From Pseudaquabacterium terrae (GTDB taxonomy: Bacteria > Pseudomonadota > Gammaproteobacteria > Burkholderiales > Burkholderiaceae_C), in contig NZ_JABRWJ010000001.1 in assembly GCF_013266755.1 (NCBI RefSeq), forward strand, positions 248,001-312,000: a stretch of DNA of 64,000 nt, read 5' to 3'. The notes under the pieces were generated by a model. The model was given only the letters and a program-made list of their open reading frames with translations, had not been told where the DNA came from and ran no database searches. Made by a program: the position numbers and the translations under genes. This document shows, in pieces, positions 1 to 64,000 of the stretch (within the stretch, counting starts at the first letter, position 1; the number at the start of each line of letters is the position of its first letter).

Positions 1-1
1 A

Positions 2-1330
2 GCCCCCAGCCGCCGCGACGACCCGGTGGTGCAGAAGGCCAACGAGTCGATCGCCATCCGGCCGAAGAAGGGCCGCCTGACGCTGTTGTCGCGACGCATC
101 TACAACGCACTGCTGTATCACGCGCAACAGCAAGGCGTCGACGAACGTCAGTACACACTTCCGCTGGCGACGTTGATCGGCGACTCGCATTTCAACTCGC
201 GCAACGTGGCGCTGCTGAAGGAGCACATCCGCGAGATGCAGACCACGCTGATCGAGTGGAACTCGGTCGGCACCGGCGAACAGCGCTGGACCTCGTCACA
301 GCTGCTCGGCACCGTCGAGATCGCCGAACGCGGCTCCGGCTACCCGGTGATCATCACCTGGAGCTACCCCGACAAGGTACGTGAGCGCTTGCTCAAGCCA
401 AATCGCTACACGAAGATCCTGCTCGAGGTCGGCGCGCAGATGCGTTCCTACGCGGCGGCGGTCTTGTTCGAGCTCGGCATGCAGTACCTGACCTCGCCGT
501 CGCGGCTGACGATGCGCGAGGACCTGTTCTGGTGGGCCTCGGTGCTGACCGGGCGCAGCGACATCGAGAAGGTCGACTACCGCTACTTCAAGCGCGACGT
601 GCTGCGGCCGGCACTGGCCGAGGTCGATGCGCTGCAGGACGACTTCAGCCTCGAGCTGATCGAGCACCGCGAGGGCCGGCGCATTGCCGAGCTGCAGTTC
701 ATGGTGCACCGCAAGGCGCAGTCGGCGCTCGGCGTCACCGAGGACCGCAATCCGTTCGACCTGGTGCTGGTCGAGCGGCTGCGCAAGCTCGGTCTGAAGG
801 ACGAGGAGGCTGACCGGCTGTACTCGAAGACCGACGAGGGCCTGCTGCGCGCGACGCTCGACCATGTCGAGCAGCGCCTGCGCCATCCCGGCCTGCCGCC
901 GCTGGCCGCGCCCGCGGCCTATCTGCGCGACGCGCTGAAGAAGGGCTACGCCGGCGCGACCCCTGCACTCGTCGCGGCCGAGCCCGCCCCTGGCCCCGCC
1001 GCCGAGCCCGCGCGCTCGCCGCCCGCCGCGCATACCTCGGTGCAGTCGATTCGCGACGAATGGGAGCGCGCGCGCGCGAAGGCCGCCGAGGACCGTTTCC
1101 ACGCCGCGCCGGCAGACCGTCGGGCGGCCTGGCAACAGGCTTTCGAAGCGGCACAGCTCGAGGGGCTGCTGGCGCCGCTGGCGCAGGCCTGGCGCCGCGA
1201 TGGCCCGGCCAGCCGCATCGCCGGCCCGCTCTTCTTCCGCTGGCTGGCGCGCCAGGAGTCGCCCGCCGAGCCGACCGAAGGCGAGCTGCTGAATTTCGCG
1301 ATCCGCCGCGGCATGCTGCAGCTCGGTTGA
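2..1330 (+). CDS. Replication initiator protein, Rep_3 family (5' end outside window)
   Basis: Rep_3 (RepB-type) initiators bind iterons at plasmid or secondary-chromosome origins through two winged-helix domains. The frame starts IAIRPKKGRLTLLSRRIYNAL and continues with the LLKEHIREMQTTLIEW and DIEKVDYRYFKRDVLRPALAEVD segments typical of the family, over about residues 1-240 from the GTG at 26. A further 190 residues, alanine/proline-rich then helical, make it longer than the usual 250-350 aa. The frame is open back to base 2, so the true start probably lies upstream and the GTG at 26 is only the first start codon visible. The origin would be upstream, so no iterons can be judged. It is convergent with the LysR gene ending at 1350. 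Family call firm; whether this marks a replicon or a chromosomal copy is unknown. Confidence 0.8.
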   Translation, partial: APSRRDDPVVQKANESIAIRPKKGRLTLLSRRIYNALLYHAQQQGVDERQYTLPLATLIGDSHFNSRNVALLKEHIREMQTTLIEWNSVGTGEQRWTSSQLLGTVEIAERGSGYPVIITWSYPDKVRERLLKPNRYTKILLEVGAQMRSYAAAVLFELGMQYLTSPSRLTMREDLFWWASVLTGRSDIEKVDYRYFKRDVLRPALAEVDALQDDFSLELIEHREGRRIAELQFMVHRKAQSALGVTEDRNPFDLVLVERLRKLGLKDEEADRLYSKTDEGLLRATLDHVEQRLRHPGLPPLAAPAAYLRDALKKGYAGATPALVAAEPAPGPAAEPARSPPAAHTSVQSIRDEWERARAKAAEDRFHAAPADRRAAWQQAFEAAQLEGLLAPLAQAWRRDGPASRIAGPLFFRWLARQESPAEPTEGELLNFAIRRGMLQLG

Positions 1331-1349
1331 GGCTGCCGCGTCGTCGCGC

Positions 1350-2213
1350 TCAGCCGCCTCGGGTCAGCGTGCGCAGCATCTGCTGGTACAGCGCGTCGAC
1401 CGCCGGCGCGTCGCGCGCCGCCTTGCTGCGATAGGCGGCGACCTGCATCGCCGGCAGCGGCGGCAGCCCGTGCGCCTCGCCGAGGATCTGCAGCCCCGGC
1501 GGCACGCTGCACTGCGTCAGCACCGCGACCGCCAGGCCGCTGTCGACCGCAGCGAGCTGGCCGGCCAGGCTGGAGCTGTTGTAGACGATGCGGTGGCGCC
1601 GCCGCCGGGCGGCGAGGGCGGCCAGCGCGTCGCGCCGCGCCAGGCTGCCGGCCTCGTACACCGCGATCGGCAGCGGATCGCGCCGCCAGGCCTCGTGTGC
1701 CGCCGCGCCGACCCACACCAGCGGCTCGTTGAACAGCAAGGTGCCGCGCTGCGGCCGGTCGCGCGAGACCAGCGCCAGGTCGAGCTCGCCGCGCTGCACT
1801 TTCGGAATCAGCGCCGTCGACTGCTCGCAGGTCAACGAGATCTCGACCGCGCCATGGCGCAGCGCGAAGCTGCGCAGCACCGGCGTCAGGTAGCGCGCGG
1901 CGTAGTCGTCCGGCACGCCGAGCTTGACCAGGCCGCCCAGGCGTTCGCCGTGCAGCGCCGCCAGCGCCTCGCCGTGCAGCTCGAGCATGCGCCGCGCATG
2001 CAGCAGCAGCTCGGCGCCGGACGGCGTCAGCACCAGGTGGCGCGGGCCGCGGTCGAGCAGCGCTCGGCCGGCCGCCTGCTCGAGCTTGCGGATCTGCATG
2101 CTGACCGCCGACTGCGAGCGATGCACCAGCGGCGCCGCCGCCGACAGGCTGCCGGCATCGATCACCGCGACGAAGCAGCGCAGCCAGTCGAGCTGGAGGT
2201 CCGTGGCCTGCAT
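1350..2213 (-). CDS. LysR-family transcriptional regulator
   Basis: DNA-binding regulator: N-terminal winged HTH (residues about 5-62, with SLSAAAPLVHRSQSAVSMQI) followed by a periplasmic-binding-protein-like effector domain, 287 aa in all, normal for LTTRs. I chose the ATG at 2213 because GGGAG precedes it by six bases; ATG codons at 2234 and further upstream lack this. It is divergent from an EamA transporter gene, the usual arrangement for a LysR protein controlling its neighbour and itself. An imperfect palindrome in the gap (2263-2280) is a possible operator. The effector is unknown. Confidence 0.88.
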   Translation of the reverse strand: MQATDLQLDWLRCFVAVIDAGSLSAAAPLVHRSQSAVSMQIRKLEQAAGRALLDRGPRHLVLTPSGAELLLHARRMLELHGEALAALHGERLGGLVKLGVPDDYAARYLTPVLRSFALRHGAVEISLTCEQSTALIPKVQRGELDLALVSRDRPQRGTLLFNEPLVWVGAAAHEAWRRDPLPIAVYEAGSLARRDALAALAARRRRHRIVYNSSSLAGQLAAVDSGLAVAVLTQCSVPPGLQILGEAHGLPPLPAMQVAAYRSKAARDAPAVDALYQQMLRTLTRGG

Positions 2214-2262
2214 CCGCCGCTCCCGGTCAGTCATCCGAAAATCGAATGGTAGACGCGAATAC

Positions 2263-2280
2263 ATTGCGCTTTACGGCAAT
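2263..2280. promoter_or_regulatory. Possible LysR operator between the divergent LysR and EamA genes
   Basis: ATTGC and GCAAT form a 5-bp inverted repeat with an 8-base spacer in the 92-bp divergent gap. LysR sites are usually short dyads of this kind. The spacing does not match the strict T-N11-A form, so this is a weak candidate. Confidence 0.3.
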
Positions 2281-2305
2281 CCATGCCGGCGCGACAGTGG
2301 CCGCC

Positions 2306-3220
2306 ATGGAAGCCGTTCACGCTCTGCGCCGCCGCAGTACCACGGGCCGAGGCCACGCGCTGATGGTCGCGGGCGGGCTGCTGCTCGGCACGCTCGGCGT
2401 CTTCGTCGAACGGGCCGGCCAGGACCCGCTGACCACCGTCTGGTTCCGCTGCGCATTCGGCGCGCTGGCGCTGCTCGGCTGGGGCGCCGTCACCGGCCGG
2501 CTGCACGAGCTCAAGCTGGCGCCGGCGGGCCTGGCCGCGGCGCTCGGCGCGGGCGGGCTGATGATTGCGAACTGGGCGCTGTTCTTCGCGGCGATCGAGC
2601 GCACCTCCATCGGCGTCGCGACCGTCGTCTTTCACGTGCAGCCGCTGTGGCTGCTGCTGGCCGGCGCCTGGTGGCGGTCCGAGCCGCTGTCGCCGCGGCG
2701 GCTCGGCGCCGCGCTGCTGGCGTTGGCCGGGCTGGCCGCGGCCTCCGGGCTGTTCGACGGCGACGCCCACTCTGCCGCTCATGATGTGCGTTACTGGTCC
2801 GGTGTGGCGATGTGCCTGGGCGGCTCGCTGGCCTATGCCGCCGTCACGCTGATCGCGCAAGGCGCGCGCACGGTCGGCTCGTTTGCGCTCGCCTGGTGGC
2901 AGTGTGTGGTCGGCGCGCTGCTGCTGGCCTGGTGGCCGCTGCTGCACGGCTGGCCGGTCTTCGGCGCCGCGTGGGGTTGGCTCGCCGGGCTCGGCGTGCT
3001 GCACACCGGCCTGGCTTATGTCGTGCTGTACGCCGGCATCGCGCGGTTGCCGGCCGGCCGCGTCGCGCTGCTGCAGTTCGTCTACCCGGCGGCCGCGGTG
3101 CTGATCGACGCGCTGGCCTATGGCCGCGCGCTCGGCGGCGTGCAGGCGCTGGGCGTGCTGTTGATGGGCGTGGCGCTCGCCAGCCTCGCGCGCGGCGACG
3201 CCGCCCGGCGCTCAGGCTGA
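2306..3220 (+). CDS. EamA/DMT-family transporter, probable metabolite exporter
   Basis: Integral inner-membrane protein of about 300 aa with ten predicted hydrophobic segments in two EamA repeats; GLLLGTLGVFVERAG opens the first repeat and AWWQCVVGALLLAWWPLL lies in the second. EamA proteins export amino acids, nucleosides or other small metabolites; the substrate cannot be read here. Start is uncertain: ATG 2306 is used, while ATG 2363 sits nearer the first membrane segment and neither has a strong ribosome-binding site. The 3' end overlaps the convergent thioesterase gene by 9 bp. Regulation by the divergent LysR protein is likely. Confidence 0.85.
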   Translation: MEAVHALRRRSTTGRGHALMVAGGLLLGTLGVFVERAGQDPLTTVWFRCAFGALALLGWGAVTGRLHELKLAPAGLAAALGAGGLMIANWALFFAAIERTSIGVATVVFHVQPLWLLLAGAWWRSEPLSPRRLGAALLALAGLAAASGLFDGDAHSAAHDVRYWSGVAMCLGGSLAYAAVTLIAQGARTVGSFALAWWQCVVGALLLAWWPLLHGWPVFGAAWGWLAGLGVLHTGLAYVVLYAGIARLPAGRVALLQFVYPAAAVLIDALAYGRALGGVQALGVLLMGVALASLARGDAARRSG

Positions 3221-3640
3221 GGCGGCCGGCGCGGCGGGCATCACCAGTTGCGTCTGCGTCACCACCGCACAGAGCTTGCCGGTGGCCGAGCGGATCGTCG
3301 TCTGCCAGACCATCGTCGTGCGGCCGCGGTGCAGCGCGATGCACTCGCCGGTCACCGTGGTGTCGACACGCGCGCCGCCGATGAACTTGGTGCTCGAGTC
3401 GGTGGTCGTCGTGCTGGTGCCCGGCGGCAGGTTCAGCAGCGTGCCGACGGCGCCCAGCGTGTCGGCGAAGGCCATGTAGGCGCCGCCGTGCAGGATGCCG
3501 CGGGTCGTGCACAGCGCCGGCCGCACCGCCATCTCGGCCAGCACGCGCTCGGGCGCCAGCGCGAGCAGGCGCACGCCCATCAGGCCGGGGAACAGCGGTT
3601 CGAGGATCGCCTGCACGGCGTCGAGCGAGATCTCAGGCAT
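3212..3640 (-). CDS. PaaI-type hotdog-fold acyl-CoA thioesterase
   Basis: Small 142-aa single hotdog domain with the diagnostic helix-start motif HGGAYMAFADTLGAVG at about residues 50-65, and a beta-sheet core ending VVTQTQLVM. Members hydrolyse aryl- or acyl-CoA thioesters in the cytoplasm, often as housekeeping CoA recycling. A GGAG box precedes the ATG at 3640. It ends inside the tail of the convergent EamA gene. Its substrate cannot be inferred from the neighbours. Confidence 0.87.
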   Translation of the reverse strand: MPEISLDAVQAILEPLFPGLMGVRLLALAPERVLAEMAVRPALCTTRGILHGGAYMAFADTLGAVGTLLNLPPGTSTTTTDSSTKFIGGARVDTTVTGECIALHRGRTTMVWQTTIRSATGKLCAVVTQTQLVMPAAPAASA

Positions 3641-3664
3641 GGTGGTCTCCGGTGAATGTGCGGT

Positions 3665-4522
3665 TCAGCCGCCGAGCAGGCCGACGAGAAATCGCGCCGA
3701 CACCAGCAGCAGGAAGATGCCGAAGGCCAGCTCGAGCCGCCGCTTCGGCCAGCGGTGCGCGAGGCGCGCGCCATACGGCGCGGCCCAGGCGCTGGTCGGC
3801 ATCAGCAGCCCGAAGCCGATCAGCGAGACATAACCGATCGCCGCCGGGAACTGCAGCGCGGCGACGCCGGGAAAGTCCGCCGCCTTCGGCCAGCCGGCGA
3901 TCATGTAGCCGATCGCGCCCGGGATCGCGATCAGCGAGCCCAGGCCGGCCGAGGTGGCGATCGCCTGGTGGATCGGCCGGCCGTACAGCGTCATGAACAG
4001 GTTCGACAGCTGACCGCCGCCGATGCCCATCAGCGACGACAGCACGCCGATCACCGCGCCATACAGCCGCATGCCGAGCTTGCCCGGCATCTCGCCGAAC
4101 ACGCTGCCGGCGTTGCGAAAGAAAAGCAGGCGCAACGCCGACGCGGTGGCGACGACCACGAACACGCCCTTGAACAGCGCCGCCGGCGCGAAGCGGGCGA
4201 CTGCACTGCCGGCCAGCACGCCCAGCACCACCGGCGCGGCCCAGACCTGCACGATCTCCATGTCGGCCGCACCATGCGCGCGGTGGGCCCGGAACGAACG
4301 CAGCGAGGTCGGCACGATCACCGCCAGCGAGGTGCCCACGCACAGCGGCATGCGCACGCCTTCAGGCACCTGCAGCGCGCCGAACACCTCGTAGAGCACC
4401 GGCACCAGCACCGCGCCGCCGCCGACGCCGAAGAGCCCGGCGAGCACGCCGGTGATGCAGCCGGCCGCGGCGAGCGCGGCGGCCAGCCAGAGCAGTTGGG
4501 TCAGATCGAGTGGGATGGGCAT
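3665..4522 (-). CDS. Sulfite exporter TauE/SafE-family permease
   Basis: Inner-membrane protein of 285 aa with eight or so hydrophobic segments. The duplicated glycine-rich signatures GVLAGLFGVGGGAVLVPVL near the N-terminus and SSLMGIGGGQLSNLFMTL in the second half are typical of the family, which exports sulfite, sulfoacetate or related organic anions. Start taken at the ATG at 4522, just before MPIPLDLTQLLWLAAAL; a GTG 21 bases upstream is possible. No sulfur genes adjoin it, so the substrate is open. Confidence 0.87.
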   Translation of the reverse strand: MPIPLDLTQLLWLAAALAAAGCITGVLAGLFGVGGGAVLVPVLYEVFGALQVPEGVRMPLCVGTSLAVIVPTSLRSFRAHRAHGAADMEIVQVWAAPVVLGVLAGSAVARFAPAALFKGVFVVVATASALRLLFFRNAGSVFGEMPGKLGMRLYGAVIGVLSSLMGIGGGQLSNLFMTLYGRPIHQAIATSAGLGSLIAIPGAIGYMIAGWPKAADFPGVAALQFPAAIGYVSLIGFGLLMPTSAWAAPYGARLAHRWPKRRLELAFGIFLLLVSARFLVGLLGG

Positions 4523-4600
4523 CGGGCGCCGAGCATATGCCACGCCTCGACCGACCCGCTCGGCGGGTGCGCCCGCGACCCCGCGGGACCGGGTGCGCCA

Positions 4601-5005
4601 TCAAGGACGTTCGATCAGCGCCTTCAGCTGCGCCAGGTCGCGCACCGCAGCCGCGGCGCGCACCGCCAACCCATCGGGTGCCGGCGGCTCGGCGAACAAG
4701 GTCAGCAGCACTTCGCAGCGTGCCTCATCGTCACCGTGCGGCAGGGCGCGCAGCGCGACGAAGCTGGCGCGTTCGGCCGACTCGAGCACACAGTGGTCGG
4801 CGATACCGAAGGCGTTGCGCTCGGTGAAGCGCACCTTGGCCTCGGCGCCGTCGGCGCGCCGGGCGACCCAGTCGCCGCCGTGCCGGCGCTGCAGCGTCGG
4901 TCCGATCCACGAGGCCCAGCGCGCGAAGTTGGGCGCCTGGCCGAGGAAGTCGCAGACCTCACGCCAGGGCCGCGCAATCGTCGTCTGCACCGTGTGCGCG
5001 GACAT
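4601..5005 (-). CDS. SRPBCC-family (START/Bet v1-like) protein
   Basis: Soluble 134-aa protein with the typical SRPBCC start, TTIARPWREVCDFLGQAPNFARW, then a beta-rich middle and a final amphipathic helix (AAAAVRDLAQLKALIERP). Such proteins form a hydrophobic cavity; many of this subtype are annotated as polyketide cyclase/dehydrase-like, without known reaction. It starts 20 bp after the stop of the YCII-VOC gene and is probably co-transcribed with it. The start at 5005 keeps only the domain; the longer frame upstream is arginine-rich and not protein-like. Confidence 0.75.
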   Translation of the reverse strand: MSAHTVQTTIARPWREVCDFLGQAPNFARWASWIGPTLQRRHGGDWVARRADGAEAKVRFTERNAFGIADHCVLESAERASFVALRALPHGDDEARCEVLLTLFAEPPAPDGLAVRAAAAVRDLAQLKALIERP

Positions 5006-5025
5006 CGCTCGCGGCCTGCGGTGCG

Positions 5026-5943
5026 TCAGCAGCCGGCGCCGCCGGCGGCGAACATCGCCTTGGCGCGCTCCTGGATCTGCGCCGGTGTCAGGTCTTCCTT
5101 GTGCGTGGAGATGAACCACTGGTGGCCGAACGGATCGGTGATGGTGCCCGAGCGATCACCCCAGAACTGGTCGGCCACCGGCATGCCGATCGTCGCGCCG
5201 GCGTCCACGGCGGCCTTGATCGTCGCGTCGGCATCCGGCACGAAGATGATGACCGTCGTCGCCGAGCCGCCGATCGCCTTCGGGCCGCGCGATCCGAACT
5301 CGGCACGCTCTTCGGTCAGCATGAAGCGCGCCGGCCCGACCTTGAGCTCCGAATGCATCACCTTGCCGTCGGGCCCATCCATCTTCGTCACCAGCTCGGC
5401 GCCGAAGACACGGCGATACCAGGCGATCGCATCGGCCGCGCCTTGCGCGACCAGGTAGGGCGTCGCGCCGTCGGACGGCGGCACGGCGACCACGGCACCG
5501 GCCTTCGGCGTGCCGCCGGCCTTCAGCGCCGCGGCCTCGGCCATCAGCCGCTCTTCCTGCGCGCGCAGCTCGGGGGTGAATTCGGCGCCGAAGTCCTCGG
5601 CCTCGAAGACCTGGCGCAGCTCGATGACGCTGTCGTCGCCGGTCGGGTTCGGGCAGCGCCTGGCCCACTCGATCGCCTCTTCGCGCGACTTGACCTGCCA
5701 GACCCAGAATCCGGCGATCAGCTCCTTGGTCTCGGCAAACGGACCGTCCACGACACGGCGACCCTTGCCTGAGAAGTGAATGCGCGCTCCCTTGGCGCTC
5801 GGGTGCAGGCCCATGCCGTCGACCATCACGCCGGCCTTGACCAGCGCCTCGTTGTAATTGCCCATCTCCCTGAGCAATTCCTCGGTCGGCATCACGCCCG
5901 CTTCGGTGTTCTTGTCGGCCTTGATCAGCACTACGAATCGCAT
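5026..5943 (-). CDS. Fusion of a YCII (DGPF) domain and a VOC/glyoxalase-like domain
   Basis: 305-aa cytoplasmic protein. Residues 1-115 are a YCII domain of the DGPF type (MRFVVLIKADKNTEAG, then VVDGPFAETKELIAGFW). A helical, alanine-rich linker follows, and residues about 155-295 form a VOC/PhnB-like domain (ATPYLVAQGAADAIAWYRRV, ending DPFGHQWFIST). The VOC fold usually binds a metal for ring-cleaving, isomerising or resistance reactions. Separate DGPF proteins occur at 44270 and 44809 in this window. GGAGAG precedes the ATG at 5943. Two domains are clear; the reaction is not known. Confidence 0.82.
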   Translation of the reverse strand: MRFVVLIKADKNTEAGVMPTEELLREMGNYNEALVKAGVMVDGMGLHPSAKGARIHFSGKGRRVVDGPFAETKELIAGFWVWQVKSREEAIEWARRCPNPTGDDSVIELRQVFEAEDFGAEFTPELRAQEERLMAEAAALKAGGTPKAGAVVAVPPSDGATPYLVAQGAADAIAWYRRVFGAELVTKMDGPDGKVMHSELKVGPARFMLTEERAEFGSRGPKAIGGSATTVIIFVPDADATIKAAVDAGATIGMPVADQFWGDRSGTITDPFGHQWFISTHKEDLTPAQIQERAKAMFAAGGAGC

Positions 5944-6060
5944 GTCGTCTCTCCGTCGGTTGTGGGGATGAACGAAGCCTCGAGCTTCATTGCAGTCGAC
6001 GAACGAGCCTGCCCCGGATCGACACGCCGGGCGATGTTTTTTGTAACAGCGGAATGAGGT

Positions 6061-6094
6061 GGGGGCAGCCGACCCTCAGGTGTCGGCTGCCCCC
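6061..6094 (-). terminator. Strong stem-loop downstream of the OmpA-like gene
   Basis: A perfect 13-bp inverted repeat, GGGGGCAGCCGAC and its complement, with an 8-base loop lies 27 bases after the stop of the 6122-6613 gene. No T-run follows on the minus strand, so it may protect the mRNA 3' end or terminate inefficiently instead of being a classical intrinsic terminator. Confidence 0.55.
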
Positions 6095-6121
6095 GGCGCG
6101 TCGGCTCGCGGCTGTGGAAGG

Positions 6122-6613
6122 TCAGGCGAGGACGCTGCAAGCGCGGCGCCGCTGCGCCAGCGGAGCCGAGATCCACGCGCCGACGGTCTCGATGACCACC
6201 GGCTCGGTGGCCGGCAGGTGGCCGGCGAATTCGGTGTAGATGCGGTCGCGGGCGACGCCCTGGCTGCTCAAGGCCCGGCGCAGCGTTTCGGCGCGCCGCT
6301 GCGACAGCAGGCGGCGCTCTTCGGCGGTGCGCGCATCGGCCGCAGCCACCGGCACGCGGATCACGACCACTTCGATCTCGGCGGCATCGAGTGCGCGGGC
6401 GTACATGGCCACGCGCGTGCGCCCGGTCGGCGTCAACTCGACCGCGCCGCGCGCGAACAACGCCTCCGTGTCGAACGCCGTTTCGCGCGCCTCGGGGGTC
6501 AGCGGGCTGCAGACCTCGGCCGCCACGCCCAGCGGCACGATCAACGCGCCGGCCGCGAGTGCGGCCACCGCGAGGAGTCTCGGAAGTGCATGAAGCCGGC
6601 CCTTCTTGTTCAT
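6122..6613 (-). CDS. Exported OmpA-like domain protein
   Basis: 163-aa protein with a signal peptide (MNKKGRLHALPRLLAVAALAAG and on to about residue 32), then a compact domain resembling a divergent OmpA C-terminal fold: ARGAVELTPTGRTRVAMYARAL, then LSQRRAETLRRALSSQGVA and DRIYTEFAGHLPAT. The canonical glycan-binding GHTD loop is absent, so peptidoglycan binding is doubtful. It is the last gene of a three-gene envelope group (8059 to 6122), separated from the preceding OmpA lipoprotein gene by a palindromic repeat. The ATG at 6613 is chosen for the signal peptide. Confidence 0.65.
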   Translation of the reverse strand: MNKKGRLHALPRLLAVAALAAGALIVPLGVAAEVCSPLTPEARETAFDTEALFARGAVELTPTGRTRVAMYARALDAAEIEVVVIRVPVAAADARTAEERRLLSQRRAETLRRALSSQGVARDRIYTEFAGHLPATEPVVIETVGAWISAPLAQRRRACSVLA

Positions 6614-6648
6614 CTCGGTACCGCCCGGCCGTCCGAAGGTACCGAGCG

Positions 6649-6686
6649 CCCCCTCGGGGGGCAGTGAGCGAAGCGAGCGTGGGGGG
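6649..6686. repeat. Dispersed GC-rich palindromic element (REP-like)
   Basis: CGCCCCCTCGGGGGGCAG followed by AGCGAAGCGAGCGTGGGGGG. This kind of short palindrome is common in gaps between genes in Rubrivivax/Leptothrix-type genomes. It lies between two same-strand envelope genes and could stabilise upstream mRNA. Recognition is from memory of such genomes; copy number cannot be counted here. Confidence 0.5.
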
Positions 6687-6721
6687 TTCACAGTTACTCC
6701 TCGCGGGGCACGCCCGGTTGA

Positions 6722-7654
6722 TCAGCCGCGCATGCGGACCGGCTGGTCGTTGTTGGAGATGTACACCTCGACGCGGCGGTTCAGCGCGCGGTTGGTGTCG
6801 GTGCGGTTGTCGGCCACCGGGTAGCTCTTGCCGTAGCCGGTGAAGGTCACGCGGTTCGGACCGATGCCCATGCCGGTCAGCACGCTGGCGACCGCTTCGG
6901 CGCGGCGGCGCGACAGCTGCTCGTTGTAGGCGGCCGAGCCGACGCTGTCGGTGTGGCCTTCGATCAACACGCGGCGGTCGGGGTACTGCTTCAGGAAGTC
7001 GGCCAGTTTCTGCAGCTGGCCCTGCGCCGTCGGCCGCAGGTCCGCGCGGTTGAATTCGAACAGCACGTCACCCAGCGTTACCAGCAGGCCGCGCTCGGTT
7101 TCCTTGGCCTGCAGGTCGGTCAGCCGCTGCTGCAGGATCAAGGTGCGCTGCTGCGCGGCGGCCGCATCCGCCTGCGCCTGCGCCGCCAGCTGCTCGGCGC
7201 TCAGCGCGCGGTTCTGGGCGGCAGCGGCTTGCGCGTTCGCGACGTTGGCCTGCGCCTGCGCGCTGCTGGCCTGGGCGCGGGCGCGCTGGGCTTCGGCGGT
7301 GCGCACGTCGGCACGGGCGCGCTCGCGATCGGCTTCGGCCGTCTTGATCGCATCTTCATCGCGCTTGGCCGCGGCCAGCGCCATGGCGGTGCGGGCCTGC
7401 GCATGGGCGACGTGCGCGGTGCTGATCACGGCGCTCGGGGCCTCGCGCTTGGCGAGCAGGTCGTTGGCGCGGTTCAGCGTGTCGGTGGCTTTCTTCAGCT
7501 CGAGCGCAGCATGGGCGAGCACGGCAGGATCGGACTCGGCCTGGCGCACGGCGGCGCGCGCATCGAGCAGCTCGGGCGGCGTGGACGGTGTGCTGGCGCA
7601 GGCGCCGAGCAGCAGGCCGCAGGCGACGGCGGTGGCGGAGAGGAGGCGCTTCAT
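6722..7654 (-). CDS. DUF4398 and OmpA-domain lipoprotein
   Basis: 310 aa. A lipoprotein signal with lipobox LLLGAC at about residues 14-19 suggests outer-membrane anchoring. A DUF4398 region (LDARAAVRQAESDPAVLAHA) leads into a long alanine/glutamine-rich coiled coil (about 90-185), and a canonical OmpA peptidoglycan-binding domain occupies about 195-305 (GDVLFEFNRADLRPTAQGQL, then IEGHTDSVGSAAYNEQLSRR). It probably tethers outer membrane to peptidoglycan. The preceding gene encodes a shorter DUF4398 lipoprotein, 15 bp upstream, so the two are likely co-expressed. Confidence 0.88.
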   Translation of the reverse strand: MKRLLSATAVACGLLLGACASTPSTPPELLDARAAVRQAESDPAVLAHAALELKKATDTLNRANDLLAKREAPSAVISTAHVAHAQARTAMALAAAKRDEDAIKTAEADRERARADVRTAEAQRARAQASSAQAQANVANAQAAAAQNRALSAEQLAAQAQADAAAAQQRTLILQQRLTDLQAKETERGLLVTLGDVLFEFNRADLRPTAQGQLQKLADFLKQYPDRRVLIEGHTDSVGSAAYNEQLSRRRAEAVASVLTGMGIGPNRVTFTGYGKSYPVADNRTDTNRALNRRVEVYISNNDQPVRMRG

Positions 7655-7669
7655 GGTGTTGTCTCCTGA

Positions 7670-8059
7670 TCAGGCAGGCGCGCGAGCCATTTCGGCCCGC
7701 AGCTGACGGATGCTTTCGCGGACTTCGGCGAGCGCACGGTTGGCGCGCACCGAACGGGCCTGCGCTTCGGCCAGGTTGGCTTCGGCCTCGGCCTGCTCGG
7801 CGAGCTGGCGGGCCTGCACGTAGTCCTTGTTCGCGAAGGCGATCTGGGCACGCGCCATCTTGTCGCGTGCGGACGCCAGCTCGACCGGGGCCTCGGCGGC
7901 ATTGCTGCCGCTCGCGCGCTCGACCGCGGCCCGCGAGACCGCCATCTGTTCGTTCGGCGCGTCGCCGGTGCTCGCGCAGCCGGACACCAGCACCACGGCG
8001 GCTGCCGCCCAGAGGGGGGACCGCAGCCATCTCGGCAACTTCGCAGCGGGATCGTTCAT
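7670..8059 (-). CDS. DUF4398 lipoprotein
   Basis: 129-aa exported lipoprotein: hydrophobic segment with lipobox VSGC at about residues 25-28, then an all-helical DUF4398 domain (VELASARDKMARAQIAFANK, then RQLAEQAEAEANLAEAQARS). The start at ATG 8059 avoids a 19-residue polar extension that would spoil the signal peptide. Pairing with the DUF4398-OmpA lipoprotein suggests that the two coiled coils interact, but this is inference. The role is unknown. Confidence 0.8.
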   Translation of the reverse strand: MNDPAAKLPRWLRSPLWAAAAVVLVSGCASTGDAPNEQMAVSRAAVERASGSNAAEAPVELASARDKMARAQIAFANKDYVQARQLAEQAEAEANLAEAQARSVRANRALAEVRESIRQLRAEMARAPA

Positions 8060-8218
8060 GTGCGCTCCAACGACGTCAAGTGATTCGGAGGGACGCGTCC
8101 GGGTGGGCCGCGCCACGGTGAATTCACTCTAGGTCGCCGCCCCGTACCGGATCCGTCGGACGTGCACGCGAACGCTGGTCGGATTCGACCTACGGAAAGC
8201 GGGATTGCAGGAAGTTGC

Positions 8219-8797
8219 TCACGGCCTGGCGGCTGAACGCTGCGCCGGCGGCAGCGGTTCGGGCACGCGGTTGCGGATGGGCGGGATCGTGCGCAGGTAG
8301 GCGAACACCGCGTCCAGGTCGTCGTCGCTGAAGTGGTTGTAGACGGGGATCGGCATCGGCGGCAGCACCGCGCGGCCGCGGCCGAGGTGGCGGCCGGTGC
8401 GGATCGTTGCGCGGAAGTCGCGTGCGCTCCACAGCCCGAGCCCGGTCTCCGGATCCGGCGTCAGGTTGGCAGTGAAACTGACGCCCCAAGGCCCGGCGTG
8501 CGCCGTGTTGGTGCCCGACGAGACGATCAGCCACGGCCCCGCCGGCAGCGCCGGTGCGGGCGGCATCACCAGCTGCTCGGGGTGGCCCGACAGCATGCGG
8601 CTCATGTCCGGCTCGGGCCCGTTCGGCCCCATCTTGAACGGCGTGTGGCAATCCATGCAGCCGGAGGTGTCGACCAGGTACTTGCCGCGCGCGGCCTGCG
8701 CAACGCTGCGCTGGTCGGCCGTGTCGGCGGCATCGGCGGGGGCGTGCATTGCGCCGGCCAGCGCGAGCAGCAGCGGGGTGATCAAAGACGTTCTCAT
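8219..8797 (-). CDS. Exported monohaem cytochrome c
   Basis: 192 aa with a Sec signal peptide (about residues 1-24) and one CxxCH haem site, CMDCH, at about residues 47-51; the distal methionine is probably one of those in MPIPVY. The LGRGRAVLPPMPIPVYNHF segment followed by SDDDLDAVFAYLRTIPPIRN resembles small cytochromes that serve periplasmic dehydrogenases. The ATG at 8797 overlaps the stop of the dihaem gene (ATGA), so the two are translationally coupled. Periplasmic electron carrier; partner unknown. Confidence 0.85.
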   Translation of the reverse strand: MRTSLITPLLLALAGAMHAPADAADTADQRSVAQAARGKYLVDTSGCMDCHTPFKMGPNGPEPDMSRMLSGHPEQLVMPPAPALPAGPWLIVSSGTNTAHAGPWGVSFTANLTPDPETGLGLWSARDFRATIRTGRHLGRGRAVLPPMPIPVYNHFSDDDLDAVFAYLRTIPPIRNRVPEPLPPAQRSAARP

Positions 8798-9693
8798 CGA
8801 GGTTTCTCCAGAAGGGGTGGGGGAAGGGCGCGAATCCAGCGCTCGATCAGCGCCAGGCCTTCGGCATCGACTTGCGCGCTGCCGAGCGGCGGCATCTGCA
8901 CCTGCGGATCGCGCGAGGCCATGCGCAGCGCCAGCACGCTGTGCTGCGGCTGTCCCGGCGCGATCACCTGCGTCGCCGCGCTGCCGTGCGCGCGCCAGCG
9001 GCTCGCGGCGAGCACCGAGCGCAGCACCGCCGCGCGGCTGGCGACCGGATCGGCGGCCGACTGCGCCAGCGTCAGCTTGAGCGGCACGCGGTTGTCCGAG
9101 GTGTTGTGGCAGTGAGCACAGTTCGCATGCAAATAGCCGAGCGCGGCGCGTTCGGTCTCGTTGTCGGCGGCAATGCGCCGGGGTGTCAGCTGCAGCGCCG
9201 ACAGCCCGAGCACCGGCACCGGCGCGCTGCCGTGGCAGGCCAGGCAGTCGGTCCGCGACGGCACTTGATAACGCCCATTCGGTGCGTCCCGGTGGGCGAT
9301 GCTCATGCCGGCGGCCGGCGCCAGCCGGGCCTCGCTGCCCTCTGCCGTCCAGACGTAGCTGGCGAAGCGCCAGCTGCCGTCGGCCAGGCGCTCGATGAAG
9401 CGCGTCTCGACCGGGCGGCCGCCGAGCGCGAACTCCTTCCACAGCCGCGTGCCGGGCGGGAACTGCCAGGCGTCGATGTCACGTTGGTCGATCGCCGTGC
9501 CGGCCGGCAACGAGTACCAGCGCCGCTTGTCCGCAGCGTCGGACCACAGCGGGTACTGCGGCGTGAAGGCGAGGGCGCCGGCGGCGCCGAAGCCGGTGTC
9601 CTGCAGCCGCTGCGGCGGCTCAGGCAGAAGCGGCGCGGCGGCGAGCGGGCAGGCCAGCCCCATCACCACCACCGCGACGCCCAGGCGCTTCAC
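8794..9693 (-). CDS. SO2930-like dihaem c-type cytochrome, exported
   Basis: 299 aa. GTG start at 9693 gives a good signal peptide (KRLGVAVVVMGLACPLAAA). The body has the LWSDAADKRRWYSLPAGTAI and WKEFALGGRPVETRF segments of SO2930-type dihaem cytochromes, then two haem-binding motifs, CLACH and CAHCH, about 45 residues apart. GTG overlaps the E1-beta stop as GTGA, so its translation depends on the TPP enzyme gene upstream. Proteins of this family are periplasmic or surface redox proteins of uncertain function. Confidence 0.78.
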   Translation of the reverse strand: MKRLGVAVVVMGLACPLAAAPLLPEPPQRLQDTGFGAAGALAFTPQYPLWSDAADKRRWYSLPAGTAIDQRDIDAWQFPPGTRLWKEFALGGRPVETRFIERLADGSWRFASYVWTAEGSEARLAPAAGMSIAHRDAPNGRYQVPSRTDCLACHGSAPVPVLGLSALQLTPRRIAADNETERAALGYLHANCAHCHNTSDNRVPLKLTLAQSAADPVASRAAVLRSVLAASRWRAHGSAATQVIAPGQPQHSVLALRMASRDPQVQMPPLGSAQVDAEGLALIERWIRALPPPLLEKPR

Positions 9694-10661
9694 GCCAGCG
9701 CTGGCGCGCCGACCAGCCGCAACGCCGCATCGCGCACCGCATCGGCCTGCGGCACGCCGGCCTGCTCGAGCGGCCACGAGGCCGGTGCCGGCGCGTCGGG
9801 GCCGGTGATCCGCATCACCGGTGCCTTCAGCGCATCGAAGGCCTGCTCGCTGGCCAGCGCGGCGACTTCCGCGGCGACGCCGCACAGCCCGCTCGCTTCA
9901 TGCACGACGATCAGCCGCCCGGTCTTGCGCACCGAACGCAGCACGGTCGCGGTGTCCAGCGGCTTCAGCGTGCGCAGGTCGATCACTTCGGCCGAGACGC
10001 CGAGCTTGGCGAGCGCCTCGGCGGCCTGCACACAGGTGCCGACGGTCTTGGCGTACGAGACCAGCGTGACATCGTCGCCCGGCCGCACCACGGCGGCCTG
10101 CCCGAGCGGCACCACATGCTCGCCGTCGGGCACCTCGCCGGGCGCGAAGGCCAGCGCCAGGTCGGTGAAGAACAGCACCGGGTTGTCATCGCGGATCGCC
10201 GACTTCAGCAGGCCTTTGAAGTCCGCGGCGTTGCTCGGCATGACGACCTTCAGCCCCGGCGCATGCACGAACATCGCCTCGAGGTTGTGGTTGTGCTGCG
10301 CGCCGACGCCCCAGCCGGCGCCGCTCATCGCCATCACCACCAGCGGGAACTCGAACTGGCCACCGGACAGGTAGCGCAGTTTGCCGGCGCTGTTGACGAT
10401 GCCGTCCATCGCCAGCGTCAGGAAGGGCGCGAACAGCAGGTCGACGACCGGGCGCAGGCCCATCGCCGCGGCGCCGGCGGCGGTGCCGGCGATCACGCCT
10501 TCGGCCAGCGGCGTGTTGCGCACGCGCTCCGGGCCGAACTCGGCGCGCAGCGCGTGGCGCTTGGTCGCAACGCCTTCGCCGAACATCATCACGCGGTCAT
10601 CGCGCCGCATCTCCTCGGCCAGCGCCTGGTCGATCGCATCGGTGACAGTCAGGGTGCTCAT
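9690..10661 (-). CDS. 2-oxoacid/acetoin dehydrogenase-type E1 component, beta subunit
   Basis: 323-aa transketolase-like beta subunit: TVTDAIDQALAEEMRRDDRV at the start, the pyrimidine-domain region VGAQHNHNLEAMFVHAPGL, and a C-terminal transketolase domain (VTLVSYAKTVGTCVQAAEAL). With the alpha subunit it would form an alpha2beta2 thiamine-diphosphate enzyme decarboxylating a 2-oxoacid or cleaving acetoin. The ATG at 10661 has GGAG nine bases upstream; an earlier start at 10697 would overlap the alpha gene. No E2 or E3 gene is near. The cytoplasmic location contrasts with the two exported cytochromes that follow. Confidence 0.88.
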   Translation of the reverse strand: MSTLTVTDAIDQALAEEMRRDDRVMMFGEGVATKRHALRAEFGPERVRNTPLAEGVIAGTAAGAAAMGLRPVVDLLFAPFLTLAMDGIVNSAGKLRYLSGGQFEFPLVVMAMSGAGWGVGAQHNHNLEAMFVHAPGLKVVMPSNAADFKGLLKSAIRDDNPVLFFTDLALAFAPGEVPDGEHVVPLGQAAVVRPGDDVTLVSYAKTVGTCVQAAEALAKLGVSAEVIDLRTLKPLDTATVLRSVRKTGRLIVVHEASGLCGVAAEVAALASEQAFDALKAPVMRITGPDAPAPASWPLEQAGVPQADAVRDAALRLVGAPALA

Positions 10662-10683
10662 CTGTTTGATCTCCACAAGGGCT

Positions 10684-11655
10684 TCAGGCGTAGACATGCG
10701 TCGTCAGCTCGGCGACGTCGGGATAGGGCGAGGCTTGCGCGAAGACGAGCGCGGCTTCCAGCGTCGCCAGCACGCGCTGCTCCATCGCGGCGACTTCGCC
10801 CGGCGCCAGCACGTGCTCGGCGATCAACCGCTCGGCCAGGCGCTTGATCGGCTCGGCGTGACGCGCCGCCTGCAGCTCGGCGGGGTCGACGTAGGCCTGG
10901 TCGTCGGGCTCGTAGTGGCCGCGCAAGCGGTACGTGTTGAGCTCGAGGAAGTACGGGCGACCGGTGGCGCGGATCGTCTCGGCCGCCAGGCTCGCCGCGG
11001 CGAACACCGCATCGGCATCGTTGCCGTCGACGCTCACCGCGCGCATCTGGTGCGATGCCGCCCATTCGCGGATCGGATTGCCCGGCATCGTCTCGCGGCG
11101 GTGCACATAGGCCTGCCATTCGTTGTTCTCGCAGACGAAGAGCAGCGGCAGCTGCCAGGTCGCGGCCAGGTTCAGCGACTCGTGGAAGATGCCTTCGCAG
11201 GCCGCGCCGTCGCCGAAGAAGACGGTGGTCAGGCCGGGCCGCCCGCGCATCTTCTGCGCCAGCGCAACGCCCGGCGCCAGCGACAGCTCGCCGCCGACGA
11301 TGGTCGAGGTCAGCACCACGCCGAGCTCCTTCGCGCTGACGTGCAGCGAGCCGCTCTTGCCGCGGCAGTAACCGTCGGCGCGGCCGAGGATCTCGGCCAG
11401 CAGCCGCCCCGGATCGGCGCCGCGCGCCAGCAGGTGGGCCACGCTGCGGTGGTTGCTGAGGATCAGGTCGTCGGCCTGCAGCGCGCGGATCGCGCCGACG
11501 GCGGCGGCTTCCTGGCCGACGCTGGTGCAGGTGCCGGGCGCGCGGCCTTCGGCCTGCAGCGCGGCGACGTTTTCCTCGAAGGCGCGGATCAGCATCATCG
11601 ACTCGAGCATCGAGATGCGGTGGATCGGATCGGGTGTCACGGGAGTCCTCGTCAT
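10684..11655 (-). CDS. 2-oxoacid/acetoin dehydrogenase-type E1 component, alpha subunit
   Basis: 323 aa. Thiamine-diphosphate binding motif GDG at 148-150 with NN about 27 residues later (FVCENNEW), and the upstream SLHVSAKELGVV and HRSVAHLLARG signatures of PdhA/AcoA-type subunits. It is 22 bp upstream of the beta gene. Length and lack of E2 favour an acetoin-dehydrogenase or branched-chain-like E1 rather than the AceE-type pyruvate dehydrogenase; substrate not determinable. Start at ATG 11655; a GTG at 11640 preceded by GAGGA is an alternative. First gene of a four-gene operon. Confidence 0.88.
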   Translation of the reverse strand: MTRTPVTPDPIHRISMLESMMLIRAFEENVAALQAEGRAPGTCTSVGQEAAAVGAIRALQADDLILSNHRSVAHLLARGADPGRLLAEILGRADGYCRGKSGSLHVSAKELGVVLTSTIVGGELSLAPGVALAQKMRGRPGLTTVFFGDGAACEGIFHESLNLAATWQLPLLFVCENNEWQAYVHRRETMPGNPIREWAASHQMRAVSVDGNDADAVFAAASLAAETIRATGRPYFLELNTYRLRGHYEPDDQAYVDPAELQAARHAEPIKRLAERLIAEHVLAPGEVAAMEQRVLATLEAALVFAQASPYPDVAELTTHVYA

Positions 11656-11696
11656 GCGGGAGTGGGCATGACGTCACTCTAGGAATCCGGGCTCGG

Positions 11697-11710
11697 CGGC
11701 GCATGCGCCG
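11697..11710. promoter_or_regulatory. 14-bp perfect palindrome upstream of the E1 operon
   Basis: CGGCGCATGCGCCG lies 42 bases before the E1-alpha ATG in the 200-bp gap to the next gene. Position and symmetry fit an operator for the four-gene operon, but GC-rich palindromes arise readily in this genome. No clear -10/-35 pair is visible. Confidence 0.3.
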
Positions 11711-11855
11711 AAGGAGCCACCGCGCCGCGCCGCGGTGGGCCATGGCGGGTCGTCAAACGTGTGCGCGGCGGATCTTGGCTATGCGTTGAAGCGCATATTC
11801 ACAGGGCCTTCCATCCGAAACAGGCGTTCATTCGCATATCCAGGGGCCCAGCGGG

Positions 11856-12959
11856 TCAGCGCAGCCCCTTCCACCACTGCCTGTTCTCGCGCGGGCGGCC
11901 CAGGGTCAGCACCTCGCCGATCTCCGGCGTCGCCAGCGGCAGGCTCTCGCGTTCGGCCAGCGCCGCAATGCGCTCGAGCGGATCGCGCCAGGTGTGGAAC
12001 GCGAGGTCGAAGGTGCTGTTGTGCACGACGTAGAGCAGCTTGCCGCGCAGGTCCTTGAAGGCCTGCACGGCCTCCTCGGGCGTCATGTGCACCGAGGGCC
12101 AGTAGGCGTCGTAGGCGCCGTTTTCCATCATCGCGATGTCGAAGCCGCCGAAGCGTTCGCCGATCTGCCGGAAGCCCGCAAAGTAGCCCGAGTCGCCGCT
12201 GTAGAAGATGCGCTGGCCGCCGCTGTCGATGACCCACGAGGCCCACAGTGTGCTGTTGCGGTCCCACAGCGAGCGGCCGGAGAAATGCTGCGCCGGCGTC
12301 GCGGTCAGCCCGATCGCGCCGTGCCGGCCCTGCTGCCACCAGTCGAACTCCTCGATGCGCTCCGGCGCGACGCCCATCTCGCGCAGCCGCGCGCCGACGC
12401 CCAGCGGCACGAAGTAGCGCTGCACGCGTTCGCGCAGCGTTTCGATCGTGGCGACGTCGAGGTGGTCGTAGTGGTCGTGCGACAGGATCAGGCCCTCGAT
12501 CGCCGGCACGTCGGCCAGCGCCAGCGGCGGCGGATGGAAGCGCTTCGGCCCGGCCCATTGCACCGGCGACGCACGTTCGCTGAACACCGGATCGATCAGC
12601 CAGTAGCGGCCGTGCAGCTTCAGCAGGTGCGACGAGTGGCCGAGGCGGATCAGGTGGTTGGCGCCCGGGTCCAGCGCGTCGAGCGCGGCGCGGTCGAGGC
12701 GGCGCACGGGGATCGGATCGACCGGCACCGTGCCTTCCTTGCGCGCGAAGAGGAAGCGGCGCCAGATCGTCCAGCTGTCCTGCGACGGCAGCGCCTGCGG
12801 GTTGTCGAGGTTGCGGTACAGGCCGTCGCTGCCGCGCTGCGGCGACGAGGCGGCGCTGTCGGCCATGCGTGCACCGCCGCTCGCGCAGCCGGCCGAGCTC
12901 CAGCACACGGCCAAGAGCAGCAACCAGCCGGCGGCGAGTTGCCGCGTCATCTGAAGCAT
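11856..12959 (-). CDS. MBL-fold metallo-hydrolase lipoprotein, NAPE-PLD/UlaG-like
   Basis: 367 aa. Signal segment with lipobox SAGC at about residues 22-25, then a beta-lactamase-superfamily core: metal motif SHDHYDHLD, GHSSHLLKLHGRYWLIDPVF before it, and the GDSGYF and VHMTPEEAV segments supplying later ligands. The layout matches the N-acyl-phosphatidylethanolamine phospholipase D-like branch, suggesting phosphodiester or lipid hydrolysis in the periplasm. AAAGG precedes the ATG at 12959 by six bases. No operon partner is obvious. Confidence 0.85.
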   Translation of the reverse strand: MLQMTRQLAAGWLLLLAVCWSSAGCASGGARMADSAASSPQRGSDGLYRNLDNPQALPSQDSWTIWRRFLFARKEGTVPVDPIPVRRLDRAALDALDPGANHLIRLGHSSHLLKLHGRYWLIDPVFSERASPVQWAGPKRFHPPPLALADVPAIEGLILSHDHYDHLDVATIETLRERVQRYFVPLGVGARLREMGVAPERIEEFDWWQQGRHGAIGLTATPAQHFSGRSLWDRNSTLWASWVIDSGGQRIFYSGDSGYFAGFRQIGERFGGFDIAMMENGAYDAYWPSVHMTPEEAVQAFKDLRGKLLYVVHNSTFDLAFHTWRDPLERIAALAERESLPLATPEIGEVLTLGRPRENRQWWKGLR

Positions 12960-13000
12960 CGAGCGCCTTTCTGGGGGAGGGCGCGCGAGCTTACGTCGCT

Positions 13001-13759
13001 TCAGTGCAGCGCGCGTTTGTCCGGGGACGGCGGCAGCGCCGGGTCGTCGCGCTGCAGCGGGCCGCTGTCGAGCACTGCGGTCTCGGCCGGGTCCGTCGCG
13101 CCGGGGCGACCCGTCAGCGCGCGCAGCGCGAGCGCGACGCCTGCGCCGCCCAGCAGCCGCGAGCCGGCGCCGCGGTGGCCGATGGCCCAGGCCGCCAGCG
13201 CGCCGCCGACCACGGTGGCCAGCAAGCGGGGGCCGGGCGCCCAGTGCTGCTGCAGCAGCTCGGTGCGCGGACCGCTGCGCAGCCGGCTGCCCTGCAAGGA
13301 CGGCAGCCGGCCTGCTTCGGCATGCCAGTCGACCAGGTCATGCACCTGCCGGACGCCGGACACCGCTTGCAGGCCGCGCAGCAGCGGCTGGCGTTCGCGG
13401 TCGAGCGCCAGGCCGCGCAGCGTGATCTCGCCGTGCTGTGCGCTGATCTCGATGGTGTGCGGATGCGAGATCAGGCGGCCCAGTCGCGCGCGGGCGCGAT
13501 CGACCAGCACGGCGTCGTCGGGTGGCGGGTTCAGCAGCGTGCCGCGCAAGATCGCGAACAGCCCGCCGGTGCGCTGCGCCAGGTCGCGCCAGCCGACGTC
13601 GGCGGCCTTGGTGGCGACATGGCGGCCGTGCTGCAGCTGGTTCTTCAGCAATCCGACGCGGCGCCGGCCCGACTGCGGATCGAGCAGGTACATCAACACG
13701 GCGCCGGCACCCGCTGCGAGCAGCAGCGAGCCCGGACCCAGGGCGGGGGAGCGGTTCAT
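13001..13759 (-). CDS. Membrane-associated BON-domain protein
   Basis: 252 aa. A hydrophobic segment near the N-terminus (SLLLAAGAGAVLMYLLDP) is followed by a basic stretch, then a BON-like domain at about 85-160 (LGRLISHPHTIEISAQHGEI, and GLQAVSGVRQVHDLVDWH), and a second hydrophobic helix near 190-210. BON domains usually bind phospholipid or neighbouring envelope proteins. The start at ATG 13759 is preferred over 13798, which would add a polar extension before the membrane segment. Function unknown. Confidence 0.7.
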   Translation of the reverse strand: MNRSPALGPGSLLLAAGAGAVLMYLLDPQSGRRRVGLLKNQLQHGRHVATKAADVGWRDLAQRTGGLFAILRGTLLNPPPDDAVLVDRARARLGRLISHPHTIEISAQHGEITLRGLALDRERQPLLRGLQAVSGVRQVHDLVDWHAEAGRLPSLQGSRLRSGPRTELLQQHWAPGPRLLATVVGGALAAWAIGHRGAGSRLLGGAGVALALRALTGRPGATDPAETAVLDSGPLQRDDPALPPSPDKRALH

Positions 13760-13807
13760 TGTGGGCCTTTCGATCGATCGAATCGTCCACCGCGGCAAAC
13801 CGCGTTC

Positions 13808-14113
13808 CTACTCGAACACCGGCCGGAAGAAGCTGCGCTCGTAGCTCACGATGCAGCGCGTCCGGTCGGCATGGCCGAAGGCGGCCTGGCACTCCGGGTC
13901 GCTGCGCGAGGCGATCCGGTAGCGCTCGTACTCCGCCAGGCTCGGAAAGCTGAACAAGGCCAGCGCGATGTTGTTGGCGCCTTCACTGGGCATGAAGTAG
14001 CCGTGGTGTTGGCCGCCGAAGCGCGCGACCAGCGGGATCCAAAGCTTGGCGTAGTGCTCGAAGGCCTCGAGCTGCAGCGGATCGATGACGTAGCGCAGGA
14101 AGATCGTGACCAT
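13808..14113 (-). CDS. NIPSNAP-family protein
   Basis: 101-aa ferredoxin-like-fold protein. FLRYVIDPLQLEAFEHYAKL, then GYFMPSEGANNIALALFSFP and SLAEYERYR are typical of short bacterial NIPSNAP proteins. It starts 6 bp after the stop of the EamA transporter gene on the same strand, so co-transcription is likely. A paralogue with the same layout lies at 51806-52153, there followed by a monooxygenase-like gene. Biochemical role unknown. Confidence 0.82.
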   Translation of the reverse strand: MVTIFLRYVIDPLQLEAFEHYAKLWIPLVARFGGQHHGYFMPSEGANNIALALFSFPSLAEYERYRIASRSDPECQAAFGHADRTRCIVSYERSFFRPVFE

Positions 14114-14119
14114 GGGAGT

Positions 14120-15028
14120 TCAGGCCGCCCTTTCGACGGTGGTTGGGGAGGGGACGGGAGTTGGCCGGGCGGCCGCGCCGGCACGCCGGTGCGCCAGCAC
14201 CGCGCCGAGGATCAGCGCCATGCCCAACCACTGCAGCGGCTGCGGCCAGGCGCCGTACCAGGCCAGGTCGACCAGCAGCGCGACGGCCGGGTAGACGAAG
14301 GACAGCATCGCGATCGCCGACGACGGCAGACGCTGGAAGGCGGCGTACATCAGCGTGTACATGAAGGCCGTGTGCACCAGGCCGAGCGTGGCCAGCGCGC
14401 CCCAGGCGACGGCGCTGCCCGGCCGGGCGTGGCCCCAGGCCAGCGGCGCGAGCAGCACCACGCCCAGCACCATCTGCACCGCGGCGATCTGCGACGACGG
14501 CAGCTGCGGCAGCCGTTGCGTCGCCAGCGTGGCGACCGCGTACAGCGCCGCCGCGGCCAGCGCCAACCCGACGCCGTGCCAGGTCGCGCCATCGAGGCCC
14601 TGCACGCCGAGCCCGCTGCTGAGCAGCACGCCGAGCATCGCCACCCCGACCCAGGGCAGCCGCGCGACGTCGAGACGCTCCTGGCGCAGCAGCGCGGCCA
14701 GCACCAGCAGCATGAAGGGCTGCGTCTGGTAGACGACGGTGGCCACCGAGATGCTGGTGAATCGGTAGGCCGAGAACAGGCACAGCCAGTTGGCGACCAG
14801 CGCCGCGCCGCCGATCACCAGCCAGGTGAGCGCGCGAGCGCCGAAGGGCTGCCAGGCGCGCGTGAACGCGAGCCAGGCCAGCAGCGCCGCGCCGCCGATC
14901 AGGCAGCGGAAGAACACCACCACCACGGGCGGCTGGCCACTCTCGACGACCAGCAGGCCGATGGTGCCGGACAGCGCCATCGCGGCCAGCATGCGCCAGG
15001 TGCCGGAGCGGGTTCTCTCATCGTTCAT
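14120..15028 (-). CDS. EamA/DMT-family transporter
   Basis: 302-aa inner-membrane protein with about ten hydrophobic segments and two EamA repeats (MLAAMALSGTIGLLVVESGQ at the start; LGLVHTAFMYTLMYAAFQRL and AIAMLSFVYPAVALLVDLAW in the second half). The ATG at 15028 is chosen because the longer frame adds 25 non-membrane residues lying in the divergent promoter region. It is divergent from a LysR gene with a clean dyad between them, and followed by a NIPSNAP gene. Substrate unknown; this is the second LysR/EamA pair in the window. Confidence 0.85.
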   Translation of the reverse strand: MNDERTRSGTWRMLAAMALSGTIGLLVVESGQPPVVVVFFRCLIGGAALLAWLAFTRAWQPFGARALTWLVIGGAALVANWLCLFSAYRFTSISVATVVYQTQPFMLLVLAALLRQERLDVARLPWVGVAMLGVLLSSGLGVQGLDGATWHGVGLALAAAALYAVATLATQRLPQLPSSQIAAVQMVLGVVLLAPLAWGHARPGSAVAWGALATLGLVHTAFMYTLMYAAFQRLPSSAIAMLSFVYPAVALLVDLAWYGAWPQPLQWLGMALILGAVLAHRRAGAAARPTPVPSPTTVERAA

Positions 15029-15091
15029 GGCAGGGTTCCGGATGCAGACCCGAACGATCACACGAGGCGCCGAGGCCCACAATCCGCGCTT

Positions 15092-15112
15092 CGGGAACAA
15101 CACTGATTCCCG
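15092..15112. promoter_or_regulatory. Probable LysR operator (CGGGAA-N9-TTCCCG)
   Basis: A perfect 6-bp inverted repeat with a 9-base spacer lies between the divergent EamA and LysR genes, 15 bases before the LysR ATG. Size and spacing match LysR-type binding sites, and the position would allow autorepression and control of the transporter. Confidence 0.55.
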
Positions 15113-15126
15113 CTGAGCAACAAAGA

Positions 15127-16041
15127 ATGGACCAGCTGTTGAACGAAATGGTGGTGTTCGCCCGCGTCGTCGAGCTGCGCGGCTTCGCGCCGGCGGCGCG
15201 TGCGCTCGGGCTGACGACCTCGGCGGTCAGCCGCAGCGTCGCGCGGCTGGAGGCGGCGCTGGCCGTCAAGCTGCTGAACCGCACCACGCGTTCGGTGTCG
15301 CTGACCGAGCTCGGTGCCGAGGTCTACCCCGGCTGCGCCCGCATCGCGCAGACCGCGCGCGACGTGCAGGCGCTGGCCGGGCGTTATGCGCTGACGCCGC
15401 GCGGCCGCGTGCGCGTCGGCGCGCCGGCGGTGTTCGGTGAAGTCTGGCTCGCGCCGCGGCTGCCGGCCTTCCTCGCGCGCTGGCCGGAGGTCGAGGTCGA
15501 GCTGACCCTGATCGACCGCGTCGTCGACCTGGTCGACGAGGGTTACGACCTGGCGCTGCGCATCCTGGCGCCGAGTGCGCTGGCGCCCGGGCTGGTCGCG
15601 CGGCGGCTGTTCGACATGCACTACGTGCTGGTCGCCGCACCCGCCTACCTGCAGGCGAACGGCGCGCCAGCGACACCGGACGCGCTGGCCGAGCACCGCT
15701 GCATCTACCTCGGCTACGGGCCCTTCCTCGACCGGCTGCTGTTCGAGCGCGACGGCGCCGCGCCGCTGGAGGTGCAGGTGCGCGGCCCGCTGACGATCAA
15801 CAACAGCGTCGGCATCCTGGCCACCGTCGAGGCGGGCCTGGGCATCGGCATCGTGCCGGACTTCGCCGCCGCGGCCGGCCTGCGTGCGGGGCGGCTGCAG
15901 CGGCTCTTCGCCGACTGGCGCCTCGGCGGCGGTTATGCAACGCGCGGCGTGTTTGCCGTTTACGCGCCGACACGCCACTTGCCGCAGAAAGTACGGGTGT
16001 TGATCGATCACCTGGCCGGCGGGGCGGCGCCGGACGGATGA
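15127..16041 (+). CDS. LysR-family transcriptional regulator
   Basis: 304 aa, the standard LTTR length. Winged HTH at residues about 5-62 (FAPAARALGLTTSAVSRSV) and an effector-binding domain beginning GRVRVGAPAVFGEVWLAPRL, of the AaeR/CrgA-like subgroup (VVDLVDEGYDLALRI is typical). It is divergent from the EamA-NIPSNAP pair and probably regulates it through the dyad at 15092-15112. Effector unknown. Confidence 0.9.
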   Translation: MDQLLNEMVVFARVVELRGFAPAARALGLTTSAVSRSVARLEAALAVKLLNRTTRSVSLTELGAEVYPGCARIAQTARDVQALAGRYALTPRGRVRVGAPAVFGEVWLAPRLPAFLARWPEVEVELTLIDRVVDLVDEGYDLALRILAPSALAPGLVARRLFDMHYVLVAAPAYLQANGAPATPDALAEHRCIYLGYGPFLDRLLFERDGAAPLEVQVRGPLTINNSVGILATVEAGLGIGIVPDFAAAAGLRAGRLQRLFADWRLGGGYATRGVFAVYAPTRHLPQKVRVLIDHLAGGAAPDG

Positions 16042-16048
16042 TCGCGGC

Positions 16049-16423
16049 GTGACACCCGATCAACCCGGTTCCCCGCCACCTTCACCGCTGAGTGGGCGCG
16101 ACATGCGCGAGGGCCTGCCGCGGCCGCCGACGGGCTCGTCCCGGCCGACGGTGCCGCTGCCCGAGCCGCCGCTGGCCGGCCGCTACCGCCCGTTTTCGCC
16201 GCGTCAGCGGCTGCGCCTGATCGGCGGGACCATCGCGTTCGTGATCCTGCTGTGGCTGCTGCTGATCTTCCAGCCCGGCCGCAAGGGGCCGCGCGCGCTG
16301 CCGCCGCGGCCCGATGTGGCGAACTGCCCGCCGGGCCAGGCCAGCGGCTGCGCCGGTGCGCTGGCGCAGGTGCGTCTGGTGCCGGCGGCATCCGCGCCGG
16401 CCGGCATTGCAGCGTCGCGCTGA
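16049..16423 (+). CDS. Small single-pass membrane protein of unknown function
   Basis: 124 aa from a GTG start 7 bp after the LysR stop. A proline-rich N-terminal third is followed by one transmembrane helix (LIGGTIAFVILLWLLLIFQP, about 58-77) and a short periplasmic tail with two cysteines (CPPGQASGC). I recognise no family. The gene is plausible because it fits between two real genes and carries one clean hydrophobic helix, but homologues are needed for proof. Confidence 0.5.
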   Translation: MTPDQPGSPPPSPLSGRDMREGLPRPPTGSSRPTVPLPEPPLAGRYRPFSPRQRLRLIGGTIAFVILLWLLLIFQPGRKGPRALPPRPDVANCPPGQASGCAGALAQVRLVPAASAPAGIAASR

Positions 16424-16454
16424 ATCTTTGGCGCCGCGGCGCCTCGAATCCGCC

Positions 16455-17048
16455 ATGCAAGCGTCCCTGTTCGCCGACGAAGAGCTCGTGCTGCCCGAGG
16501 GCATGCGTTTCACCGCCGGCTTCCTGTCCGCTGCCGACGAGGCGCGCTGGCTCGACGTGATCCGCGCGATCGAGCTGCACGTCGTGCGCTACAAGCAGTA
16601 CGTGGCGCGGCGCCGCTCGGCGGCCTTCGGCGGCCGCTTCGATTACGACACCAACACCTTGCGGGAGGCGCCGCCGATTCCACCGGAACTGCAGCCGCTG
16701 CGCGAGCAGGTGGCCGCCTGGCTGGGCATCGAGCCCGAGCGCTTCACGCAATTGCTGGTGGCCGAATACCGGCCCGGCACGCCGCTCGGCTGGCACCGCG
16801 ATGCGCCGGATTTCGAGTCGATCGTCGGCGTGTCGCTGGCCGGCAGTGCATTGATGCGACTGCGGCCGTACCCGCCGCCGGCGGGGCCATCGAAGGCGGT
16901 GCGCCACCTCGAGCTGCCACCGCGCTCGGCCTACGTGCTCGAAGGCCCGGCGCGCTGGACCTGGCAGCACAGCATCGCCGAGACGCGCGAGCTGCGCTAT
17001 TCGATCTCGATGCGCACCGCGCGCGGCGCGGCGCCGCTGCTGCGCTGA
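16455..17048 (+). CDS. AlkB-like 2-oxoglutarate/Fe(II) dioxygenase
   Basis: 197 aa. Double-stranded beta-helix with the iron ligands in WHRDAPDF (H and D) and WQHSI (H), and the arginine-rich end RYSISMRTARG that binds 2-oxoglutarate and substrate. FGGRFDYDTNTLREAPPIPP upstream is typical of the AlkB branch close to ALKBH8/YfcF-like alpha-ketoglutarate-dependent proteins rather than E. coli AlkB itself. Likely repairs alkylated bases or modifies nucleic acid. The ATG at 16455 gives the usual MQASLFADE-type start. Confidence 0.83.
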   Translation: MQASLFADEELVLPEGMRFTAGFLSAADEARWLDVIRAIELHVVRYKQYVARRRSAAFGGRFDYDTNTLREAPPIPPELQPLREQVAAWLGIEPERFTQLLVAEYRPGTPLGWHRDAPDFESIVGVSLAGSALMRLRPYPPPAGPSKAVRHLELPPRSAYVLEGPARWTWQHSIAETRELRYSISMRTARGAAPLLR

Positions 17049-17049
17049 A

Positions 17050-17069
17050 AGGCCGGGCGACCCCGGCCT
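17050..17069. terminator. Stem-loop between convergent genes
   Basis: AGGCCGGG-CGAC-CCCGGCCT forms a perfect 8-bp stem two bases after the AlkB-like stop codon and 13 bases before the stop of the facing small gene. It could serve both directions. There is no U-tract. Confidence 0.5.
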
Positions 17070-17082
17070 CGAACGGCGCGCT

Positions 17083-17259
17083 TCAGGCGGCCGGCGGATC
17101 CTTCGAGCGCGTGCGCGACACGCCGGTCATCACGCCGATGCCGATCAGGATCACACAGGCGATGCCGATGTACAGCGCCGGCACGCCGGCAGTGGACAAG
17201 CCCCAGGCGATGCCGCCGAGCAGCACCAGAAAGCCGATGAGGTAGAGCGAGAAGGACAT
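17083..17259 (-). CDS. 58-aa two-helix membrane protein
   Basis: Two adjacent hydrophobic helices (FSLYLIGFLVLLGGIAWGL and LYIGIACVILIGIGVMTGV) and a short basic/proline tail, a layout seen in many small conserved inner-membrane proteins of Burkholderiales. ATG at 17259. It is monocistronic, convergent with the AlkB-like gene, and precedes a 166-bp gap in which I see nothing coding. Function unknown. Confidence 0.65.
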   Translation of the reverse strand: MSFSLYLIGFLVLLGGIAWGLSTAGVPALYIGIACVILIGIGVMTGVSRTRSKDPPAA

Positions 17260-17425
17260 GGCAGGCTCCCAACGAGTGGTGTCGGTCCACTCTAGGGACG
17301 CCGGCCAGCGCCCCGCATCGGCGGCGGCCGCCACCGCGGGTCGGACTGCGCCTACCTGCCCGTCACGTCCGGGCCCAGGCGGAACACCTCGACGGCTGCG
17401 TTGGAGAAGCGGCTTCAGCGCGCCG

Positions 17426-19936
17426 TCAGCGCGTCGCGGTGGCCCAGTGCGGCGGCCATTCGCAGAACACCGAGCGATCGGTGCGGCCCGATTGCTGCAG
17501 GCGCTGCAGCATCGCCTCGACCGAGGGCCGCAGCCGTTCGCCGTGGCGCACCGTCGCGTTGAGCGCCGAGCGGCACAGCCGCTCGGTGTTCGGCGCCACC
17601 GCCAGCGCGACGAACCAGGCCTGGCGCGCGTCACGCTCGCGGCCCGACAGCGCACTGGCGACCGCCAGCGTGGTCCAGTCGTCGATGCGGCCGTACGGGT
17701 GGCGCGGCTGCGGCGTCGTCAGCGCATGCAGCGCGAGCTGGCGCGCCAGCTCGGGCTGCGCGGGCGGCGTGCGCAGGCGCAGCGCGGCGAGGTCGCCGGC
17801 GATCTCGGCGTCGAGCGGATTGGCGGCGAAGGCGCGGCTCATCAGCTCGAGCACCGCTTGCGGATCGCCGCGGCGGCGGAACGCCGCATCGGCGGCCTCG
17901 TTCAATTCGCGCGCCTGCTGCACCGAGACCACCGTCAGCGCTTCGGCCGGGGCGAGGCGGATCGCGCTCGCGGCATGGCGGATGCCGTCGTCGTCCTGCG
18001 GGCCCTCGGCGCGGCCGGCGGCGAACAGCACGCGCAGCACCAGGCGCTCGGCGCGTTCGGCGATGCGCGGCAGCTCGCGGCTGAGCAGCGCCTGCGCGCG
18101 GGCCTGCAGGTCGACCGCCGCCGGGGTGGGCGGCGCGGCCAGCGGCGCGGGCAGCGGTGCCGGTGCGGGGGCCGGGGCAGGCGCCGGTGCGGGGACCGGT
18201 GCCGGGTTGGCAACGGGCGCTGGCGCGGCGACTGCCACCGCCACCGGCGCGGGGATCGGTGGTGGCAAGGTCGGCGGCGGACGCGTCGACGCCGGCGCGG
18301 GCCGTGCTTCGAGCCACGGCACGGCGCGCCGATCGGGGGCGGTGCGGGCGGCGACGGTCGGCACCACGACGGGCTTCGGTGCCGCCGCGACCGGCGTTCT
18401 CACCCGCGTCGATGCGACGTTAGGAGCGCGCGGTGCCGGCCGGCGCGCCGCGCTGCGCGGCGATTCACGCGCCGGCGTGGCCTGAGCCACCGCAGGCGCC
18501 GGGGCGGGCGTTGCGGCGGTCGCGCGGGCCGGCGCCGAGGCCACCTCGGCCGGCGCCGACGCCGCCGCCTCGGCGACGACGGGCGCTGCCGGCGCGGCGA
18601 CGTCCGCCGCATCCGCCACTGCGACGGCGGCCGACGCCGCCGCCATGGGGGGCGTCGCGACGGGCGCCGCAACCGGGGTCGGTGCCGCGGCCGGCGCCGC
18701 AGACGCCGGCGTTGCCGCGGCGAGCACCGGCGCACTCGCCACCGACTGCGGCAGCGCGACGTTCGCCGGCGCGGCCGGCGGCGCCAGTGCCCACCACGCC
18801 TCGCCGGCCAGCGGCACGCCGACGGCGACGGCCGCAGCGCCGATGCCGGCGCGCCACCACCAGCGCCGCGACGGCGCGTCGGCCGGCGGCGCCATCACTG
18901 CGGCGGCGGTCGACGCGCTGATCGGCGCCGCGCCAAGCGGCAGGGCGATGCGGGTGATCGGCGTTGGCGAATCGTCGCGGACCGTCGCCGTGTCGCTGGC
19001 CAGCACCCAGCCGCGCCGCAGCGAAATGGCCAGCGGCGCTTCCTCGAGCACCCGCGACGCCACAGCCACGAGCTCGAGGTGCGGCCGCCGCGGCGTCGCG
19101 TCCGCGGCATGGATCTCGTGCAGCCGGCGCAGGAAGGCGCGCGCCTGCGCCAGCCGCTGCACGTTCCAGTCGGCGTCCAGCGGCGCGAGCTGGCCGGGCA
19201 GATAACGTTCCAGCAGCGCGGCCAGGCTGTAGAGGTCGCAGCGCCAGTCGAGCCGCCGCGTCGGACCCAGCTCGCCACGGCGCGCGGCGTCCAGCGCCGC
19301 CAGCAGCCGCGGCGACTGGTAGTCGTAGTCGGGCTGCCGCGCCAGCGGCAGCGCGGTCGCCAGCGGGTCGCCGCAGACCAGCGAGAACGCGAAGTCGATC
19401 AGCGCCAGCTGCTCGAAGCGCGGTTTCAGCATCTGGCCGGGGCGCAGTGGATCGAAGTCCACCGGCGCGACCGGAATGCACACGTTGTCGGGCTTCAGGT
19501 CCAGGTGCACCAGCCGCAGCTCGTGCACCGTGTCGAGCGCTGCCAGCAGCTGGCGCGCCAGCGCCCACCAGTGTGCGCAGTCGGCAAAGACATGCGGCAG
19601 CACCCCGTCCTCGCGCTGCACCGGCAGCAGCGTCGCCCAGTGGTCGACGGTGACGCCGGCATCGAAGGTCTGCACGATCGCCGGCTCGCCCGGCGCGCCG
19701 CGGTCGAAGCGCACCACCTCGGCGACGCAGCCGATGCCGTGGCCGACCAGCCGCGCCAGGATGCGCCACTCGCGCTCGGTCCAGATCCGGAAGTCACCGG
19801 CATCGGTGGCCAGGAATCGCTTGGTGTAGCGGCGGCGCTCGCCCGGCCGGGCTTCCTCGCGGAAGACCTCGACATGGCGGCCGGTGACCATGCGCAGGCG
19901 GCTGCGGCCGAACACGCGGTCGAGATCAGAGCTCAC
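17426..19936 (-). CDS. Transmembrane Hanks-type Ser/Thr protein kinase
   Basis: 836 aa. Kinase domain at about 15-300: candidate ATP-contacting Lys39 (RRYTKRFL), Glu54 or Glu56 in the C-helix, catalytic loop HLDLKPDN (144-151, Asp146) and metal-binding Asp181 in LIDFAFS. The glycine loop is degenerate and DFG reads DFA. A single membrane helix at about 359-383 is followed by a proline/alanine-rich stretch to about 620 and a helical, TPR-like C-terminal domain that should lie in the periplasm. GTG start at 19936 with AGGGGG just upstream. Last gene of the SEDS-PBP-FHA-PP2C operon; it presumably phosphorylates cell-wall or FHA partners. Confidence 0.85.
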   Translation of the reverse strand: MSSDLDRVFGRSRLRMVTGRHVEVFREEARPGERRRYTKRFLATDAGDFRIWTEREWRILARLVGHGIGCVAEVVRFDRGAPGEPAIVQTFDAGVTVDHWATLLPVQREDGVLPHVFADCAHWWALARQLLAALDTVHELRLVHLDLKPDNVCIPVAPVDFDPLRPGQMLKPRFEQLALIDFAFSLVCGDPLATALPLARQPDYDYQSPRLLAALDAARRGELGPTRRLDWRCDLYSLAALLERYLPGQLAPLDADWNVQRLAQARAFLRRLHEIHAADATPRRPHLELVAVASRVLEEAPLAISLRRGWVLASDTATVRDDSPTPITRIALPLGAAPISASTAAAVMAPPADAPSRRWWWRAGIGAAAVAVGVPLAGEAWWALAPPAAPANVALPQSVASAPVLAAATPASAAPAAAPTPVAAPVATPPMAAASAAVAVADAADVAAPAAPVVAEAAASAPAEVASAPARATAATPAPAPAVAQATPARESPRSAARRPAPRAPNVASTRVRTPVAAAPKPVVVPTVAARTAPDRRAVPWLEARPAPASTRPPPTLPPPIPAPVAVAVAAPAPVANPAPVPAPAPAPAPAPAPLPAPLAAPPTPAAVDLQARAQALLSRELPRIAERAERLVLRVLFAAGRAEGPQDDDGIRHAASAIRLAPAEALTVVSVQQARELNEAADAAFRRRGDPQAVLELMSRAFAANPLDAEIAGDLAALRLRTPPAQPELARQLALHALTTPQPRHPYGRIDDWTTLAVASALSGRERDARQAWFVALAVAPNTERLCRSALNATVRHGERLRPSVEAMLQRLQQSGRTDRSVFCEWPPHWATATR

Positions 19937-19943
19937 GATGCCC

Positions 19944-19985
19944 CCTTTGGCGCGCTGCGCCTTCCCCGCGCGGGGGAGAAATCCG
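19944..19985. repeat. Palindromic element directly upstream of the kinase start
   Basis: Two adjacent hairpins: GGCGC-GCT-GCGCC (19949-19961) and the palindrome CCCCGCGCGGGG (19964-19975). They occupy much of the 73-bp gap between the phosphatase stop and the kinase GTG and abut the ribosome-binding site. They could lower or tune kinase translation relative to the upstream genes. Confidence 0.5.
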
Positions 19986-20009
19986 CTTGCCGGCGGCCGA
20001 GCGGCGGCT

Positions 20010-20849
20010 TCACTTCTTCGCTCCTCGCCGCGACCACGGCAGCGCAAAGCCGCCATGGCGCAGCAGCAGCACGGTCGCGTCGTCGGCGCTGCCGTTGCTG
20101 CGCGCCAGCGCGACCAGCGCGTCGCAGCGCTGCGCCAGGCTGCCGCCCGCCGTGCCGAGCACGCGGCCGAGCGCGAGCGCTTCGACGTGCTTGTGCACGC
20201 CGTCGCTGCACAACATCAGCAGCTCGCCTTGCGCGAGCTCGCAGGGCACGACGTTGGCGCCCAGCGTCGCGCCATTGCCGACCATGCGCGCCGGATCGTC
20301 GGGCGAGCTGCCGGGCGGTGGCGTCTCGTTGAGGTGGCGGAAGCTGTCGTCCTGCGTCAGCAGGCTCGCGCTGCCGCCGCCGGCGCCGATGCGGTAGGCG
20401 CGGCAATCGCCGACCCACCCGACCAGCCAGCGCGAGGCCAGCAGGTTCGCCGGTGCCGCGAGCACCAGCGTCGCGGCGCCCGGCGCGTCGGCGCGGCGCT
20501 CGATGTAGCGCTTGATCGCGCGGTCGGCGTCCAGCACCGCCTGGCGGATGCGCTGCGCATCGATGCGCTGCACATCGAGGCTTCGATGCAGCCGCGCCAC
20601 CAGCTGCCGGCTCGCGGTGCGCGCGAGCGCCCCGCCGCCGACGCCGTCGGCAACGACGAAGAGCCGGCCGGCGCGCTCGGGCGTGCTGTGCGCGTCTTCG
20701 TTGAGCGCATGCGCGCTGCCGCAGGTGCTGGCAGCGGCAAATTCGATGCGTGCCCAGGCCGCGCTGTGGGCCAGCGCTTCGTCGCTGCCGGCGACGGCAT
20801 CGGGCCGCAGCGGCGGCGGCTCCAGCGGCGTGATCGGTGTGCAGGGCAT
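20010..20849 (-). CDS. PP2C-family Ser/Thr protein phosphatase
   Basis: 279-aa soluble phosphatase with the PPM metal motifs in order: NED (50-52), VADGVGGG (66-73), GDCRAY (147-152), SDG (215-217) and DDAT (256-259). It should reverse phosphorylation by the kinase encoded next. It lies 15 bp downstream of the FHA gene. Unlike mycobacterial PstP it has no membrane helix. Assignment is firm; the physical substrate is inferred from gene order. Confidence 0.9.
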   Translation of the reverse strand: MPCTPITPLEPPPLRPDAVAGSDEALAHSAAWARIEFAAASTCGSAHALNEDAHSTPERAGRLFVVADGVGGGALARTASRQLVARLHRSLDVQRIDAQRIRQAVLDADRAIKRYIERRADAPGAATLVLAAPANLLASRWLVGWVGDCRAYRIGAGGGSASLLTQDDSFRHLNETPPPGSSPDDPARMVGNGATLGANVVPCELAQGELLMLCSDGVHKHVEALALGRVLGTAGGSLAQRCDALVALARSNGSADDATVLLLRHGGFALPWSRRGAKK

Positions 20850-20864
20850 GGTCGGCTTTCGGTG

Positions 20865-22403
20865 TCAGTCGCGCGCGCTGCGCCGCAGCTGCAGCACACA
20901 GCCCACGTCGGCCGGCGCGACGGCGCCGAGCACCAGCGTCTCGCCGATGCGCCAGCGCACGCGCGTGCCGGCGTCGTGGCGCACGCCGTCGAGCAGCACG
21001 CCGTTGTCGCCGTGCACCTGCAGCAGCACGCCGTCGTCCTGCGCGTCGAGCGCGATCACGTCGAGGTGGTGGCCGGAAACGCCGTCGTGCCGACGGTCGA
21101 CCACCAGCGACTGGTTGCGCGAGCGGCCGACGCTCACCGGCAGTGCCTCGGCGCGCAGCGCCAGCACGACCGTCGCGCCCGAGGGCGTGGTCATCGCGAT
21201 GCTGAACGCCGCGGCCGGTGGCGCGACGCCGTGGATCGCCGTCAGCGGCGTGCGCGGCACGCGCTGCGGCATTCTTTGCGGCACCTCGGCGATCGGCGTG
21301 ATCGGCGGCGCTGCGGCGGCGGCGCGCAGCGCCAGGCGCGGATAGTCGGCGGCCGGCCCGTCACCGCGCGCCGACAGCACCAGCCGCGCGCCGTCGGCCA
21401 GGCGCAGCGGCGGCGCGCCGTCGCCGGTCGCCGGGGCGTCGCGCCGGCCCTCGATGCGCACGCCGTTGGTCGAGCCGGCATCGCCGACCCACCAGCTGCC
21501 GTCGTCGATCCACAGCTCGGCATGGCGGCGGCTGGTGTAGGTGCCGCGCAGCACGATGTCGCAGCCCTCGCCCTTGCCGATCACGTAGCGGCGCCCGGGC
21601 ACGACGGTGGGCAGCACGACGCGGCGCCGGCCGTCGGCATCCTCGACGTCGAACTCGCAGCGCTGGCCGGCCAGCGGCGTCAGCGGCGCCGACGACACCA
21701 CGGCGGGGCGCTGCACCGGCGCCGCGGTCGCGGCCGGCGCCGTGTCGACCTCGCTCCAGCGGCCGATCAGCTCGACCTCGTAGGCCGGCGCCAGCCCCGG
21801 CGGCCGCGGATCGGCCAGCGTCGCGAGCAGGTCGGCGTAGTCCTCGGCGGCGCCGGGCGCGCCGGCGGCCTCGGCCGCGCCACCGCGCGCATCGGCCAGC
21901 CCGGCGAACTGCGACAGGTCGATCGCTGCCGCGTTCGGCAGCCCGGCGATCACTTCACGCGCCAGATAACGCTTGACCTGCTCGGGCTTGAACTCGCGCA
22001 TGAACTGCTGCAGCCGCTCGCGCGCCGCGTCGTCGTCGCCGCTGCAGTGCACCGCGATCGAGGTCAGCACGAAGCGGTCGCGGTCGGCGATCGCCAGGTG
22101 CAGCCGCAGCTGGCTGACGATGAAGTGCTCGAGCTCGGCGCGCACCGCGCCGATCAGCGGCGCATAGGCGCCCAGGTGCGCGGCCGCCGCCAGCGTCGGC
22201 TCGATCGCGCGGCGCTCGGCGGCCGGGCCGGGCGCGGCATGGCCCGGCGACTCGCTTTCGCCGAACGCCGCGAGCGAGGGCTCGAACGCGGTGTCGCGCG
22301 GCGGCAGGTCGACGCGCGACAGCAGTCCCTTCAGCCGCTGCGCCCGGCGCACGCGGTGGATAACCCATGATTTGAGCGACATCGCGGTCTTCCTCGAGTT
22401 CAT
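20865..22403 (-). CDS. Protein with two FHA phosphothreonine-binding domains
   Basis: 512 aa, soluble. Residues 1-165 are helical and of no family I know (MSLKSWVIHRVRRAQRLKGL, and LRLHLAIADRDRFVLTSIAV). FHA1 is at about 270-345 with GKGEGCDI, SRRH and STNG; FHA2 at about 420-495 with GRSRNQ, SGHH and DNGVLLDG. It would read phosphothreonines made by the kinase and assemble the complex. The two-FHA form with an N-terminal adaptor recalls FhaA, but homology of the N-terminal part is not evident. ATG at 22403 overlaps the upstream stop (ATGA); a second ATG lies at 22382. Confidence 0.87.
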   Translation of the reverse strand: MNSRKTAMSLKSWVIHRVRRAQRLKGLLSRVDLPPRDTAFEPSLAAFGESESPGHAAPGPAAERRAIEPTLAAAAHLGAYAPLIGAVRAELEHFIVSQLRLHLAIADRDRFVLTSIAVHCSGDDDAARERLQQFMREFKPEQVKRYLAREVIAGLPNAAAIDLSQFAGLADARGGAAEAAGAPGAAEDYADLLATLADPRPPGLAPAYEVELIGRWSEVDTAPAATAAPVQRPAVVSSAPLTPLAGQRCEFDVEDADGRRRVVLPTVVPGRRYVIGKGEGCDIVLRGTYTSRRHAELWIDDGSWWVGDAGSTNGVRIEGRRDAPATGDGAPPLRLADGARLVLSARGDGPAADYPRLALRAAAAAPPITPIAEVPQRMPQRVPRTPLTAIHGVAPPAAAFSIAMTTPSGATVVLALRAEALPVSVGRSRNQSLVVDRRHDGVSGHHLDVIALDAQDDGVLLQVHGDNGVLLDGVRHDAGTRVRWRIGETLVLGAVAPADVGCVLQLRRSARD

Positions 22404-22729
22404 TTGCGGTAGGCGATCACCAGCGTGGCGAGCGGTCCGGCGGCGCGCAGCCGGCGCAGCCGCGGCGCGCTGGGCAGGCCGTAGCCGGCCAGGCGGGCGA
22501 CGAAGCGGCCCCAGGCCGGCTGCAGCGCATCGCCGGCGTCGACGCGGCGCTTCAGCGCCGGCAGCGACAGGTCGATCTGCAGCGCGATGCGCGAGACATC
22601 GCCGATGCCGACGATCGCGCGCCGCAGCGTGTCCTCGAGGTCGGCCAGGCAGCGCTCGAACGGGCCGTCGAAGGTCCAGACCAGCGGCATCGGCAGCGCC
22701 GCGGCGGGCTTCATCGGGGCGCTCTTCAT
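22400..22729 (-). CDS. Unknown 109-aa protein in the kinase/cell-wall operon
   Basis: Start and stop both overlap neighbours by four bases (ATGA on each side), so it is almost certainly translated with them. The sequence has FDGPFERCLADLEDTLRRAI, then DVSRIALQIDLSLPALKRRV, and ends GPLATLVIAYRK. There is no signal peptide or membrane helix, and I recognise no domain. Its place between the transpeptidase and the FHA protein suggests an adaptor, but that is inference only. Confidence 0.8.
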   Translation of the reverse strand: MKSAPMKPAAALPMPLVWTFDGPFERCLADLEDTLRRAIVGIGDVSRIALQIDLSLPALKRRVDAGDALQPAWGRFVARLAGYGLPSAPRLRRLRAAGPLATLVIAYRK

Positions 22730-25383
22730 GGCGCGGCTGCGGCAATGGCGCCGACCTGCCGGCCGGCGATCTGCAGCGCGATCTCGGCCGCCGGGTTCGG
22801 CCCGCGGTCGCCGGCGCCGTGCACCTGGCCGCTGGCGCGATGCCAGTTGCGCTCGGTCAGCACGGCGATCGCCTTGGTCCACGGGCCGGTGGGCTCGCTG
22901 CGCCAGGCGGCGACGTACCACTTGTAGGGCCGCAGCGAGCTGCAGGCGGCGGCCGGCTTGTCCTTGTCCTTGGCCAGCTTCTTCGCCGCGGCGGGGTCGC
23001 GGCACAGCAGCGCCAGCTCGTCCAGCGTCAGGCCGTCGCTCGGAAAGCTCGGCGTGCCGGTCTTGCCGGCCAGCCACTCGATGCCGCGGCAGCGCTTGGC
23101 GTCGAACACCTGCTCGCAGGCGCTGCGGGCGGTGCCTTCGCGGTGGCTGTGCGCGAGGCCGCTCAGGATGATTTCGGCCGCTTCCCGCGTGATGCCGACC
23201 GGCCGCGGCTCGGCCAGGCCCCAGCGCGTGACCGCGGCGTTGAGCGGCGTGCCGCCGACGCCGTGCAGGCGCTCGACCAGGTAGGGCCGGCGCAGCGCCG
23301 GCTGGCCGTTCGCCGCCGCGGCCAGCGTACTCATCATGCCGGCGACACCCAGCGCGCTGGCGCGCGCATGGCCCTGGCCCCAGCCCTCGGCAACGACATC
23401 GACCACCGCGCCGCCGCGGCATTTCTCCCAGTCGTCGTCGCTGCCGCGCGCACCGTCGGCGCCGGCCGCGCAGCGCCGCAGGATGCCGGCGTCGAGCGCC
23501 GCCGGCGGCCGCAGCCGCATCGGCGCACCGAGCTTCGCGCCCTGCGGCTCGCTCATCAGCCGGCCGTAGGCGATCGGCGTCGCCAGCGGTTGCACCAGGC
23601 CGGCCTCGGCGGTGGCATCGATCGCGCGGCCGAACAGCAGGTCGTGGCGGCCGCAGGGATCGCCGGCGCCGGCCGCGATCGCTTCGGCGCAGCCGGCGTT
23701 CCAGCCGAAACGCTGCGCCGCGGCCTGCACCTCCCACGGGCGGCGGCACGGCTGCTCGCCGCCGTCGATGCACATCATGCGGTCGAGAAAACGGGCCGAG
23801 TCCGAGCGCATCAGCTCGCCGCGCAGGCTGTGGCGCGCCGGTGCACCGGGGCGTTGCATCGCGCTGCGCTCGGCGGCCAGCAGGCGCGCGCCGGCGCCTG
23901 CGTCGGCGAGGAAGGACGCGGCCATGATGGGCTTGATCGTCGAGGCCGGCATCGCGTCGTGGTAGACGGCCGGGTTCAGCAGCGCATCGGGCCGGTAGCG
24001 CACGGGATAGGGCAGGCGCTTGTCGCAGTGCGCCTCGCGCCCGGGGCCGTCGACCTCCTGGCGCGCGCACGGCGACAGCCCGCCGGCCAGCGCCTCGATG
24101 CGGCCGGAGGCGACATCGATCACCGCGACTGCCGCCATGCGCACCATCGCGCCTTCGAGCAGCTTGTGGCCGGGCGGCCGCGCGCCGTCCTCGGCGCGCT
24201 GGATGCCGAGCGCGCGGCAGATGTCGTGGCTGCCGCTGTAGCAGGCGGCGGTCTTCTGCGCCAGCGCCTGCAGCGCCGGGTCGATCGTCAGCTGCAGCGA
24301 GAAGCCGACGTCGATCGGCGCGCCGTCGAGCACGATGCGGTTCGCGCCGTAGCGGTAGCCCGACGGATCGTCGGCCGGCGTCGCCTCGCCTTCGGTGTAC
24401 AGCCGGTACAGCGCGCGCGAAGGCTGGCGCAGCGCTTCGAGCGGCGCGAGCATCGTCATCAGCGACGGCGGCACGCTCCAGCGCGCATCGTCGGCGGCCA
24501 GCGGTCCCACCGGCTCGCCGGGCAGGGTGATCGGGGGCGGGAGCGGCGACGGGAGCGAAGGCACGGACGCCGCGGCCATCGCCGGCAGCGTGCACAGCCG
24601 CGCCTGCGCGGCGCCGGCCGCGAGCACATGGCTGGGGGCGGCCGGATCGCCGTCGCGCTGGCCGAGGTAGATGCAGCCGGCGATGCCGTTCCACGGATTG
24701 CGGCGCATCACATGGCGCGCGGTGATCTCGACCTGCTGCTGCGGCGCCCAGCGCGCCAGCGCCGCCTGCGGCACCGTGCCGCGCCAGGCCAGCGCATCGA
24801 GCATGCGCGCATCGGCCCGCGCCAGCGCGGCGAGCGCGCGCGCCAGGTCGGCGCAGCCGAGGCGGAAGCGCTGGCCCGGGTACTGCGGCGCTTCGAGCGT
24901 CGCTGCCAGCGCGGCCCCGGCCGCATCGAACCAGCGTGTCGCGTCCAGGCCTAGCTTGTTTTCGACGCGGCCGTTGGGGCGCGTGCTGAAGCGCAGCAGC
25001 GCGGCATCGACGCTCGCGAGCTGCGCGCCGACCTGCGTCGCATCCCAATCGCGCGCACACGCGGGCAACGCCTGCAGCACGGCATCGGCGCCGGCGGCCG
25101 GCGCTGCAAAGCCGGCTGCATCGCGGCGCACGATCGCCTGCTCGAAGGTCTTCAGCGCCGCGACATGGCGCACGCTGACGTAGCGGTCGCCGTGCTGCTC
25201 GTCGGCCGGTCGGATCACGGCGACCAGCAGCAGCACGCCCAGCAGCACCGGCAGCACCGCGAGGCTCGCGGCGATGGCCAGGTCGAGGAGAGAGTCGACC
25301 CCTACAGCCCTGCGGGCTGGTCCCCCAAGGGGATCAGTCCGACCGGGAGACCCGGATCGGACTGGGCGTCTGCTCTCAACCAT
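22726..25383 (-). CDS. Penicillin-binding transpeptidase (class B-like), divergent
   Basis: 885 aa. Short cytoplasmic tail, one membrane helix at about 34-57, a large periplasmic region with several cysteines, then a transpeptidase domain: SxxK as STIK (481-484), SDS near 527 in the SxN position, and KTGT (774-777), with GWGQGHARASALGVAGMMST between as in PBP2/PBP3 proteins. It is probably the D,D-transpeptidase partner of the SEDS protein encoded just upstream. GGAGG lies six bases before ATG 25383; a GTG directly before it is possible. It overlaps the SEDS stop by 8 bp. Residues about 7-26 are encoded by a palindromic repeat. Confidence 0.87.
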   Translation of the reverse strand: MVESRRPVRSGSPGRTDPLGGPARRAVGVDSLLDLAIAASLAVLPVLLGVLLLVAVIRPADEQHGDRYVSVRHVAALKTFEQAIVRRDAAGFAAPAAGADAVLQALPACARDWDATQVGAQLASVDAALLRFSTRPNGRVENKLGLDATRWFDAAGAALAATLEAPQYPGQRFRLGCADLARALAALARADARMLDALAWRGTVPQAALARWAPQQQVEITARHVMRRNPWNGIAGCIYLGQRDGDPAAPSHVLAAGAAQARLCTLPAMAAASVPSLPSPLPPPITLPGEPVGPLAADDARWSVPPSLMTMLAPLEALRQPSRALYRLYTEGEATPADDPSGYRYGANRIVLDGAPIDVGFSLQLTIDPALQALAQKTAACYSGSHDICRALGIQRAEDGARPPGHKLLEGAMVRMAAVAVIDVASGRIEALAGGLSPCARQEVDGPGREAHCDKRLPYPVRYRPDALLNPAVYHDAMPASTIKPIMAASFLADAGAGARLLAAERSAMQRPGAPARHSLRGELMRSDSARFLDRMMCIDGGEQPCRRPWEVQAAAQRFGWNAGCAEAIAAGAGDPCGRHDLLFGRAIDATAEAGLVQPLATPIAYGRLMSEPQGAKLGAPMRLRPPAALDAGILRRCAAGADGARGSDDDWEKCRGGAVVDVVAEGWGQGHARASALGVAGMMSTLAAAANGQPALRRPYLVERLHGVGGTPLNAAVTRWGLAEPRPVGITREAAEIILSGLAHSHREGTARSACEQVFDAKRCRGIEWLAGKTGTPSFPSDGLTLDELALLCRDPAAAKKLAKDKDKPAAACSSLRPYKWYVAAWRSEPTGPWTKAIAVLTERNWHRASGQVHGAGDRGPNPAAEIALQIAGRQVGAIAAAAP
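25306..25363. repeat. Triple-hairpin palindromic element inside the PBP reading frame
   Basis: Three consecutive stems: AGCCC-TGC-GGGCT (25306-25318), TCCCC-CAA-GGGGA (25321-25333), and the nested stem AGTCCG-A-CCGGG-AGA-CCCGG-AT-CGGACT (25336-25363). Such runs normally sit between genes. Here they are translated in frame as residues about 7-26 of the transpeptidase cytoplasmic tail, just before its membrane helix. Confidence 0.75.
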
Positions 25384-27715
25384 CACGCGCCTCCGGCGGC
25401 AGGTCGACGGTCAGCGCCAGCGCGAGGAAGCCGAGGTTGACCAGCAGCGAGCTCATGCCGTAGCTGACGAAGGGGAAGGTGACGCCGGTCAGCGGCAGCA
25501 CGGCGAGGTTTCCGGCAACGGTGACTGCGAGCTGGCACAGACTCAGCACGACCCAGCCGACGGCCAGCCAGCTCAGCAGCGCCTGGCCGTCGTGCGCGAA
25601 ACGGCCGTTGCCCAGCGCGATGAGCCGCGGCTCGCCGCGCGTGACGCGGCCATGGCGGCGGATCAGCCGGTGCAGCCACAGGGCGGTGCCGAGCGTTGCG
25701 CCCCAGGCGGCCGCGGCGCCGAAGACGCCGACGATGGCGGTGAAGGTGTAGTCGCTGTGGATCTGCGCGGGCACGCCGCTGCATTGCGCCGCCGGCGCAT
25801 GGCCGCACCACGGCACCGCGCCGAGCCCGTAGCCCTGCGGCGGTGCGGCGCGCTGGAACCACGACACCAGCGCCAGCTGGTCGTTGGTCGAAGCCAGCGG
25901 CGCGGCCAGGCTCTCGAGCCGCGCGGCGGTCACTGCATCGACCTGGCCGGCCTGGAACAGCGCCGCGGTGATGGCGACGATCCAGCCGACGAACAGCAGC
26001 AGCGCCAGCGCCACCGCACCCGCGCTGCCGCCGCCGCGCAGCTGCCACCACATCGCGAAGGCCGCGCCGACGAAGGCGCCCGAGGCGTAGGCGGCGATCA
26101 GCAGCGGGCCCATGTCGCGCGTGATCACCATCGCGCCGACCAGCATGCCGACGACAAAGAAGAGTGGCCATGCATAACGCCAGAGCGACACGTCCATGGC
26201 GTCGCCGGCGGCCAGCCGGCGGGTGAGCGGCCCGGCGCGCAGCAGGAAGAACCAGGCCGCGCCGACGATCAGCCAGATGCGGCCGAGCTCGGAGGTCAGC
26301 TGGCGCAGGTTCTTCAGCAGCAGGCCGAAGACCAGCAGCGCCACGGCCGCGCCAAGCAGCAGCACGAGGGCCGCCAGCAGCGGCGGCAGCCAGGCCGCGC
26401 TGCGGCGTCGCCACGCGCCGGCCAGCGCCAGCGCACGGCCGAGCGCACGCGCCAGCGGCCGGCGGCCGAAGCCCAGCAGCGAGAACACCAGCATGCCAAG
26501 CCACAGGTGCCCCTGGTGGTACAGCGCCAGGTAGCGGTTCAGCGCGTGGCCATGCGCCGACAGCTCCAGCAGCAGCAACCAGCCGAGGCCGGTGGCCAGC
26601 GCCAGGCCGGCGAAACCGGCGCGTGAGCTCAGCGTCGCCGTGGGTGCGGCAGCGGCTGGGCGGCGCACCAGCGCGGCGCCGATCAGCAGCAGTCCGGCGA
26701 GCGCGAACGCGATGACGAAGGGGGCCGGCGCGCTGGTCCATGCGGCCTCGGCGCGCCCGGGCTCGAAGGCCCGCGCACCGGCCAGCGGCCACGGCACGCG
26801 CGCGGCCCACGCGGCGAGGCTCCACAGTCCCAACGCCACGCCGGCGCCCAGCAGCGCCGAGCGCGCGCGCCGGCTCCACAGCAGCATGGCGTAGCTCAGC
26901 AGCAGCGCCGCGCCCCACTGCGAGCCGGCTGAGCGGAACAAGGCGCGCGTCGCTTCATTCTTGCGCGCGCGAACCAGCGACTGGCGCGCGTCGGCCATCA
27001 GCGTCGCCGTGGCGGCGAGTGCGGCTGCACCGTCGGCGGCGCAGCCGCTGACCGCCGGCGCAGCGAGCGGCGCCGCCGCGCTGGGCAGCGTGCGGCCATC
27101 GAGCGCTGCGGCCAGCAGCAGCAACGCGTCGGCGCGTGCGGCGTCGTCGCCGTCTGCCAGCGCTGCGCGGGTCCATTGCAGCGCGCATTGCAAGGGGCGC
27201 GGCGCGCCGGCGTCGCCGCCCTGCAGCTGGTAGCGATCGAGGTAGGGCTGCATGTCGGCCTCGATCGCGGCGATCGCGTCGGCCGACGCGCGCACCGCGC
27301 CGACACCCTCGTGCTGGCGCAGCCGCAGTGCGTCGAGCCGCGCCTGCGCATCCGCCACCGGGGCACCGAACGCGCGCGCCGCGCGCGCGACGGCCTGCTG
27401 CAGCTCGGGCGGCAGCGCGGTGGGCACCGTGCCGCCCGCGGCGCCGCGCGTGCCGCACAGCGCATCGCGCAAGGTGGACCGCATCGTCACGGCGGCACAC
27501 ACCGACGGCAGCACCGGCGCGGGCAGGCCTTCGACCTCGATCCCGCGTGGCGCATAGCGCGCGCCGCGGCCTTCGCCGAAATCGGCCACCCGCTCGAAGG
27601 CCGGCCACAGCAGCACCAGCACCGCCAGCAGCGCCAGCGCTTCGGTCGCCGGCGCCAGCGCACGCGCCCACCGCCCGGGGCGCGCCGGCGCGGCGCTGGC
27701 CAGGGCGATGGTCAT
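25376..27715 (-). CDS. SEDS-family glycosyltransferase (FtsW/RodA/SpoVE) with an extra N-terminal region
   Basis: 779 aa, about twice the usual 370-420. The C-terminal half is a SEDS protein: RDMGPLLIAAYASG, the HSDYTFTAIVGVFG loop whose Asp (about 655) aligns with the catalytic Asp of RodA/FtsW, and TGVTFPFVSYGMSSLLVNLG (743-762). The first 265 residues hold one membrane helix (about 25-40) and a roughly 220-residue extracytoplasmic helical domain with five cysteines that I cannot place. Expected role: polymerising lipid II with the PBP encoded next. ATG at 27715 shares a base with the upstream stop (TGATG). Confidence 0.88.
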   Translation of the reverse strand: MTIALASAAPARPGRWARALAPATEALALLAVLVLLWPAFERVADFGEGRGARYAPRGIEVEGLPAPVLPSVCAAVTMRSTLRDALCGTRGAAGGTVPTALPPELQQAVARAARAFGAPVADAQARLDALRLRQHEGVGAVRASADAIAAIEADMQPYLDRYQLQGGDAGAPRPLQCALQWTRAALADGDDAARADALLLLAAALDGRTLPSAAAPLAAPAVSGCAADGAAALAATATLMADARQSLVRARKNEATRALFRSAGSQWGAALLLSYAMLLWSRRARSALLGAGVALGLWSLAAWAARVPWPLAGARAFEPGRAEAAWTSAPAPFVIAFALAGLLLIGAALVRRPAAAAPTATLSSRAGFAGLALATGLGWLLLLELSAHGHALNRYLALYHQGHLWLGMLVFSLLGFGRRPLARALGRALALAGAWRRRSAAWLPPLLAALVLLLGAAVALLVFGLLLKNLRQLTSELGRIWLIVGAAWFFLLRAGPLTRRLAAGDAMDVSLWRYAWPLFFVVGMLVGAMVITRDMGPLLIAAYASGAFVGAAFAMWWQLRGGGSAGAVALALLLFVGWIVAITAALFQAGQVDAVTAARLESLAAPLASTNDQLALVSWFQRAAPPQGYGLGAVPWCGHAPAAQCSGVPAQIHSDYTFTAIVGVFGAAAAWGATLGTALWLHRLIRRHGRVTRGEPRLIALGNGRFAHDGQALLSWLAVGWVVLSLCQLAVTVAGNLAVLPLTGVTFPFVSYGMSSLLVNLGFLALALTVDLPPEARDG

Positions 27716-28521
27716 CACGGTGCCCGGCGCGAAGAGGAGGGCTCGGCGAGGCGCTCGGAGCGCGCACCGCCCAGGTTCGCGCCGAGCACGATGGTGTCGC
27801 CGACCTTGAATGGCGGCGTGTGTTCGTAGCTGCGGATCAGCCGGTCGCCGCCGGGCAGCCGCAACACCACCTCGTGACTCGTGCGCGCAACGGGCCGCCC
27901 GACGGCATGGTCGACCGATTGGGTGATGCGCGCGAGATGGCGATCGACCGGGCCGCCGATGCGCTCGCCGAACAGGCTGGTGAGCAGGCCACCGGACGGT
28001 GGCTCGGGTTCGACCTGGCGGATCGATTCGACGAGCGCGCAGTCGTCGCACAGGCGCGCCCGCGGCGGCGCCACCGCGGGCGGCAACATCCGGGGCGCGG
28101 GCGGTGGCGGGGGTGCGACTTCACGCGGCGGCAAGCTGGCGACCGGCGCGGGCTCGTCGCCCAGCACCAGGCGCTCGGCGAGCGTCGCCTGCACCTCGCG
28201 TTCCCCGAGCTGCAGCATCGCGGTGACGCGGGCATCCGGTGTGATGCGGTCGTGCTCGTCGATCCAGTAGCGGCCGTCGTAGACGCCGGGCTGCACTTCA
28301 CGCAATTCCAGGCTGCGCTGCGCACCCTCGATCCACAGCACGGCGCGGCCGCCGGGTGTGCCGAACAGGCTGAAGGTGAGGCCGACGCCGGGCGCCAGCG
28401 CATCGACGCGCTCGACATCCAGCGTTTCGATGCGCAGCGTGGCCGCCCTGACCGCGACACTGAAGCACAAGACCAGCAGCGCCGACGACAGGCCCACGAC
28501 GAACCGGCGCACGAACGACAT
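27715..28521 (-). CDS. Exported protein with a SlyB/glycine-zipper-like C-terminal domain
   Basis: 268 aa. Signal peptide (about 1-26), a beta-rich N-terminal domain (LRIETLDVERVDALAPGVGL), a proline-rich linker, then CDDCALVESIRQVE and a final domain TSHEVVLRLPGGDRLIRSYE / PPFKVGDTIVLGANL. The CxxC-VESIRxVE plus VGDxVxV pattern is that of the SlyB/Pcp-type surface proteins, here without the glycine zipper. First gene of the kinase/cell-wall operon. Periplasmic location is expected; function unknown. Confidence 0.72.
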   Translation of the reverse strand: MSFVRRFVVGLSSALLVLCFSVAVRAATLRIETLDVERVDALAPGVGLTFSLFGTPGGRAVLWIEGAQRSLELREVQPGVYDGRYWIDEHDRITPDARVTAMLQLGEREVQATLAERLVLGDEPAPVASLPPREVAPPPPPAPRMLPPAVAPPRARLCDDCALVESIRQVEPEPPSGGLLTSLFGERIGGPVDRHLARITQSVDHAVGRPVARTSHEVVLRLPGGDRLIRSYEHTPPFKVGDTIVLGANLGGARSERLAEPSSSRRAP

Positions 28522-28691
28522 AACCCCTCCCGGGCGGGCTTCGAGGGAACCAACGACGAGGCCGGAGCAGCGGCTGCGGCCGAAGTCTTAAGCGTTCGAG
28601 AGGGGCTGTGGGCCGACAGGATTTGCCCGCGGCGCGGACTCGGTTTCGATAGTCGCACCGTGTTGCATTTGCTTTACGTTGCTACGCAATG

Positions 28692-29540
28692 TCACCGCAG
28701 CGGTGCCGAGCGGCCGGGCCAGTAGCTGCCGGCATAACCCCGGTACGGATTGCCGTAGACCGCTCGGCCGGCGTGGCGGTGCTCGTCCATGAAGGCAATC
28801 ACCGCGGCCGGCGTACCGCCCTTGAACATCTCCTTCAGGATGCCCTCGGGTAACAGCTCGCGGTAGCGCACGGGCAGCCCGGCATAGGCCGCGCCTTCGG
28901 CCAGGTCGAGCGGCAATTCGGTCGGATCGAAGAAGCGCGCTTCGCCGAATTCGCTGTCGTGATGCGCGCGCACGCGCTTGGCGGCATCGAGGATGCCTTC
29001 GATCACGTCGGACAGCGCGCGGCCGCTCATCAGGGCCCGCCATGACGCGCGCAGGAACAGCAGCTCGTCGGGATCGACGCCCGGGCATTCACCCTGGTAG
29101 GCGGCGGTCAGGCAGTGGTCGCTGGCGGCGAGCAGGCGCTGCGTGGCGGTCGGCTCGCGCTCCAGCAGCTCGAGCACCTGACCGAGCGACGAACCGCGCA
29201 GGTAGTGCTCGGGCATCAGCTCGTAACCCGCGTCGCCGGGATGGTGATGATCGACCCGCGCGATCGGCTCGTGGCCCTGCAAGCGGCATTCGACGAACAC
29301 TGCCGGCGTCTTCGGCGCCAGCACCGCCGGCCGCGGCACCCGGTCCGGCCCGACCCGCACCACCGCGTCGGCCTCGTAGGCCGTGCGCGGGCTGCAGCGC
29401 CGGCGGCCCTTGGCCGCATGCACCCAGGGGTGGCCGGCATCGTCGACGATGCGCTCGATCTCGCGCATCTCGGGGTCCTGGGCGCCCAGCACGAAGGTGC
29501 TGTTGGGGTCGAGCACGAAGCTTGTGTGGGGGTCGCTCAC
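28692..29540 (-). CDS. Conserved-looking protein of unknown function with an HHHPGD motif
   Basis: 282 aa, soluble, no signal or membrane helix. Notable elements are ARVDHHHPGDAGYELMPE (about 93-110), HPWVHAAKGRRRCS near the start, and GNPYRGYAGSYWPGRSAP at the end. The clustered histidines and aspartates suggest metal binding and faintly recall DHH phosphoesterases, but the rest of that fold is not seen. It precedes the kinase operon on the same strand with a 170-bp gap that should hold that operon's promoter; I see no convincing -10/-35 there. Confidence 0.6.
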   Translation of the reverse strand: MSDPHTSFVLDPNSTFVLGAQDPEMREIERIVDDAGHPWVHAAKGRRRCSPRTAYEADAVVRVGPDRVPRPAVLAPKTPAVFVECRLQGHEPIARVDHHHPGDAGYELMPEHYLRGSSLGQVLELLEREPTATQRLLAASDHCLTAAYQGECPGVDPDELLFLRASWRALMSGRALSDVIEGILDAAKRVRAHHDSEFGEARFFDPTELPLDLAEGAAYAGLPVRYRELLPEGILKEMFKGGTPAAVIAFMDEHRHAGRAVYGNPYRGYAGSYWPGRSAPLR

Positions 29541-29579
29541 GAGCGGATCTTGCGCTGCGGGTGGGGCAGGCGCGAGAGC

Positions 29580-30200
29580 CTATTCCCCCGCGGCGGCCTC
29601 GCCTTGCCGGCGCTGCGCCTCGGCCTGGCGCGCAGCTTCGGTCGGCGCGACGCCGGACTCGGCGAACTGCTTCATGCGCTTCAAGTCGTCGTCGATCTCC
29701 TGCTGCGGATCGCGGCCGAGCAGCGTGGCCACCGCGTGGCTGAGCGCGCCTTGCGGCACGCGGTACACGAAACGCACGCTGACGCGGGTGCCCTCGCCGG
29801 CGGGCTCGAGCCGCACGCAGGCGATCTGCTCGATCGCCGCATCGGCGGTGCTGCGCCAGCAGAGCAGTCGCGAGGGCACACGATCGGTCAGCTCCGACAT
29901 CCATTCCAGCCGCAGGCCGGCCGGGCCTTCGGCGATCCAGTGCGAGCGCCCGTCGCCGAGCGGCCGCGCCTCCTTCACGTGCGAGAGGAAGCGCGGGTAG
30001 TTTTCGCAGTTCGACCAGATCTCGAAGACGCGCTCGGGCGTCGCGTCGATGAGCAGGCTGGCTTCGATGTCGATGTCGCCATCGTTGGCAGCGCGCCGGC
30101 GGGCGCCGCGGCCGCGGCCGACCAGCGCCAGCAGCATCAGGGCGGCTCCGGCTCCGGCAATCATCAACAGAGCGCCCGGCCGGTCGAATCGATGAGTCAT
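29580..30200 (-). CDS. Membrane-anchored SRPBCC-family protein
   Basis: 206 aa. An N-terminal hydrophobic helix (ALLMIAGAGAALMLLALVG) and a basic stop-transfer stretch precede an SRPBCC domain at about 45-165 (DIDIEASLLIDATPERVFEI, WSNCENYPRFLSHVKEARPL) of the cyclase/dehydrase type that binds a lipophilic ligand. A charged C-terminal tail follows. The ATG at 30200 is chosen because the 36 upstream residues of the longer frame are encoded by a palindromic leader. Confidence 0.75.
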   Translation of the reverse strand: MTHRFDRPGALLMIAGAGAALMLLALVGRGRGARRRAANDGDIDIEASLLIDATPERVFEIWSNCENYPRFLSHVKEARPLGDGRSHWIAEGPAGLRLEWMSELTDRVPSRLLCWRSTADAAIEQIACVRLEPAGEGTRVSVRFVYRVPQGALSHAVATLLGRDPQQEIDDDLKRMKQFAESGVAPTEAARQAEAQRRQGEAAAGE

Positions 30201-30202
30201 GG

Positions 30203-30245
30203 GAATTCCTTCGGGCTGCGCCCTCCGGAATTCGCCCTTCGGGCG
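30203..30245. repeat. Palindromic leader element
   Basis: GAATTCC and GGAATTC pair across 17 bases (30203-30233), followed at once by CGCCC-TTC-GGGCG (30233-30245). It lies 3 bases before the SRPBCC start codon, so it forms the leader of that mRNA. Same general class as the elements at 6649, 19944 and 25306. Confidence 0.5.
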
Positions 30246-30371
30246 GCCGGGCGGGCTCGTGGCAGGTCCTTTCGCGGTTTCGGACCAGGGTTGTCCTGGA
30301 CAGGGCAAGGACCGTACCGGCCGGCGGCCGGTCGTGACCGGGTGTCAGCGTGCCACCGGCGACCGACGAAC

Positions 30372-31352
30372 TCAATCCACCGTCGCCCCCGACTCCCGCA
30401 CCACGCGCCCGAGGCGGACCGATTCGGTGTGGATCAGCTGGCCGAACTGCTCCGGCGTGCCGCCGACCACCGGCGTGCCCAGCGCTTCCCACTTCGCGCG
30501 GAAGGCCGGGTCCTTGAAGGTCTCGTTCAGCACGCTGTTGAGTTTGTCGATGATCGGCCGCGGCGTGCCGGCGCGCACGGCGATGCCGTGCCAGGCGGTC
30601 AGCTCGAAGTTCGCCAAGCCGGCCTCGGCCATCGTCGGCACCTGCGGCATCTGCGGGCTGCGCCTGGCCGAGGTCACCGCGATCGGCACCAGCTTGCCGG
30701 ACTGGATGTGCTGCGCCGAGCTGGCGATGATGTCGAACATCACCTTGACCTGGCCGCCGAGCAGGTCGTTCAGCGCCGGGCCCGCGCCCTTGTACGGCAC
30801 GTGCGACAGCTTCATCGACATCGCCTTCGCATAGAGCTCGCCGGCCAGGTGCTGCGGCGTGCCATTGCCGGCGGAGGCGTAGCTGAAATCGTCGGGCCGC
30901 GCCTTCGATTGCGCGATGAAGTCCTTCAGCGTCTTGATGCCGAGCGACGGATGCACCTCGAGCACCAGCGGGAACGACGAGATCTGGATCACCGGCGCGA
31001 GGTCGCTCAGCGCGCTGAACGGCATCGTGCGGTAGAGGTTCTGGTTCACCGCCATCGGGCCGCTGGCGGCGAGCAGGATCGTGTGGCCATCGGCCGGCGC
31101 ATGGCGTGCGACCTCGGCGCTGCCGACGTTGCCGCCGGCACCGGGCTTGTTGTCGATGACCACCGCGACGCCGAGCCGCGTCTGCAGCTCGGGCTGCAGC
31201 AGCCGCGCCATCAGGTCGGTCGGCCCGCCCGGCGGGTAGGGCACGACGAAGCGCAGCGGCTTCGACGGGAAGGTCTGGGCGCCGACGGGTCCGAAACACA
31301 GCGCGGCCAGGCCGAGCGCGGTGATGCGGCGCAGACGATGAATCGATCGCAT
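30372..31352 (-). CDS. Bug-family (TctC-like) periplasmic solute-binding protein
   Basis: 326 aa. Signal peptide followed by the standard Bug start, FPSKPLRFVVPYPPGGPTDL, then DNKPGAGGNVGS, HVPYKGAGPALNDLLGGQV and VPTMAEAG. These proteins bind carboxylates for tripartite tricarboxylate transporters or act as sensors; no TctA/B membrane genes are nearby, as is usual for Burkholderiales. It is the last gene of the BKACE/dehydrogenase group, 35 bp after BKACE, so its ligand is probably the acid that the group degrades. Confidence 0.9.
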   Translation of the reverse strand: MRSIHRLRRITALGLAALCFGPVGAQTFPSKPLRFVVPYPPGGPTDLMARLLQPELQTRLGVAVVIDNKPGAGGNVGSAEVARHAPADGHTILLAASGPMAVNQNLYRTMPFSALSDLAPVIQISSFPLVLEVHPSLGIKTLKDFIAQSKARPDDFSYASAGNGTPQHLAGELYAKAMSMKLSHVPYKGAGPALNDLLGGQVKVMFDIIASSAQHIQSGKLVPIAVTSARRSPQMPQVPTMAEAGLANFELTAWHGIAVRAGTPRPIIDKLNSVLNETFKDPAFRAKWEALGTPVVGGTPEQFGQLIHTESVRLGRVVRESGATVD

Positions 31353-31387
31353 GGGAGTCTCCTTCGCCTTGATGGCGGTCATTCGGT

Positions 31388-32215
31388 TCAGCGGGGGGCG
31401 AGAAAGCGTGCGCGCACGTCGTCCGCCGTCGCCAGCGGGCGGCCGATCGCGCGCGCCGCGTCGGCCGCCTGCGCCACCAGCGCGGCGTTGTCGGGGGCCA
31501 GCGTGCCGTCCTTCAAGAGCAGGTTGTTCTCGAAGCCGACCCGCACGTGGCCGCCGAAGCACGCCGCCGCGGCCGCGCAGGCCAGCTCGGCGGCGCCGAA
31601 CGCGCACAGGGCCCAGGGCTCGGGCCCGCCATGCGCCTGCAGGAACGGCAGCAGGTCGCGCGGCGACGAGGTCTGGATGCGGCTGTAGCGGCCGAGCACG
31701 AAGAGCAGGAACCAGGGCGCGTCGGGCAGCGTGCCGGCGGCCTGCAGCCGCTGCCAGCGCGCCAGGTCGGCGGCGTCGTACAGGATCACCTGCGTCATCA
31801 CGCGCTCGCGCTGCAACCAGCCGAAGAACGCGGCCAGCGCGGCTTCGCCGAGCGCCGGCTGGTCGAGCTCGCGCAGCGCAACCGAGACCGCTTCCGGCCG
31901 CAGCGAGCGGACCATCGCGATCTGCTCGTCGGCCTGGTAGCGGCCGGCCGCTTCGCTGGTGACCTGCAGCACCAGCGTGTCGCCGACGGCCGCGCGCACG
32001 GCGTCGAGCGCGGCGCGGTAGCCGGCGACATCCAGGCTGTGGCGGCCGTCGGCATCGCGGATATGGAGGTGCAGCATCGCCGCACCGGCGTCGCGGCAGC
32101 GCGCCGCCTCGCGGGCGATCGCCTGCGGCGTCAGCGGCAGCGCGGGATGCTCGCGGGCCTGCTTGTAGGCGCCGTTCGGCGCGACGGTGATGATCAGCGG
32201 GTCGAGAGCAGTCAT
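31388..32215 (-). CDS. BKACE-family beta-keto acid cleavage enzyme
   Basis: 275-aa TIM barrel of the former DUF849 family: IITVAPNGAYKQAREHPALP at the start, the zinc-site region AAMLHLHIRDADGRHS, VTSEAAGRY in the middle, and GGHVRVGFENNLLLKDG near the end. Members condense a beta-keto acid with acetyl-CoA to give acetoacetate and a new acyl-CoA. The start overlaps the stop of the dehydrogenase gene by four bases. Coupled to a 3-hydroxy-acid dehydrogenase, it could take a 3-hydroxy acid through its keto form, as in carnitine degradation. Exact substrate unknown. Confidence 0.87.
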   Translation of the reverse strand: MTALDPLIITVAPNGAYKQAREHPALPLTPQAIAREAARCRDAGAAMLHLHIRDADGRHSLDVAGYRAALDAVRAAVGDTLVLQVTSEAAGRYQADEQIAMVRSLRPEAVSVALRELDQPALGEAALAAFFGWLQRERVMTQVILYDAADLARWQRLQAAGTLPDAPWFLLFVLGRYSRIQTSSPRDLLPFLQAHGGPEPWALCAFGAAELACAAAAACFGGHVRVGFENNLLLKDGTLAPDNAALVAQAADAARAIGRPLATADDVRARFLAPR

Positions 32216-33162
32216 GGCTTGATCGGTGGCAGCTCGTCGGCCAGCAGCTCGAGGCCGCGGCGCAGCAGCCGGTCATAACGACCACGTTCAGCGGCAGCGC
32301 GCTCGGGCGGCCAGTCGAAGAAGCCGCCGCCCGACTTGATGCCGAGGCGGCCGCGCTGCACCTGCTCGCGCAGCACGCGCGCCGGCTCGCCGGCATTGGC
32401 GAGGGTCGGGTAGATCGTCGCCGCGGCGGCGCAGTGCACGTCGAGCCCGGCGTGGTCGCGCTGCAGCACCGGACCGGCGGCGAGAAAGCGGAAACCGAAG
32501 CCGAAGCGCACCGCCGCGTCGACATCCTCGGGCGTGGCGACGCCCTCGTCGATCAGCGCGAAGGCCTCGCGCGCCAGCGCATGCTGCAGCCGGTTGGCCA
32601 GGAAGCCGGGCTTGTCCTTGCGCACCAGCACCGGCACGCTGCCGCAGCCGCGCATCAGCGTCATCAGCCGCTCGGCGCCGGCCTCGTCGCTGTTCGCGCC
32701 GAGCACCACCTCGACCAGCGGCACCAGGTGCGCCGGCATGAAGAAGTGCAGCCCGTACATGCGCTGCCGGCCGGCCAGGCCCTGCGCGATCGTGCTGATC
32801 GGCAGGCTCGAACTGTTGCTGGCCAACAGCGCCTCGGCCGGCGCGCGTCGGCTCAGCTCGGCGAAGAGGCGCTGCTTGGCCGGCAGCTGCTCGGGGATGC
32901 ATTCGATCACCAGTTGCACCGCCGGCCAGTGAACTTCGTCCAGGCTGGCGACCGCCGTGACCCCCGCGGCCCGCGCGCCGAGCCCTTGCGGCGCCAGGCA
33001 GTCGCTGACGTGCGGTGCCAGCCGCGCGCGCTTGTCGGCGTGGGGCTCGACGACGGTCACCGTGTGGCCGCCGCGCGCCAGCACCACGGCGACGTCGGCG
33101 CCCATCGTGCCGCCGCCGACGATCACGGTCTGCTGCGGCGGGCGTTGGGGCTGTGTTTCCAT
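32212..33162 (-). CDS. 3-hydroxyacyl-CoA-type NAD dehydrogenase (carnitine dehydrogenase-like context)
   Basis: 316 aa. Rossmann fold with VIVGGGTMGADVAVVLARGG, the catalytic SNSSSLPISTIAQ region and GLHFFMPAHLVPLVEVV, then a helical C-terminal dimerisation domain ending GIKSGGGFFDW. The family includes 3-hydroxybutyryl-CoA dehydrogenase, L-carnitine dehydrogenase and gulonate dehydrogenase. Pairing with BKACE favours a free 3-hydroxy acid. The ATG at 33162 is chosen over upstream starts that lie in the divergent regulatory region. Probably controlled by the LysR protein encoded divergently. Confidence 0.85.
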   Translation of the reverse strand: METQPQRPPQQTVIVGGGTMGADVAVVLARGGHTVTVVEPHADKRARLAPHVSDCLAPQGLGARAAGVTAVASLDEVHWPAVQLVIECIPEQLPAKQRLFAELSRRAPAEALLASNSSSLPISTIAQGLAGRQRMYGLHFFMPAHLVPLVEVVLGANSDEAGAERLMTLMRGCGSVPVLVRKDKPGFLANRLQHALAREAFALIDEGVATPEDVDAAVRFGFGFRFLAAGPVLQRDHAGLDVHCAAAATIYPTLANAGEPARVLREQVQRGRLGIKSGGGFFDWPPERAAAERGRYDRLLRRGLELLADELPPIKP

Positions 33163-33233
33163 CGCGGTCTCCTGCTGGGTTGATGGCACTCTACGAAGGG
33201 GTGATTGATACGTCCATTCGCATTTCGGGATAA

Positions 33234-33256
33234 ATTGATCGCCGATGTTGATCAAT
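33234..33256. promoter_or_regulatory. LysR-type operator (ATTGATC-N9-GATCAAT) over the regulator start codon
   Basis: A perfect 7-bp inverted repeat containing the classical ATC-N9-GAT core of LysR sites. The LysR gene ATG at 33245 lies inside the spacer. The site is in the 82-bp divergent gap and would suit autorepression and co-control of the dehydrogenase-BKACE-Bug genes. Confidence 0.6.
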
Positions 33257-34171
33257 TGGTCGATTCGCGAAATCGACGTCTTCCTGGCGCTGGCCGAGAC
33301 GCTGAACTACCGCCGCGCGGCCGAGCGCGTGCACCTGTCGCAGCCGGCGGTGTCCGGCGTGATCGCGCGCTTCGAGCAGAGCCTGGAGGCGAAGCTGTTC
33401 GACCGCAGCACGCGCTCGGTGCGACTGACCGCGGCCGGCCAGGCGCTGCTGGAGCAGGCGCGGCTCTTGCGCGCGAACGTCGATGCCGCGGCGCAGGCGG
33501 TGCGCGACGTGGTCGAGCTGCGCTCGGGCCGTGTGCGCTTGGCCGTGCTGCCGTCGCTGGCCGCCACCGCCGCGCCGGTGGCCATCGCGCGCTTCGCCGC
33601 CGCGCATCCGCTGGTGCGCCTCGAGATGCTCGACACGTTGTCCAGCCCGGCCTTCGACCTGGTGCGCGCCGGCCAGGTCGACTTCGCGCTGACCGCGGCC
33701 AACCCGGACTATGCCGACCTGGTCTACACGCCGCTGGTCGCCGACCGCTTCGTGCTGCTGCTGCCGCTGGCGCACCGGCTCGCGCGCGGGCGGCGGCCGC
33801 TGCGCTGGATCGACACCGTGGAGCTCGAGCACATCTCGATGCCGCAGCCGACCAGCGTGCGCCAGTACGCCGACGCGGCCTTCCTGCACCACGGCCGGCG
33901 CTTCGAGCCGCGCTACGAGGTCGAGCACCTGGCGACGATCAACGCGATGGTCGCCGCCGGCCTCGGCGTCGCGGCGCTGCCGGAGCTGGCGGCGCTGGTG
34001 GCACGCGGCAACAGCGTGACGCAGCGCCGCCTGGTCGATCCCGACCTGCCGCGGCCGATCGGCCTGGTGACGCCGCAGGGCCGCAGCCTGTCGCCGGCGG
34101 CCGCCGCGATGGTGGCGCTGCTGAAGGAGGAGATCGAGCGGTTGGTCAGCGCGCGGGTGACGCGCCGCTGA
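33245..34171 (+). CDS. LysR-family transcriptional regulator
   Basis: 308 aa. Winged HTH at residues about 8-65 (YRRAAERVHLSQPAVSGVIA) and a CysB-like effector domain beginning RVRLAVLPSLAATAAPVAIA. Divergent from the dehydrogenase/BKACE/Bug operon, which it most likely activates in response to the substrate or a pathway intermediate. The start codon sits within an operator-like dyad. A dioxygenase gene follows 23 bp downstream and may share its transcript. Confidence 0.9.
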   Translation: MLINWSIREIDVFLALAETLNYRRAAERVHLSQPAVSGVIARFEQSLEAKLFDRSTRSVRLTAAGQALLEQARLLRANVDAAAQAVRDVVELRSGRVRLAVLPSLAATAAPVAIARFAAAHPLVRLEMLDTLSSPAFDLVRAGQVDFALTAANPDYADLVYTPLVADRFVLLLPLAHRLARGRRPLRWIDTVELEHISMPQPTSVRQYADAAFLHHGRRFEPRYEVEHLATINAMVAAGLGVAALPELAALVARGNSVTQRRLVDPDLPRPIGLVTPQGRSLSPAAAAMVALLKEEIERLVSARVTRR

Positions 34172-34194
34172 CCCGCCGCGGGATACTGGTCCGC

Positions 34195-35184
34195 ATGGAC
34201 ACGACGCTGCCGCTGATCGATCTGCGCGACCCGCCGGCCGAGAGCGCGCGGCGCATCGGCGAGGCCTGCCGCGCGCAGGGCTTCTTCTACCTCGTCGGCC
34301 ATGGCTGCGACGAAGCGCGCGCGCAGCGGCTCGAGGCGCTGAGCCACCGCTTCTTCGCACTGCCCGAAGACGTCAAGCAGCGCTGGGCGATGGCGCAGGG
34401 CGGGCGCGCCTGGCGCGGCTGGTTCCCGCTCGGCGGCGAGCTGACCTCGGGCCGGCCGGACTGGAAGGAGGGTCTCTACCTCGGCACCGAACTGCCCGAC
34501 GACGATCCGCGCGTGCTGGCCGGCCTGCCGCTGCACGGTCGCAACCTGCTGCCCGGCGACGACGTGCTGCCGGGCTTTCGCGACACGGTGCTCGAAACCA
34601 TCGACGAGGTCAGCGCGCTCGGCCACCGCGTGATGGCCTTGATCGCGCGCTCGCTCGAACTGCCGGAGGACTATTTCCACACCCGCTACACCGCCGATCC
34701 GCTGGTGCTGTTCCGCATCTTCCTGTACCCGAGCCGGCCGGCGCCGGCGCAGCTGGACGTGCGCGACGGCGTCGGCGAGCACACCGACTACGGGCTGCTG
34801 ACGCTGCTGCGGCAGGACGATGTCGGCGGGCTGCAAGTGCGCACCCCCAGCGGCTGGATCGAGGCGCCACCGCGGTCGGGCGCCTTCGTCTGCAACATCG
34901 GCGACATGCTCGACCGCATGACCGGCGGCCTGTACCACAGCACACCGCACCGCGTGCGGCTCAATGTGAGCGGCCGCGATCGCCTGTCGTTCCCGCTGTT
35001 CTTCGATCCGAACATGGCCGCACGCATCGAGCCGATCCGCAGCGCCGCGACCGACGACCCGACCACGCGCTGGGATGGCGCCAGCGTGCACGCCTTCGAC
35101 GGCACCTACGGCGACTACGTGCTGGCCAAGGTCGGCAAGGTGTTCCCGCAGTTGAAGCAGGCGGTGCTCGAGCGTCCGAGGTGA
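34195..35184 (+). CDS. Isopenicillin N synthase-like 2OG-Fe(II) oxygenase
   Basis: 329 aa. N-terminal DIOX_N segment ([36 protein letters not shown]) and a C-terminal jelly roll with iron ligands in [11 protein letters not shown] (H and D) and YHSTPHRV (H), followed by the cosubstrate motif RLSFPLF (RxS). Members hydroxylate, desaturate or cyclise small molecules, and many bacterial ones are of unknown substrate. It may belong functionally to the neighbouring 3-hydroxy-acid pathway. ATG 34195 matches the usual family start. Confidence 0.85.
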
Positions 35185-35321
35185 AACGCCGGACGACGGG
35201 TCATGCACGGCAGCAGAAGCCGGCTGATCGTGCCCACAGCGGCAACCATGCCGGCGCATGCGACCGAAGGCGAGGTGGCGGTGATCCTGGGCGGCCTGCT
35301 CCCGATCATGGGCGGCAGCGC

Positions 35322-35747
35322 CTAGCGGCGGCCGCGCTCGTGCCAGTTCGGAATGCCGTCGCCATCGACATCGCGGTCATGGCGGTTGGGAACGCCGTCG
35401 CCGTCGATGTCCCAGCGCGGGTTGTACACGCGGTCGCGGTGGTTCGGAATGCCATCGCCGTCGCGATCCCAGTGTGTCGGCTCGCGGTAGTACCGATGAT
35501 GACCGTGCGAGCGGCGATACGGGTCGCCGTACCACGGGCGATACGACGGCTCGTGGTAGACCAGCCGTGGCTGGACGTAGACGGGTGCCGGATACGCGTA
35601 GACCGGTGCCGGCACGGTGTAGACCGGCATCGGCGTGCCGATCGTCACCGACCAGCGCACATCGGCGTGACCGGCCCGGGCTACTCCGGTCCCCAGCACG
35701 CCCGCCACAGCCAGCGCGCCAGCGATGAACAGCTTGCTCTTGATCAT
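35322..35747 (-). CDS. Exported protein with TSP3-type calcium-binding repeats
   Basis: 141 aa. Signal peptide (MIKSKLFIAGALAVAGVLGTG and on to AGHA), a tyrosine/proline-rich middle (PVYTVPAPVYAYPAPVYVQP), then three short acidic repeats DRDGDGIPN, DIDGDGVPN and DVDGDGIPN in the last 45 residues. These match thrombospondin type-3 repeats, which bind Ca2+ through the DxDxDG core. Likely periplasmic or extracellular. ATG 35747 gives the clean signal peptide. Confidence 0.75.
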   Translation of the reverse strand: MIKSKLFIAGALAVAGVLGTGVARAGHADVRWSVTIGTPMPVYTVPAPVYAYPAPVYVQPRLVYHEPSYRPWYGDPYRRSHGHHRYYREPTHWDRDGDGIPNHRDRVYNPRWDIDGDGVPNRHDRDVDGDGIPNWHERGRR

Positions 35748-35861
35748 GGATTCGTACTCCTGCTTTCGCGGCATTCGGATGCCCATGCCTGGCCAACGCC
35801 TGGCGCGGCGCGCCGTTCACCGGCGCTGCGGCAACGCTGTGTAAGCGGCGTGAGGCACGCG

Positions 35862-36419
35862 TCACAGGCCGAACAGAACGAGCACGCCGAATCCCGCAAA
35901 CAGCGCGGCGGCGACATAGCGCATCGCGCCGAGCGGGACGCGATGTGCCAGGCGCTCGCCCAGCAGCACGGCAGGAACATTGGCCACCATCATGCCCAAG
36001 GTCGTGCCCAGGACGACCGCGCCCAGGCTCGGATATTGCGCGCCGAGCGCGATCGTCGCGAACTGTGTCTTGTCACCGATCTCGGCGATGAAGAACGCCA
36101 CCGCCGAGGTCACGAACGGGCCGTGGCGGCTGCCCGAGGGCTGCACGCCGGGCTTGTCCGGAATCAGCGCCCAGCCGGCAAACGCGAGGAACGCGCTGGC
36201 GAGGACCCAGCGCATGACTTGCGGTCCAACGTGCGCGGCGACCCCATCGCCGAGCCATGCGGCCATGGCGTGATTGGCCAGCGTGGCCACCAGGATGCCG
36301 AGGATCAGCGCCGCCTGCCGGCCCTTGAACCGGGCGGCGAGCATGAACGAGAGCAATTGGGTCTTGTCGCCGATCTCGGCAAGCGCGACGAGGCTGAACG
36401 AAGCAAGCAGAGCTTCCAC
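35862..36419 (-). CDS. GDT1/UPF0016-family Mn2+ (Ca2+) exporter
   Basis: 185-aa inner-membrane protein with six helices in two repeats, each carrying the cation-binding motif EIGDKTQ (LAEIGDKTQLLSFML and IAEIGDKTQFATIAL). Bacterial members (MneA-type) export manganese. GTG start at 36419 gives the canonical MEALLASF start. A yybP-ykoY manganese riboswitch precedes it, which strongly supports the substrate. Monocistronic. Confidence 0.92.
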   Translation of the reverse strand: MEALLASFSLVALAEIGDKTQLLSFMLAARFKGRQAALILGILVATLANHAMAAWLGDGVAAHVGPQVMRWVLASAFLAFAGWALIPDKPGVQPSGSRHGPFVTSAVAFFIAEIGDKTQFATIALGAQYPSLGAVVLGTTLGMMVANVPAVLLGERLAHRVPLGAMRYVAAALFAGFGVLVLFGL

Positions 36420-36499
36420 GAGGTGTGTCCGATGGGGCCGGCGAGCTGAGAACCGATGACCTCGCCGCCCAACGCCAGCCCCCGCTGGTGGACAACGAA

Positions 36500-36600
36500 G
36501 TCAAAGGTCTCGCCAAGCTGGTGCCGCCCGCGCCATGGTCTTGCGACCAAGTGTGTTGACGTCGGGCCCTCGCTGATGGAGGCGGCTACTCCCCTAAGAC
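36500..36600 (-). ncRNA. yybP-ykoY manganese riboswitch
   Basis: On the minus strand the leader begins GTCTTAGGGGAGTAGCCGCC and ends GCGAGACCTTTGAC. GGGGAGTAG and GAGACCTTTG are the conserved halves of the RF00080-type aptamer, and the 5' GTC..AGG pairs with the 3' CCTTTGAC as helix P1 with two U-U mismatches. It lies 80 bases before the GDT1-family gene, the classical target. High Mn2+ should switch expression on. Confidence 0.85.
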
Positions 36601-36673
36601 GGCGCGATTGTAGGAGGGGCCATGGCCCGCCGACTTGCGGTGGATCAAGTCGGAGACGTCCCGCGCCGCCGCC

Positions 36674-39571
36674 TCAGCCGCAACTGCCGACGTAGCCGCA
36701 GGCGGTGCAGAACTCGCAGCCGTCGCGGCGGATCAGCGCCGCATTGCCGCATTCGGGGCAGCGCTCGCCGCTCGATTCATCGGGGGTCGCATTGGCCAGC
36801 GCGGGGGTCGATTCGGGGGCCTGCAGGATGCCCATCGTGCGCAGCGGGAAGCCTTGTTCATCGAGCACGCCCAGCATCGCGTAGCGGTGGATGATCAGCC
36901 GCGCCAGGTAGGCCACCGTCGAGGGCCAGGTCTGCTGACGTTTCTCGCCCGGCACGAAGGCCATGAAGTGGCCGAGCGGCTCGGCATAGCTCAGCAGCTT
37001 GCGCAGCTTCATGCCGATCCATGCCGGATCGAGCACGCGCATGTCGAGCGACAGGATGCGTGCCAGGCCGTCGAGCGCTTTCGGGTAGTTGCCCGAGAAG
37101 GCGATCGCGCAGGGCCGCGTCACGCTGCCGAGCTCACCCGGCTGCGGCAGTAGCACTTCCTTGAGCATCAGCGTCAGCGCTTCGCCGCTGGCCGGGTTGT
37201 GCAGGTCGGCGACCCAGGCCAGCGTGCCGTCGGGGCCGGTCTGCGGTTCGTCGCGGCTGAACATCGCGTCGAGCACCGGCGTGGCGTCGTCCTGTGCGGA
37301 CCACAGCCCGAGCTGCTCGCAGCGCCAGCGGATCACCGCCGCGGTGGCCGCGACGACGCCGGGAAAGCGCCGCGGCTCGCCGTGCGGCGGGAAGGGCATC
37401 TCGAAGTTGCGCTCCTCCTGCACCGTGGCCAGCGCGTCGAGCTTCAACCGGACCCAGGCCGCGTCCTTTGCGCGCAAGTCCATCGACAGCGTCTTGGCCA
37501 GCGCACCGAGCCCGCGCGGCTGCTCGGCGCCGTTGACCCACACCTCGAAGGGCCGCGCGCCGGCGCCGTCGTCGTGCTCGCCGACGAAGAGCGCGAATTC
37601 GCCGTACGGGTGGCGCAGCATGAAGCTCCACGACGGATTGCCGCCGGGGAAATCGGGCCGGCCCGGCCAGCGCAGCGAGGCCAGCACCGGCTGCGGCGCA
37701 TGCGCGAGCGTCAGGCGCCGGTCGGCCGGCGCGGCTTCGGCGGCGGTCGCCGGCACGCTGACGGGCGTGCTCAGCACCGAGCCGAGCACCGGGTTCGGCC
37801 GGTAGGTCGCCAGGCCCTTCAACCCGGCCTGCCAGGCCTCGAAATACAGATGCTGGAAATCGGCATACGGATAGTCGACCGGCACGTTGACGGTCTTCGA
37901 GATCGCCGTGTCGATGCAGGGCGCGACCGCGGCGACCATCGCCAGGTGCTCGCGTGCGCTCAGCTGCAGCGCACTGACGAAAGCCTCGGTGAGCGGCGTG
38001 TCGGGTCCCTTCAGATGCCGGTACAGCCGCCACGCGGGGTCCTCGACCGCGATCTCGCGCCAACGGCCGTCGGCCTCGCGCTTGCGCCGCGTGTAGCGCC
38101 AGGCGTAGGCCGGCTCGATGCCGTTGCTCGCGTTGTCGGCGAAGGCCAGGCTGATCGTGCCGGTCGGTGCGATCGCCAGCAGGTGCGAATTGCGCAGGCC
38201 GTAGCGGCGGATGCGCTCCTTCAATGCCGCCGGCAGCCGCGACGCGAAGGTGCCGCGCGACAACAGCAGGTCGGCATTGAAGAGCGCGAAGGGCCCGCGC
38301 GCTTCAGCGAGCTCGATCGACGCTTCATAGGCGGCATCACGCAGCACCTCGGTGAGGCGCCGTGCCGCGGCGCGCGCGGCGTCGCTGCCGTAGTGCAGGT
38401 TCAGCATCACCAGCGCATCACCCAGCCCCGTGAAGCCGAGGCCGATGCGGCGCTTGCTGCGCGCTTCGTCGGCCTGCTGCGGCAGCGGCCAGTAGCTGAC
38501 ATCGAGCACGTTGTCGAGCATGCGCACGGCGGTCTGCGCCAGCTGCGCGAAGCCGGTTTCGTCGAAGGCGGCGTTCGGCTCGAACGGATCGCGCACGAAG
38601 CGCGTCAGGTCGATCGAGCCGAGGCAGCAGCAGCCGTAGGGGGGAAGCGGCTCTTCGGCGCACGGGTTGGTCGAGGCGATCGTCTCGCAATACGACAGGT
38701 TGTTGTCGACATTGATGCGGTCGAGGAACAGCACGCCGGGCTCGGCATGGTCGTAGGTCGACCGCATGATCTGGTCCCACAGCGCGCGCGCGGGCAGCCG
38801 CCGGTAGACCCACAGGCCGTCGTCGCGCTGCGCAGCACCCAAGGCGCGCTGCGCCGGACCGGGTTCGGCGCGGTGCACCAGCGCGACCTCGCGATCGTCC
38901 TGCACCGCCTGCATGAAGGCATCGGTCAGGCCGACGGAGATGTTGAAGTTCGCCAGGTCGCCGCGGTCCTTGGCGTGGATGAACTCCTCGATGTCCGGAT
39001 GGTCGCAGCGCAGCACGCCCATCTGCGCGCCGCGCCGCGCGCCGGCCGATTCGACGGTCTCGCAGGAGCGGTCGAAGATGCGCATGTACGACACCGGCCC
39101 CGAGGCCTGCGACTGCATCGTGCGCACCCAGGCGCCGCGCGGCCGGATGCGCGAGAAGTCGTAGCCGACCCCGCCACCGCGCCGCATCGTCTCGGCGGCT
39201 TCGGCCAGCGCGGTGTAGATGCCGGGGTGGCCGTCGTCGTCGCCGGAGATCGCGTCGCCGACCGGTTGCACGAAGCAATTGATCAGCGTGGCCGTCAATT
39301 CTGTGCCGGCGGCGGAATTGATGCGCCCGGCCGGGATGAAGCCTGAGCGCAGCGCTTGCAGGAAGCGCGCGGCCCAGTCGGCGCGTTCGGCCGGTGCCTC
39401 GGCCTGGGCGAGCGCATCGGCGACGCGCCGGCGCACGTCGTCGATGCCGCGTTCATCGCCCTTGGCGTATTTCTCGCGCAACACCTCGTCGCTGATCGGC
39501 TGCGGCGGCAGCGGCGCTCCAGCGGGCGCGGCCGCCACGGCCGGCGCAATGACGCTGTCGCGGCGCGGCAT
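36674..39571 (-). CDS. nrdJ: Adenosylcobalamin-dependent (class II) ribonucleotide reductase
   Basis: 965 aa. The ten-stranded barrel shows [11 protein letters not shown] (first active-site cysteine), [19 protein letters not shown], the radical-site loop [19 protein letters not shown] and [22 protein letters not shown]-terminal zinc-finger-like tail [28 protein letters not shown] carries the redox-active cysteines. It reduces ribonucleotides for DNA synthesis without oxygen dependence, given vitamin B12. A cupin gene precedes it by 7 bp. I saw no cobalamin riboswitch upstream. ATG at 39571. Confidence 0.92.
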
Positions 39572-39578
39572 GTTTCGG

Positions 39579-39938
39579 TCAGCCGGTCGACGAGGCGCTG
39601 CCCGGCGTGCCCGCCGGCAGCTGGATCGTCAGCAGCAGCGAGCTGTCCTGCTGCGCGCGCACCGAGTGCTGCACGTCGGCCGACAGCAGCAGCAGCTCGT
39701 CGGCGCGCAGCAGGCAGACGCGGCCGTCCATCGCGACCTCCACCTCGCCCTCGAGGCACAGCAGCGTCAGCTCGCCGCGCACCTGGTGCGGCGGCAGCGC
39801 CTCGCCGGCGCGCAGCACCAGCCGGATCAACTCGAGCGACTGCGTCTTCAGCAGCGCATGCGTGCTGGCCTGCCGCAGGTCGGCGCCCAGCGGCGCGATG
39901 GCAATCGGCTGGCCGGGTTTGGCATGGATCAGGGCCAT
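39579..39938 (-). CDS. Small cupin-like protein
   Basis: 119-aa single beta-barrel domain: [40 protein letters not shown] and [20 protein letters not shown] correspond to the two cupin motifs, with only a partial set of metal-binding histidines. It is directly upstream of nrdJ (7 bp) and probably co-transcribed. It may be a small-molecule sensor or an enzyme; no specific role can be given. ATG 39938 starts [10 protein letters not shown]. Confidence 0.72.
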
Positions 39939-40066
39939 CGTGGGTGGGCAGGAGCAATTCGGAAGCCCGTATCGTGCTCGGACGTCGGGCCGCGGCGCAA
40001 TCCCCCGGTGCGCGTGGGGTTCTTCGGCCGGCGGCGGCGGCGGGCGGGGCTTAGAGTGCGATCCGC

Positions 40067-42319
40067 ATGCAAAAAATTTCGTGGTGGCGATGGGCTGCGG
40101 CCCTGGGTGGGGCCTGCGGCATCGCCGCGGCATGCGCGCCGGCGTGGGCCGCCGACAGCGCGGTGGTGCGGACCGATCAGGTGCGCGCCGAATTGCTGGC
40201 CCATGCGCCGGAGGGCGTTGCGCCCGGCAAGCCGCTGATGCTCGGGCTGTTGATCGAGCACCAGCCGCATTGGCACACCTATTGGCGCAATCCCGGCGAT
40301 TCGGGCTTGCCGACGACACTCACGTGGCAGCTGCCGGCGGGCCTGGCGGCGGGTGAGATCCAATGGCCGCGACCGCACCGGTTGCCGGTCGGACCGCTGG
40401 TCAATTACGGCTACGAAGGCCGGCTGCTGCTGCCGGTGCCGGTGCAGGTGACCCAGCCACCGGCCGGTGCGAACCTGACGATCGGATTGCGCGCCGACTG
40501 GCTGGTGTGCAAGGAAGTCTGCATTCCCGAGTCGGGCGAATTCCGGCTGCAGTTGCCGGCGCAGGCGGCTACCGCCGCGCATGGTGCGCTGTTCGAGGCC
40601 GCACGTGCCGCGCAGCCGCGGCCGCTGGCCAACGCGCGCGCCACCGCGCGGGTCGACGGCGCCGCGCTGGCGCTCCAGGTCGACGGGCTGCCGGCGGGTT
40701 GGCGCGGCCAGGCGGTCGAGTATTTCGCCGCCGATGCCGGCTTGATCGAACATGCCGGCCGCATCGAAGCGCGCTGGCAGGGCGAGCGGCTGCTGCTGCG
40801 CGTGCCGCTGTCGGCGCAGCGCAGCGCGAGTCCGGCGCTGCTCGATGCCGTGCTGGCGCGGCCCGGTGCGGCCGACGCGGTGCAGGTGGGCTTCCGCGTC
40901 GAGGGCGCGTGGCCGGCCCCGGGCGCCGCGCCGCAGGGGGCGGCCGCACCGGCGGTCGCGGCGCCTGGGACCGCGGCGTCGGAGCAGCCGGTGCCGGCGG
41001 ATGAAGGGATGTCGCTCGCCCTGGCCTGGGTGCTCGCCTTTGCCGGTGGGCTGCTGCTGAATCTGATGCCTTGCGTGTTCCCGGTGCTATCGCTCAAAGT
41101 GCTCGGCTTCACGCACGACGTCGGCCAGCGCCGCGCGTTGCTGGCCGGCGGGCTGGCTTATTCGGCTGGCGTGATCACGTCCTTCGTCGGGCTGGCGGCG
41201 CTGCTGCTGATGCTGCGCGCCGCCGGGGCCGGGCTCGGCTGGGGCTTCCAGCTGCAGTCGCCCGCTTTCGTCGCCGGCCTGGCGCTGCTGTTCACGATGC
41301 TCGGGCTGAACCTGGCGGGCGTGTTCGAGTTCGGCAAGTTCGCGCCCGACAGCGTCTGCACGAAACGCGCGCGCCGGCCGCTCGTCGACCACGCGCTGAC
41401 GGGCGTGCTGGCGGTGCTGATCGCTTCGCCGTGCACGGCGCCGTTCATGGGCGCAGCGCTCGGCGCGGCGCTGACGCAGCCGGCGGGCATCGCGCTCGGC
41501 CTGTTCGCGATGCTGGGCGCCGGCATGGCGGCGCCCTACCTTTTGATCGCTGCCTGGCCGCGCCTGACCGACTGGCTGCCGCGACCGGGGCCGTGGATGG
41601 CGCACTTCAAGGCGGCGATGGCCTTTCCGATGTTCGCCACCGTCGTCTGGCTGCTGTGGGTGATCGGCCAGCAGGTCGGCGTCGATGGCGCCGCGGCGCT
41701 GCTCGGCCTGCTGGTGCTGGTGGCGTTCGTCGCCTGGATCTTCTCGATCAGTCGCGGCGGCGCGCGGCGCTGGGCCTGGCGCGGTGGCGCGCTGGCGCTG
41801 CTGGTGGTGGCCGCGGGCTGGACCGCGCCGTGGCTGCTGCGCGATGAAGCGCAGCTGCAGGCCGCGGGCGCCAAGCTGCCCGCGGCGCTCAGTGCCGCCG
41901 CATGGCAGCCATGGAGCGCGCAGCGCGTGCGTGAAGCACAGGCGACCGGCCGGCCGGTCTTCGTCGATTTCACCGCCGCCTGGTGCGTCACCTGCCAGTT
42001 CAACAAGCGGGTCGTGCTGGCGCAGCGCGAGGTGATGGCCGACTTCGAGCGCAAGCGTGTGCTGCTGCTGCGCGCCGACTGGACGCGCAAGGACGCGCGC
42101 ATCACCGCGGCACTGAATGAGCTGGGCCGCAGCGGCGTGCCGGTCTATGCGTTGTACGGACCGGGCGAAGCCGCGCCGCGGCTGTTGTCCGAAATGCTGT
42201 CGGTGGCCGAGGTGCGCGAGGCGATCGCCGCCTGGCCGTCGGCACCGGATTCGAAGCCGGCGGGCACGCCGGTCGCCACGGCGGCAGACGCCGGCACGTC
42301 ATCAAGGAGCGAACAATGA
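40067..42319 (+). CDS. ScsB/DsbD-like membrane thiol:disulfide interchange reductase
   Basis: 750 aa. Signal peptide; a periplasmic N-terminal domain with a CxxxC pair (VCKEVCIPE, about 149-153); a central eight-helix DsbD domain with LLLNLMPCVFPVLSLKVLGF and IASPCTAPFMGAALGAAL bearing the transmembrane cysteine pair; and a C-terminal thioredoxin-like domain with DFTAAWCVTCQFNK. The N-terminal type (WHTYWRNPGDSGLPT) is that of ScsB rather than DsbD. It moves electrons from cytoplasmic thioredoxin to periplasmic partners, probably the redoxin encoded next (ATGA overlap). Confidence 0.88.
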   Translation: MQKISWWRWAAALGGACGIAAACAPAWAADSAVVRTDQVRAELLAHAPEGVAPGKPLMLGLLIEHQPHWHTYWRNPGDSGLPTTLTWQLPAGLAAGEIQWPRPHRLPVGPLVNYGYEGRLLLPVPVQVTQPPAGANLTIGLRADWLVCKEVCIPESGEFRLQLPAQAATAAHGALFEAARAAQPRPLANARATARVDGAALALQVDGLPAGWRGQAVEYFAADAGLIEHAGRIEARWQGERLLLRVPLSAQRSASPALLDAVLARPGAADAVQVGFRVEGAWPAPGAAPQGAAAPAVAAPGTAASEQPVPADEGMSLALAWVLAFAGGLLLNLMPCVFPVLSLKVLGFTHDVGQRRALLAGGLAYSAGVITSFVGLAALLLMLRAAGAGLGWGFQLQSPAFVAGLALLFTMLGLNLAGVFEFGKFAPDSVCTKRARRPLVDHALTGVLAVLIASPCTAPFMGAALGAALTQPAGIALGLFAMLGAGMAAPYLLIAAWPRLTDWLPRPGPWMAHFKAAMAFPMFATVVWLLWVIGQQVGVDGAAALLGLLVLVAFVAWIFSISRGGARRWAWRGGALALLVVAAGWTAPWLLRDEAQLQAAGAKLPAALSAAAWQPWSAQRVREAQATGRPVFVDFTAAWCVTCQFNKRVVLAQREVMADFERKRVLLLRADWTRKDARITAALNELGRSGVPVYALYGPGEAAPRLLSEMLSVAEVREAIAAWPSAPDSKPAGTPVATAADAGTSSRSEQ

Positions 42320-42933
42320 AACGATGGATCACGGCGGTCGCCGTGGGCTTGGGCCTGGCGGGCAGCTCGGCGGCCATGGCGCAAGCCGCCGTCAACCAGC
42401 CCGCACCGGCCTTCAGCGTGCAGGACGCCACCGGCAAGACGGTCAAGCTGGCTGACTTCAAGGGCAAGTACGTGGTGCTCGAATGGGTCAACCCCGGCTG
42501 CCCGTTCGTGCAGAAGCACTACAACAGCGCCAACATGCCGGCGACGCAGAAGGATGCATTGGCGAAGGGGGCAGTGTGGCTCGCAGTGTCGTCGACCGCC
42601 AAGGAGGCCGGCGACTACCGGCCGCCGGCCGACCTGGCGGGCTGGCTGACATCGAAGTCCGCGGCGACGACGGCGACCCTGATGGACGATGACGGCAAGA
42701 TCGGCCGCAGCTACGGCGCGCGCACGACGCCGCACATGTACGTGATCGATCCGCAGGGCAAGCTGGTCTACGCCGGCGCGATCGACAGCAAGCCGACCGC
42801 CAACCCGGCCGACATCAAGAGCGCGACGAACTACGTGCGCCAGGCGCTCGACGAAGTGTTCGCCGGCAAGCCGGTGTCGCAGCCGACGACGCAGGCCTAC
42901 GGCTGCTCGATCAAGTACGCCAGCGCCGGCTGA
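42316..42933 (+). CDS. Periplasmic redoxin/thioredoxin-fold protein, partner of ScsB-like reductase
   Basis: 205 aa with a signal peptide (1-24) and a redoxin domain: VNQPAPAFSVQDATGKTVKL, then VVLEWVNPGCPFVQKHYNS with a single peroxidatic-type cysteine, and ARTTPHMYVIDPQGKLVYAG. A second cysteine (YGCSIKY) is near the C-terminus. It resembles AhpC/TSA-type proteins. The ATG overlaps the reductase stop and AAGGAGC gives a good ribosome-binding site. It is presumably reduced by that protein. Confidence 0.86.
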   Translation: MKRWITAVAVGLGLAGSSAAMAQAAVNQPAPAFSVQDATGKTVKLADFKGKYVVLEWVNPGCPFVQKHYNSANMPATQKDALAKGAVWLAVSSTAKEAGDYRPPADLAGWLTSKSAATTATLMDDDGKIGRSYGARTTPHMYVIDPQGKLVYAGAIDSKPTANPADIKSATNYVRQALDEVFAGKPVSQPTTQAYGCSIKYASAG

Positions 42934-42943
42934 GCGCGTCGCT

Positions 42944-44257
42944 TCAGTGGCGCGTGGCGGGCGTTGCGACAGCGGCGGCCGCCTGCAACGCGCGCTCATG
43001 CAGCAGCTCGCGTTCGCGCGCATTGAGCGCCAGCGCTGCGGCGCGTTCGAACTCGTGCTGCGCCTCGGCGGCGCGGCCGAGCTTCATCAGGAAGTCGCCG
43101 CGCACGCTCGGCAGCCAGTGGTACTGCGCCAGTGACGGTTCGTCGACCAGCGCGTCGACGAGCTCCAGTCCCGCCGCCGGCCCGAAGGCCATCGCCACCG
43201 CGACCGCGCGGTTGAGCTCGACCACCGGCGACGGCGCGAGCTGGGCCAGCGCGTCGTACAACGCCGCGATGCGCGGCCAGTCGGTCGCGTCGGCGGTGCG
43301 GGCACGCGCATGGCAGGCAGCGATCGAGGCCTGCAGCGCGTAGGGCCCCAGCGCTCCGGCGGCGGCCGCCAGCACTTCGGCGCGCTGCAGCGCCGCCAGC
43401 CCCCGTCGGATCAGCAGCGGGTCCCAGCGCGCGCGGTTCTGCTCCAGCAGCAGCACCGGCTTGCCGGTGGCATCGGTGCGCGCGGCGGCGCGCGACGACT
43501 GCAGCTCGAGTAACGCGCAAAGGCCGTGGACCTCGGGCTCGTTCGGTGCCAGGCCGCAGAGCACACGCGCCAGCCGCAGCGCCTCGTCGCACAAGGCCGG
43601 GCGCATCCAGTCGCTGCCGGCGGTCGCTGTGTAGCCCTCGTTGAAGATCAGGTACAGCACCTCGAGCACCGAGGCCAGCCGCGCCGCCAGCGATTCGTCG
43701 CGCGGCAGCTCGAAGGGCACTTTCGCGGCCGCCAGCGTGCGCTTGGCGCGCACGATGCGCTGCGCGATCGTCGGCTCCGGCACCAGGAAGGCGCGGGCGA
43801 TCTCGTCGGTGGTCAGGCCGCCGAGCAGGCGCAGCGTCAACGCGGCGCGCGCTTCGGTCGACAGCACCGGGTGGCAGGCGGTGAAGATCAGCCGCAGCAG
43901 GTCGTCGCCGATGCGGTCGGCGCGCGCCGCGTCGAGGGCGTCGACGAAGTCCGGCACGATCAGCGCCTCCTGCGCCTCGAGGTCATGGCCGATCTCTTCA
44001 TGCTTGCGCTCCTGAAGCTGGCGGTGGCGCAGGTGGTCGAGCGCGCGGCGTTTCGCGGTGGCCACCAGCCAGGCGCCCGGGTTGTCGGGCACGCCGGTCG
44101 CGGGCCAGTGCTCGAGGGCCGCAACCAGTGCGTCCTGCGCCAGCTCCTCGGCGACGCCCAGATCGCGCGTCATGCGCGCGACGACGGCGACGATCTTCGC
44201 GGCCTCGATGCGCCAGACGGCTTCGATCGCGCGGTGGGTCGGCTGGGACGAGACCAT
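42944..44257 (-). CDS. ECF42-like RNA polymerase sigma factor with C-terminal extension
   Basis: 437 aa. Region 2 (AAKIVAVVARMTRDLGVAEE, then LATAKRRALDHLRHR-like) and region 4 (RLLGGLTTDEIARAFLVPEP) occupy the first 180 residues; the remaining 250 form a helical, TPR-like extension with LYLIFNEGYTAT, typical of this SigJ-like/ECF42 group. No anti-sigma gene is present; these factors are typically linked to DGPF-domain proteins, and two such genes follow upstream on the same strand. Likely regulates them. Convergent with the redoxin gene. Confidence 0.9.
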   Translation of the reverse strand: MVSSQPTHRAIEAVWRIEAAKIVAVVARMTRDLGVAEELAQDALVAALEHWPATGVPDNPGAWLVATAKRRALDHLRHRQLQERKHEEIGHDLEAQEALIVPDFVDALDAARADRIGDDLLRLIFTACHPVLSTEARAALTLRLLGGLTTDEIARAFLVPEPTIAQRIVRAKRTLAAAKVPFELPRDESLAARLASVLEVLYLIFNEGYTATAGSDWMRPALCDEALRLARVLCGLAPNEPEVHGLCALLELQSSRAAARTDATGKPVLLLEQNRARWDPLLIRRGLAALQRAEVLAAAAGALGPYALQASIAACHARARTADATDWPRIAALYDALAQLAPSPVVELNRAVAVAMAFGPAAGLELVDALVDEPSLAQYHWLPSVRGDFLMKLGRAAEAQHEFERAAALALNARERELLHERALQAAAAVATPATRH

Positions 44258-44269
44258 CGGCCGCGGGCT

Positions 44270-44686
44270 TTAGCTTCGGCCCACGCCCATTTCGCGGAAA
44301 CGTTCGACCTCTTTGCTTTCGCCGAAGTCTTCCAGCTCGTACAACTGGCGCACTTCGATCTCGCAATCCGACGCACCGAACGGCGACGGAAAGCGGCGCG
44401 ACCATTCGAGCGCTTCTTCGCGCGAGGCCACCTGGATGACCGTGTAGCCGGCGATCAGCTCCTTGGACTCGGCGAACGGGCCGTCGACCACCGTGCCCTT
44501 GCCGTGGTGGTAGCGGATGCGCCAGCCCTTGGCGCTCGGCTGCAGGCCGTTGGCATCGAGCAGCACGCCGGCCTGCACCAGTTGCTCGTGGTAGTCGGCC
44601 ATCGCGGCCATCAGCGCCTCATCGGCGACCGGGCTGGTCTCGCTCTCGGATTCCGCGTTGGCGCGGACCATGATCATGAATCGCAT
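44270..44686 (-). CDS. YCII-family DGPF-domain protein
   Basis: 138 aa. MRFMIMVRANAESESETSPV opens the domain, with WRIRYHHGKGTVVDGPFAES and KELIAGYTVIQVASREEALE around the DGPF signature. It lies 12 bp upstream of the ECF42-like sigma gene on the same strand, the standard arrangement. DGPF proteins may take part in detoxification or small-molecule turnover; the reaction is unknown. It resembles the N-terminal half of the fusion at 5026-5943. Confidence 0.88.
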   Translation of the reverse strand: MRFMIMVRANAESESETSPVADEALMAAMADYHEQLVQAGVLLDANGLQPSAKGWRIRYHHGKGTVVDGPFAESKELIAGYTVIQVASREEALEWSRRFPSPFGASDCEIEVRQLYELEDFGESKEVERFREMGVGRS

Positions 44687-44808
44687 CGTGTTTCTCCAAC
44701 TGGCCTGGGATGGGCGGAGCGCCGCGGGTTTCAGCGGCTGCTGTTCACACGACGAACGACCACGCGTCCGATCGACACGCCATCACCTCGGTGGAAACCC
44801 TTGGCGCG

Positions 44809-45174
44809 TCAGAGCGAATCTTCGAAGCAGGCGCCGATGCGGCGCACTTCGACGCTGGCCCACTCGGCGGCCGGGCATTCGCGCGCCAGCGCCAGCGCCT
44901 CTTCCTGGGTATCGCAATTCAGCAGGAAGAAGCCGCCGATGATTTCCTTGGCCTCGGCGAACGGGCCGTCGAGCACGCGGGCGCGGCCCTCGCGTTTCTC
45001 GACGCGGCGGATCTGGTCGTCGATGCGCAGCGATTCGGTGGCCTGCAGCAGCCCGCGCCGCTTCAGGTCGCCAGCGAAGCCGGTCATGCGGTCCCAGGCC
45101 TCGCGGGCCTGGGTTTCGTTGCGTTGGCGGCGTTGGCCGGGCGGTTCGAGCACCAGCAGCATGTAGGCGGACAT
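44809..45174 (-). CDS. Second YCII-family DGPF-domain protein
   Basis: 121 aa. AYMLLVLEPPGQRRQRNETQ leads to ARVLDGPFAEAKEIIGGFFL and DTQEEALALARECPAAEWAS, a compact DGPF domain closer to the plain YCII type. It belongs to the same ECF42-linked group; the 122-bp gap to the next DGPF gene holds a possible promoter region but no clear boxes. ATG 45174. Confidence 0.87.
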   Translation of the reverse strand: MSAYMLLVLEPPGQRRQRNETQAREAWDRMTGFAGDLKRRGLLQATESLRIDDQIRRVEKREGRARVLDGPFAEAKEIIGGFFLLNCDTQEEALALARECPAAEWASVEVRRIGACFEDSL

Positions 45175-45206
45175 CGGAGAACTCCGGTTCGAGACCAGCG
45201 GGGATG

Positions 45207-45596
45207 TTAACGAGCCCCCATGCAGGCTCGCCCGAGCAGCAGCCCGAGGGCCGTCAGTGCCAGCGACCCGGCCAGATGGGTCGAGGCGGTCGCCAATGCC
45301 CAGGCGTGTTGCTGGCGCTCGATCAATCCGACCACCTCGGCCGAGAAGGTCGAGAAGGTCGTCAGGCCGCCGAGGAAACCGGTGACCGCGAAGAGGCGCC
45401 ACTCGGGTGCCGTGAGGCCGCCGGGACCGAGGCAGGCCCCGGCGATGCCGATCAGCAGGCCGCCGACCAGATTGGCAGCCAGCGTGCCGAGCGGCAGCGT
45501 CGGCAGCAGCGGATTCAGCCACAGCGCGAGCACCCAGCGCAGGCAGGCGCCGAGGCCGGCACCGACAAAAACCACCATGAATCCGATGCCGCTCAT
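45207..45596 (-). CDS. crcB: CrcB/Fluc fluoride channel
   Basis: 129-aa inner-membrane protein with four helices and the fluoride-channel signatures GACLRWVLALWLNP, NLVGGLLIGIAGA and GFLGGLTTFSTFSAEVV. It exports F- as an antiparallel dimer. ATG 45596 with GGGGAA upstream is preferred to a GTG 18 bases earlier. No fluoride riboswitch is seen in the leader. Divergent from the integrase gene. Confidence 0.92.
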   Translation of the reverse strand: MSGIGFMVVFVGAGLGACLRWVLALWLNPLLPTLPLGTLAANLVGGLLIGIAGACLGPGGLTAPEWRLFAVTGFLGGLTTFSTFSAEVVGLIERQQHAWALATASTHLAGSLALTALGLLLGRACMGAR

Positions 45597-45665
45597 CTGC
45601 CGTTCCCCGTTCACTCGCGCTTGGTCGCTGCGGCGGGCAGCCTAGCCGAATGCCGCCATCGTTCA

Positions 45666-45681
45666 AGAATGAACCAACGGC
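45666..45681 (+). repeat. Left arm of 16-bp inverted repeat upstream of the integrase
   Basis: AGAATGAACCAACGGC is the perfect reverse complement of 45827-45842, with 145 bases between the arms. A 16-bp exact match at this distance is very unlikely by chance. It could be a recombination site for the neighbouring recombinase. Confidence 0.7.
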
Positions 45682-45824
45682 CGGCGGTTGGTGGTCAAGG
45701 CGGCATTCAGGGTTTCGGGATGGGAGTGGGATTGAGGTGGGTATGGCGGATGAGCGGTACGCAGGTGCTGGGAAGGGCGGGCGTGAAGTTGGTGGAAGTG
45801 GGTGGGTTGTGTAAGATCAAGCGC

Positions 45825-46865
45825 ATGCCGTTGGTTCATTCTCAAACTGGTGACCTGTTCGAGCGCAGCGATTCGCCGCTGCCCGCCTTTCGCGATGGCT
45901 TCGAGCGCTGGCTGGCTCAGGCGCGCCATGCCGGCACGCTGGCGCGCGACTCGTCGGAAGAGGTCTACCGGCACCTGTGGTCGGTGCTGACGAAGTGGTG
46001 CGTGTCGCAGAACCCGCCGCTGCACCTGGAGACGCTGACCGCCGCCGACCTCGAGGCCTTCATCGCCTCGCGCTGCGGTGCGGAGGGGCCGGACCAGGAG
46101 CTGTCGCCGCGGTATGTCTGGCGCCTGCTGCACCTCGTCGACCGCGTGCTGAACCAGCGTGGCCGGCGGCTTGCGCGGCCGGCCAATCTGGCGGCCGCCG
46201 AGCTGCTCGACAGCCGGCCGGACTGGCGCTACGCAAATGCCAGCGATGCCGATCCCTTGCCCGAGCACCTGAACGCGGCCCAGGCGCGACAGTTGGTCGA
46301 CCACCTGTCGCAGGCGCGGCCGCGGGCCGGCCAGCGGCCCGCGGTGCAGGGCTGGCAGGAGCTGCGCAACCGCTGCGCCGTCGCGCTGCAGCTCGGCGCC
46401 GGGCTCGGGCCGGGCGACGTGCGCGGGCTGACGCTGTCGTCGGTGGTGATCGCCGGCGGCCGCCGCAAGGACCTGCCGTGGAAGCTGCAGGTCGAGGCCA
46501 CCGGCAGTGCGCCGGCGCATGAAGCGCCGATCGCCGCCTGGGCCGGCTTGCTGCTGCGGCATTGGCTCGAGGTGCGGGCGCACAACGGCATTGCCGGCGA
46601 GCAGCTCTTTCCGTCGACCAAGAGCGGCAAGCCCTGGGGCAAGGTGGCGCAGTACCAGGCCGTCAAGCAGGTGCTCGGCGCGGCGGGCTTCGACCACGAC
46701 GTGGTGCGCGGCGGCTCGTTTCGCCTGCGCCACACTTTTGCGCTGCGGCAGCTGCGGCGCGGGCGATCGGTCGACGAAGTGGCGCGCTGGCTCGGCATCG
46801 TCGATGCCGCGTCAATGTCACGTTATCAGCGCGTGTTGTATGCGCCGGTCGACGACGTGATCTGA
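45825..46865 (+). CDS. Tyrosine recombinase/integrase-like protein with altered catalytic residues
   Basis: 346 aa. N-terminal SAM-like core-binding region (about 20-125) and a C-terminal catalytic region (about 150-340) with GSFRLRHTFALRQLRRGRSV and VARWLGIVDAASMSRYQRVL. The nucleophile Tyr334 and Arg302 are present, but the HxxR histidine is Phe299, the LGH histidine is Ile325, and the first arginine position reads GLGPGD. It may be inactive or work differently. The first six codons coincide with one arm of the inverted repeat. An open frame runs upstream to 45669, so a longer protein cannot be excluded. Confidence 0.78.
   Translation: MPLVHSQTGDLFERSDSPLPAFRDGFERWLAQARHAGTLARDSSEEVYRHLWSVLTKWCVSQNPPLHLETLTAADLEAFIASRCGAEGPDQELSPRYVWRLLHLVDRVLNQRGRRLARPANLAAAELLDSRPDWRYANASDADPLPEHLNAAQARQLVDHLSQARPRAGQRPAVQGWQELRNRCAVALQLGAGLGPGDVRGLTLSSVVIAGGRRKDLPWKLQVEATGSAPAHEAPIAAWAGLLLRHWLEVRAHNGIAGEQLFPSTKSGKPWGKVAQYQAVKQVLGAAGFDHDVVRGGSFRLRHTFALRQLRRGRSVDEVARWLGIVDAASMSRYQRVLYAPVDDVI
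45827..45842 (-). repeat. Right arm of 16-bp inverted repeat, within integrase codons 1-6
   Basis: GCCGTTGGTTCATTCT pairs exactly with 45666-45681. It encodes part of the integrase N-terminus (PLVHS). The 145 bp enclosed are purine-rich on the plus strand from about 45718, unlike the surroundings. Confidence 0.7.
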
Positions 46866-46897
46866 CCGGCGCGGCCGGTCGACAAGGTGATCTGACC
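46844..46897 (+). repeat. Tandem duplication of the integrase 3' end
   Basis: A 24-base unit spanning the last codons and stop of the integrase (46844-46867) recurs at 46874-46897 with two differences, period 30. Between the copies is the hairpin GACCGGC-GCG-GCCGGTC (46864-46880), and the same arms recur at 46925-46941 with loop GAA, next to the stop of the facing small gene. The hairpins may end both transcripts. Confidence 0.65.
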
Positions 46898-46939
46898 TGC
46901 GCGCACCCGGTCGCAACGCGCGATGACCGGCGAAGCCGG

Positions 46940-47110
46940 TCAGTGCACGATGCCGAGGCCGAATGCCAGCAGCACCGCCGAGCCGACGACCAGCAGCGCG
47001 CCGAGCAGGCGCAGCGCCGCGGAGCGGCGGCGGCGGAACAAATGCCGGTCGCTGGGCCAGAACAGCCCGCTGTTGCTGAATCGTCCGCTGGTGTCGAGTC
47101 GCCCGTCCAT
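46940..47110 (-). CDS. 56-aa single-helix membrane protein
   Basis: Starts MDGRLDTSGRFSNSGLFWPS, followed by a basic RHLFRRRRS stretch and one hydrophobic helix (ALRLLGALLVVGSAVLLAFG) ending GIVH. The positive-inside rule places the N-terminus in the cytoplasm. It is divergent from ribD with a 142-bp gap and convergent with the integrase. Too short for most gene finders, but composition and topology are protein-like. Function unknown. Confidence 0.55.
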   Translation of the reverse strand: MDGRLDTSGRFSNSGLFWPSDRHLFRRRRSAALRLLGALLVVGSAVLLAFGLGIVH

Positions 47111-47252
47111 CGTCAGTCCATCTTACGCACGCGGCCTGCCGCGGTAACCCCTCGTTCGTGGCATTCGCCACGCGTGCCAGCGTGATTTGCGCACAACCCG
47201 TGCGACTGCTTTGTTGTCCCGCAAGCGACAGGCGCAGCGGCACAATCACCGC

Positions 47253-48380
47253 ATGAATGTTTCAGGCAGCTTTTCGGCCAACGACGAACGTCATATGCGG
47301 CGCGCTTTGCAGCTCGCCGCCGAGGCCATCGGCCTGTCCGACCCGAATCCGCGCGTCGGCTGCGTGCTGGTCGGCGACGGCTGGGTCGCCGAAGGTCATA
47401 CGCAGGCGGCCGGGCAGGCGCATGCCGAGGTGATGGCCCTGCGCATGGCGCGCGAGCGCGGCCACGCACTGGCCGGCGCGACGGCCTATGTCACGCTCGA
47501 ACCCTGCGCGCACCATGGCCGCACACCGCCGTGCTGCGACGCGTTGATCGAGGCCGGCCTGCGGCGCGTCGTGGTTGCGTCCGGCGATCCGCATCCGCAA
47601 GTCGCCGGCGAGGGCCTGCGGCGCCTGCGCGCGGCGGGCATCGAGGTCCAGGTCGGGTTGCTCGGCGATGATTCGCGCGAGTTGAACATCGGCTTCCTGT
47701 CGCGCATCGAGCGCGGCCGGCCCTTCGTGCGCCTGAAGGTGGCGGGATCGATCGATGGCCGCAGCGCGCTCGACAACGGCGAAAGCCGTTGGATCACCGG
47801 CCCCGAAGCACGCGCCGACGGCCACCAGTGGCGCAAGCGCGCTGGCGCGGTGCTCAGCGGCATCGGCACGGTGCTCGCCGACGACCCGCGCCTGGACGTG
47901 CGTGACGTGCCCACCGTGCGCCAGCCGCTGCGCGTGATCGCCGATGCGCGCTTACAGACCCCGCCCGATGCGCGCCTGCTCGATCCGCCGGGCGAGGTGC
48001 TGATCGTCGCCGCGAGCGCCGAAGGCCCCGCCGCGCAAGCATTGCGCGCACGCGGCGCCGACGTGCGTGCATTCGCCAATGCGCAGGGCCGCATCGACCT
48101 GCCCGCGCTGATCCTGGCGCTGGGCGACCGCGGTATCAATGAATTGCATGTCGAAGCCGGGCCGCGGCTGAATGCCGCGCTGCTCGAAGCCGACCTGGTC
48201 GACGAATTGCTGATCTACCAGGCGCCGCTGCTGATCGGCCCGGGGCGTGCACTGGCGGCATTGCCCGCGCTCGCGCAGCTGGCCGACGCGCGGCGCTTCC
48301 ATTTCATCGAGGCACTGTGCGTCGGTGCCGATCTGCGCCTGCGCGCGCGCCCCGTGCCCCGCTCGGAGACTGTTCGATGA
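47253..48380 (+). CDS. ribD: Bifunctional riboflavin biosynthesis deaminase/reductase RibD
   Basis: 375 aa. Deaminase domain (1-145) with zinc ligands in AHAEVMAL and PCAHHGRTPPCCD, and reductase domain (150-370) beginning RPFVRLKVAGSIDGRSAL with WITGPEARADGHQWR and ELHVEAGPRLNAALL. It catalyses the second and third steps of riboflavin synthesis from GTP. ATG 47253 gives the usual short N-terminus before the ANDERHMRRALQLA helix. The following gene overlaps by ATGA. Confidence 0.95.
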   Translation: MNVSGSFSANDERHMRRALQLAAEAIGLSDPNPRVGCVLVGDGWVAEGHTQAAGQAHAEVMALRMARERGHALAGATAYVTLEPCAHHGRTPPCCDALIEAGLRRVVVASGDPHPQVAGEGLRRLRAAGIEVQVGLLGDDSRELNIGFLSRIERGRPFVRLKVAGSIDGRSALDNGESRWITGPEARADGHQWRKRAGAVLSGIGTVLADDPRLDVRDVPTVRQPLRVIADARLQTPPDARLLDPPGEVLIVAASAEGPAAQALRARGADVRAFANAQGRIDLPALILALGDRGINELHVEAGPRLNAALLEADLVDELLIYQAPLLIGPGRALAALPALAQLADARRFHFIEALCVGADLRLRARPVPRSETVR

Positions 48381-48577
48381 TTGTTTTCCAGGTCGACGAC
48401 ATGAGCTGCGCGCATTGCAGCGCGGCCATCACGCAGGCGGTCAAGGCAGTCGATGCCGATGCGCAACTGCGTATCGACCTCGATGCGCATCGCGTCGAAA
48501 TCGACAGCCGCACGGCCAATGCCGGGCAATTCGACGCCGCGATTCGAGAAGCCGGCTATACCCCAAAGCCGGCCTGA
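48377..48577 (+). CDS. Heavy-metal-associated (CopZ-like) chaperone
   Basis: 66-aa HMA domain with metal site MSCAHC (about 9-14) in the ferredoxin-like fold: MIVFQVDDMSCAHCSAAITQ to FDAAIREAGYTPKPA. Such proteins deliver Cu+ to P-type ATPases or regulators. It is translationally coupled to ribD (ATGA), an odd partnership since no copper genes adjoin it. An inverted GCCGGC repeat overlaps its end. Confidence 0.9.
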   Translation: MIVFQVDDMSCAHCSAAITQAVKAVDADAQLRIDLDAHRVEIDSRTANAGQFDAAIREAGYTPKPA

Positions 48578-48613
48578 AGCGATCGGCGCGGGCGGTTTAT
48601 TTTCGGTTTCGAA

Positions 48614-48642
48614 TTCAAATTGCCTTCGAATTGATGTAAAAC
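48614..48642 (+). promoter_or_regulatory. Probable sigma70-type promoter of the H-NS gene
   Basis: TTCAAA (-35-like) and TAAAAC (-10-like) are separated by 17 bases in an AT-rich island, rare in this genome. The long leader that follows contains AGGCATTTATGCCT (48651-48664) and a 7-bp stem CGATTGC/GCAATCG (48669-48699). Such leaders may allow autoregulation by H-NS or RNA control. Confidence 0.45.
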
Positions 48643-48728
48643 CTCGCCCCAGGCATTTATGCCTGCGGCGATTGCAGTGCCTTTGCCGGCCCGCAATCGG
48701 GGTAGTCGATTAGAAGAGGGTGATCCCA

Positions 48729-49292
48729 ATGAAGAAGGTTGAAACGTATGGCGCGGTTCTGGCCGAGATTGAGCGTTTGCAGCAGCGTGCTGCGAATCTG
48801 CGCAAATCCGAGCTCCCGGGCGTGATCGAGCGCATTCGCGATGCGATCGCCGCCTATGGGCTGACGGCCACCGATCTCGGTTTCGGCGGTGGGGCGACCT
48901 CCGCCGGCAAGGCCGCGGCGACGGCCGCGCCGAAGGCACCGCGCGCCAAGCGCGGCGCGCGCGTGGCCGCCCCTGCCAGCAAGGGCACGCTGACGGTCGG
49001 CGTCGCGAAGTACCGCGATCCGAAGTCCGGCAAGACCTGGACCGGCCGCGGCAAGCCGCCGCTGTGGATCGTCGGCGCCAAGGACCGCACGCCCTTCCTG
49101 ATCGACGGCGCGGCAGCTGCCGCCCCCGCGGCCCCGGCAGCCGAGGCCGCCCCGGCCAAGAAGCGCGGCCCGAAGCCCGGCTTCAAGCGCGGCCGCAAGG
49201 CTGCCGCCGCGCCCGCTGGGCGCAAGCGCGCGGGCCGCAAGGCCGGAACGCCCGCCGAGTCGGGCGACCAGGCCACGCCGGCCGCGGCCTGA
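48729..49292 (+). CDS. H-NS-family nucleoid protein with AT-hook-like tail
   Basis: 187 aa. A short N-terminal coiled coil (AEIERLQQRAANLRKSELPG), the H-NS DNA-binding loop YRDPKSGKTWTGRGKPPLWI at about 95-115, and a lysine/alanine-rich tail with KKRGPKPGFKRGRK resembling AT-hooks. Longer than E. coli H-NS (137 aa), a common betaproteobacterial form. It silences AT-rich, often horizontally acquired DNA. ATG 48729 has GAGGGTG upstream; an in-frame ATG lies nine bases earlier. Confidence 0.9.
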   Translation: MKKVETYGAVLAEIERLQQRAANLRKSELPGVIERIRDAIAAYGLTATDLGFGGGATSAGKAAATAAPKAPRAKRGARVAAPASKGTLTVGVAKYRDPKSGKTWTGRGKPPLWIVGAKDRTPFLIDGAAAAAPAAPAAEAAPAKKRGPKPGFKRGRKAAAAPAGRKRAGRKAGTPAESGDQATPAAA

Positions 49293-49318
49293 CAGCGCTT
49301 CTCGCGCAGCCCGGGGCT

Positions 49319-50149
49319 TCAGCGCTCGGCTGAAGTCCCGTGCGCGCGCAGCAAGGCCTCGCTGGCTTCGTCGGCGGGGTAGAAGAGCTCGACGCACAGC
49401 TCTTCGAGCGTCACGTCGCGCGGCGTGCCGAAGGTCGTCAGCGTCGTGAACAGCGACAGGCGGCCGAAGGGCATCTGCATCACGCAGGGCACCAGCAGCG
49501 GCGGCGCGGCCGCCGCGGTCTGGCGCTCGGCCGCCTCGCGCAGCGGCGCGACGTTCGGATACGCCAGCACCTCGGCCTCGAGCTCCATCAGCGCGCGATC
49601 GCCGGTGACCTGTACCGCCCGGCGCAAGGCGTCGAGCAGGTAGGTGCCCCAGTCGGCGAAATTCAGCGTGAAGGCCGCCATGCCTTCGGGATGCAGGCTG
49701 GCCCGAAAAACGTTCAGGTGCGGTGTCATCAGCCACGGCGGCAGCAGCGTCACCAGCGCCTTCGCCGCGCCATTGGCCATCACGACATTCCATTGCCGGT
49801 CGAGCACCACACCCGGATAGGGATGGTGCGCATCGAGCAGCCGCTGCAGTGCGGCGCGCACCGGCGCCATGCTCTCCGATTGCCACTCGCGCTCGGCAAA
49901 ACGCGGCGCATAACCGCCCGCCAGCAACAACCGGTTGCGTTCGCGCAGCGGCAATTCCAGCTGCTGCGCCAGCGCCATCAGCACCTGCGCGCTGGGCCGC
50001 GAGCGGCCGGTCTCGATGAAGCTCAGGTGGCGCGCCGAAATACCGACGTCCAGCGCCAGGTCGAGCTGGCTGCGCCGCCGCTGCGAGCGCCATTGGCGCA
50101 AGAGCGGGCCGAGGGTGGGTTGCCCGGAGGCGTGCTGTCGATCCTGCAT
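49319..50149 (-). CDS. XRE-family regulator with MmyB-like ligand-binding domain
   Basis: 276 aa. N-terminal HTH (LGPLLRQWRSQRRRSQLDLA, then LDVGISARHLSFIETGRSRP) and a C-terminal MmyB-like PAS-fold domain (HPYPGVVLDRQWNVVMANGA, LFTTLTTFGTPRDVTLEELC) that in relatives binds fatty-acid or other hydrophobic ligands. Divergent from the small membrane gene and orphan ATP-synthase c gene, which it may control. ATG 50149. Confidence 0.88.
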   Translation of the reverse strand: MQDRQHASGQPTLGPLLRQWRSQRRRSQLDLALDVGISARHLSFIETGRSRPSAQVLMALAQQLELPLRERNRLLLAGGYAPRFAEREWQSESMAPVRAALQRLLDAHHPYPGVVLDRQWNVVMANGAAKALVTLLPPWLMTPHLNVFRASLHPEGMAAFTLNFADWGTYLLDALRRAVQVTGDRALMELEAEVLAYPNVAPLREAAERQTAAAAPPLLVPCVMQMPFGRLSLFTTLTTFGTPRDVTLEELCVELFYPADEASEALLRAHGTSAER

Positions 50150-50250
50150 CGGGCCGCACGATAGCACCGCACTACCTCCGACGTAATCGCCAAGCGCGCG
50201 CGCGCTCGCGACACTGGCGTCAATCCCTCAACGACCCCAGGAGTTTCGCG

Positions 50251-50673
50251 ATGAGAACCATTCATCCGTCCCCGCTGCTGAAGTTCGCGCTGCTGCTCGA
50301 CGCGGCTGGATCCGGCGCGATGGCGCTGCTGCAGTTGGCCGCATCCTCTGCCTTGACCGATGCCCTGCAGCTGCCGCGGATGCTGCTCGTCGAGAGTGGC
50401 CTCTTCATGGCCGGCTACGCCGTGCTGCTGGTCGTGCTGGCGCGCAGCGCCCGGGTCTGGTCGGCGCTGATCGGCGTCATCGCCATCGGCAACGTCGGCT
50501 GGGCGCTCGGCTGCGCGGCGCTGTGGGCCACCGGCGCAGTGACGCCGACGGGCTGGGGCCTGGGTTTCCTGGCCGTGCACGCCGCCAGCGTGCTGCTCTT
50601 CGCGACCCTGCAAGGGCTGGGCTTGCGCGCCTCGCGTGTCGCGGACCGCGCGCCGCTGGCCACCGCGCACTGA
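50251..50673 (+). CDS. Four-helix membrane protein of unknown function
   Basis: 140 aa with four hydrophobic helices (LLKFALLLDAAGSGAMALLQ, LFMAGYAVLLVVLARSARVW, LIGVIAIGNVGWALGCAALW, GFLAVHAASVLLFATLQGLG). It resembles small DoxX- or DUF-type membrane proteins often found beside MmyB-like regulators. It is followed 37 bp later by the orphan c-subunit gene on the same strand. Function unknown. Confidence 0.72.
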   Translation: MRTIHPSPLLKFALLLDAAGSGAMALLQLAASSALTDALQLPRMLLVESGLFMAGYAVLLVVLARSARVWSALIGVIAIGNVGWALGCAALWATGAVTPTGWGLGFLAVHAASVLLFATLQGLGLRASRVADRAPLATAH

Positions 50674-50710
50674 GCACTCGCCACGACAAACGGATTCTGA
50701 AAGAGACACC

Positions 50711-50956
50711 ATGAACACCGGCATCGACCTGCTCCCGCTGGCCGTCGCACTGCTGATCGGCATCCCGGCCTTCGGCTCCTGCCTCGGCATCGGCCTGGCG
50801 ACGATGAAGTTCCTCGAGAGCTCCGCGCGCCAGCCCGAATTGATCCCGACGCTGCAGACCAAGTACTTCCTGGCGGTCGGCGTCACCGACGGCGCCTTCA
50901 TCATTGCCACCGGCATCGGGCTGTGGTTCGCGATCGCCAACCCGTTCGCCCGTTGA
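50711..50956 (+). CDS. Orphan F-type ATP synthase c subunit
   Basis: 81-aa two-helix hairpin. The first helix carries the GxGxG pattern (FGSCLGIGLATMKFLESSAR), the loop has the conserved ARQPEL, and the second helix has an acidic residue in GVTDGAFIIATGIGLWFA at the proton-binding Asp position. It fits AtpE in every diagnostic position, yet no other ATP-synthase genes are near. It could swap into the c ring or form another small complex. ATG 50711. Confidence 0.85.
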   Translation: MNTGIDLLPLAVALLIGIPAFGSCLGIGLATMKFLESSARQPELIPTLQTKYFLAVGVTDGAFIIATGIGLWFAIANPFAR

Positions 50957-50959
50957 CGC

Positions 50960-51697
50960 TCACTTGAAGCGCCAGGGCGGCGGCTGATCCACCAGCCGCC
51001 GCCAGCGTTCGGCGCCAATCCACGGCTGCAGCGCGGCCGCGCCGGGGGGCGTCAGCAGCAAGGCGCGCGAATCGGCCTGCCGCCGCAACCAGCCGCGCTG
51101 CAGGCACTGGTCGAGGATCAGCGCGCCGAGCCGGCCGCCGACATGCGGCCGGCGTTCGCCCCAATCCAGGCACGGGCGGCAGCCGGGGCGGCGGCTGGCG
51201 GCGTCCAGCGCATCGGCCGCGAAACCCAGGCGTTGCAGCGCGGCCGGCAGCCGCTCGGTCAGGCGACCGCTGTCGTCGTCGAAGACGATCGCGCCGTCGG
51301 CCTGCAGCGTCTCGGCGATGGCCGTGCTCAGGCTGCCCGCGAGGTGGTCGTAGCAGCTGCGGGCGAAGCGCAGCGCAGCGTCCTTCGGGCCGGTGGCCAG
51401 CCGGCTGGTCGGAACGGGCGCATGGCGGGCGGCGAGCTGCATGATGCCTTCGAGCACCTGCGCGACCTCGCGCGAGGCGAGCCGGTGATAACGATGGCGG
51501 CCCTGGCGCGCCAGCTGCAGGAGCCCCGCGTCGACCAGCAGTGCGAGGTGCCGGCTGGCGGTGGGCGCGGTCACCTGCGCGGCGTTCGCGAGCTCCAGCG
51601 CGGTCAATGCACGGCCATCCATCAGCGCCAGCAGCATGGCGGTGCGCGCCGGCTCGCCGACCAGCTGCGCGATGCGGGCAATGTCGTTGGTATTCAT
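50960..51697 (-). CDS. ArsR-type winged-helix regulator
   Basis: 245 aa. The first 95 residues are an ArsR/SmtB HTH ([40 protein letters not shown]); no CxC metal site is apparent. A 150-residue C-terminal region ([40 protein letters not shown] with two cysteines) is unlike classical short ArsR proteins. Divergent from the NIPSNAP-monooxygenase pair and probably their repressor. Confidence 0.85.
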
Positions 51698-51805
51698 GCG
51701 CTCACCTTAGCAGCGCCCGGGATCACGACACTTCGCCCTGCAACGAAGCATCGAGCGGCCGTTCGCGGCGACGATGCGGGCTCCCGCAACGCACCGAGCA
51801 CCTCC

Positions 51806-52153
51806 ATGAGCATCACCGTCTTCATCCGCTACCAGATCGACCCGTTCCAGCGCGAGGCCTTCGCCGCCTATGCCGAGCGCTGGGGCCGCATCATCCCGCG
51901 CTGCGGCGGCCACCTGCTCGGCTACTTCCTGCCCAGCGAAGGCACCAACGACATCGCCTGGGGGCTGATCGGCTTCCCGAGCCTCGCCGACTACGAAGCC
52001 TACCGCCGCCGCCTGAAGACCGACCCCGAGGGCCGCGCGAATTTCGAGACCGCGCAGCGCGAGCGCTTCATCCTGCGCGAGGAGCGCACGTTCACCGAGC
52101 TGGTCGAAGGCACCTTCAACGGCCTGCCGCAAGCCATCGAGGCCGCACGATGA
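51806..52153 (+). CDS. NIPSNAP-family protein
   Basis: 115 aa with the short-NIPSNAP pattern [40 protein letters not shown] and SLADYEAYR. Close paralogue of the protein at 13808-14113. Its stop overlaps the next start (ATGA), so it is coupled to the monooxygenase-like gene, and both are divergent from the ArsR-type regulator. Role unknown. Confidence 0.85.
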
Positions 52154-52494
52154 TCGCGGTGATCTTCGAGGTGATTCCGCAGGAAGGCCACCTGCAGACC
52201 TACCTGGACGCCGCGGCCGCGCTGCGCCCGGCACTCGAAGCGATCGATGGCTTCATCTCGGTCGAGCGTTTCCAGAGCCTGACCCATCCTGACAAGCTGC
52301 TGTCGCTGTCGTTCTGGCGCGACGAGGCCGCCGTCGCGCAATGGCGCAATCTCGAAGCGCATCGCCGCACGCAGCAACTCGGGCGCGAAGTCGCGTTCGC
52401 CGACTACCGGCTGCGCGTCGCGCATGTGCTGCGCGACTACGGGCTGCGTGAACGGGACGAGGCGCCGGCCGATTCGCGCGCACGCCACGCGTAG
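52150..52494 (+). CDS. Antibiotic biosynthesis monooxygenase (ABM)-domain protein
   Basis: 114-aa ferredoxin-like domain: [40 protein letters not shown] and [20 protein letters not shown] are typical of ABM/quinone-monooxygenase-like proteins such as YgiN or haem-degrading relatives. Cofactor-independent oxidation of small aromatics is one family activity. Overlaps the NIPSNAP gene by four bases. Confidence 0.85.
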
Positions 52495-52579
52495 CCATCC
52501 TCGCCCCTGCGCTTGACTCCGTAGCCGCTTCAGGCTTTTCAATCGCGGCATCGAACCAGATCACGGATGGAGATGCCCG

Positions 52580-53200
52580 ATGGGACAAGCCTGTTGCCAC
52601 CATGAAACCCCGCATGCGCCGCGCGGCCCGTGCGCACGCTACCGGCGTGTGCTGTGGATTGCGCTGGCGGTCAATGCCGCGATGTTCGCGATCGAGATCG
52701 CCGGCGGCCTGCAGTCGGCCTCGGTGTCGCTGCTCGCCGACGCGGTGGACTTCTTCGGCGACGCGGTCAACTACGGCCTGTCGCTGGCGGTGCTCGGTCT
52801 GGGCTTCGCCTGGCGCGCGCGGGCCGCGTTGTTCAAGGGCTGGACCATGGGCTTGTACGGTGCGGCCGTGCTCGTGCACGCGCTGTGGAGCGCCGCCACC
52901 GGCCGCGTGCCCGACCCGCTGACGATGGGCCTGATCGGCGCATTGGCGCTGACGGCCAATGTGAGCGTCGCGCTGCTGCTCTACCGCTTCCGCGACGGCG
53001 ACGCGAACATGCGCTCGGTGTGGCTGTGCACGCGCAACGACGCGATCGGCAACCTCGCGGTGCTGGCCGCCGCGGCCGGCGTCTTCGGCACCGGCACGCG
53101 CTGGCCGGATCTGGCCGTCGCGGCGACGATGGCGGTGCTGGCGCTGACAGCCGCGTTCAGCGTCGTGCGGCAGGCGCGCGGCGAATTGGCCGCAGCCTGA
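52580..53200 (+). CDS. Cation diffusion facilitator-like transporter, short form
   Basis: 206 aa. Six membrane helices with the CDF metal-site pairs in LLADAVDFFGDAVNYGLSLA and CTRNDAIGNLAVLAAAAGVF. An N-terminal CCHH motif may bind metal. The cytoplasmic C-terminal ferredoxin-like domain of normal CDF proteins (about 300 aa) is absent, as in a known short subgroup. It probably exports Zn2+, Co2+ or Fe2+. Convergent with boxA, 10 bp apart. Confidence 0.85.
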   Translation: MGQACCHHETPHAPRGPCARYRRVLWIALAVNAAMFAIEIAGGLQSASVSLLADAVDFFGDAVNYGLSLAVLGLGFAWRARAALFKGWTMGLYGAAVLVHALWSAATGRVPDPLTMGLIGALALTANVSVALLLYRFRDGDANMRSVWLCTRNDAIGNLAVLAAAAGVFGTGTRWPDLAVAATMAVLALTAAFSVVRQARGELAAA

Positions 53201-53209
53201 GCTGACACG

Positions 53210-54505
53210 TCAATACGTCTCGAGGTGCAGCCGCCCGTCGCGCTTCAGCGCGGCGGCGGTGGTTTCCCAATCGAGACCCGCCTGGAGCGCGGCGTCGCGC
53301 AGCGCGAGCACCACGCCTTCTTCCATCGCCTTCAATCCGCAGACGTAGAAGCAGGCATTCGGATCGGCGAGCAGCGCTGCAACGTCCGCCGCGCGCTCGC
53401 GCATCAGGTCCTGCACATAGCGCTTGGGCTTGCCGGCCTCGCGCGAGAACGCGAAATTGATGTCGATGAAATCCTTCGGCAGCGTCTGCAGCGGGCCGAA
53501 GTAGGGCAGCTCTTCGCGCGTGCGCGCGCCGAAGAACAGCAGCAGCTTGCCGCCCTCGAACTTGCCCGATTGGCGCAGGCGCCGCCGCCATTCGGTCATC
53601 GCCCGCATCGGCGCCGAGCCGGTGCCGGTGCAGATCATCACGATGTGACTCTTCGGATGGTTGGGCATCAGGAAGCTGGCGCCGAACGGCCCGATCACCT
53701 GCACCTTGTCGCCGACCTGCAGATCGCACATGAAGTTGGATGCGACACCGCGCACCGGCCGGCCCTGGTAGTCCTCCAGCACGCGCTTGATCGTCAGCGA
53801 GACGTTGTTGTAGCCGGGCCGCTCGCCATTGCGCGGGCTGGCGATCGAGTACTGGCGCGCATGGTGCGGCCGGCCTTGTGCATCCCCGCCCGGCGGCAGC
53901 ACGCCGATCGACTGGCCTTCGAGCACCGGGAAGGGCATCGCGCCGAAGTCGAGCACGATGTGGTGCGTGTCGTAGTCGGTGCCGACCTCGGTGACGCGCA
54001 CATTGCCGGTGACCGTTGCGGTGATCGATTTTTGCGCCGCTTTCGGGCCGTAGAGATTGCAATACGGGTGCGCCGCGGACCACGGCGGCAGCGTGGTGCC
54101 GTACTGCGCCGCATTGAAGACCTGCGTCGATTGCTCGATCACCACCGTCGCCGGCGTCGGCGGCAGCTCGACCGCGGCGACCGTCTCGGCCACTTCGGCC
54201 GCGCCGACACCGGCCTCGGCCAGCTGCTCCGCGGTCCACTCCGTCGGCAGCTCGTCCCAGCCCAGCTGCTCGTCGATGCTGTAGGCGCGAATCACGGGCA
54301 TCGTGCGCCAGTTGTCGATCGAGCCGGTGGGGCAGGGTGCAATGCAGGCCATGCACTGGTTGCACTTGTCGGCCATCACGACGTAGTTGCGGTCGTCGTG
54401 CGTGATCGCGCCGACCGGGCAGGTGGCCTCGCAGGTGTTGCAGCGGATGCAGATCTCGGGGTCGATCAGGTGCTGCCTGATCAGGCCGGCCACCGGCATG
54501 TCCAT
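53210..54505 (-). CDS. boxA: Benzoyl-CoA epoxidase reductase component BoxA
   Basis: 431 aa. Two [4Fe-4S] ferredoxin motifs near the N-terminus ([12 protein letters not shown] and [12 protein letters not shown]), an acidic/valine-rich linker, and a ferredoxin-NADP+ reductase-like FAD/NADPH module ([50 protein letters not shown]). It supplies electrons from NADPH to BoxB, which epoxidises benzoyl-CoA. Third gene of boxCBA; 10 bp after boxB. Confidence 0.95.
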
Positions 54506-54515
54506 GATGGTTCTT

Positions 54516-55943
<1,428 letters not shown>

Positions 55944-55955
55944 GTGTTTTACCCG

Positions 55956-57614
55956 CTAGACCCTGTTCCAATCGAAGCCGGCTTTCTGGCCGGAACCGTA
56001 GACCTTCAGCGCACCGTGCTCACCCACCGCATTCGGCCGCTGGAAGATCCAGTTCTGCCAGGCGGTGAGGCGGCCGAAGACCCGCGTGGCCATCGTCTCG
56101 ACGCCGTTGAAGCGCAGGTTGGCTTCCATGCCGGTCAGCGCGTCGGGCGACATCGCCGCGCGCTCCTCGATCGCGATGCGCACTTCGTCGGCCCAGTCGA
56201 TGTCGTCGGGCGCGGCAGTCGCCAGGCCCAGCGCGAAGGCCGCGTCGGCGTCGAGCGGGCTGCCGATGCGCGCGCGAACCGCGTCGAGCGCCGGCGCCTC
56301 GTCGTAGAAGCGGCGCGCGAGGCGGCTCTGGCCGGTGGCCATCGGATAGCGGCCGAAGTTCAGGTCGCCTGGGGTGATCTTCGGCGCGCGCGCTTCGTCG
56401 TCGGGCAGCGCCAGGTGGTAGATGCGGTCGCAGGCCAGGGCCAGCTCTAGCAGCGTGCCGGCGAAGCAGGAGCCCGGCTCGACCAGCGCGAACAGGCTGC
56501 GCGACGAGACGTCGAAGCGGCTGAAGGTGCGCCGCAGCGCGCCGATCGTCTCGCGCACGAACCAATGCGCCGCGTGCCGTGCCAGCGTCTCGTCGAGCGC
56601 CAGCACTGCCGCCGTGTCGCCGGCGGTCTTGATCAGCCAGGTGCCGATCTCGGGCTCGTTGGTGCGCATCACGAGGATCGCGTCGTCGAGCTCGCGCGCC
56701 AGCTGCAGCGGATACCAGGCGGCGCCGGCGGCGACGATGGTCCCGACGTCGGTCGGCTGCGCGCCGCCCGGGCCGCGCACGGTCCAGCTCGCGGTGCGCT
56801 TCGCGCGGTCGATCTCGACGCTGACGTGGGCGTAGTGCAGCGCATCGGCGTCGTCGCGGCGCTCGATCGGCGTCAAGGTGATGCCGGGGGCATCGGCGGG
56901 CCGGTCGCTGCGCGCCGCCAACTGCAATGCGCGCTCCTGCACCTTCTGCGCGAAGACCTGCGGCTTGGCGATCTCATCGACCAGCCGCCAGTCCTTCGCA
57001 CGCTGGCCGCGCACGCCTTCGGTCGTCGTGCAGAAGACGTCGGCCAGGTCGTGGCGCACGCGGCGCTTGTCGGTCACCCGCGTCAGGCCGCCGGTGCCGG
57101 GCAGCACGCCGAGCAGCGGCACCTCGGGCAGGCTGACGGCGGAAGAGCGGTCGTCGACCAGGATGATCTCGTCGCAGGCCAGCGCCAGCTCGTAGCCGCC
57201 GCCGGCGCAGGCGCCGTTGACCGCGGCAATGAATTTGAGCCCCGAATGCGCCGACGAGTCCTCGATGCCATTGCGCGTCTCGTTCGTGAACTTGCAGAAG
57301 TTCACCTTCCAGGCATGGCTGGAGACGCCGAGCATGAAGATGTTGGCGCCGGAGCAGAACACCTTGTCGCGCGCGCTGGTGACGACGACGCAGCGCACTT
57401 CGGGGTGCTCGAAGCGGATGCGGTTCAGCGCATCGTTGAGCTCGATGTCGACGCCCAGGTCGTAGCTGTTGAGCTTGAGCTTGTAGCCGGGACGCAGGCC
57501 GGCGTTCTCGTCGATGTCGGCAGCGAGTGTCGCCACCGGGCCTTCGAAGCGCAGCTTCCAGTGCCGGTAGCGGGAGGGTTCGGTGCGGTAGTCGACCGGG
57601 GCGGGGGTGGTCAT
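55956..57614 (-). CDS. boxC: Benzoyl-CoA-dihydrodiol lyase BoxC
   Basis: 552 aa with two crotonase-type regions (VCSGANIFMLGVSSH-type loop near residues 82-95 and KFIAAVNGACAGGGYELALA). It hydrolytically opens the 2,3-epoxybenzoyl-CoA ring, giving 3,4-dehydroadipyl-CoA semialdehyde and formate. First gene of boxCBA, with a sigma70-like promoter and a GCAC/GTGC dyad 31-72 bases upstream. ATG at 57614. Confidence 0.95.
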   Translation of the reverse strand: MTTPAPVDYRTEPSRYRHWKLRFEGPVATLAADIDENAGLRPGYKLKLNSYDLGVDIELNDALNRIRFEHPEVRCVVVTSARDKVFCSGANIFMLGVSSHAWKVNFCKFTNETRNGIEDSSAHSGLKFIAAVNGACAGGGYELALACDEIILVDDRSSAVSLPEVPLLGVLPGTGGLTRVTDKRRVRHDLADVFCTTTEGVRGQRAKDWRLVDEIAKPQVFAQKVQERALQLAARSDRPADAPGITLTPIERRDDADALHYAHVSVEIDRAKRTASWTVRGPGGAQPTDVGTIVAAGAAWYPLQLARELDDAILVMRTNEPEIGTWLIKTAGDTAAVLALDETLARHAAHWFVRETIGALRRTFSRFDVSSRSLFALVEPGSCFAGTLLELALACDRIYHLALPDDEARAPKITPGDLNFGRYPMATGQSRLARRFYDEAPALDAVRARIGSPLDADAAFALGLATAAPDDIDWADEVRIAIEERAAMSPDALTGMEANLRFNGVETMATRVFGRLTAWQNWIFQRPNAVGEHGALKVYGSGQKAGFDWNRV

Positions 57615-57644
57615 CGTTCAGCGCTCCAGGAGGGATTGATAGGC

Positions 57645-57674
57645 AGCATAGTGCACCGTCATGCGAATCGTCAA
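57645..57674 (-). promoter_or_regulatory. Promoter of boxCBA
   Basis: On the minus strand TTGACG (57674-57669) and TATGCT (57650-57645) are spaced by 18 bases. AGTGCTTGAC at 57679-57670 overlaps the -35 and recurs at the divergent promoter near 58642. It is the best sigma70-like match in the gap. Confidence 0.65.
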
Positions 57675-57686
57675 GCACTGAAGTGC
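57675..57686. promoter_or_regulatory. Probable BoxR operator at the boxC promoter
   Basis: GCAC-TGAA-GTGC is a perfect dyad adjoining the -35 hexamer; a further TGCA lies at 57694-57697 and one near the -10. BoxR/BzdR proteins recognise TGCA-containing repeats, so repression without benzoyl-CoA is expected. Confidence 0.55.
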
Positions 57687-57705
57687 ATTTTTCTGCATTC
57701 GGCGC

Positions 57706-58653
57706 TCATGCAGGGCGGTGCAGCCTCTCACGCACGATCGTGCGCAGCGCCTCGAAGGTCGGCGCCAACGGCTGCGTGCTGGTGTCGAGCTGCAGGTCGG
57801 CCTTCGAATAGAAGGCGGCGCGGCCGGCGAGGATGCGGCGCAGGTCGTCCATCGCTTCCGGGCTGGCGGCCATCGGCCGCATGTCACCCTGGGCGATCAC
57901 GCGCTGCATGTGGTCTTCCGGGTCGGCCTTCAGCCACACCGTCGTGCAATGCGCGAGCAGCAGGTTGAAGGTGGCGGCGTCCGACACCAGGCCGCCGGGG
58001 GTGGCGATCACCGCTTCCGGATAGATCTGGATCGCCTCCTCCAGCGCGCGCCGCTCGTAGCGGCGGTAGGCGTTGGTGCCGTACAGCGCCTGGATCTCCG
58101 AGATGCTGCAGCCGGCGAACTTCTCGATCTCGCGGCTCAGCTCGACGAAGGGGAATTCGAGGTCGTCGGCGAGCAGCGCGCCGAGCGTCGACTTGCCCGC
58201 GCCGCGCAGGCCGACCAAAGCGATGCGCGAATGGCGCACCGCCGGCGCGGCACCGCCGCCGGTGCCCAGCAGCTCGCCGATCGCCATGCGCACGCGGCGC
58301 AAGGTCGCCTCGTCGCGCTGCTCGAGCAGCTCGCGGATCAGCAGCCACTCGGGCGAGCCGGTCGTCACGTCGCCGAGCAACTCGGCCAGGCTGCACTGCA
58401 GCGCCTGCGCCACCTGCAGCAGCACCAGGATCGAGGCATTGCCGATGCCGTATTCGAGGTTGGCGAGGTGGCGCTCCGAGACGTCGGCCGCTGCCGCCAG
58501 CGCCTTGCGCGTCATGCCGCGTCGCGCGCGCAGCGCACGCACGCGTTCGCCCAGCGCGACGAGGAACGGATTCTTGTCGCCGTTCTCCGGGGCCAATTCA
58601 CTGCCGGCCGGGCTCGGGGTTAACCCGTTCTCGTGAACTATAGTGCTTGACAC
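57706..58653 (-). CDS. boxR: BoxR transcriptional repressor (HTH plus shikimate-kinase-like domain)
   Basis: 315 aa. N-terminal XRE HTH (about 27-85: LGERVRALRARRGMTRKALA, then SERHLANLEYGIGNASI) and a C-terminal shikimate-kinase-like domain (about 140-310) with P-loop GLRGAGKSTLG. The domain binds benzoyl-CoA as the inducer in BoxR/BzdR rather than acting as a kinase. GTG start at 58653 overlaps the -35 of the divergent promoter. It lies 91 bp upstream of boxC on the same strand. Confidence 0.93.
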   Translation of the reverse strand: MSSTIVHENGLTPSPAGSELAPENGDKNPFLVALGERVRALRARRGMTRKALAAAADVSERHLANLEYGIGNASILVLLQVAQALQCSLAELLGDVTTGSPEWLLIRELLEQRDEATLRRVRMAIGELLGTGGGAAPAVRHSRIALVGLRGAGKSTLGALLADDLEFPFVELSREIEKFAGCSISEIQALYGTNAYRRYERRALEEAIQIYPEAVIATPGGLVSDAATFNLLLAHCTTVWLKADPEDHMQRVIAQGDMRPMAASPEAMDDLRRILAGRAAFYSKADLQLDTSTQPLAPTFEALRTIVRERLHRPA

Positions 58654-58675
58654 GCATCCTCCGTCGACCTATCGT
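58647..58675 (+). promoter_or_regulatory. Promoter of the rightward benzoate genes
   Basis: TTGACA (58647-58652) and TATCGT (58670-58675) with a 17-base spacer; the preceding bases repeat the AGTGCTTGAC of the boxC promoter. The -35 overlaps the boxR GTG, so transcription of the two directions is tightly interlocked. Confidence 0.65.
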
Positions 58676-58688
58676 GCATAGCAAGCAC
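58674..58688. promoter_or_regulatory. Probable BoxR operator downstream of the rightward -10
   Basis: GTGC-ATAGCAA-GCAC is a perfect 4-bp dyad with a central TGCA element, covering the likely start of rightward transcription and the leader of boxR. Related in sequence to the dyad at 57675-57686. Confidence 0.5.
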
Positions 58689-58728
58689 AATAATTCATCA
58701 AGCCTCGAACTGCAACCGGAACACGACG

Positions 58729-60276
58729 ATGACGACTCCCCTGTTGAGCAATGTCATGGGCGGGCGAACAGTCGCCGGCCGCGGTAACGGCACGCTGCTG
58801 TTCGACCCGGTGCTCGGCACCGAGCTGGCCCGCGTCGATGCGACCGGCCTCGACCTGGCCGACGGCTTTCGCTTCGCGCGGGAGCAAGGCGGCGCAGCAC
58901 TACGCGCATTGACCTACCGCGAACGCGCTGGCCTGCTGGCGGCCGTGCTGAAGGTGCTGCAGCAGCACCGCGATGCCTACTACGAGATCGCCACCGCCAA
59001 CAGCGGGACGGTGAAGAACGACTCGGCGATCGACATCGACGGCGCGTTCTACACGCTCGGCCAGTACGCGAAATGGGGCGAGGCGCTCGGCGACCGCCGC
59101 ACGCTGCTCGACGGCGAGCCCGCGCGGCTGGCGAAGGATCCGCTGTTCCAGTCGCAGCACCTGCAGGTGCCGATCCGCGGGCTAGCGCTCTTCATCAACG
59201 CCTTCAACTTCCCGTCCTGGGGCCTGTGGGAGAAGGCCGCGCCGGCGCTGCTGTCCGGCGTGCCGGTGGTGGTGAAGCCGGCCACCGCCACCGCCTGGCT
59301 GACACAGCGCATGGTGCAGGATGTCGTCGACGCCGGCGTGCTGCCGGCGGGGGCGCTGTCGGTGGTCTGCGGCAGCCCGGCCGGGCTGCTCGATGCGCTG
59401 CAGCCCTTCGACGTGCTGAGCTTCACCGGCTCGGCCGCCACCGCGGCATCGATCCGCGCCCACCGCGCAGTGACCCACGATTCGGTGCGCGTGAACATCG
59501 AGGCCGACAGCATCAACTCTGCCCTGCTGCTGCCGGGCGAAGCGCCCGACGGCGAGGCCTTCGGCCTGCTGGTCAAGGAAGTGGTGCGCGAGATGACCGT
59601 CAAGTCGGGCCAGAAGTGCACCGCGATCCGGCGCATCCTCGTGCCCGAAGCGCTCTACGACGCGGCAGCGCAGGCGATCGGCGCGAAGCTCGCGAAGACC
59701 AGCGTCGGCAATCCGCGCAACGAGACGGTGCGCATGGGCGCGTTGGTCAGCCGCGCGCAGCTGGCTGCGGTGCGTGAAGGCCTGGCCGCGCTGCAGCAGC
59801 ACACGCAGACTTTGCACGACGGCGCGAGCCATGCGCCAGTCGACGCCGATCCGGGAGTCGCCTGCTGCGTCGGTCCGACCTTGCTCGGTGCGCGTGATGC
59901 CGACGCCGCGGCCATCGTGCACGACACCGAGGTCTTCGGCCCGGTCGCCACGCTGCTGCCCTACCGCGACACCGCACATGCGCTAACGCTGATCCGGCGC
60001 GGCCAAGGTTCGCTGGTCGCATCGCTCTACGGCAGCGATGCAACCGCGCTGGCGGCAGCCGCCACCGAGCTCGCCGACAGCCACGGCCGCGTGCACGTGA
60101 TCTCGCCCGAGGTCGCCGCGCTGCACACCGGCCACGGCAACGTGATGCCGCAATCGCTGCACGGCGGCCCGGGCCGCGCCGGCGGCGGCGAGGAGCTGGG
60201 GGGCGTGCGCGCGCTGAACTTCTACCACCGCCGCGCGGCGGTACAGGCCAGCACCGCCGTGCTGGCCGGCCTGTGA
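58729..60276 (+). CDS. boxD: 3,4-dehydroadipyl-CoA semialdehyde dehydrogenase
   Basis: 515-aa aldehyde dehydrogenase of the BoxD/PaaZ-N type. NAFNFPSWGLWEKAAPALLS (substrate-pocket region), SFTGSAATAASIRAHRAVTH, catalytic Glu in VNIEADSINSALL and Cys in VKSGQKCTAIRRIL. It oxidises the semialdehyde made by BoxC with NADP+. First rightward gene after boxR. Its TGA overlaps a GTG of the ligase frame. Confidence 0.92.
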   Translation: MTTPLLSNVMGGRTVAGRGNGTLLFDPVLGTELARVDATGLDLADGFRFAREQGGAALRALTYRERAGLLAAVLKVLQQHRDAYYEIATANSGTVKNDSAIDIDGAFYTLGQYAKWGEALGDRRTLLDGEPARLAKDPLFQSQHLQVPIRGLALFINAFNFPSWGLWEKAAPALLSGVPVVVKPATATAWLTQRMVQDVVDAGVLPAGALSVVCGSPAGLLDALQPFDVLSFTGSAATAASIRAHRAVTHDSVRVNIEADSINSALLLPGEAPDGEAFGLLVKEVVREMTVKSGQKCTAIRRILVPEALYDAAAQAIGAKLAKTSVGNPRNETVRMGALVSRAQLAAVREGLAALQQHTQTLHDGASHAPVDADPGVACCVGPTLLGARDADAAAIVHDTEVFGPVATLLPYRDTAHALTLIRRGQGSLVASLYGSDATALAAAATELADSHGRVHVISPEVAALHTGHGNVMPQSLHGGPGRAGGGEELGGVRALNFYHRRAAVQASTAVLAGL

Positions 60277-60290
60277 ACCAGGAGCCGACG

Positions 60291-61904
60291 ATGAGCACGA
60301 TGCCCGACGTGACGCCACCGCCGCAGCACTTCAACTTCGCGCAGCACCTGATCGCGCGCAATGCCGAGCGGCCCACGAAGACGGCCTACATCGACGACCA
60401 CGGCCGCTTGAGCTATGGCGAGCTCGCGGAGCGCATTCGCCGCTGTGCCGCCGCGCTGCGCGCCATCGGCCTGCGCCGCGAAGAGCGTGTGCTGCTGCTC
60501 ATGCACGACAACAACCACTGGCCGGTCAGCTTCCTGGGTGCGCTGTATGCCGGCATCGAGCCGGTCGCAGTCAATACCCTGCTGACCGTCGCCGACTACG
60601 CCTACATGCTGCAGCACAGCCGCGCGCAGGCCGCCATCGTCTCGGCCGCCCTGTTGCCGACGCTGCAGGCCGCCCTCGATGCGGCGCCCGGTGGCCACGA
60701 AGTGAAGACCGTCCTCGTCTCGCGCCCCAGCGCCGCATTGCCTGACGGCGCACAGGACTTCGACGCGCTGCTCGAAGCCCACGCGCCACTCACCGCCCCG
60801 GCCGACACGCTGGCCGACGACCCCGCCTTCTGGCTCTATTCGTCCGGCTCGACCGGCCAGCCCAAGGGCACCGTGCACACGCACGCCAATCCGTACTGGA
60901 CGGCCGAGCTCTACGGCCGCGCGCTGCTCGGCCTGCGCGAAGACGATCTGTGCTTCTCGGCCGCGAAACTCTTCTTCGCCTATGGGTTGGGCAATGCGCT
61001 GACGTTTCCGCTGAGCGTCGGCGCAACGACCGTGTTGATGGCCGAGCGGCCGACGCCCGACGCCGTCTTCAAGCGCTGGACCGCCGAGCCGAAACCGACC
61101 GTGTTCTTCGGTGCGCCGACCGGTTATGCCGGCATGCTGGCGTCGCCGAACCTGCCCTCACGCGGGCAGGTTGCGCTGCGGCTCGGTTCATCGGCCGGTG
61201 AAGCGCTGCCGGCCGAGCTGGGCCAGCGCTTCACCGCTCACTTTGGCTGCGAAATCATCGACGGCATCGGCTCGACCGAGATGCTGCACATCTTCCTGTC
61301 GAACCGCCCCGGCGAGGTGCGCTACGGCACCACCGGTGTTCCGGTGCCGGGTTACGAGATCGAGCTGCGCGGCGACGATGGCCGGCCGCTGACGCCGAAC
61401 GACGACGGCTCCATCGACACCGGCGACCTCTACATCCGCGGCCCGAGCGCGGCGCTGATGTACTGGGGCAACCGCGAGAAGTCGCGCGACACCTTCTTGG
61501 GCGGCTGGACCAAGAGCGGCGACAAGTACCTGCGCAACGCCGACGGCAGCTACACCTATGCCGGCCGCAGCGACGACATGCTGAAGGTCAGCGGCATCTA
61601 CGTCTCGCCCTTCGAGGTCGAGTCGACGCTGATGCAGCACCCCGCGGTGCTCGAAGCCGCGGTGATCGGCGCGCCCGATGGCGAGGGGCTGATCAAGACC
61701 AAGGCCTTCGTCGTGCTGAAGCCCGGCGCGTCGGTCGACATGGCCGCGCTGCAGGCCTTCGTCAAGGAGCGGCTGGCGGCCTACAAGTACCCGCGCTCGA
61801 TCGAGTTCATCGCCGAGCTGCCGAAGACCGCCACCGGCAAGATCCAGCGTTTCCGGCTGCGTGAACGTGAAGCGGCCGCGGCAGCGGGAGACTCGGCATC
61901 GTGA
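60291..61904 (+). CDS. bclA: Benzoate-CoA ligase
   Basis: 537 aa. Starts MPDVTPPPQHFNFAQHL, as in benzoate-CoA ligases, with the ATP motif YSSGSTGQPKGTVHTH, AAKLFFAYGLGNALTFPLSV, the adenylation motif DGIGSTEMLHIFLSNRPG and the C-terminal GRSDDMLKVSGIYVSPFEVE and KTATGKIQRFRL. It activates benzoate to benzoyl-CoA, the pathway entry. ATG 60291 with GGAG upstream is preferred to the GTG at 60273. Confidence 0.95.
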   Translation: MSTMPDVTPPPQHFNFAQHLIARNAERPTKTAYIDDHGRLSYGELAERIRRCAAALRAIGLRREERVLLLMHDNNHWPVSFLGALYAGIEPVAVNTLLTVADYAYMLQHSRAQAAIVSAALLPTLQAALDAAPGGHEVKTVLVSRPSAALPDGAQDFDALLEAHAPLTAPADTLADDPAFWLYSSGSTGQPKGTVHTHANPYWTAELYGRALLGLREDDLCFSAAKLFFAYGLGNALTFPLSVGATTVLMAERPTPDAVFKRWTAEPKPTVFFGAPTGYAGMLASPNLPSRGQVALRLGSSAGEALPAELGQRFTAHFGCEIIDGIGSTEMLHIFLSNRPGEVRYGTTGVPVPGYEIELRGDDGRPLTPNDDGSIDTGDLYIRGPSAALMYWGNREKSRDTFLGGWTKSGDKYLRNADGSYTYAGRSDDMLKVSGIYVSPFEVESTLMQHPAVLEAAVIGAPDGEGLIKTKAFVVLKPGASVDMAALQAFVKERLAAYKYPRSIEFIAELPKTATGKIQRFRLREREAAAAAGDSAS

Positions 61905-62695
61905 CGGTGGGGTTCGTCGACATCGACTGGGCCGGCCGACCGGTGCGCATCGAGCACCGCTGGCTGGCGCCGGAACGGCGTGAGAAGCCACTGATGGTCT
62001 TCCTGCACGAAGGCCTCGGTTCGCTGTCGATGTGGAAGGACTTTCCGCAGCAGCTGGTCGACGCGCTCGGCTGGCGCGGGCTGGTGTATTCGCGCCCCGG
62101 CTACGGCCGCTCGACACCGCGCGACGCCGAGGAAGCCTGGCAGCTCGACTTCATGCACCGCCAGGCGCACGAGGTGCTGCCGGCGCTGCTTCGCGCGCTC
62201 GGCATCGTTGCCGATCAGACGCCGCCCTGGCTCTTCGGCCACAGCGACGGGGGCTCGATCGCGCTGCTGTACGCGGCGCGCTTCCACCGCCAGACCGCCG
62301 GGCTGGTGGTGCTGGCGCCGCACATCCTGGTCGAGGACATGGGCCTGCGCAGCATCGAGGCCACGCGCCAGGCCTACCTCGACACCGATCTGCGCGACAA
62401 GCTGGCGCGCCATCACGACGATCCCGACTCGGCGTTCTGGGGCTGGAACCGCATCTGGCTGCACCCGCCGTTCCGCGAATGGTCGATCGAAGGCGAGATC
62501 GGCGCGATCGAGTGCCCCGTGCTCGCGGTGCAGGGGCTGGACGACCAGTACGGCACGCTGGAACAGATCCGCGGCATCGCCCGCCGCGTGCCGCAGACGC
62601 GCCTGCTGGAGCTGGCCGACTGCGGCCACTCGCCGCATCGGGACCAACCCGAGGCGCTCATCGCGGCAGTTGGCAGCTTCGCAAAATTACTTTAG
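61901..62695 (+). CDS. Alpha/beta hydrolase associated with the benzoate cluster
   Basis: 264 aa. LMVFLHEGLGSLSMWKDFPQ (oxyanion region), the nucleophile elbow GHSDGGSIAL, acid in VLAVQGLDDQYGT and DCGHSPHRDQPEAL for the catalytic histidine. Similar hydrolases accompany box genes in Azoarcus-type clusters, perhaps releasing benzoate from esters or removing dead-end thioesters; not proven. GTG start overlaps the ligase stop (GTGA). Confidence 0.85.
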   Translation: MTVGFVDIDWAGRPVRIEHRWLAPERREKPLMVFLHEGLGSLSMWKDFPQQLVDALGWRGLVYSRPGYGRSTPRDAEEAWQLDFMHRQAHEVLPALLRALGIVADQTPPWLFGHSDGGSIALLYAARFHRQTAGLVVLAPHILVEDMGLRSIEATRQAYLDTDLRDKLARHHDDPDSAFWGWNRIWLHPPFREWSIEGEIGAIECPVLAVQGLDDQYGTLEQIRGIARRVPQTRLLELADCGHSPHRDQPEALIAAVGSFAKLL

Positions 62696-62736
62696 AGTTA
62701 AAGCATTCGGCGCTTGGTACCGAGATGGAGACCTCG

Positions 62737-63912
62737 ATGAAATTGCGTGTCCTGACCCTGACGGCGTCGATCGCCGCCGCCCTTGCGATGTCTGCCGGCC
62801 CAGCGTCGGCGCAGCCCGCCGCACCGAAGCTGAAGGTCGGCCTGATGCTGCCCTACACCGGCACCTTCGCCGCGCTCGGCACAGCGATCGAGAACGGCTT
62901 CCGCCTCTATGTCGCCGAGCAGGGCGGCAAGCTCGGCGGGCGCGAGATCGAGGTCTTCAAGGTCGACGACGAGTCCGATCCGTCGAAGGCCACCGACAAC
63001 GTCAACAAACTGATCAAGCGCGACCAGGTCGACGTGCTCGTCGGCACGGTGCACTCCGGCGTCGCGATGGCGATGGCCAAGGCGGCCAAGGAGACCGGCA
63101 CGCTGCTGATCGTGCCCAACGCCGGCGCCGATGCGGTGACCGGCCCGATGTGCGCGCCGAACATCTTCCGCAGCTCGTTCTCCAACTGGCAGCCGGGGTA
63201 TGCGATGGGTGAAGTGGTGGCCAAGAAGGGCCACAAGAACGTCGTCACGATCACCTGGAAATACGCCGCCGGCGATGAATCGGTCAAGGGCTTCAAGGAA
63301 GCGCTCGAGAAGGGCGGCGGCAAGGTGACCAAGGAGCTGAGCCTGCCGTTCCCGAACGTCGAGTTCCAGGCGCTGCTGACCGAGATCGCCGCGGCGAAAC
63401 CCGATGCCGTCTACACCTTCTTCGCCGGCGGCGGCGCGGTCAAGTTCGTCAAGGACTACGCGGCCGCGGGGCTGAAGGGCAAGATCCCGCTGTATGGCGC
63501 CGGCTTCCTGACCGACGGCACCCTCGAAGCGCAGGGCGCCGACGCGGCCGACCTGCTGACCACGCTGCACTATGCCGACAGCCTCGGGCTGCCGCGCGAC
63601 AACGCCTTCCGCCTGTCGTATGCCAAGGCCTACAAGCTGCAGCCCGACGTCTATGCGGTGCAGGGCTACGACGCGGCGCAGATGCTGGGCATCGGCCTGG
63701 CAGCCGTGAAGGGTGACGCGACGAAGAAGGACGGCTTCGCCGACGCGCTGCGCAAGGCCAAGATCGACAGCCCGCGCGGCCCGTTCACCTTGTCGAAGGC
63801 GCACAACCCGGTGCAGGACATCTACCTGCGCCAGGTCAGCGGCAAGGAGAACAAGTCGATCGGCGTCGCGAGCAAGGCGCTCGCCGACCCGGGTCGTGGC
63901 TGCAGGATGTAG
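62737..63912 (+). CDS. ABC transporter periplasmic binding protein (LivK-type) for an aromatic acid
   Basis: 391 aa. Signal peptide to about residue 26, then the type-I periplasmic-binding fold: KVGLMLPYTGTFAALGTAIE, NVNKLIKRDQVDVLVGTVHS, FRSSFSNWQPGYAMGEVV and AVQGYDAAQMLGIGL. It is 41 bp after the hydrolase gene in the benzoate operon, so benzoate or a related aromatic acid is the likely ligand. ATG 62737 has GGAG six bases upstream; a second ATG at 62725 is less likely. The remaining transporter genes probably lie beyond the window. Confidence 0.92.
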   Translation: MKLRVLTLTASIAAALAMSAGPASAQPAAPKLKVGLMLPYTGTFAALGTAIENGFRLYVAEQGGKLGGREIEVFKVDDESDPSKATDNVNKLIKRDQVDVLVGTVHSGVAMAMAKAAKETGTLLIVPNAGADAVTGPMCAPNIFRSSFSNWQPGYAMGEVVAKKGHKNVVTITWKYAAGDESVKGFKEALEKGGGKVTKELSLPFPNVEFQALLTEIAAAKPDAVYTFFAGGGAVKFVKDYAAAGLKGKIPLYGAGFLTDGTLEAQGADAADLLTTLHYADSLGLPRDNAFRLSYAKAYKLQPDVYAVQGYDAAQMLGIGLAAVKGDATKKDGFADALRKAKIDSPRGPFTLSKAHNPVQDIYLRQVSGKENKSIGVASKALADPGRGCRM

Positions 63913-64000
63913 CCCACCCCCGCTCAAGCCGCACGCGTCACTCTCGAACTGACGGCCGCGCCCCGCGCCGGCCGCCGTGGGAAAGCTTTGCCCGATGGAC
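63913..64000. other. Short non-coding tail of the window
   Basis: The last 88 bases hold no complete gene, terminator hairpin or promoter I can defend. An ATG near the end may begin the next gene of the operon, but the window stops there. Confidence 0.5.

Follow-up and report, generated by a model that had tools for sequence, protein, structure and literature searches.

A conserved accessory gene set in Burkholderiales joins a divergent SEDS protein and a class B type penicillin-binding protein to Ser/Thr phospho-signalling genes

A genome of the Burkholderiales, that of Pseudaquabacterium terrae, encodes a cassette in which the genes of a divergent SEDS-family protein and of a class B type penicillin-binding protein (PBP) lie together with those of a Hanks-like kinase (KIN), a PP2C-type Ser/Thr phosphatase (PP2C), and a protein with two FHA domains (FHA). 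The cassette is a conserved accessory gene set, and its grouping is beyond chance because the same order, SEDS-PBP-FHA-PP2C-KIN, recurs in relatives. We consider it probable that it constitutes an accessory operon, exchanged horizontally, which encodes a third peptidoglycan synthase with its own phospho-switch and most likely serves to build or repair the wall when the envelope is under stress. The combination of kinase, phosphatase, FHA adaptor, and wall synthase is otherwise known from Actinobacteria. The literature that we searched contained no published description of the cassette, and the author of the initial annotation of this DNA knew of no described equivalent in Betaproteobacteria.

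Layout and distribution of the cassette

The window (the whole stretch of 64,000 nucleotides that was analysed) carries the cassette at positions 17426-28521 of the minus strand. It consists of seven genes, from upstream to downstream EXP, SEDS, PBP, X109, FHA, PP2C, and KIN, whose frames are all unbroken and collinear. The initial annotation had named these seven minus-strand genes and their products correctly, and the overlaps of 1, 8, 4, and 4 bp that it gave are exact: the successive junctions from EXP to KIN measure -1, -8, -4, -4, +15, and +73 bp. The GC content at third codon positions is between 0.88 and 0.95 in each of the genes. A scan of positions 17000-29000 for sigma-70 promoters gave zero matches. 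The Pfam domain calls for the cassette are correct and mostly weak. The view of the cassette as an operon of a member of the Burkholderiales that joins a wall synthase to Ser/Thr phospho-signalling is supported.

The five genes SEDS, PBP, FHA, PP2C, and KIN follow each other in this order in 9 of the 13 relatives; in the remaining four, the contigs (3.5-8.4 kb) run out partway through the block. Beyond these 13, the block was also found in genome L040. In the sample of the family, the cassette SEDS is present in 10 out of 399 genomes, all 10 of which also have the kinase, and the PBP was found in no other genome among 398 sampled across the phylum. Only a few bacteria, from soil and water, carry the cassette, and the genes flanking it vary from one carrier to another. 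Carriage by plasmids found no support: tblastn searches against 72,556 plasmid records returned no match for SEDS and PBP (E 1e-5), nor for the fused SEDS-PBP frame described below (1e-10).

The window's genome encodes an ordinary FtsW and an ordinary RodA in addition to the cassette SEDS. Since these are separate genes, we rejected the possibility that the cassette SEDS and PBP are merely the housekeeping copies, which would have refuted the initial annotation. Matches of both the FtsW type and the RodA type, some of them in pieces, are present in 13 of the 15 carriers queried.

A divergent SEDS protein and a cysteine-rich PBP

The SEDS protein (779 aa, positions 25376-27715, minus strand) matches Pfam PF01098 with 33.5 bits for a cut-off of 26.4 (E=3e-8), and the match covers only the last part of the model (last 58 residues matched). 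Profile alignment with hhalign links the cassette SEDS to the housekeeping SEDS (97.9%, E 4.9e-13) and places its profile nearer to FtsW than to RodA (98.1% versus 72.6%). Its equivalog scores are below the FtsW/RodA cut-offs (36.3 of 337.5 and 25 of 336.7 bits). In the SEDS tree, the cassette proteins form their own clade (100/100), outside both the FtsW and the RodA clades. This upholds the view that the protein does not branch within ordinary FtsW or RodA, and the length of its branch (5.43) makes the exact placement unsure. In this tree, the cassette proteins were represented by the part from residue 401 onward, with L021, L023, and L040 excluded, and the housekeeping rows of L058, L059, L071, L005, L060, and L070 were omitted as partial or duplicate; three actinobacterial rows were used in the tree and in the profile comparison. 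A further comparison, of the cassette tree with the housekeeping tree, covered 12 genomes; it excluded the L023 SEDS and included partial housekeeping rows. A profile search of solved structures matched FtsW and RodA entries via the last helices only, and the structure model, which is weak (pLDDT 65.7), had no Foldseek match at E 0.001 and matched no solved structure of the ten-helix SEDS fold. By sequence, the protein is a divergent member of the SEDS family.

By profile alignment, Asp655 (positions 25751-25753, minus strand) is the counterpart of Asp262 of Escherichia coli RodA and Asp297 of FtsW, the catalytic Asp of the fourth extracellular loop, and it is kept in all 14 alignment rows. 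Hydropathy and the helices of the model suggest a helical periplasmic domain at about residues 45-260 (26936-27583, minus strand). Four cysteines of this predicted domain (Cys73, Cys87, Cys177, and Cys225) are invariant in 12/12 sequences, and there are six invariant cysteines in all in the parts predicted to be extracytoplasmic.

The PBP (885 aa, positions 22726-25383, minus strand) has a single N-terminal transmembrane segment. It scores under the Pfam cut-off (15.3 of 22.1 bits, E=0.011) and is aligned to class B PBPs by hhalign (93.1%, E 3.1e-7). Its structure model is poor (pLDDT 48.8): only 2 of 374 Foldseek matches reach E 0.001, and the 50 matches listed are all penicillin-binding or transpeptidase proteins. 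A profile search against solved structures gave no match at E 0.01. The active-site motif S481-x-x-K484 lies at positions 23932-23943 (minus strand), and both residues are invariant in 13 sequences, including both remote variants of the cassette, with identity down to 30%. The K774-T-G motif (23056-23064, minus strand) is found in all 11 close members that reach it, with KTG in variant G966 and KSG in variant G888. In place of the SxN (or SxD) motif, close members have S-[DN]-S, and the variants have S-Q-T and S-L-T, if aligned correctly. The protein has 18 invariant cysteines, predicted to be extracytoplasmic; in the rows of housekeeping class B PBPs, the total number of cysteines is 0-2. The description of the protein as class B-like was correct, though understated, since the cassette PBP is an 18-cysteine relative.

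In variant G966, SEDS and PBP make up one frame of 1302 aa, and this natural fusion argues for the two proteins acting as one complex. Activity that depends on D262 is reported for an engineered fusion of RodA with PBP2 (PMC6207328). The contig of G966 also carries genes for ParA, ParB, and a DDE transposase, and that of G888 carries genes for two integrases and a Tn3-type transposase. The cassette resembles RodA-PBP2 and FtsW-FtsI in associating a SEDS protein and a class B PBP whose catalytic residues are conserved. It differs from them by its separate clade on a long branch, its extra predicted ectodomains, its 18 + 6 invariant cysteines, its linkage to Hanks signalling, and the fusion found in one variant.

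The signalling genes and the two small proteins

The kinase (836 aa, positions 17426-19936, minus strand) scores below the Pfam cut-off (19.9 of 31.7 bits, E=5e-4), and its profile has only borderline matches among solved structures, to the catalytic loop. The Lys, the Glu, and the HLDxKxDN motif are kept, DFA replaces DFG, and the glycine loop is not clear. In the copy of the window, the putative transmembrane segment is only weakly hydrophobic (best hydropathy 1.55; 1.49-2.26 among members). A Pro/Ala-rich linker separates the kinase part from a C-terminal domain that matches a gene of G897 (E 7.5e-15). The latter has a Pkinase domain over the cut-off and adjoins PP2C and vWA genes, in a vWA-PP2C-kinase triad. 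The cassette thus resembles TerY-P type triads in the C-terminal domain of its kinase, but it lacks a vWA protein and has SEDS, PBP, and FHA instead. Like the PASTA kinases PknB, StkP, and IreK, the kinase is tied to wall synthesis genes. Unlike them, it has the Pro/Ala-rich linker and a different C-terminal domain, and no PASTA repeat was found with Pfam or NCBIfam: the PASTA-kinase model matched only residues 126-154, in the kinase core, with 17 of 450 bits. The juxtamembrane motif TPITRIA (aa 325-331, 18944-18964, minus strand) occurs as TP[IVM]TR[IL]A in all 9 members examined. StkP also has Thr sites in its juxtamembrane part, and the phosphorylated domain is reported to help recruit division proteins (PMC12077195).

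The phosphatase (279 aa, positions 20010-20849, minus strand) matches Pfam PP2C_2 (45 bits for a cut-off of 24, E=1e-11) and NCBIfam Stp1 (E 7.6e-24, yet below the cut-off). The Asp residues of what we take to be its metal site are invariant in 10/10 sequences, and the TP of its N-terminal TPITP motif (20826-20840, minus strand) is kept in 10 of 11 members. The FHA protein (512 aa, positions 20865-22403, minus strand) has a conserved N-terminal region and two FHA stretches (Pfam E=7e-19), with conservation of the residues that presumably form the phosphopeptide site. Its profile matches GarA-like FHA domains among solved structures, and its best NCBIfam match is the actinobacterial FhaB, with 55.5 bits for a cut-off of 125. 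The Thr-Pro sites T242P, T369P, and T385P (span 21240-21680, minus strand) are conserved in 12, 11, and 10 of 12 members.

We counted TP[ILVM] motifs relative to shuffled sequences; kinases truncated at the end of a contig or by a premature stop, such as those of L016, L020, and L024, were excluded. The motif is in excess in FHA (37 versus 4.4), PP2C (11 versus 2.2), and KIN (20 versus 6.8), and close to expectation in SEDS (6 versus 5.8) and EXP (2 versus 2.4). PBP has 15 for 5.9 expected (shuffle maximum 15), so that the enrichment extends beyond the signalling proteins. The occurrence of the motif at fixed places in KIN, PP2C, and FHA suggests that it likely marks a phospho-switch. A set of kinase, PP2C, and FHA also makes up the threonine phosphorylation pathway of type VI secretion systems (PpkA-PppA-Fha). 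However, the cassette scores only 42.3 bits with the TagH model (cut-off 120.25), and none of its seven genes matched T6SS structural families in Pfam or NCBIfam.

The exported protein EXP (268 aa, positions 27715-28521, minus strand) is present in 8 of 14 relative loci, absent from 4 with upstream sequence available, and undecidable in 2. The three relatives scanned (L015, L016, and L017) match Pfam Rick_17kDa_Anti over the cut-off, with a glycine-zipper 2TM domain of the kind present in lipoproteins of the outer membrane; the window copy matches no Pfam family. Its C-x-x-C motif (Cys158 and Cys161) is conserved in 8/8 sequences. The protein X109 (109 aa, positions 22400-22729, minus strand) occurs in every one of the 12 loci, that of the window among them, whose sequence covers the interval between PBP and FHA. 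It has no hydrophobic segment and no match in Pfam, NCBIfam, or PADLOC.

Possible origins and roles

The actinobacterial pstP locus (fhaA-fhaB-pstP-rodA-pbpA-pknA-pknB) also brings together genes for SEDS, class B PBP, FHA, PP2C, and membrane kinase, in a single cluster of seven (PMC6554272). Relative to it, the cassette is accessory instead of conserved across its group, and its SEDS and PBP are highly divergent and cysteine-rich. The initial annotation saw the cassette as a mirror of this locus, which holds for the gene content but not for the gene order or the protein families, nor for EXP and X109, which are extra. A transfer of the actinobacterial locus would account for the identical functional set and for FhaB being the best match of FHA. 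We disfavour this scenario and regard it as very improbable given the different order, the lack of a PASTA repeat in our searches, the better fit of the SEDS profile to FtsW than to RodA, and an FHA score well under the FhaB cut-off.

The strong divergence of SEDS from working copies, the PBP score under the Pfam cut-off, and the unusual SxN motif would also be expected if both proteins were enzymatically dead and, as receptors of wall fragments or precursors, provided input to the kinase. Yet the SEDS Asp and the SxxK and K[TS]G motifs of PBP are kept even as PBP identity drops to 30%, which makes this improbable. The patchy distribution, the differing flanks, the partition, integrase, and transposase genes on the contigs of the variants, and the kinase domain common to the vWA-PP2C-kinase triad are reminiscent of defence or conflict systems, in which wall synthesis would be turned on to counter lysis that phages or rivals cause. 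Against this role, which we find distinctly unlikely, PADLOC matches only the kinase, partially and with at most 28.7 bits, X109 and two proteins of the variants have no PADLOC match, and Pfam and NCBIfam reveal no toxin-, nuclease-, or NTPase-like gene among the seven. The terms FtsW, RodA, and penicillin are absent from the main text of a paper on NTP-dependent conflict systems (PMC7159879). Finally, the cassette might encode a developmental synthase for a special wall, e.g., around cysts or resting cells. SpoVE-SpoVD is a precedent for such a synthase, and disulfide-rich parts would fit a harsh exterior. This is also unlikely, because matches occur in only 2 of 21 genomes from the genus, or in 2 of 12 when the more complete genomes are considered, and therefore no genus-wide trait depends on the cassette.

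We favour an accessory third synthase with its own phospho-switch. SEDS would polymerise lipid II and the class B type PBP would cross-link its product, the two acting as a 1:1 complex that many disulfide bonds would stabilise outside the inner membrane. The kinase would span the membrane, sense the envelope with its C-terminal domain, and phosphorylate itself at Thr-Pro sites of the juxtamembrane linker, as well as FHA and PP2C at theirs. FHA, with X109, would read these marks and connect the kinase to the synthase, which would thereby be activated or positioned, and PP2C would reset the switch. EXP, where present, may provide a connection to the outer membrane. By analogy, the most likely use would be to build or repair the wall at times of envelope stress, once the housekeeping machines, RodA and FtsW, fall short. 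More tentatively, the pair may represent a third class of SEDS-bPBP with about a dozen disulfides, forming a unit mobile within Burkholderiales, under Hanks/PP2C/FHA control independent of that of Actinobacteria, and single-chain in one lineage; we hold this broader reading as possible, with somewhat less confidence than doubt.

The natural SEDS-PBP fusion provides material for biochemistry and structure, and the conserved Thr-Pro sites are candidate phosphorylation sites that can be tested immediately. Wall synthases are regarded as core machinery with few fixed partners. If our reading is true, the cassette would offer a proteobacterial system to ask how kinases gate SEDS-bPBP complexes, and wall synthesis could be gained as an accessory trait, portable with its own phospho-switch.

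Layout and accessory status of the cassette

The seven genes of the cassette are all intact and run on the minus strand from 28521 to 17426 of the window, in a genome of 8.04 Mb (56 contigs, 99.6% complete). They encode, from first to last, an exported protein (EXP, 268 aa), a divergent SEDS-family protein (SEDS, 779 aa), a class B type transpeptidase (PBP, 885 aa), a protein of 109 aa (X109), a double-FHA protein (FHA, 512 aa), a Ser/Thr phosphatase (PP2C, 279 aa), and a Hanks-like kinase (KIN, 836 aa, GTG start). The junctions measure -1, -8, -4, -4, +15, and +73 bp, which bears out the overlaps of 1, 8, 4, and 4 bp given in the initial annotation. No match to a sigma-70 promoter was found in window 17000-29000. 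EXP lies outside the cassette core: it is present in 8 of 14 relative loci, absent from 4, and undecidable in 2. Elsewhere in the window, a Manganese riboswitch (yybP-ykoY, 67.3 bits; 36434-36614, minus strand) lies just upstream of a gene for a GDT1-type divalent cation antiporter (143.4 bits; 35862-36419, minus strand), a fitting pair.

SEDS, PBP, and KIN gave only faint matches to Pfam and NCBIfam and are thus distant from the usual copies. The initial annotation had raised the possibility that the cassette holds the housekeeping genes. Yet two SEDS genes of the ordinary type are also present (331.5 and 322.1 bits, against 36.2 for the cassette SEDS), identified as FtsW and RodA by best E. 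coli match, the latter adjoining a PBP2 gene; we therefore rejected the cassette SEDS as a housekeeping copy. The window PBP is absent from the 8 transpeptidase matches of the genome. A tree built from 43 SEDS rows groups all 12 from the cassette in a single clade (100/100) that is not within FtsW or RodA; the exact position of this clade is unsure because its branch is so long (5.43).

The SEDS protein was searched against a collection of one genome per species (84,980 species), a scan that detects close relatives only. It recovered 13 relatives, whose titles place them all in Betaproteobacteria or Burkholderiales (Aquabacterium, Caldimonas, Schlegelella, Rhizobacter, and MAGs). Within the GTDB family, the SEDS profile (E 1e-30) matched 10 of 399 genomes; within the genus, the PBP profile matched 2 of 21. 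Only the source genome itself matched in samples of the order (1/399, E 1e-30; 1/210 with a broader PBP profile, E 1e-8) and of the phylum (1/398, E 1e-10). In the 399 family genomes, the kinase profile picked out the 10 that have SEDS, plus two weak and partial cases, which indicates that the cassette genes travel together. FtsW-type and RodA-type matches, some fragmented, accompany the cassette in 13 of 15 queried carriers; the other two are MAGs, one (G1171) with an FtsW-type match and one (G1170) with only a weak fragment. At another MAG locus (L024, 17611-18225), the kinase frame stops early while similarity continues, so that either the sequence is in error or the copy has decayed.

A divergent putative synthase rich in cysteines

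Profile-profile alignment relates the cassette SEDS to housekeeping SEDS (97.9%, E 4.9e-13), closer to FtsW (98.1%) than to RodA (72.6%). Its Ser-Asp-Tyr aligns onto the Thr-Asp-Phe of FtsW, and this Asp, equivalent to E. coli RodA 262 and FtsW 297, is kept in 14/14 rows. Polymerisation by a RodA-PBP2 fusion is reported to be blocked by D262A (PMC6207328). PBP keeps SxxK and KTG, with S-[DN]-S in place of the SxN motif. Its structure model is poor; among its Foldseek matches, the 50 rows listed are without exception penicillin-binding or transpeptidase proteins, but E 0.001 is reached by only 2 of 374; the SEDS model gave no Foldseek match at that threshold.

PBP has 18 cysteines invariant in 11/11, every one past the transmembrane segment (26-62); there are 0-2 in 17 rows of housekeeping class B PBP, most of which are truncated to roughly 470 residues, with one gene represented twice. 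SEDS has 6 invariant cysteines (12/12), of which four belong to the predicted N-terminal ectodomain and the other two to the loop ahead of the catalytic Asp, compared with 0-5 in total in 31 housekeeping rows. Two more are conserved in EXP (8/8) and two in the kinase C-terminus (7/7). Their even numbers and places suggest disulfides in the outer parts of these proteins. Cysteine conservation as such is not restricted to outer parts, since it also occurs in the kinase domain (3 places), FHA (1), and PP2C (2).

A putative phospho-switch and its known counterparts

The kinase keeps the Lys, the Glu, HLDxKxDN, and the Asp, the last within DFA. Both FHA domains keep the residues of the phosphopeptide site, and PP2C those of the metal site. 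Thr-Pro sites recur at set positions: the kinase linker has TP[IVM]TR[IL]A (9/9 examined), PP2C a TP close to its N-terminus (10/11), and FHA three sites (12/12, 11/12, and 10/12). TP[ILVM] exceeds shuffled expectation in FHA (37 vs 4.4, sd 2.0), PP2C (11 vs 2.2), and KIN (20 vs 6.8), with no excess in SEDS (6 vs 5.8) or EXP (2 vs 2.4); however, PBP (15 vs 5.9) runs counter to a clean split between proteins. The sites in the kinase linker would fit autophosphorylation and docking. In StkP, phosphorylation of the juxtamembrane domain is reported to help recruit division proteins (PMC12077195).

In another genome (L096, G897:C5:40500-57500, 7573-11763), genes for a vWA protein, a PP2C, and a kinase, each above its Pfam cut-off, make up a separate triad. 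The kinase of this triad has a C-terminal domain in common with KIN (E 7.5e-15), suggesting that the two systems have exchanged domains.

The locus had been described as mirroring an actinobacterial one. This holds for the kinds of gene, but the families differ, and so does the order. The cassette is for these reasons taken as convergent, descent having been compared only for SEDS, against a small number of actinobacterial rows. In Actinobacteria, rodA, pbpA, pstP, pknA, pknB, fhaA, and fhaB lie in one cluster (PMC6554272). The claim that no equivalent had been described agrees with the literature matches listed (in one search the best 15 of 58), which cover few subscription journals and include no such locus in Proteobacteria.

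Probable transfer, remote variants, and the model

Flanks were compared using ten stretches from eight other loci (simple gene caller, blastp E 1e-15). The sole high-identity neighbour in common was the 282-aa gene adjoining EXP (28692-29540, minus strand; no match in Pfam or NCBIfam), 87% identical between the window and A. humicola; the remaining flank-to-flank matches were 26-32% identical and chiefly of common families. In trees of 12 genomes, some with partial rows (L017 has only 36% of columns filled), the cassette (SEDS, PBP, FHA) places Caldimonas with three deep Betaproteobacteria MAGs (100/100), whereas the housekeeping genes (FtsW, RodA, PBP2) place it with the other eight genomes (100/100). 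This visible difference points to spread of the cassette by horizontal transfer.

Two remote variants were identified. In G966, reached via the kinase search, SEDS and PBP form one reading frame of 1302 aa. Behind it come a 115-aa gene, one whose FHA match is weak (15.7 of 20.7 bits), one for PP2C, and one for a kinase-like protein that includes a sulfatase-modifying-factor-like domain. The fusion is a single case and may be an assembly error. Natural SEDS-PBP fusions are absent from the literature matches listed (best 15 of 239; few subscription journals covered), and an engineered one is reported (PMC6207328). Used as a query, the fusion hit 4 of 150 genomes, namely the one that encodes it, two carriers already known, and G888. 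For G888 an open frame of 1245 was reported by this search, but on direct reading the SEDS frame stops ahead of the PBP gene and the two are separate; a 100-codon frame in the place of X109 follows, then FHA-like, PP2C, and kinase genes. The cassette models of SEDS, PBP, PP2C, and KIN match proteins of both variants, and those of X109, FHA, and EXP do not, so that the X109 and FHA pairings rest on place and on motifs found by visual inspection. The variant PBPs are 30% and 32% identical to that of the window, and both contigs carry mobile-element genes. Downstream of the fused cassette lies a gene run (L094, G966:C33, 11238-16453) whose first gene is weakly Hsp70-like (14.4 of 20.6 bits), the others scanned having no match above cut-off. 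The gene directly after the G888 cassette (L106, G888:C26, 14984-17554) encodes a protein of 856 aa that contains 13 Sel1 repeats.

A role in envelope stress would be a far more tentative proposal than the general model of the cassette, which we consider fairly probable. Gene linkage, catalytic residues, motif conservation, and co-occurrence are the steps of this model supported by sequence; complex formation, the direction of the signal, and the phosphorylation sites are proposed.
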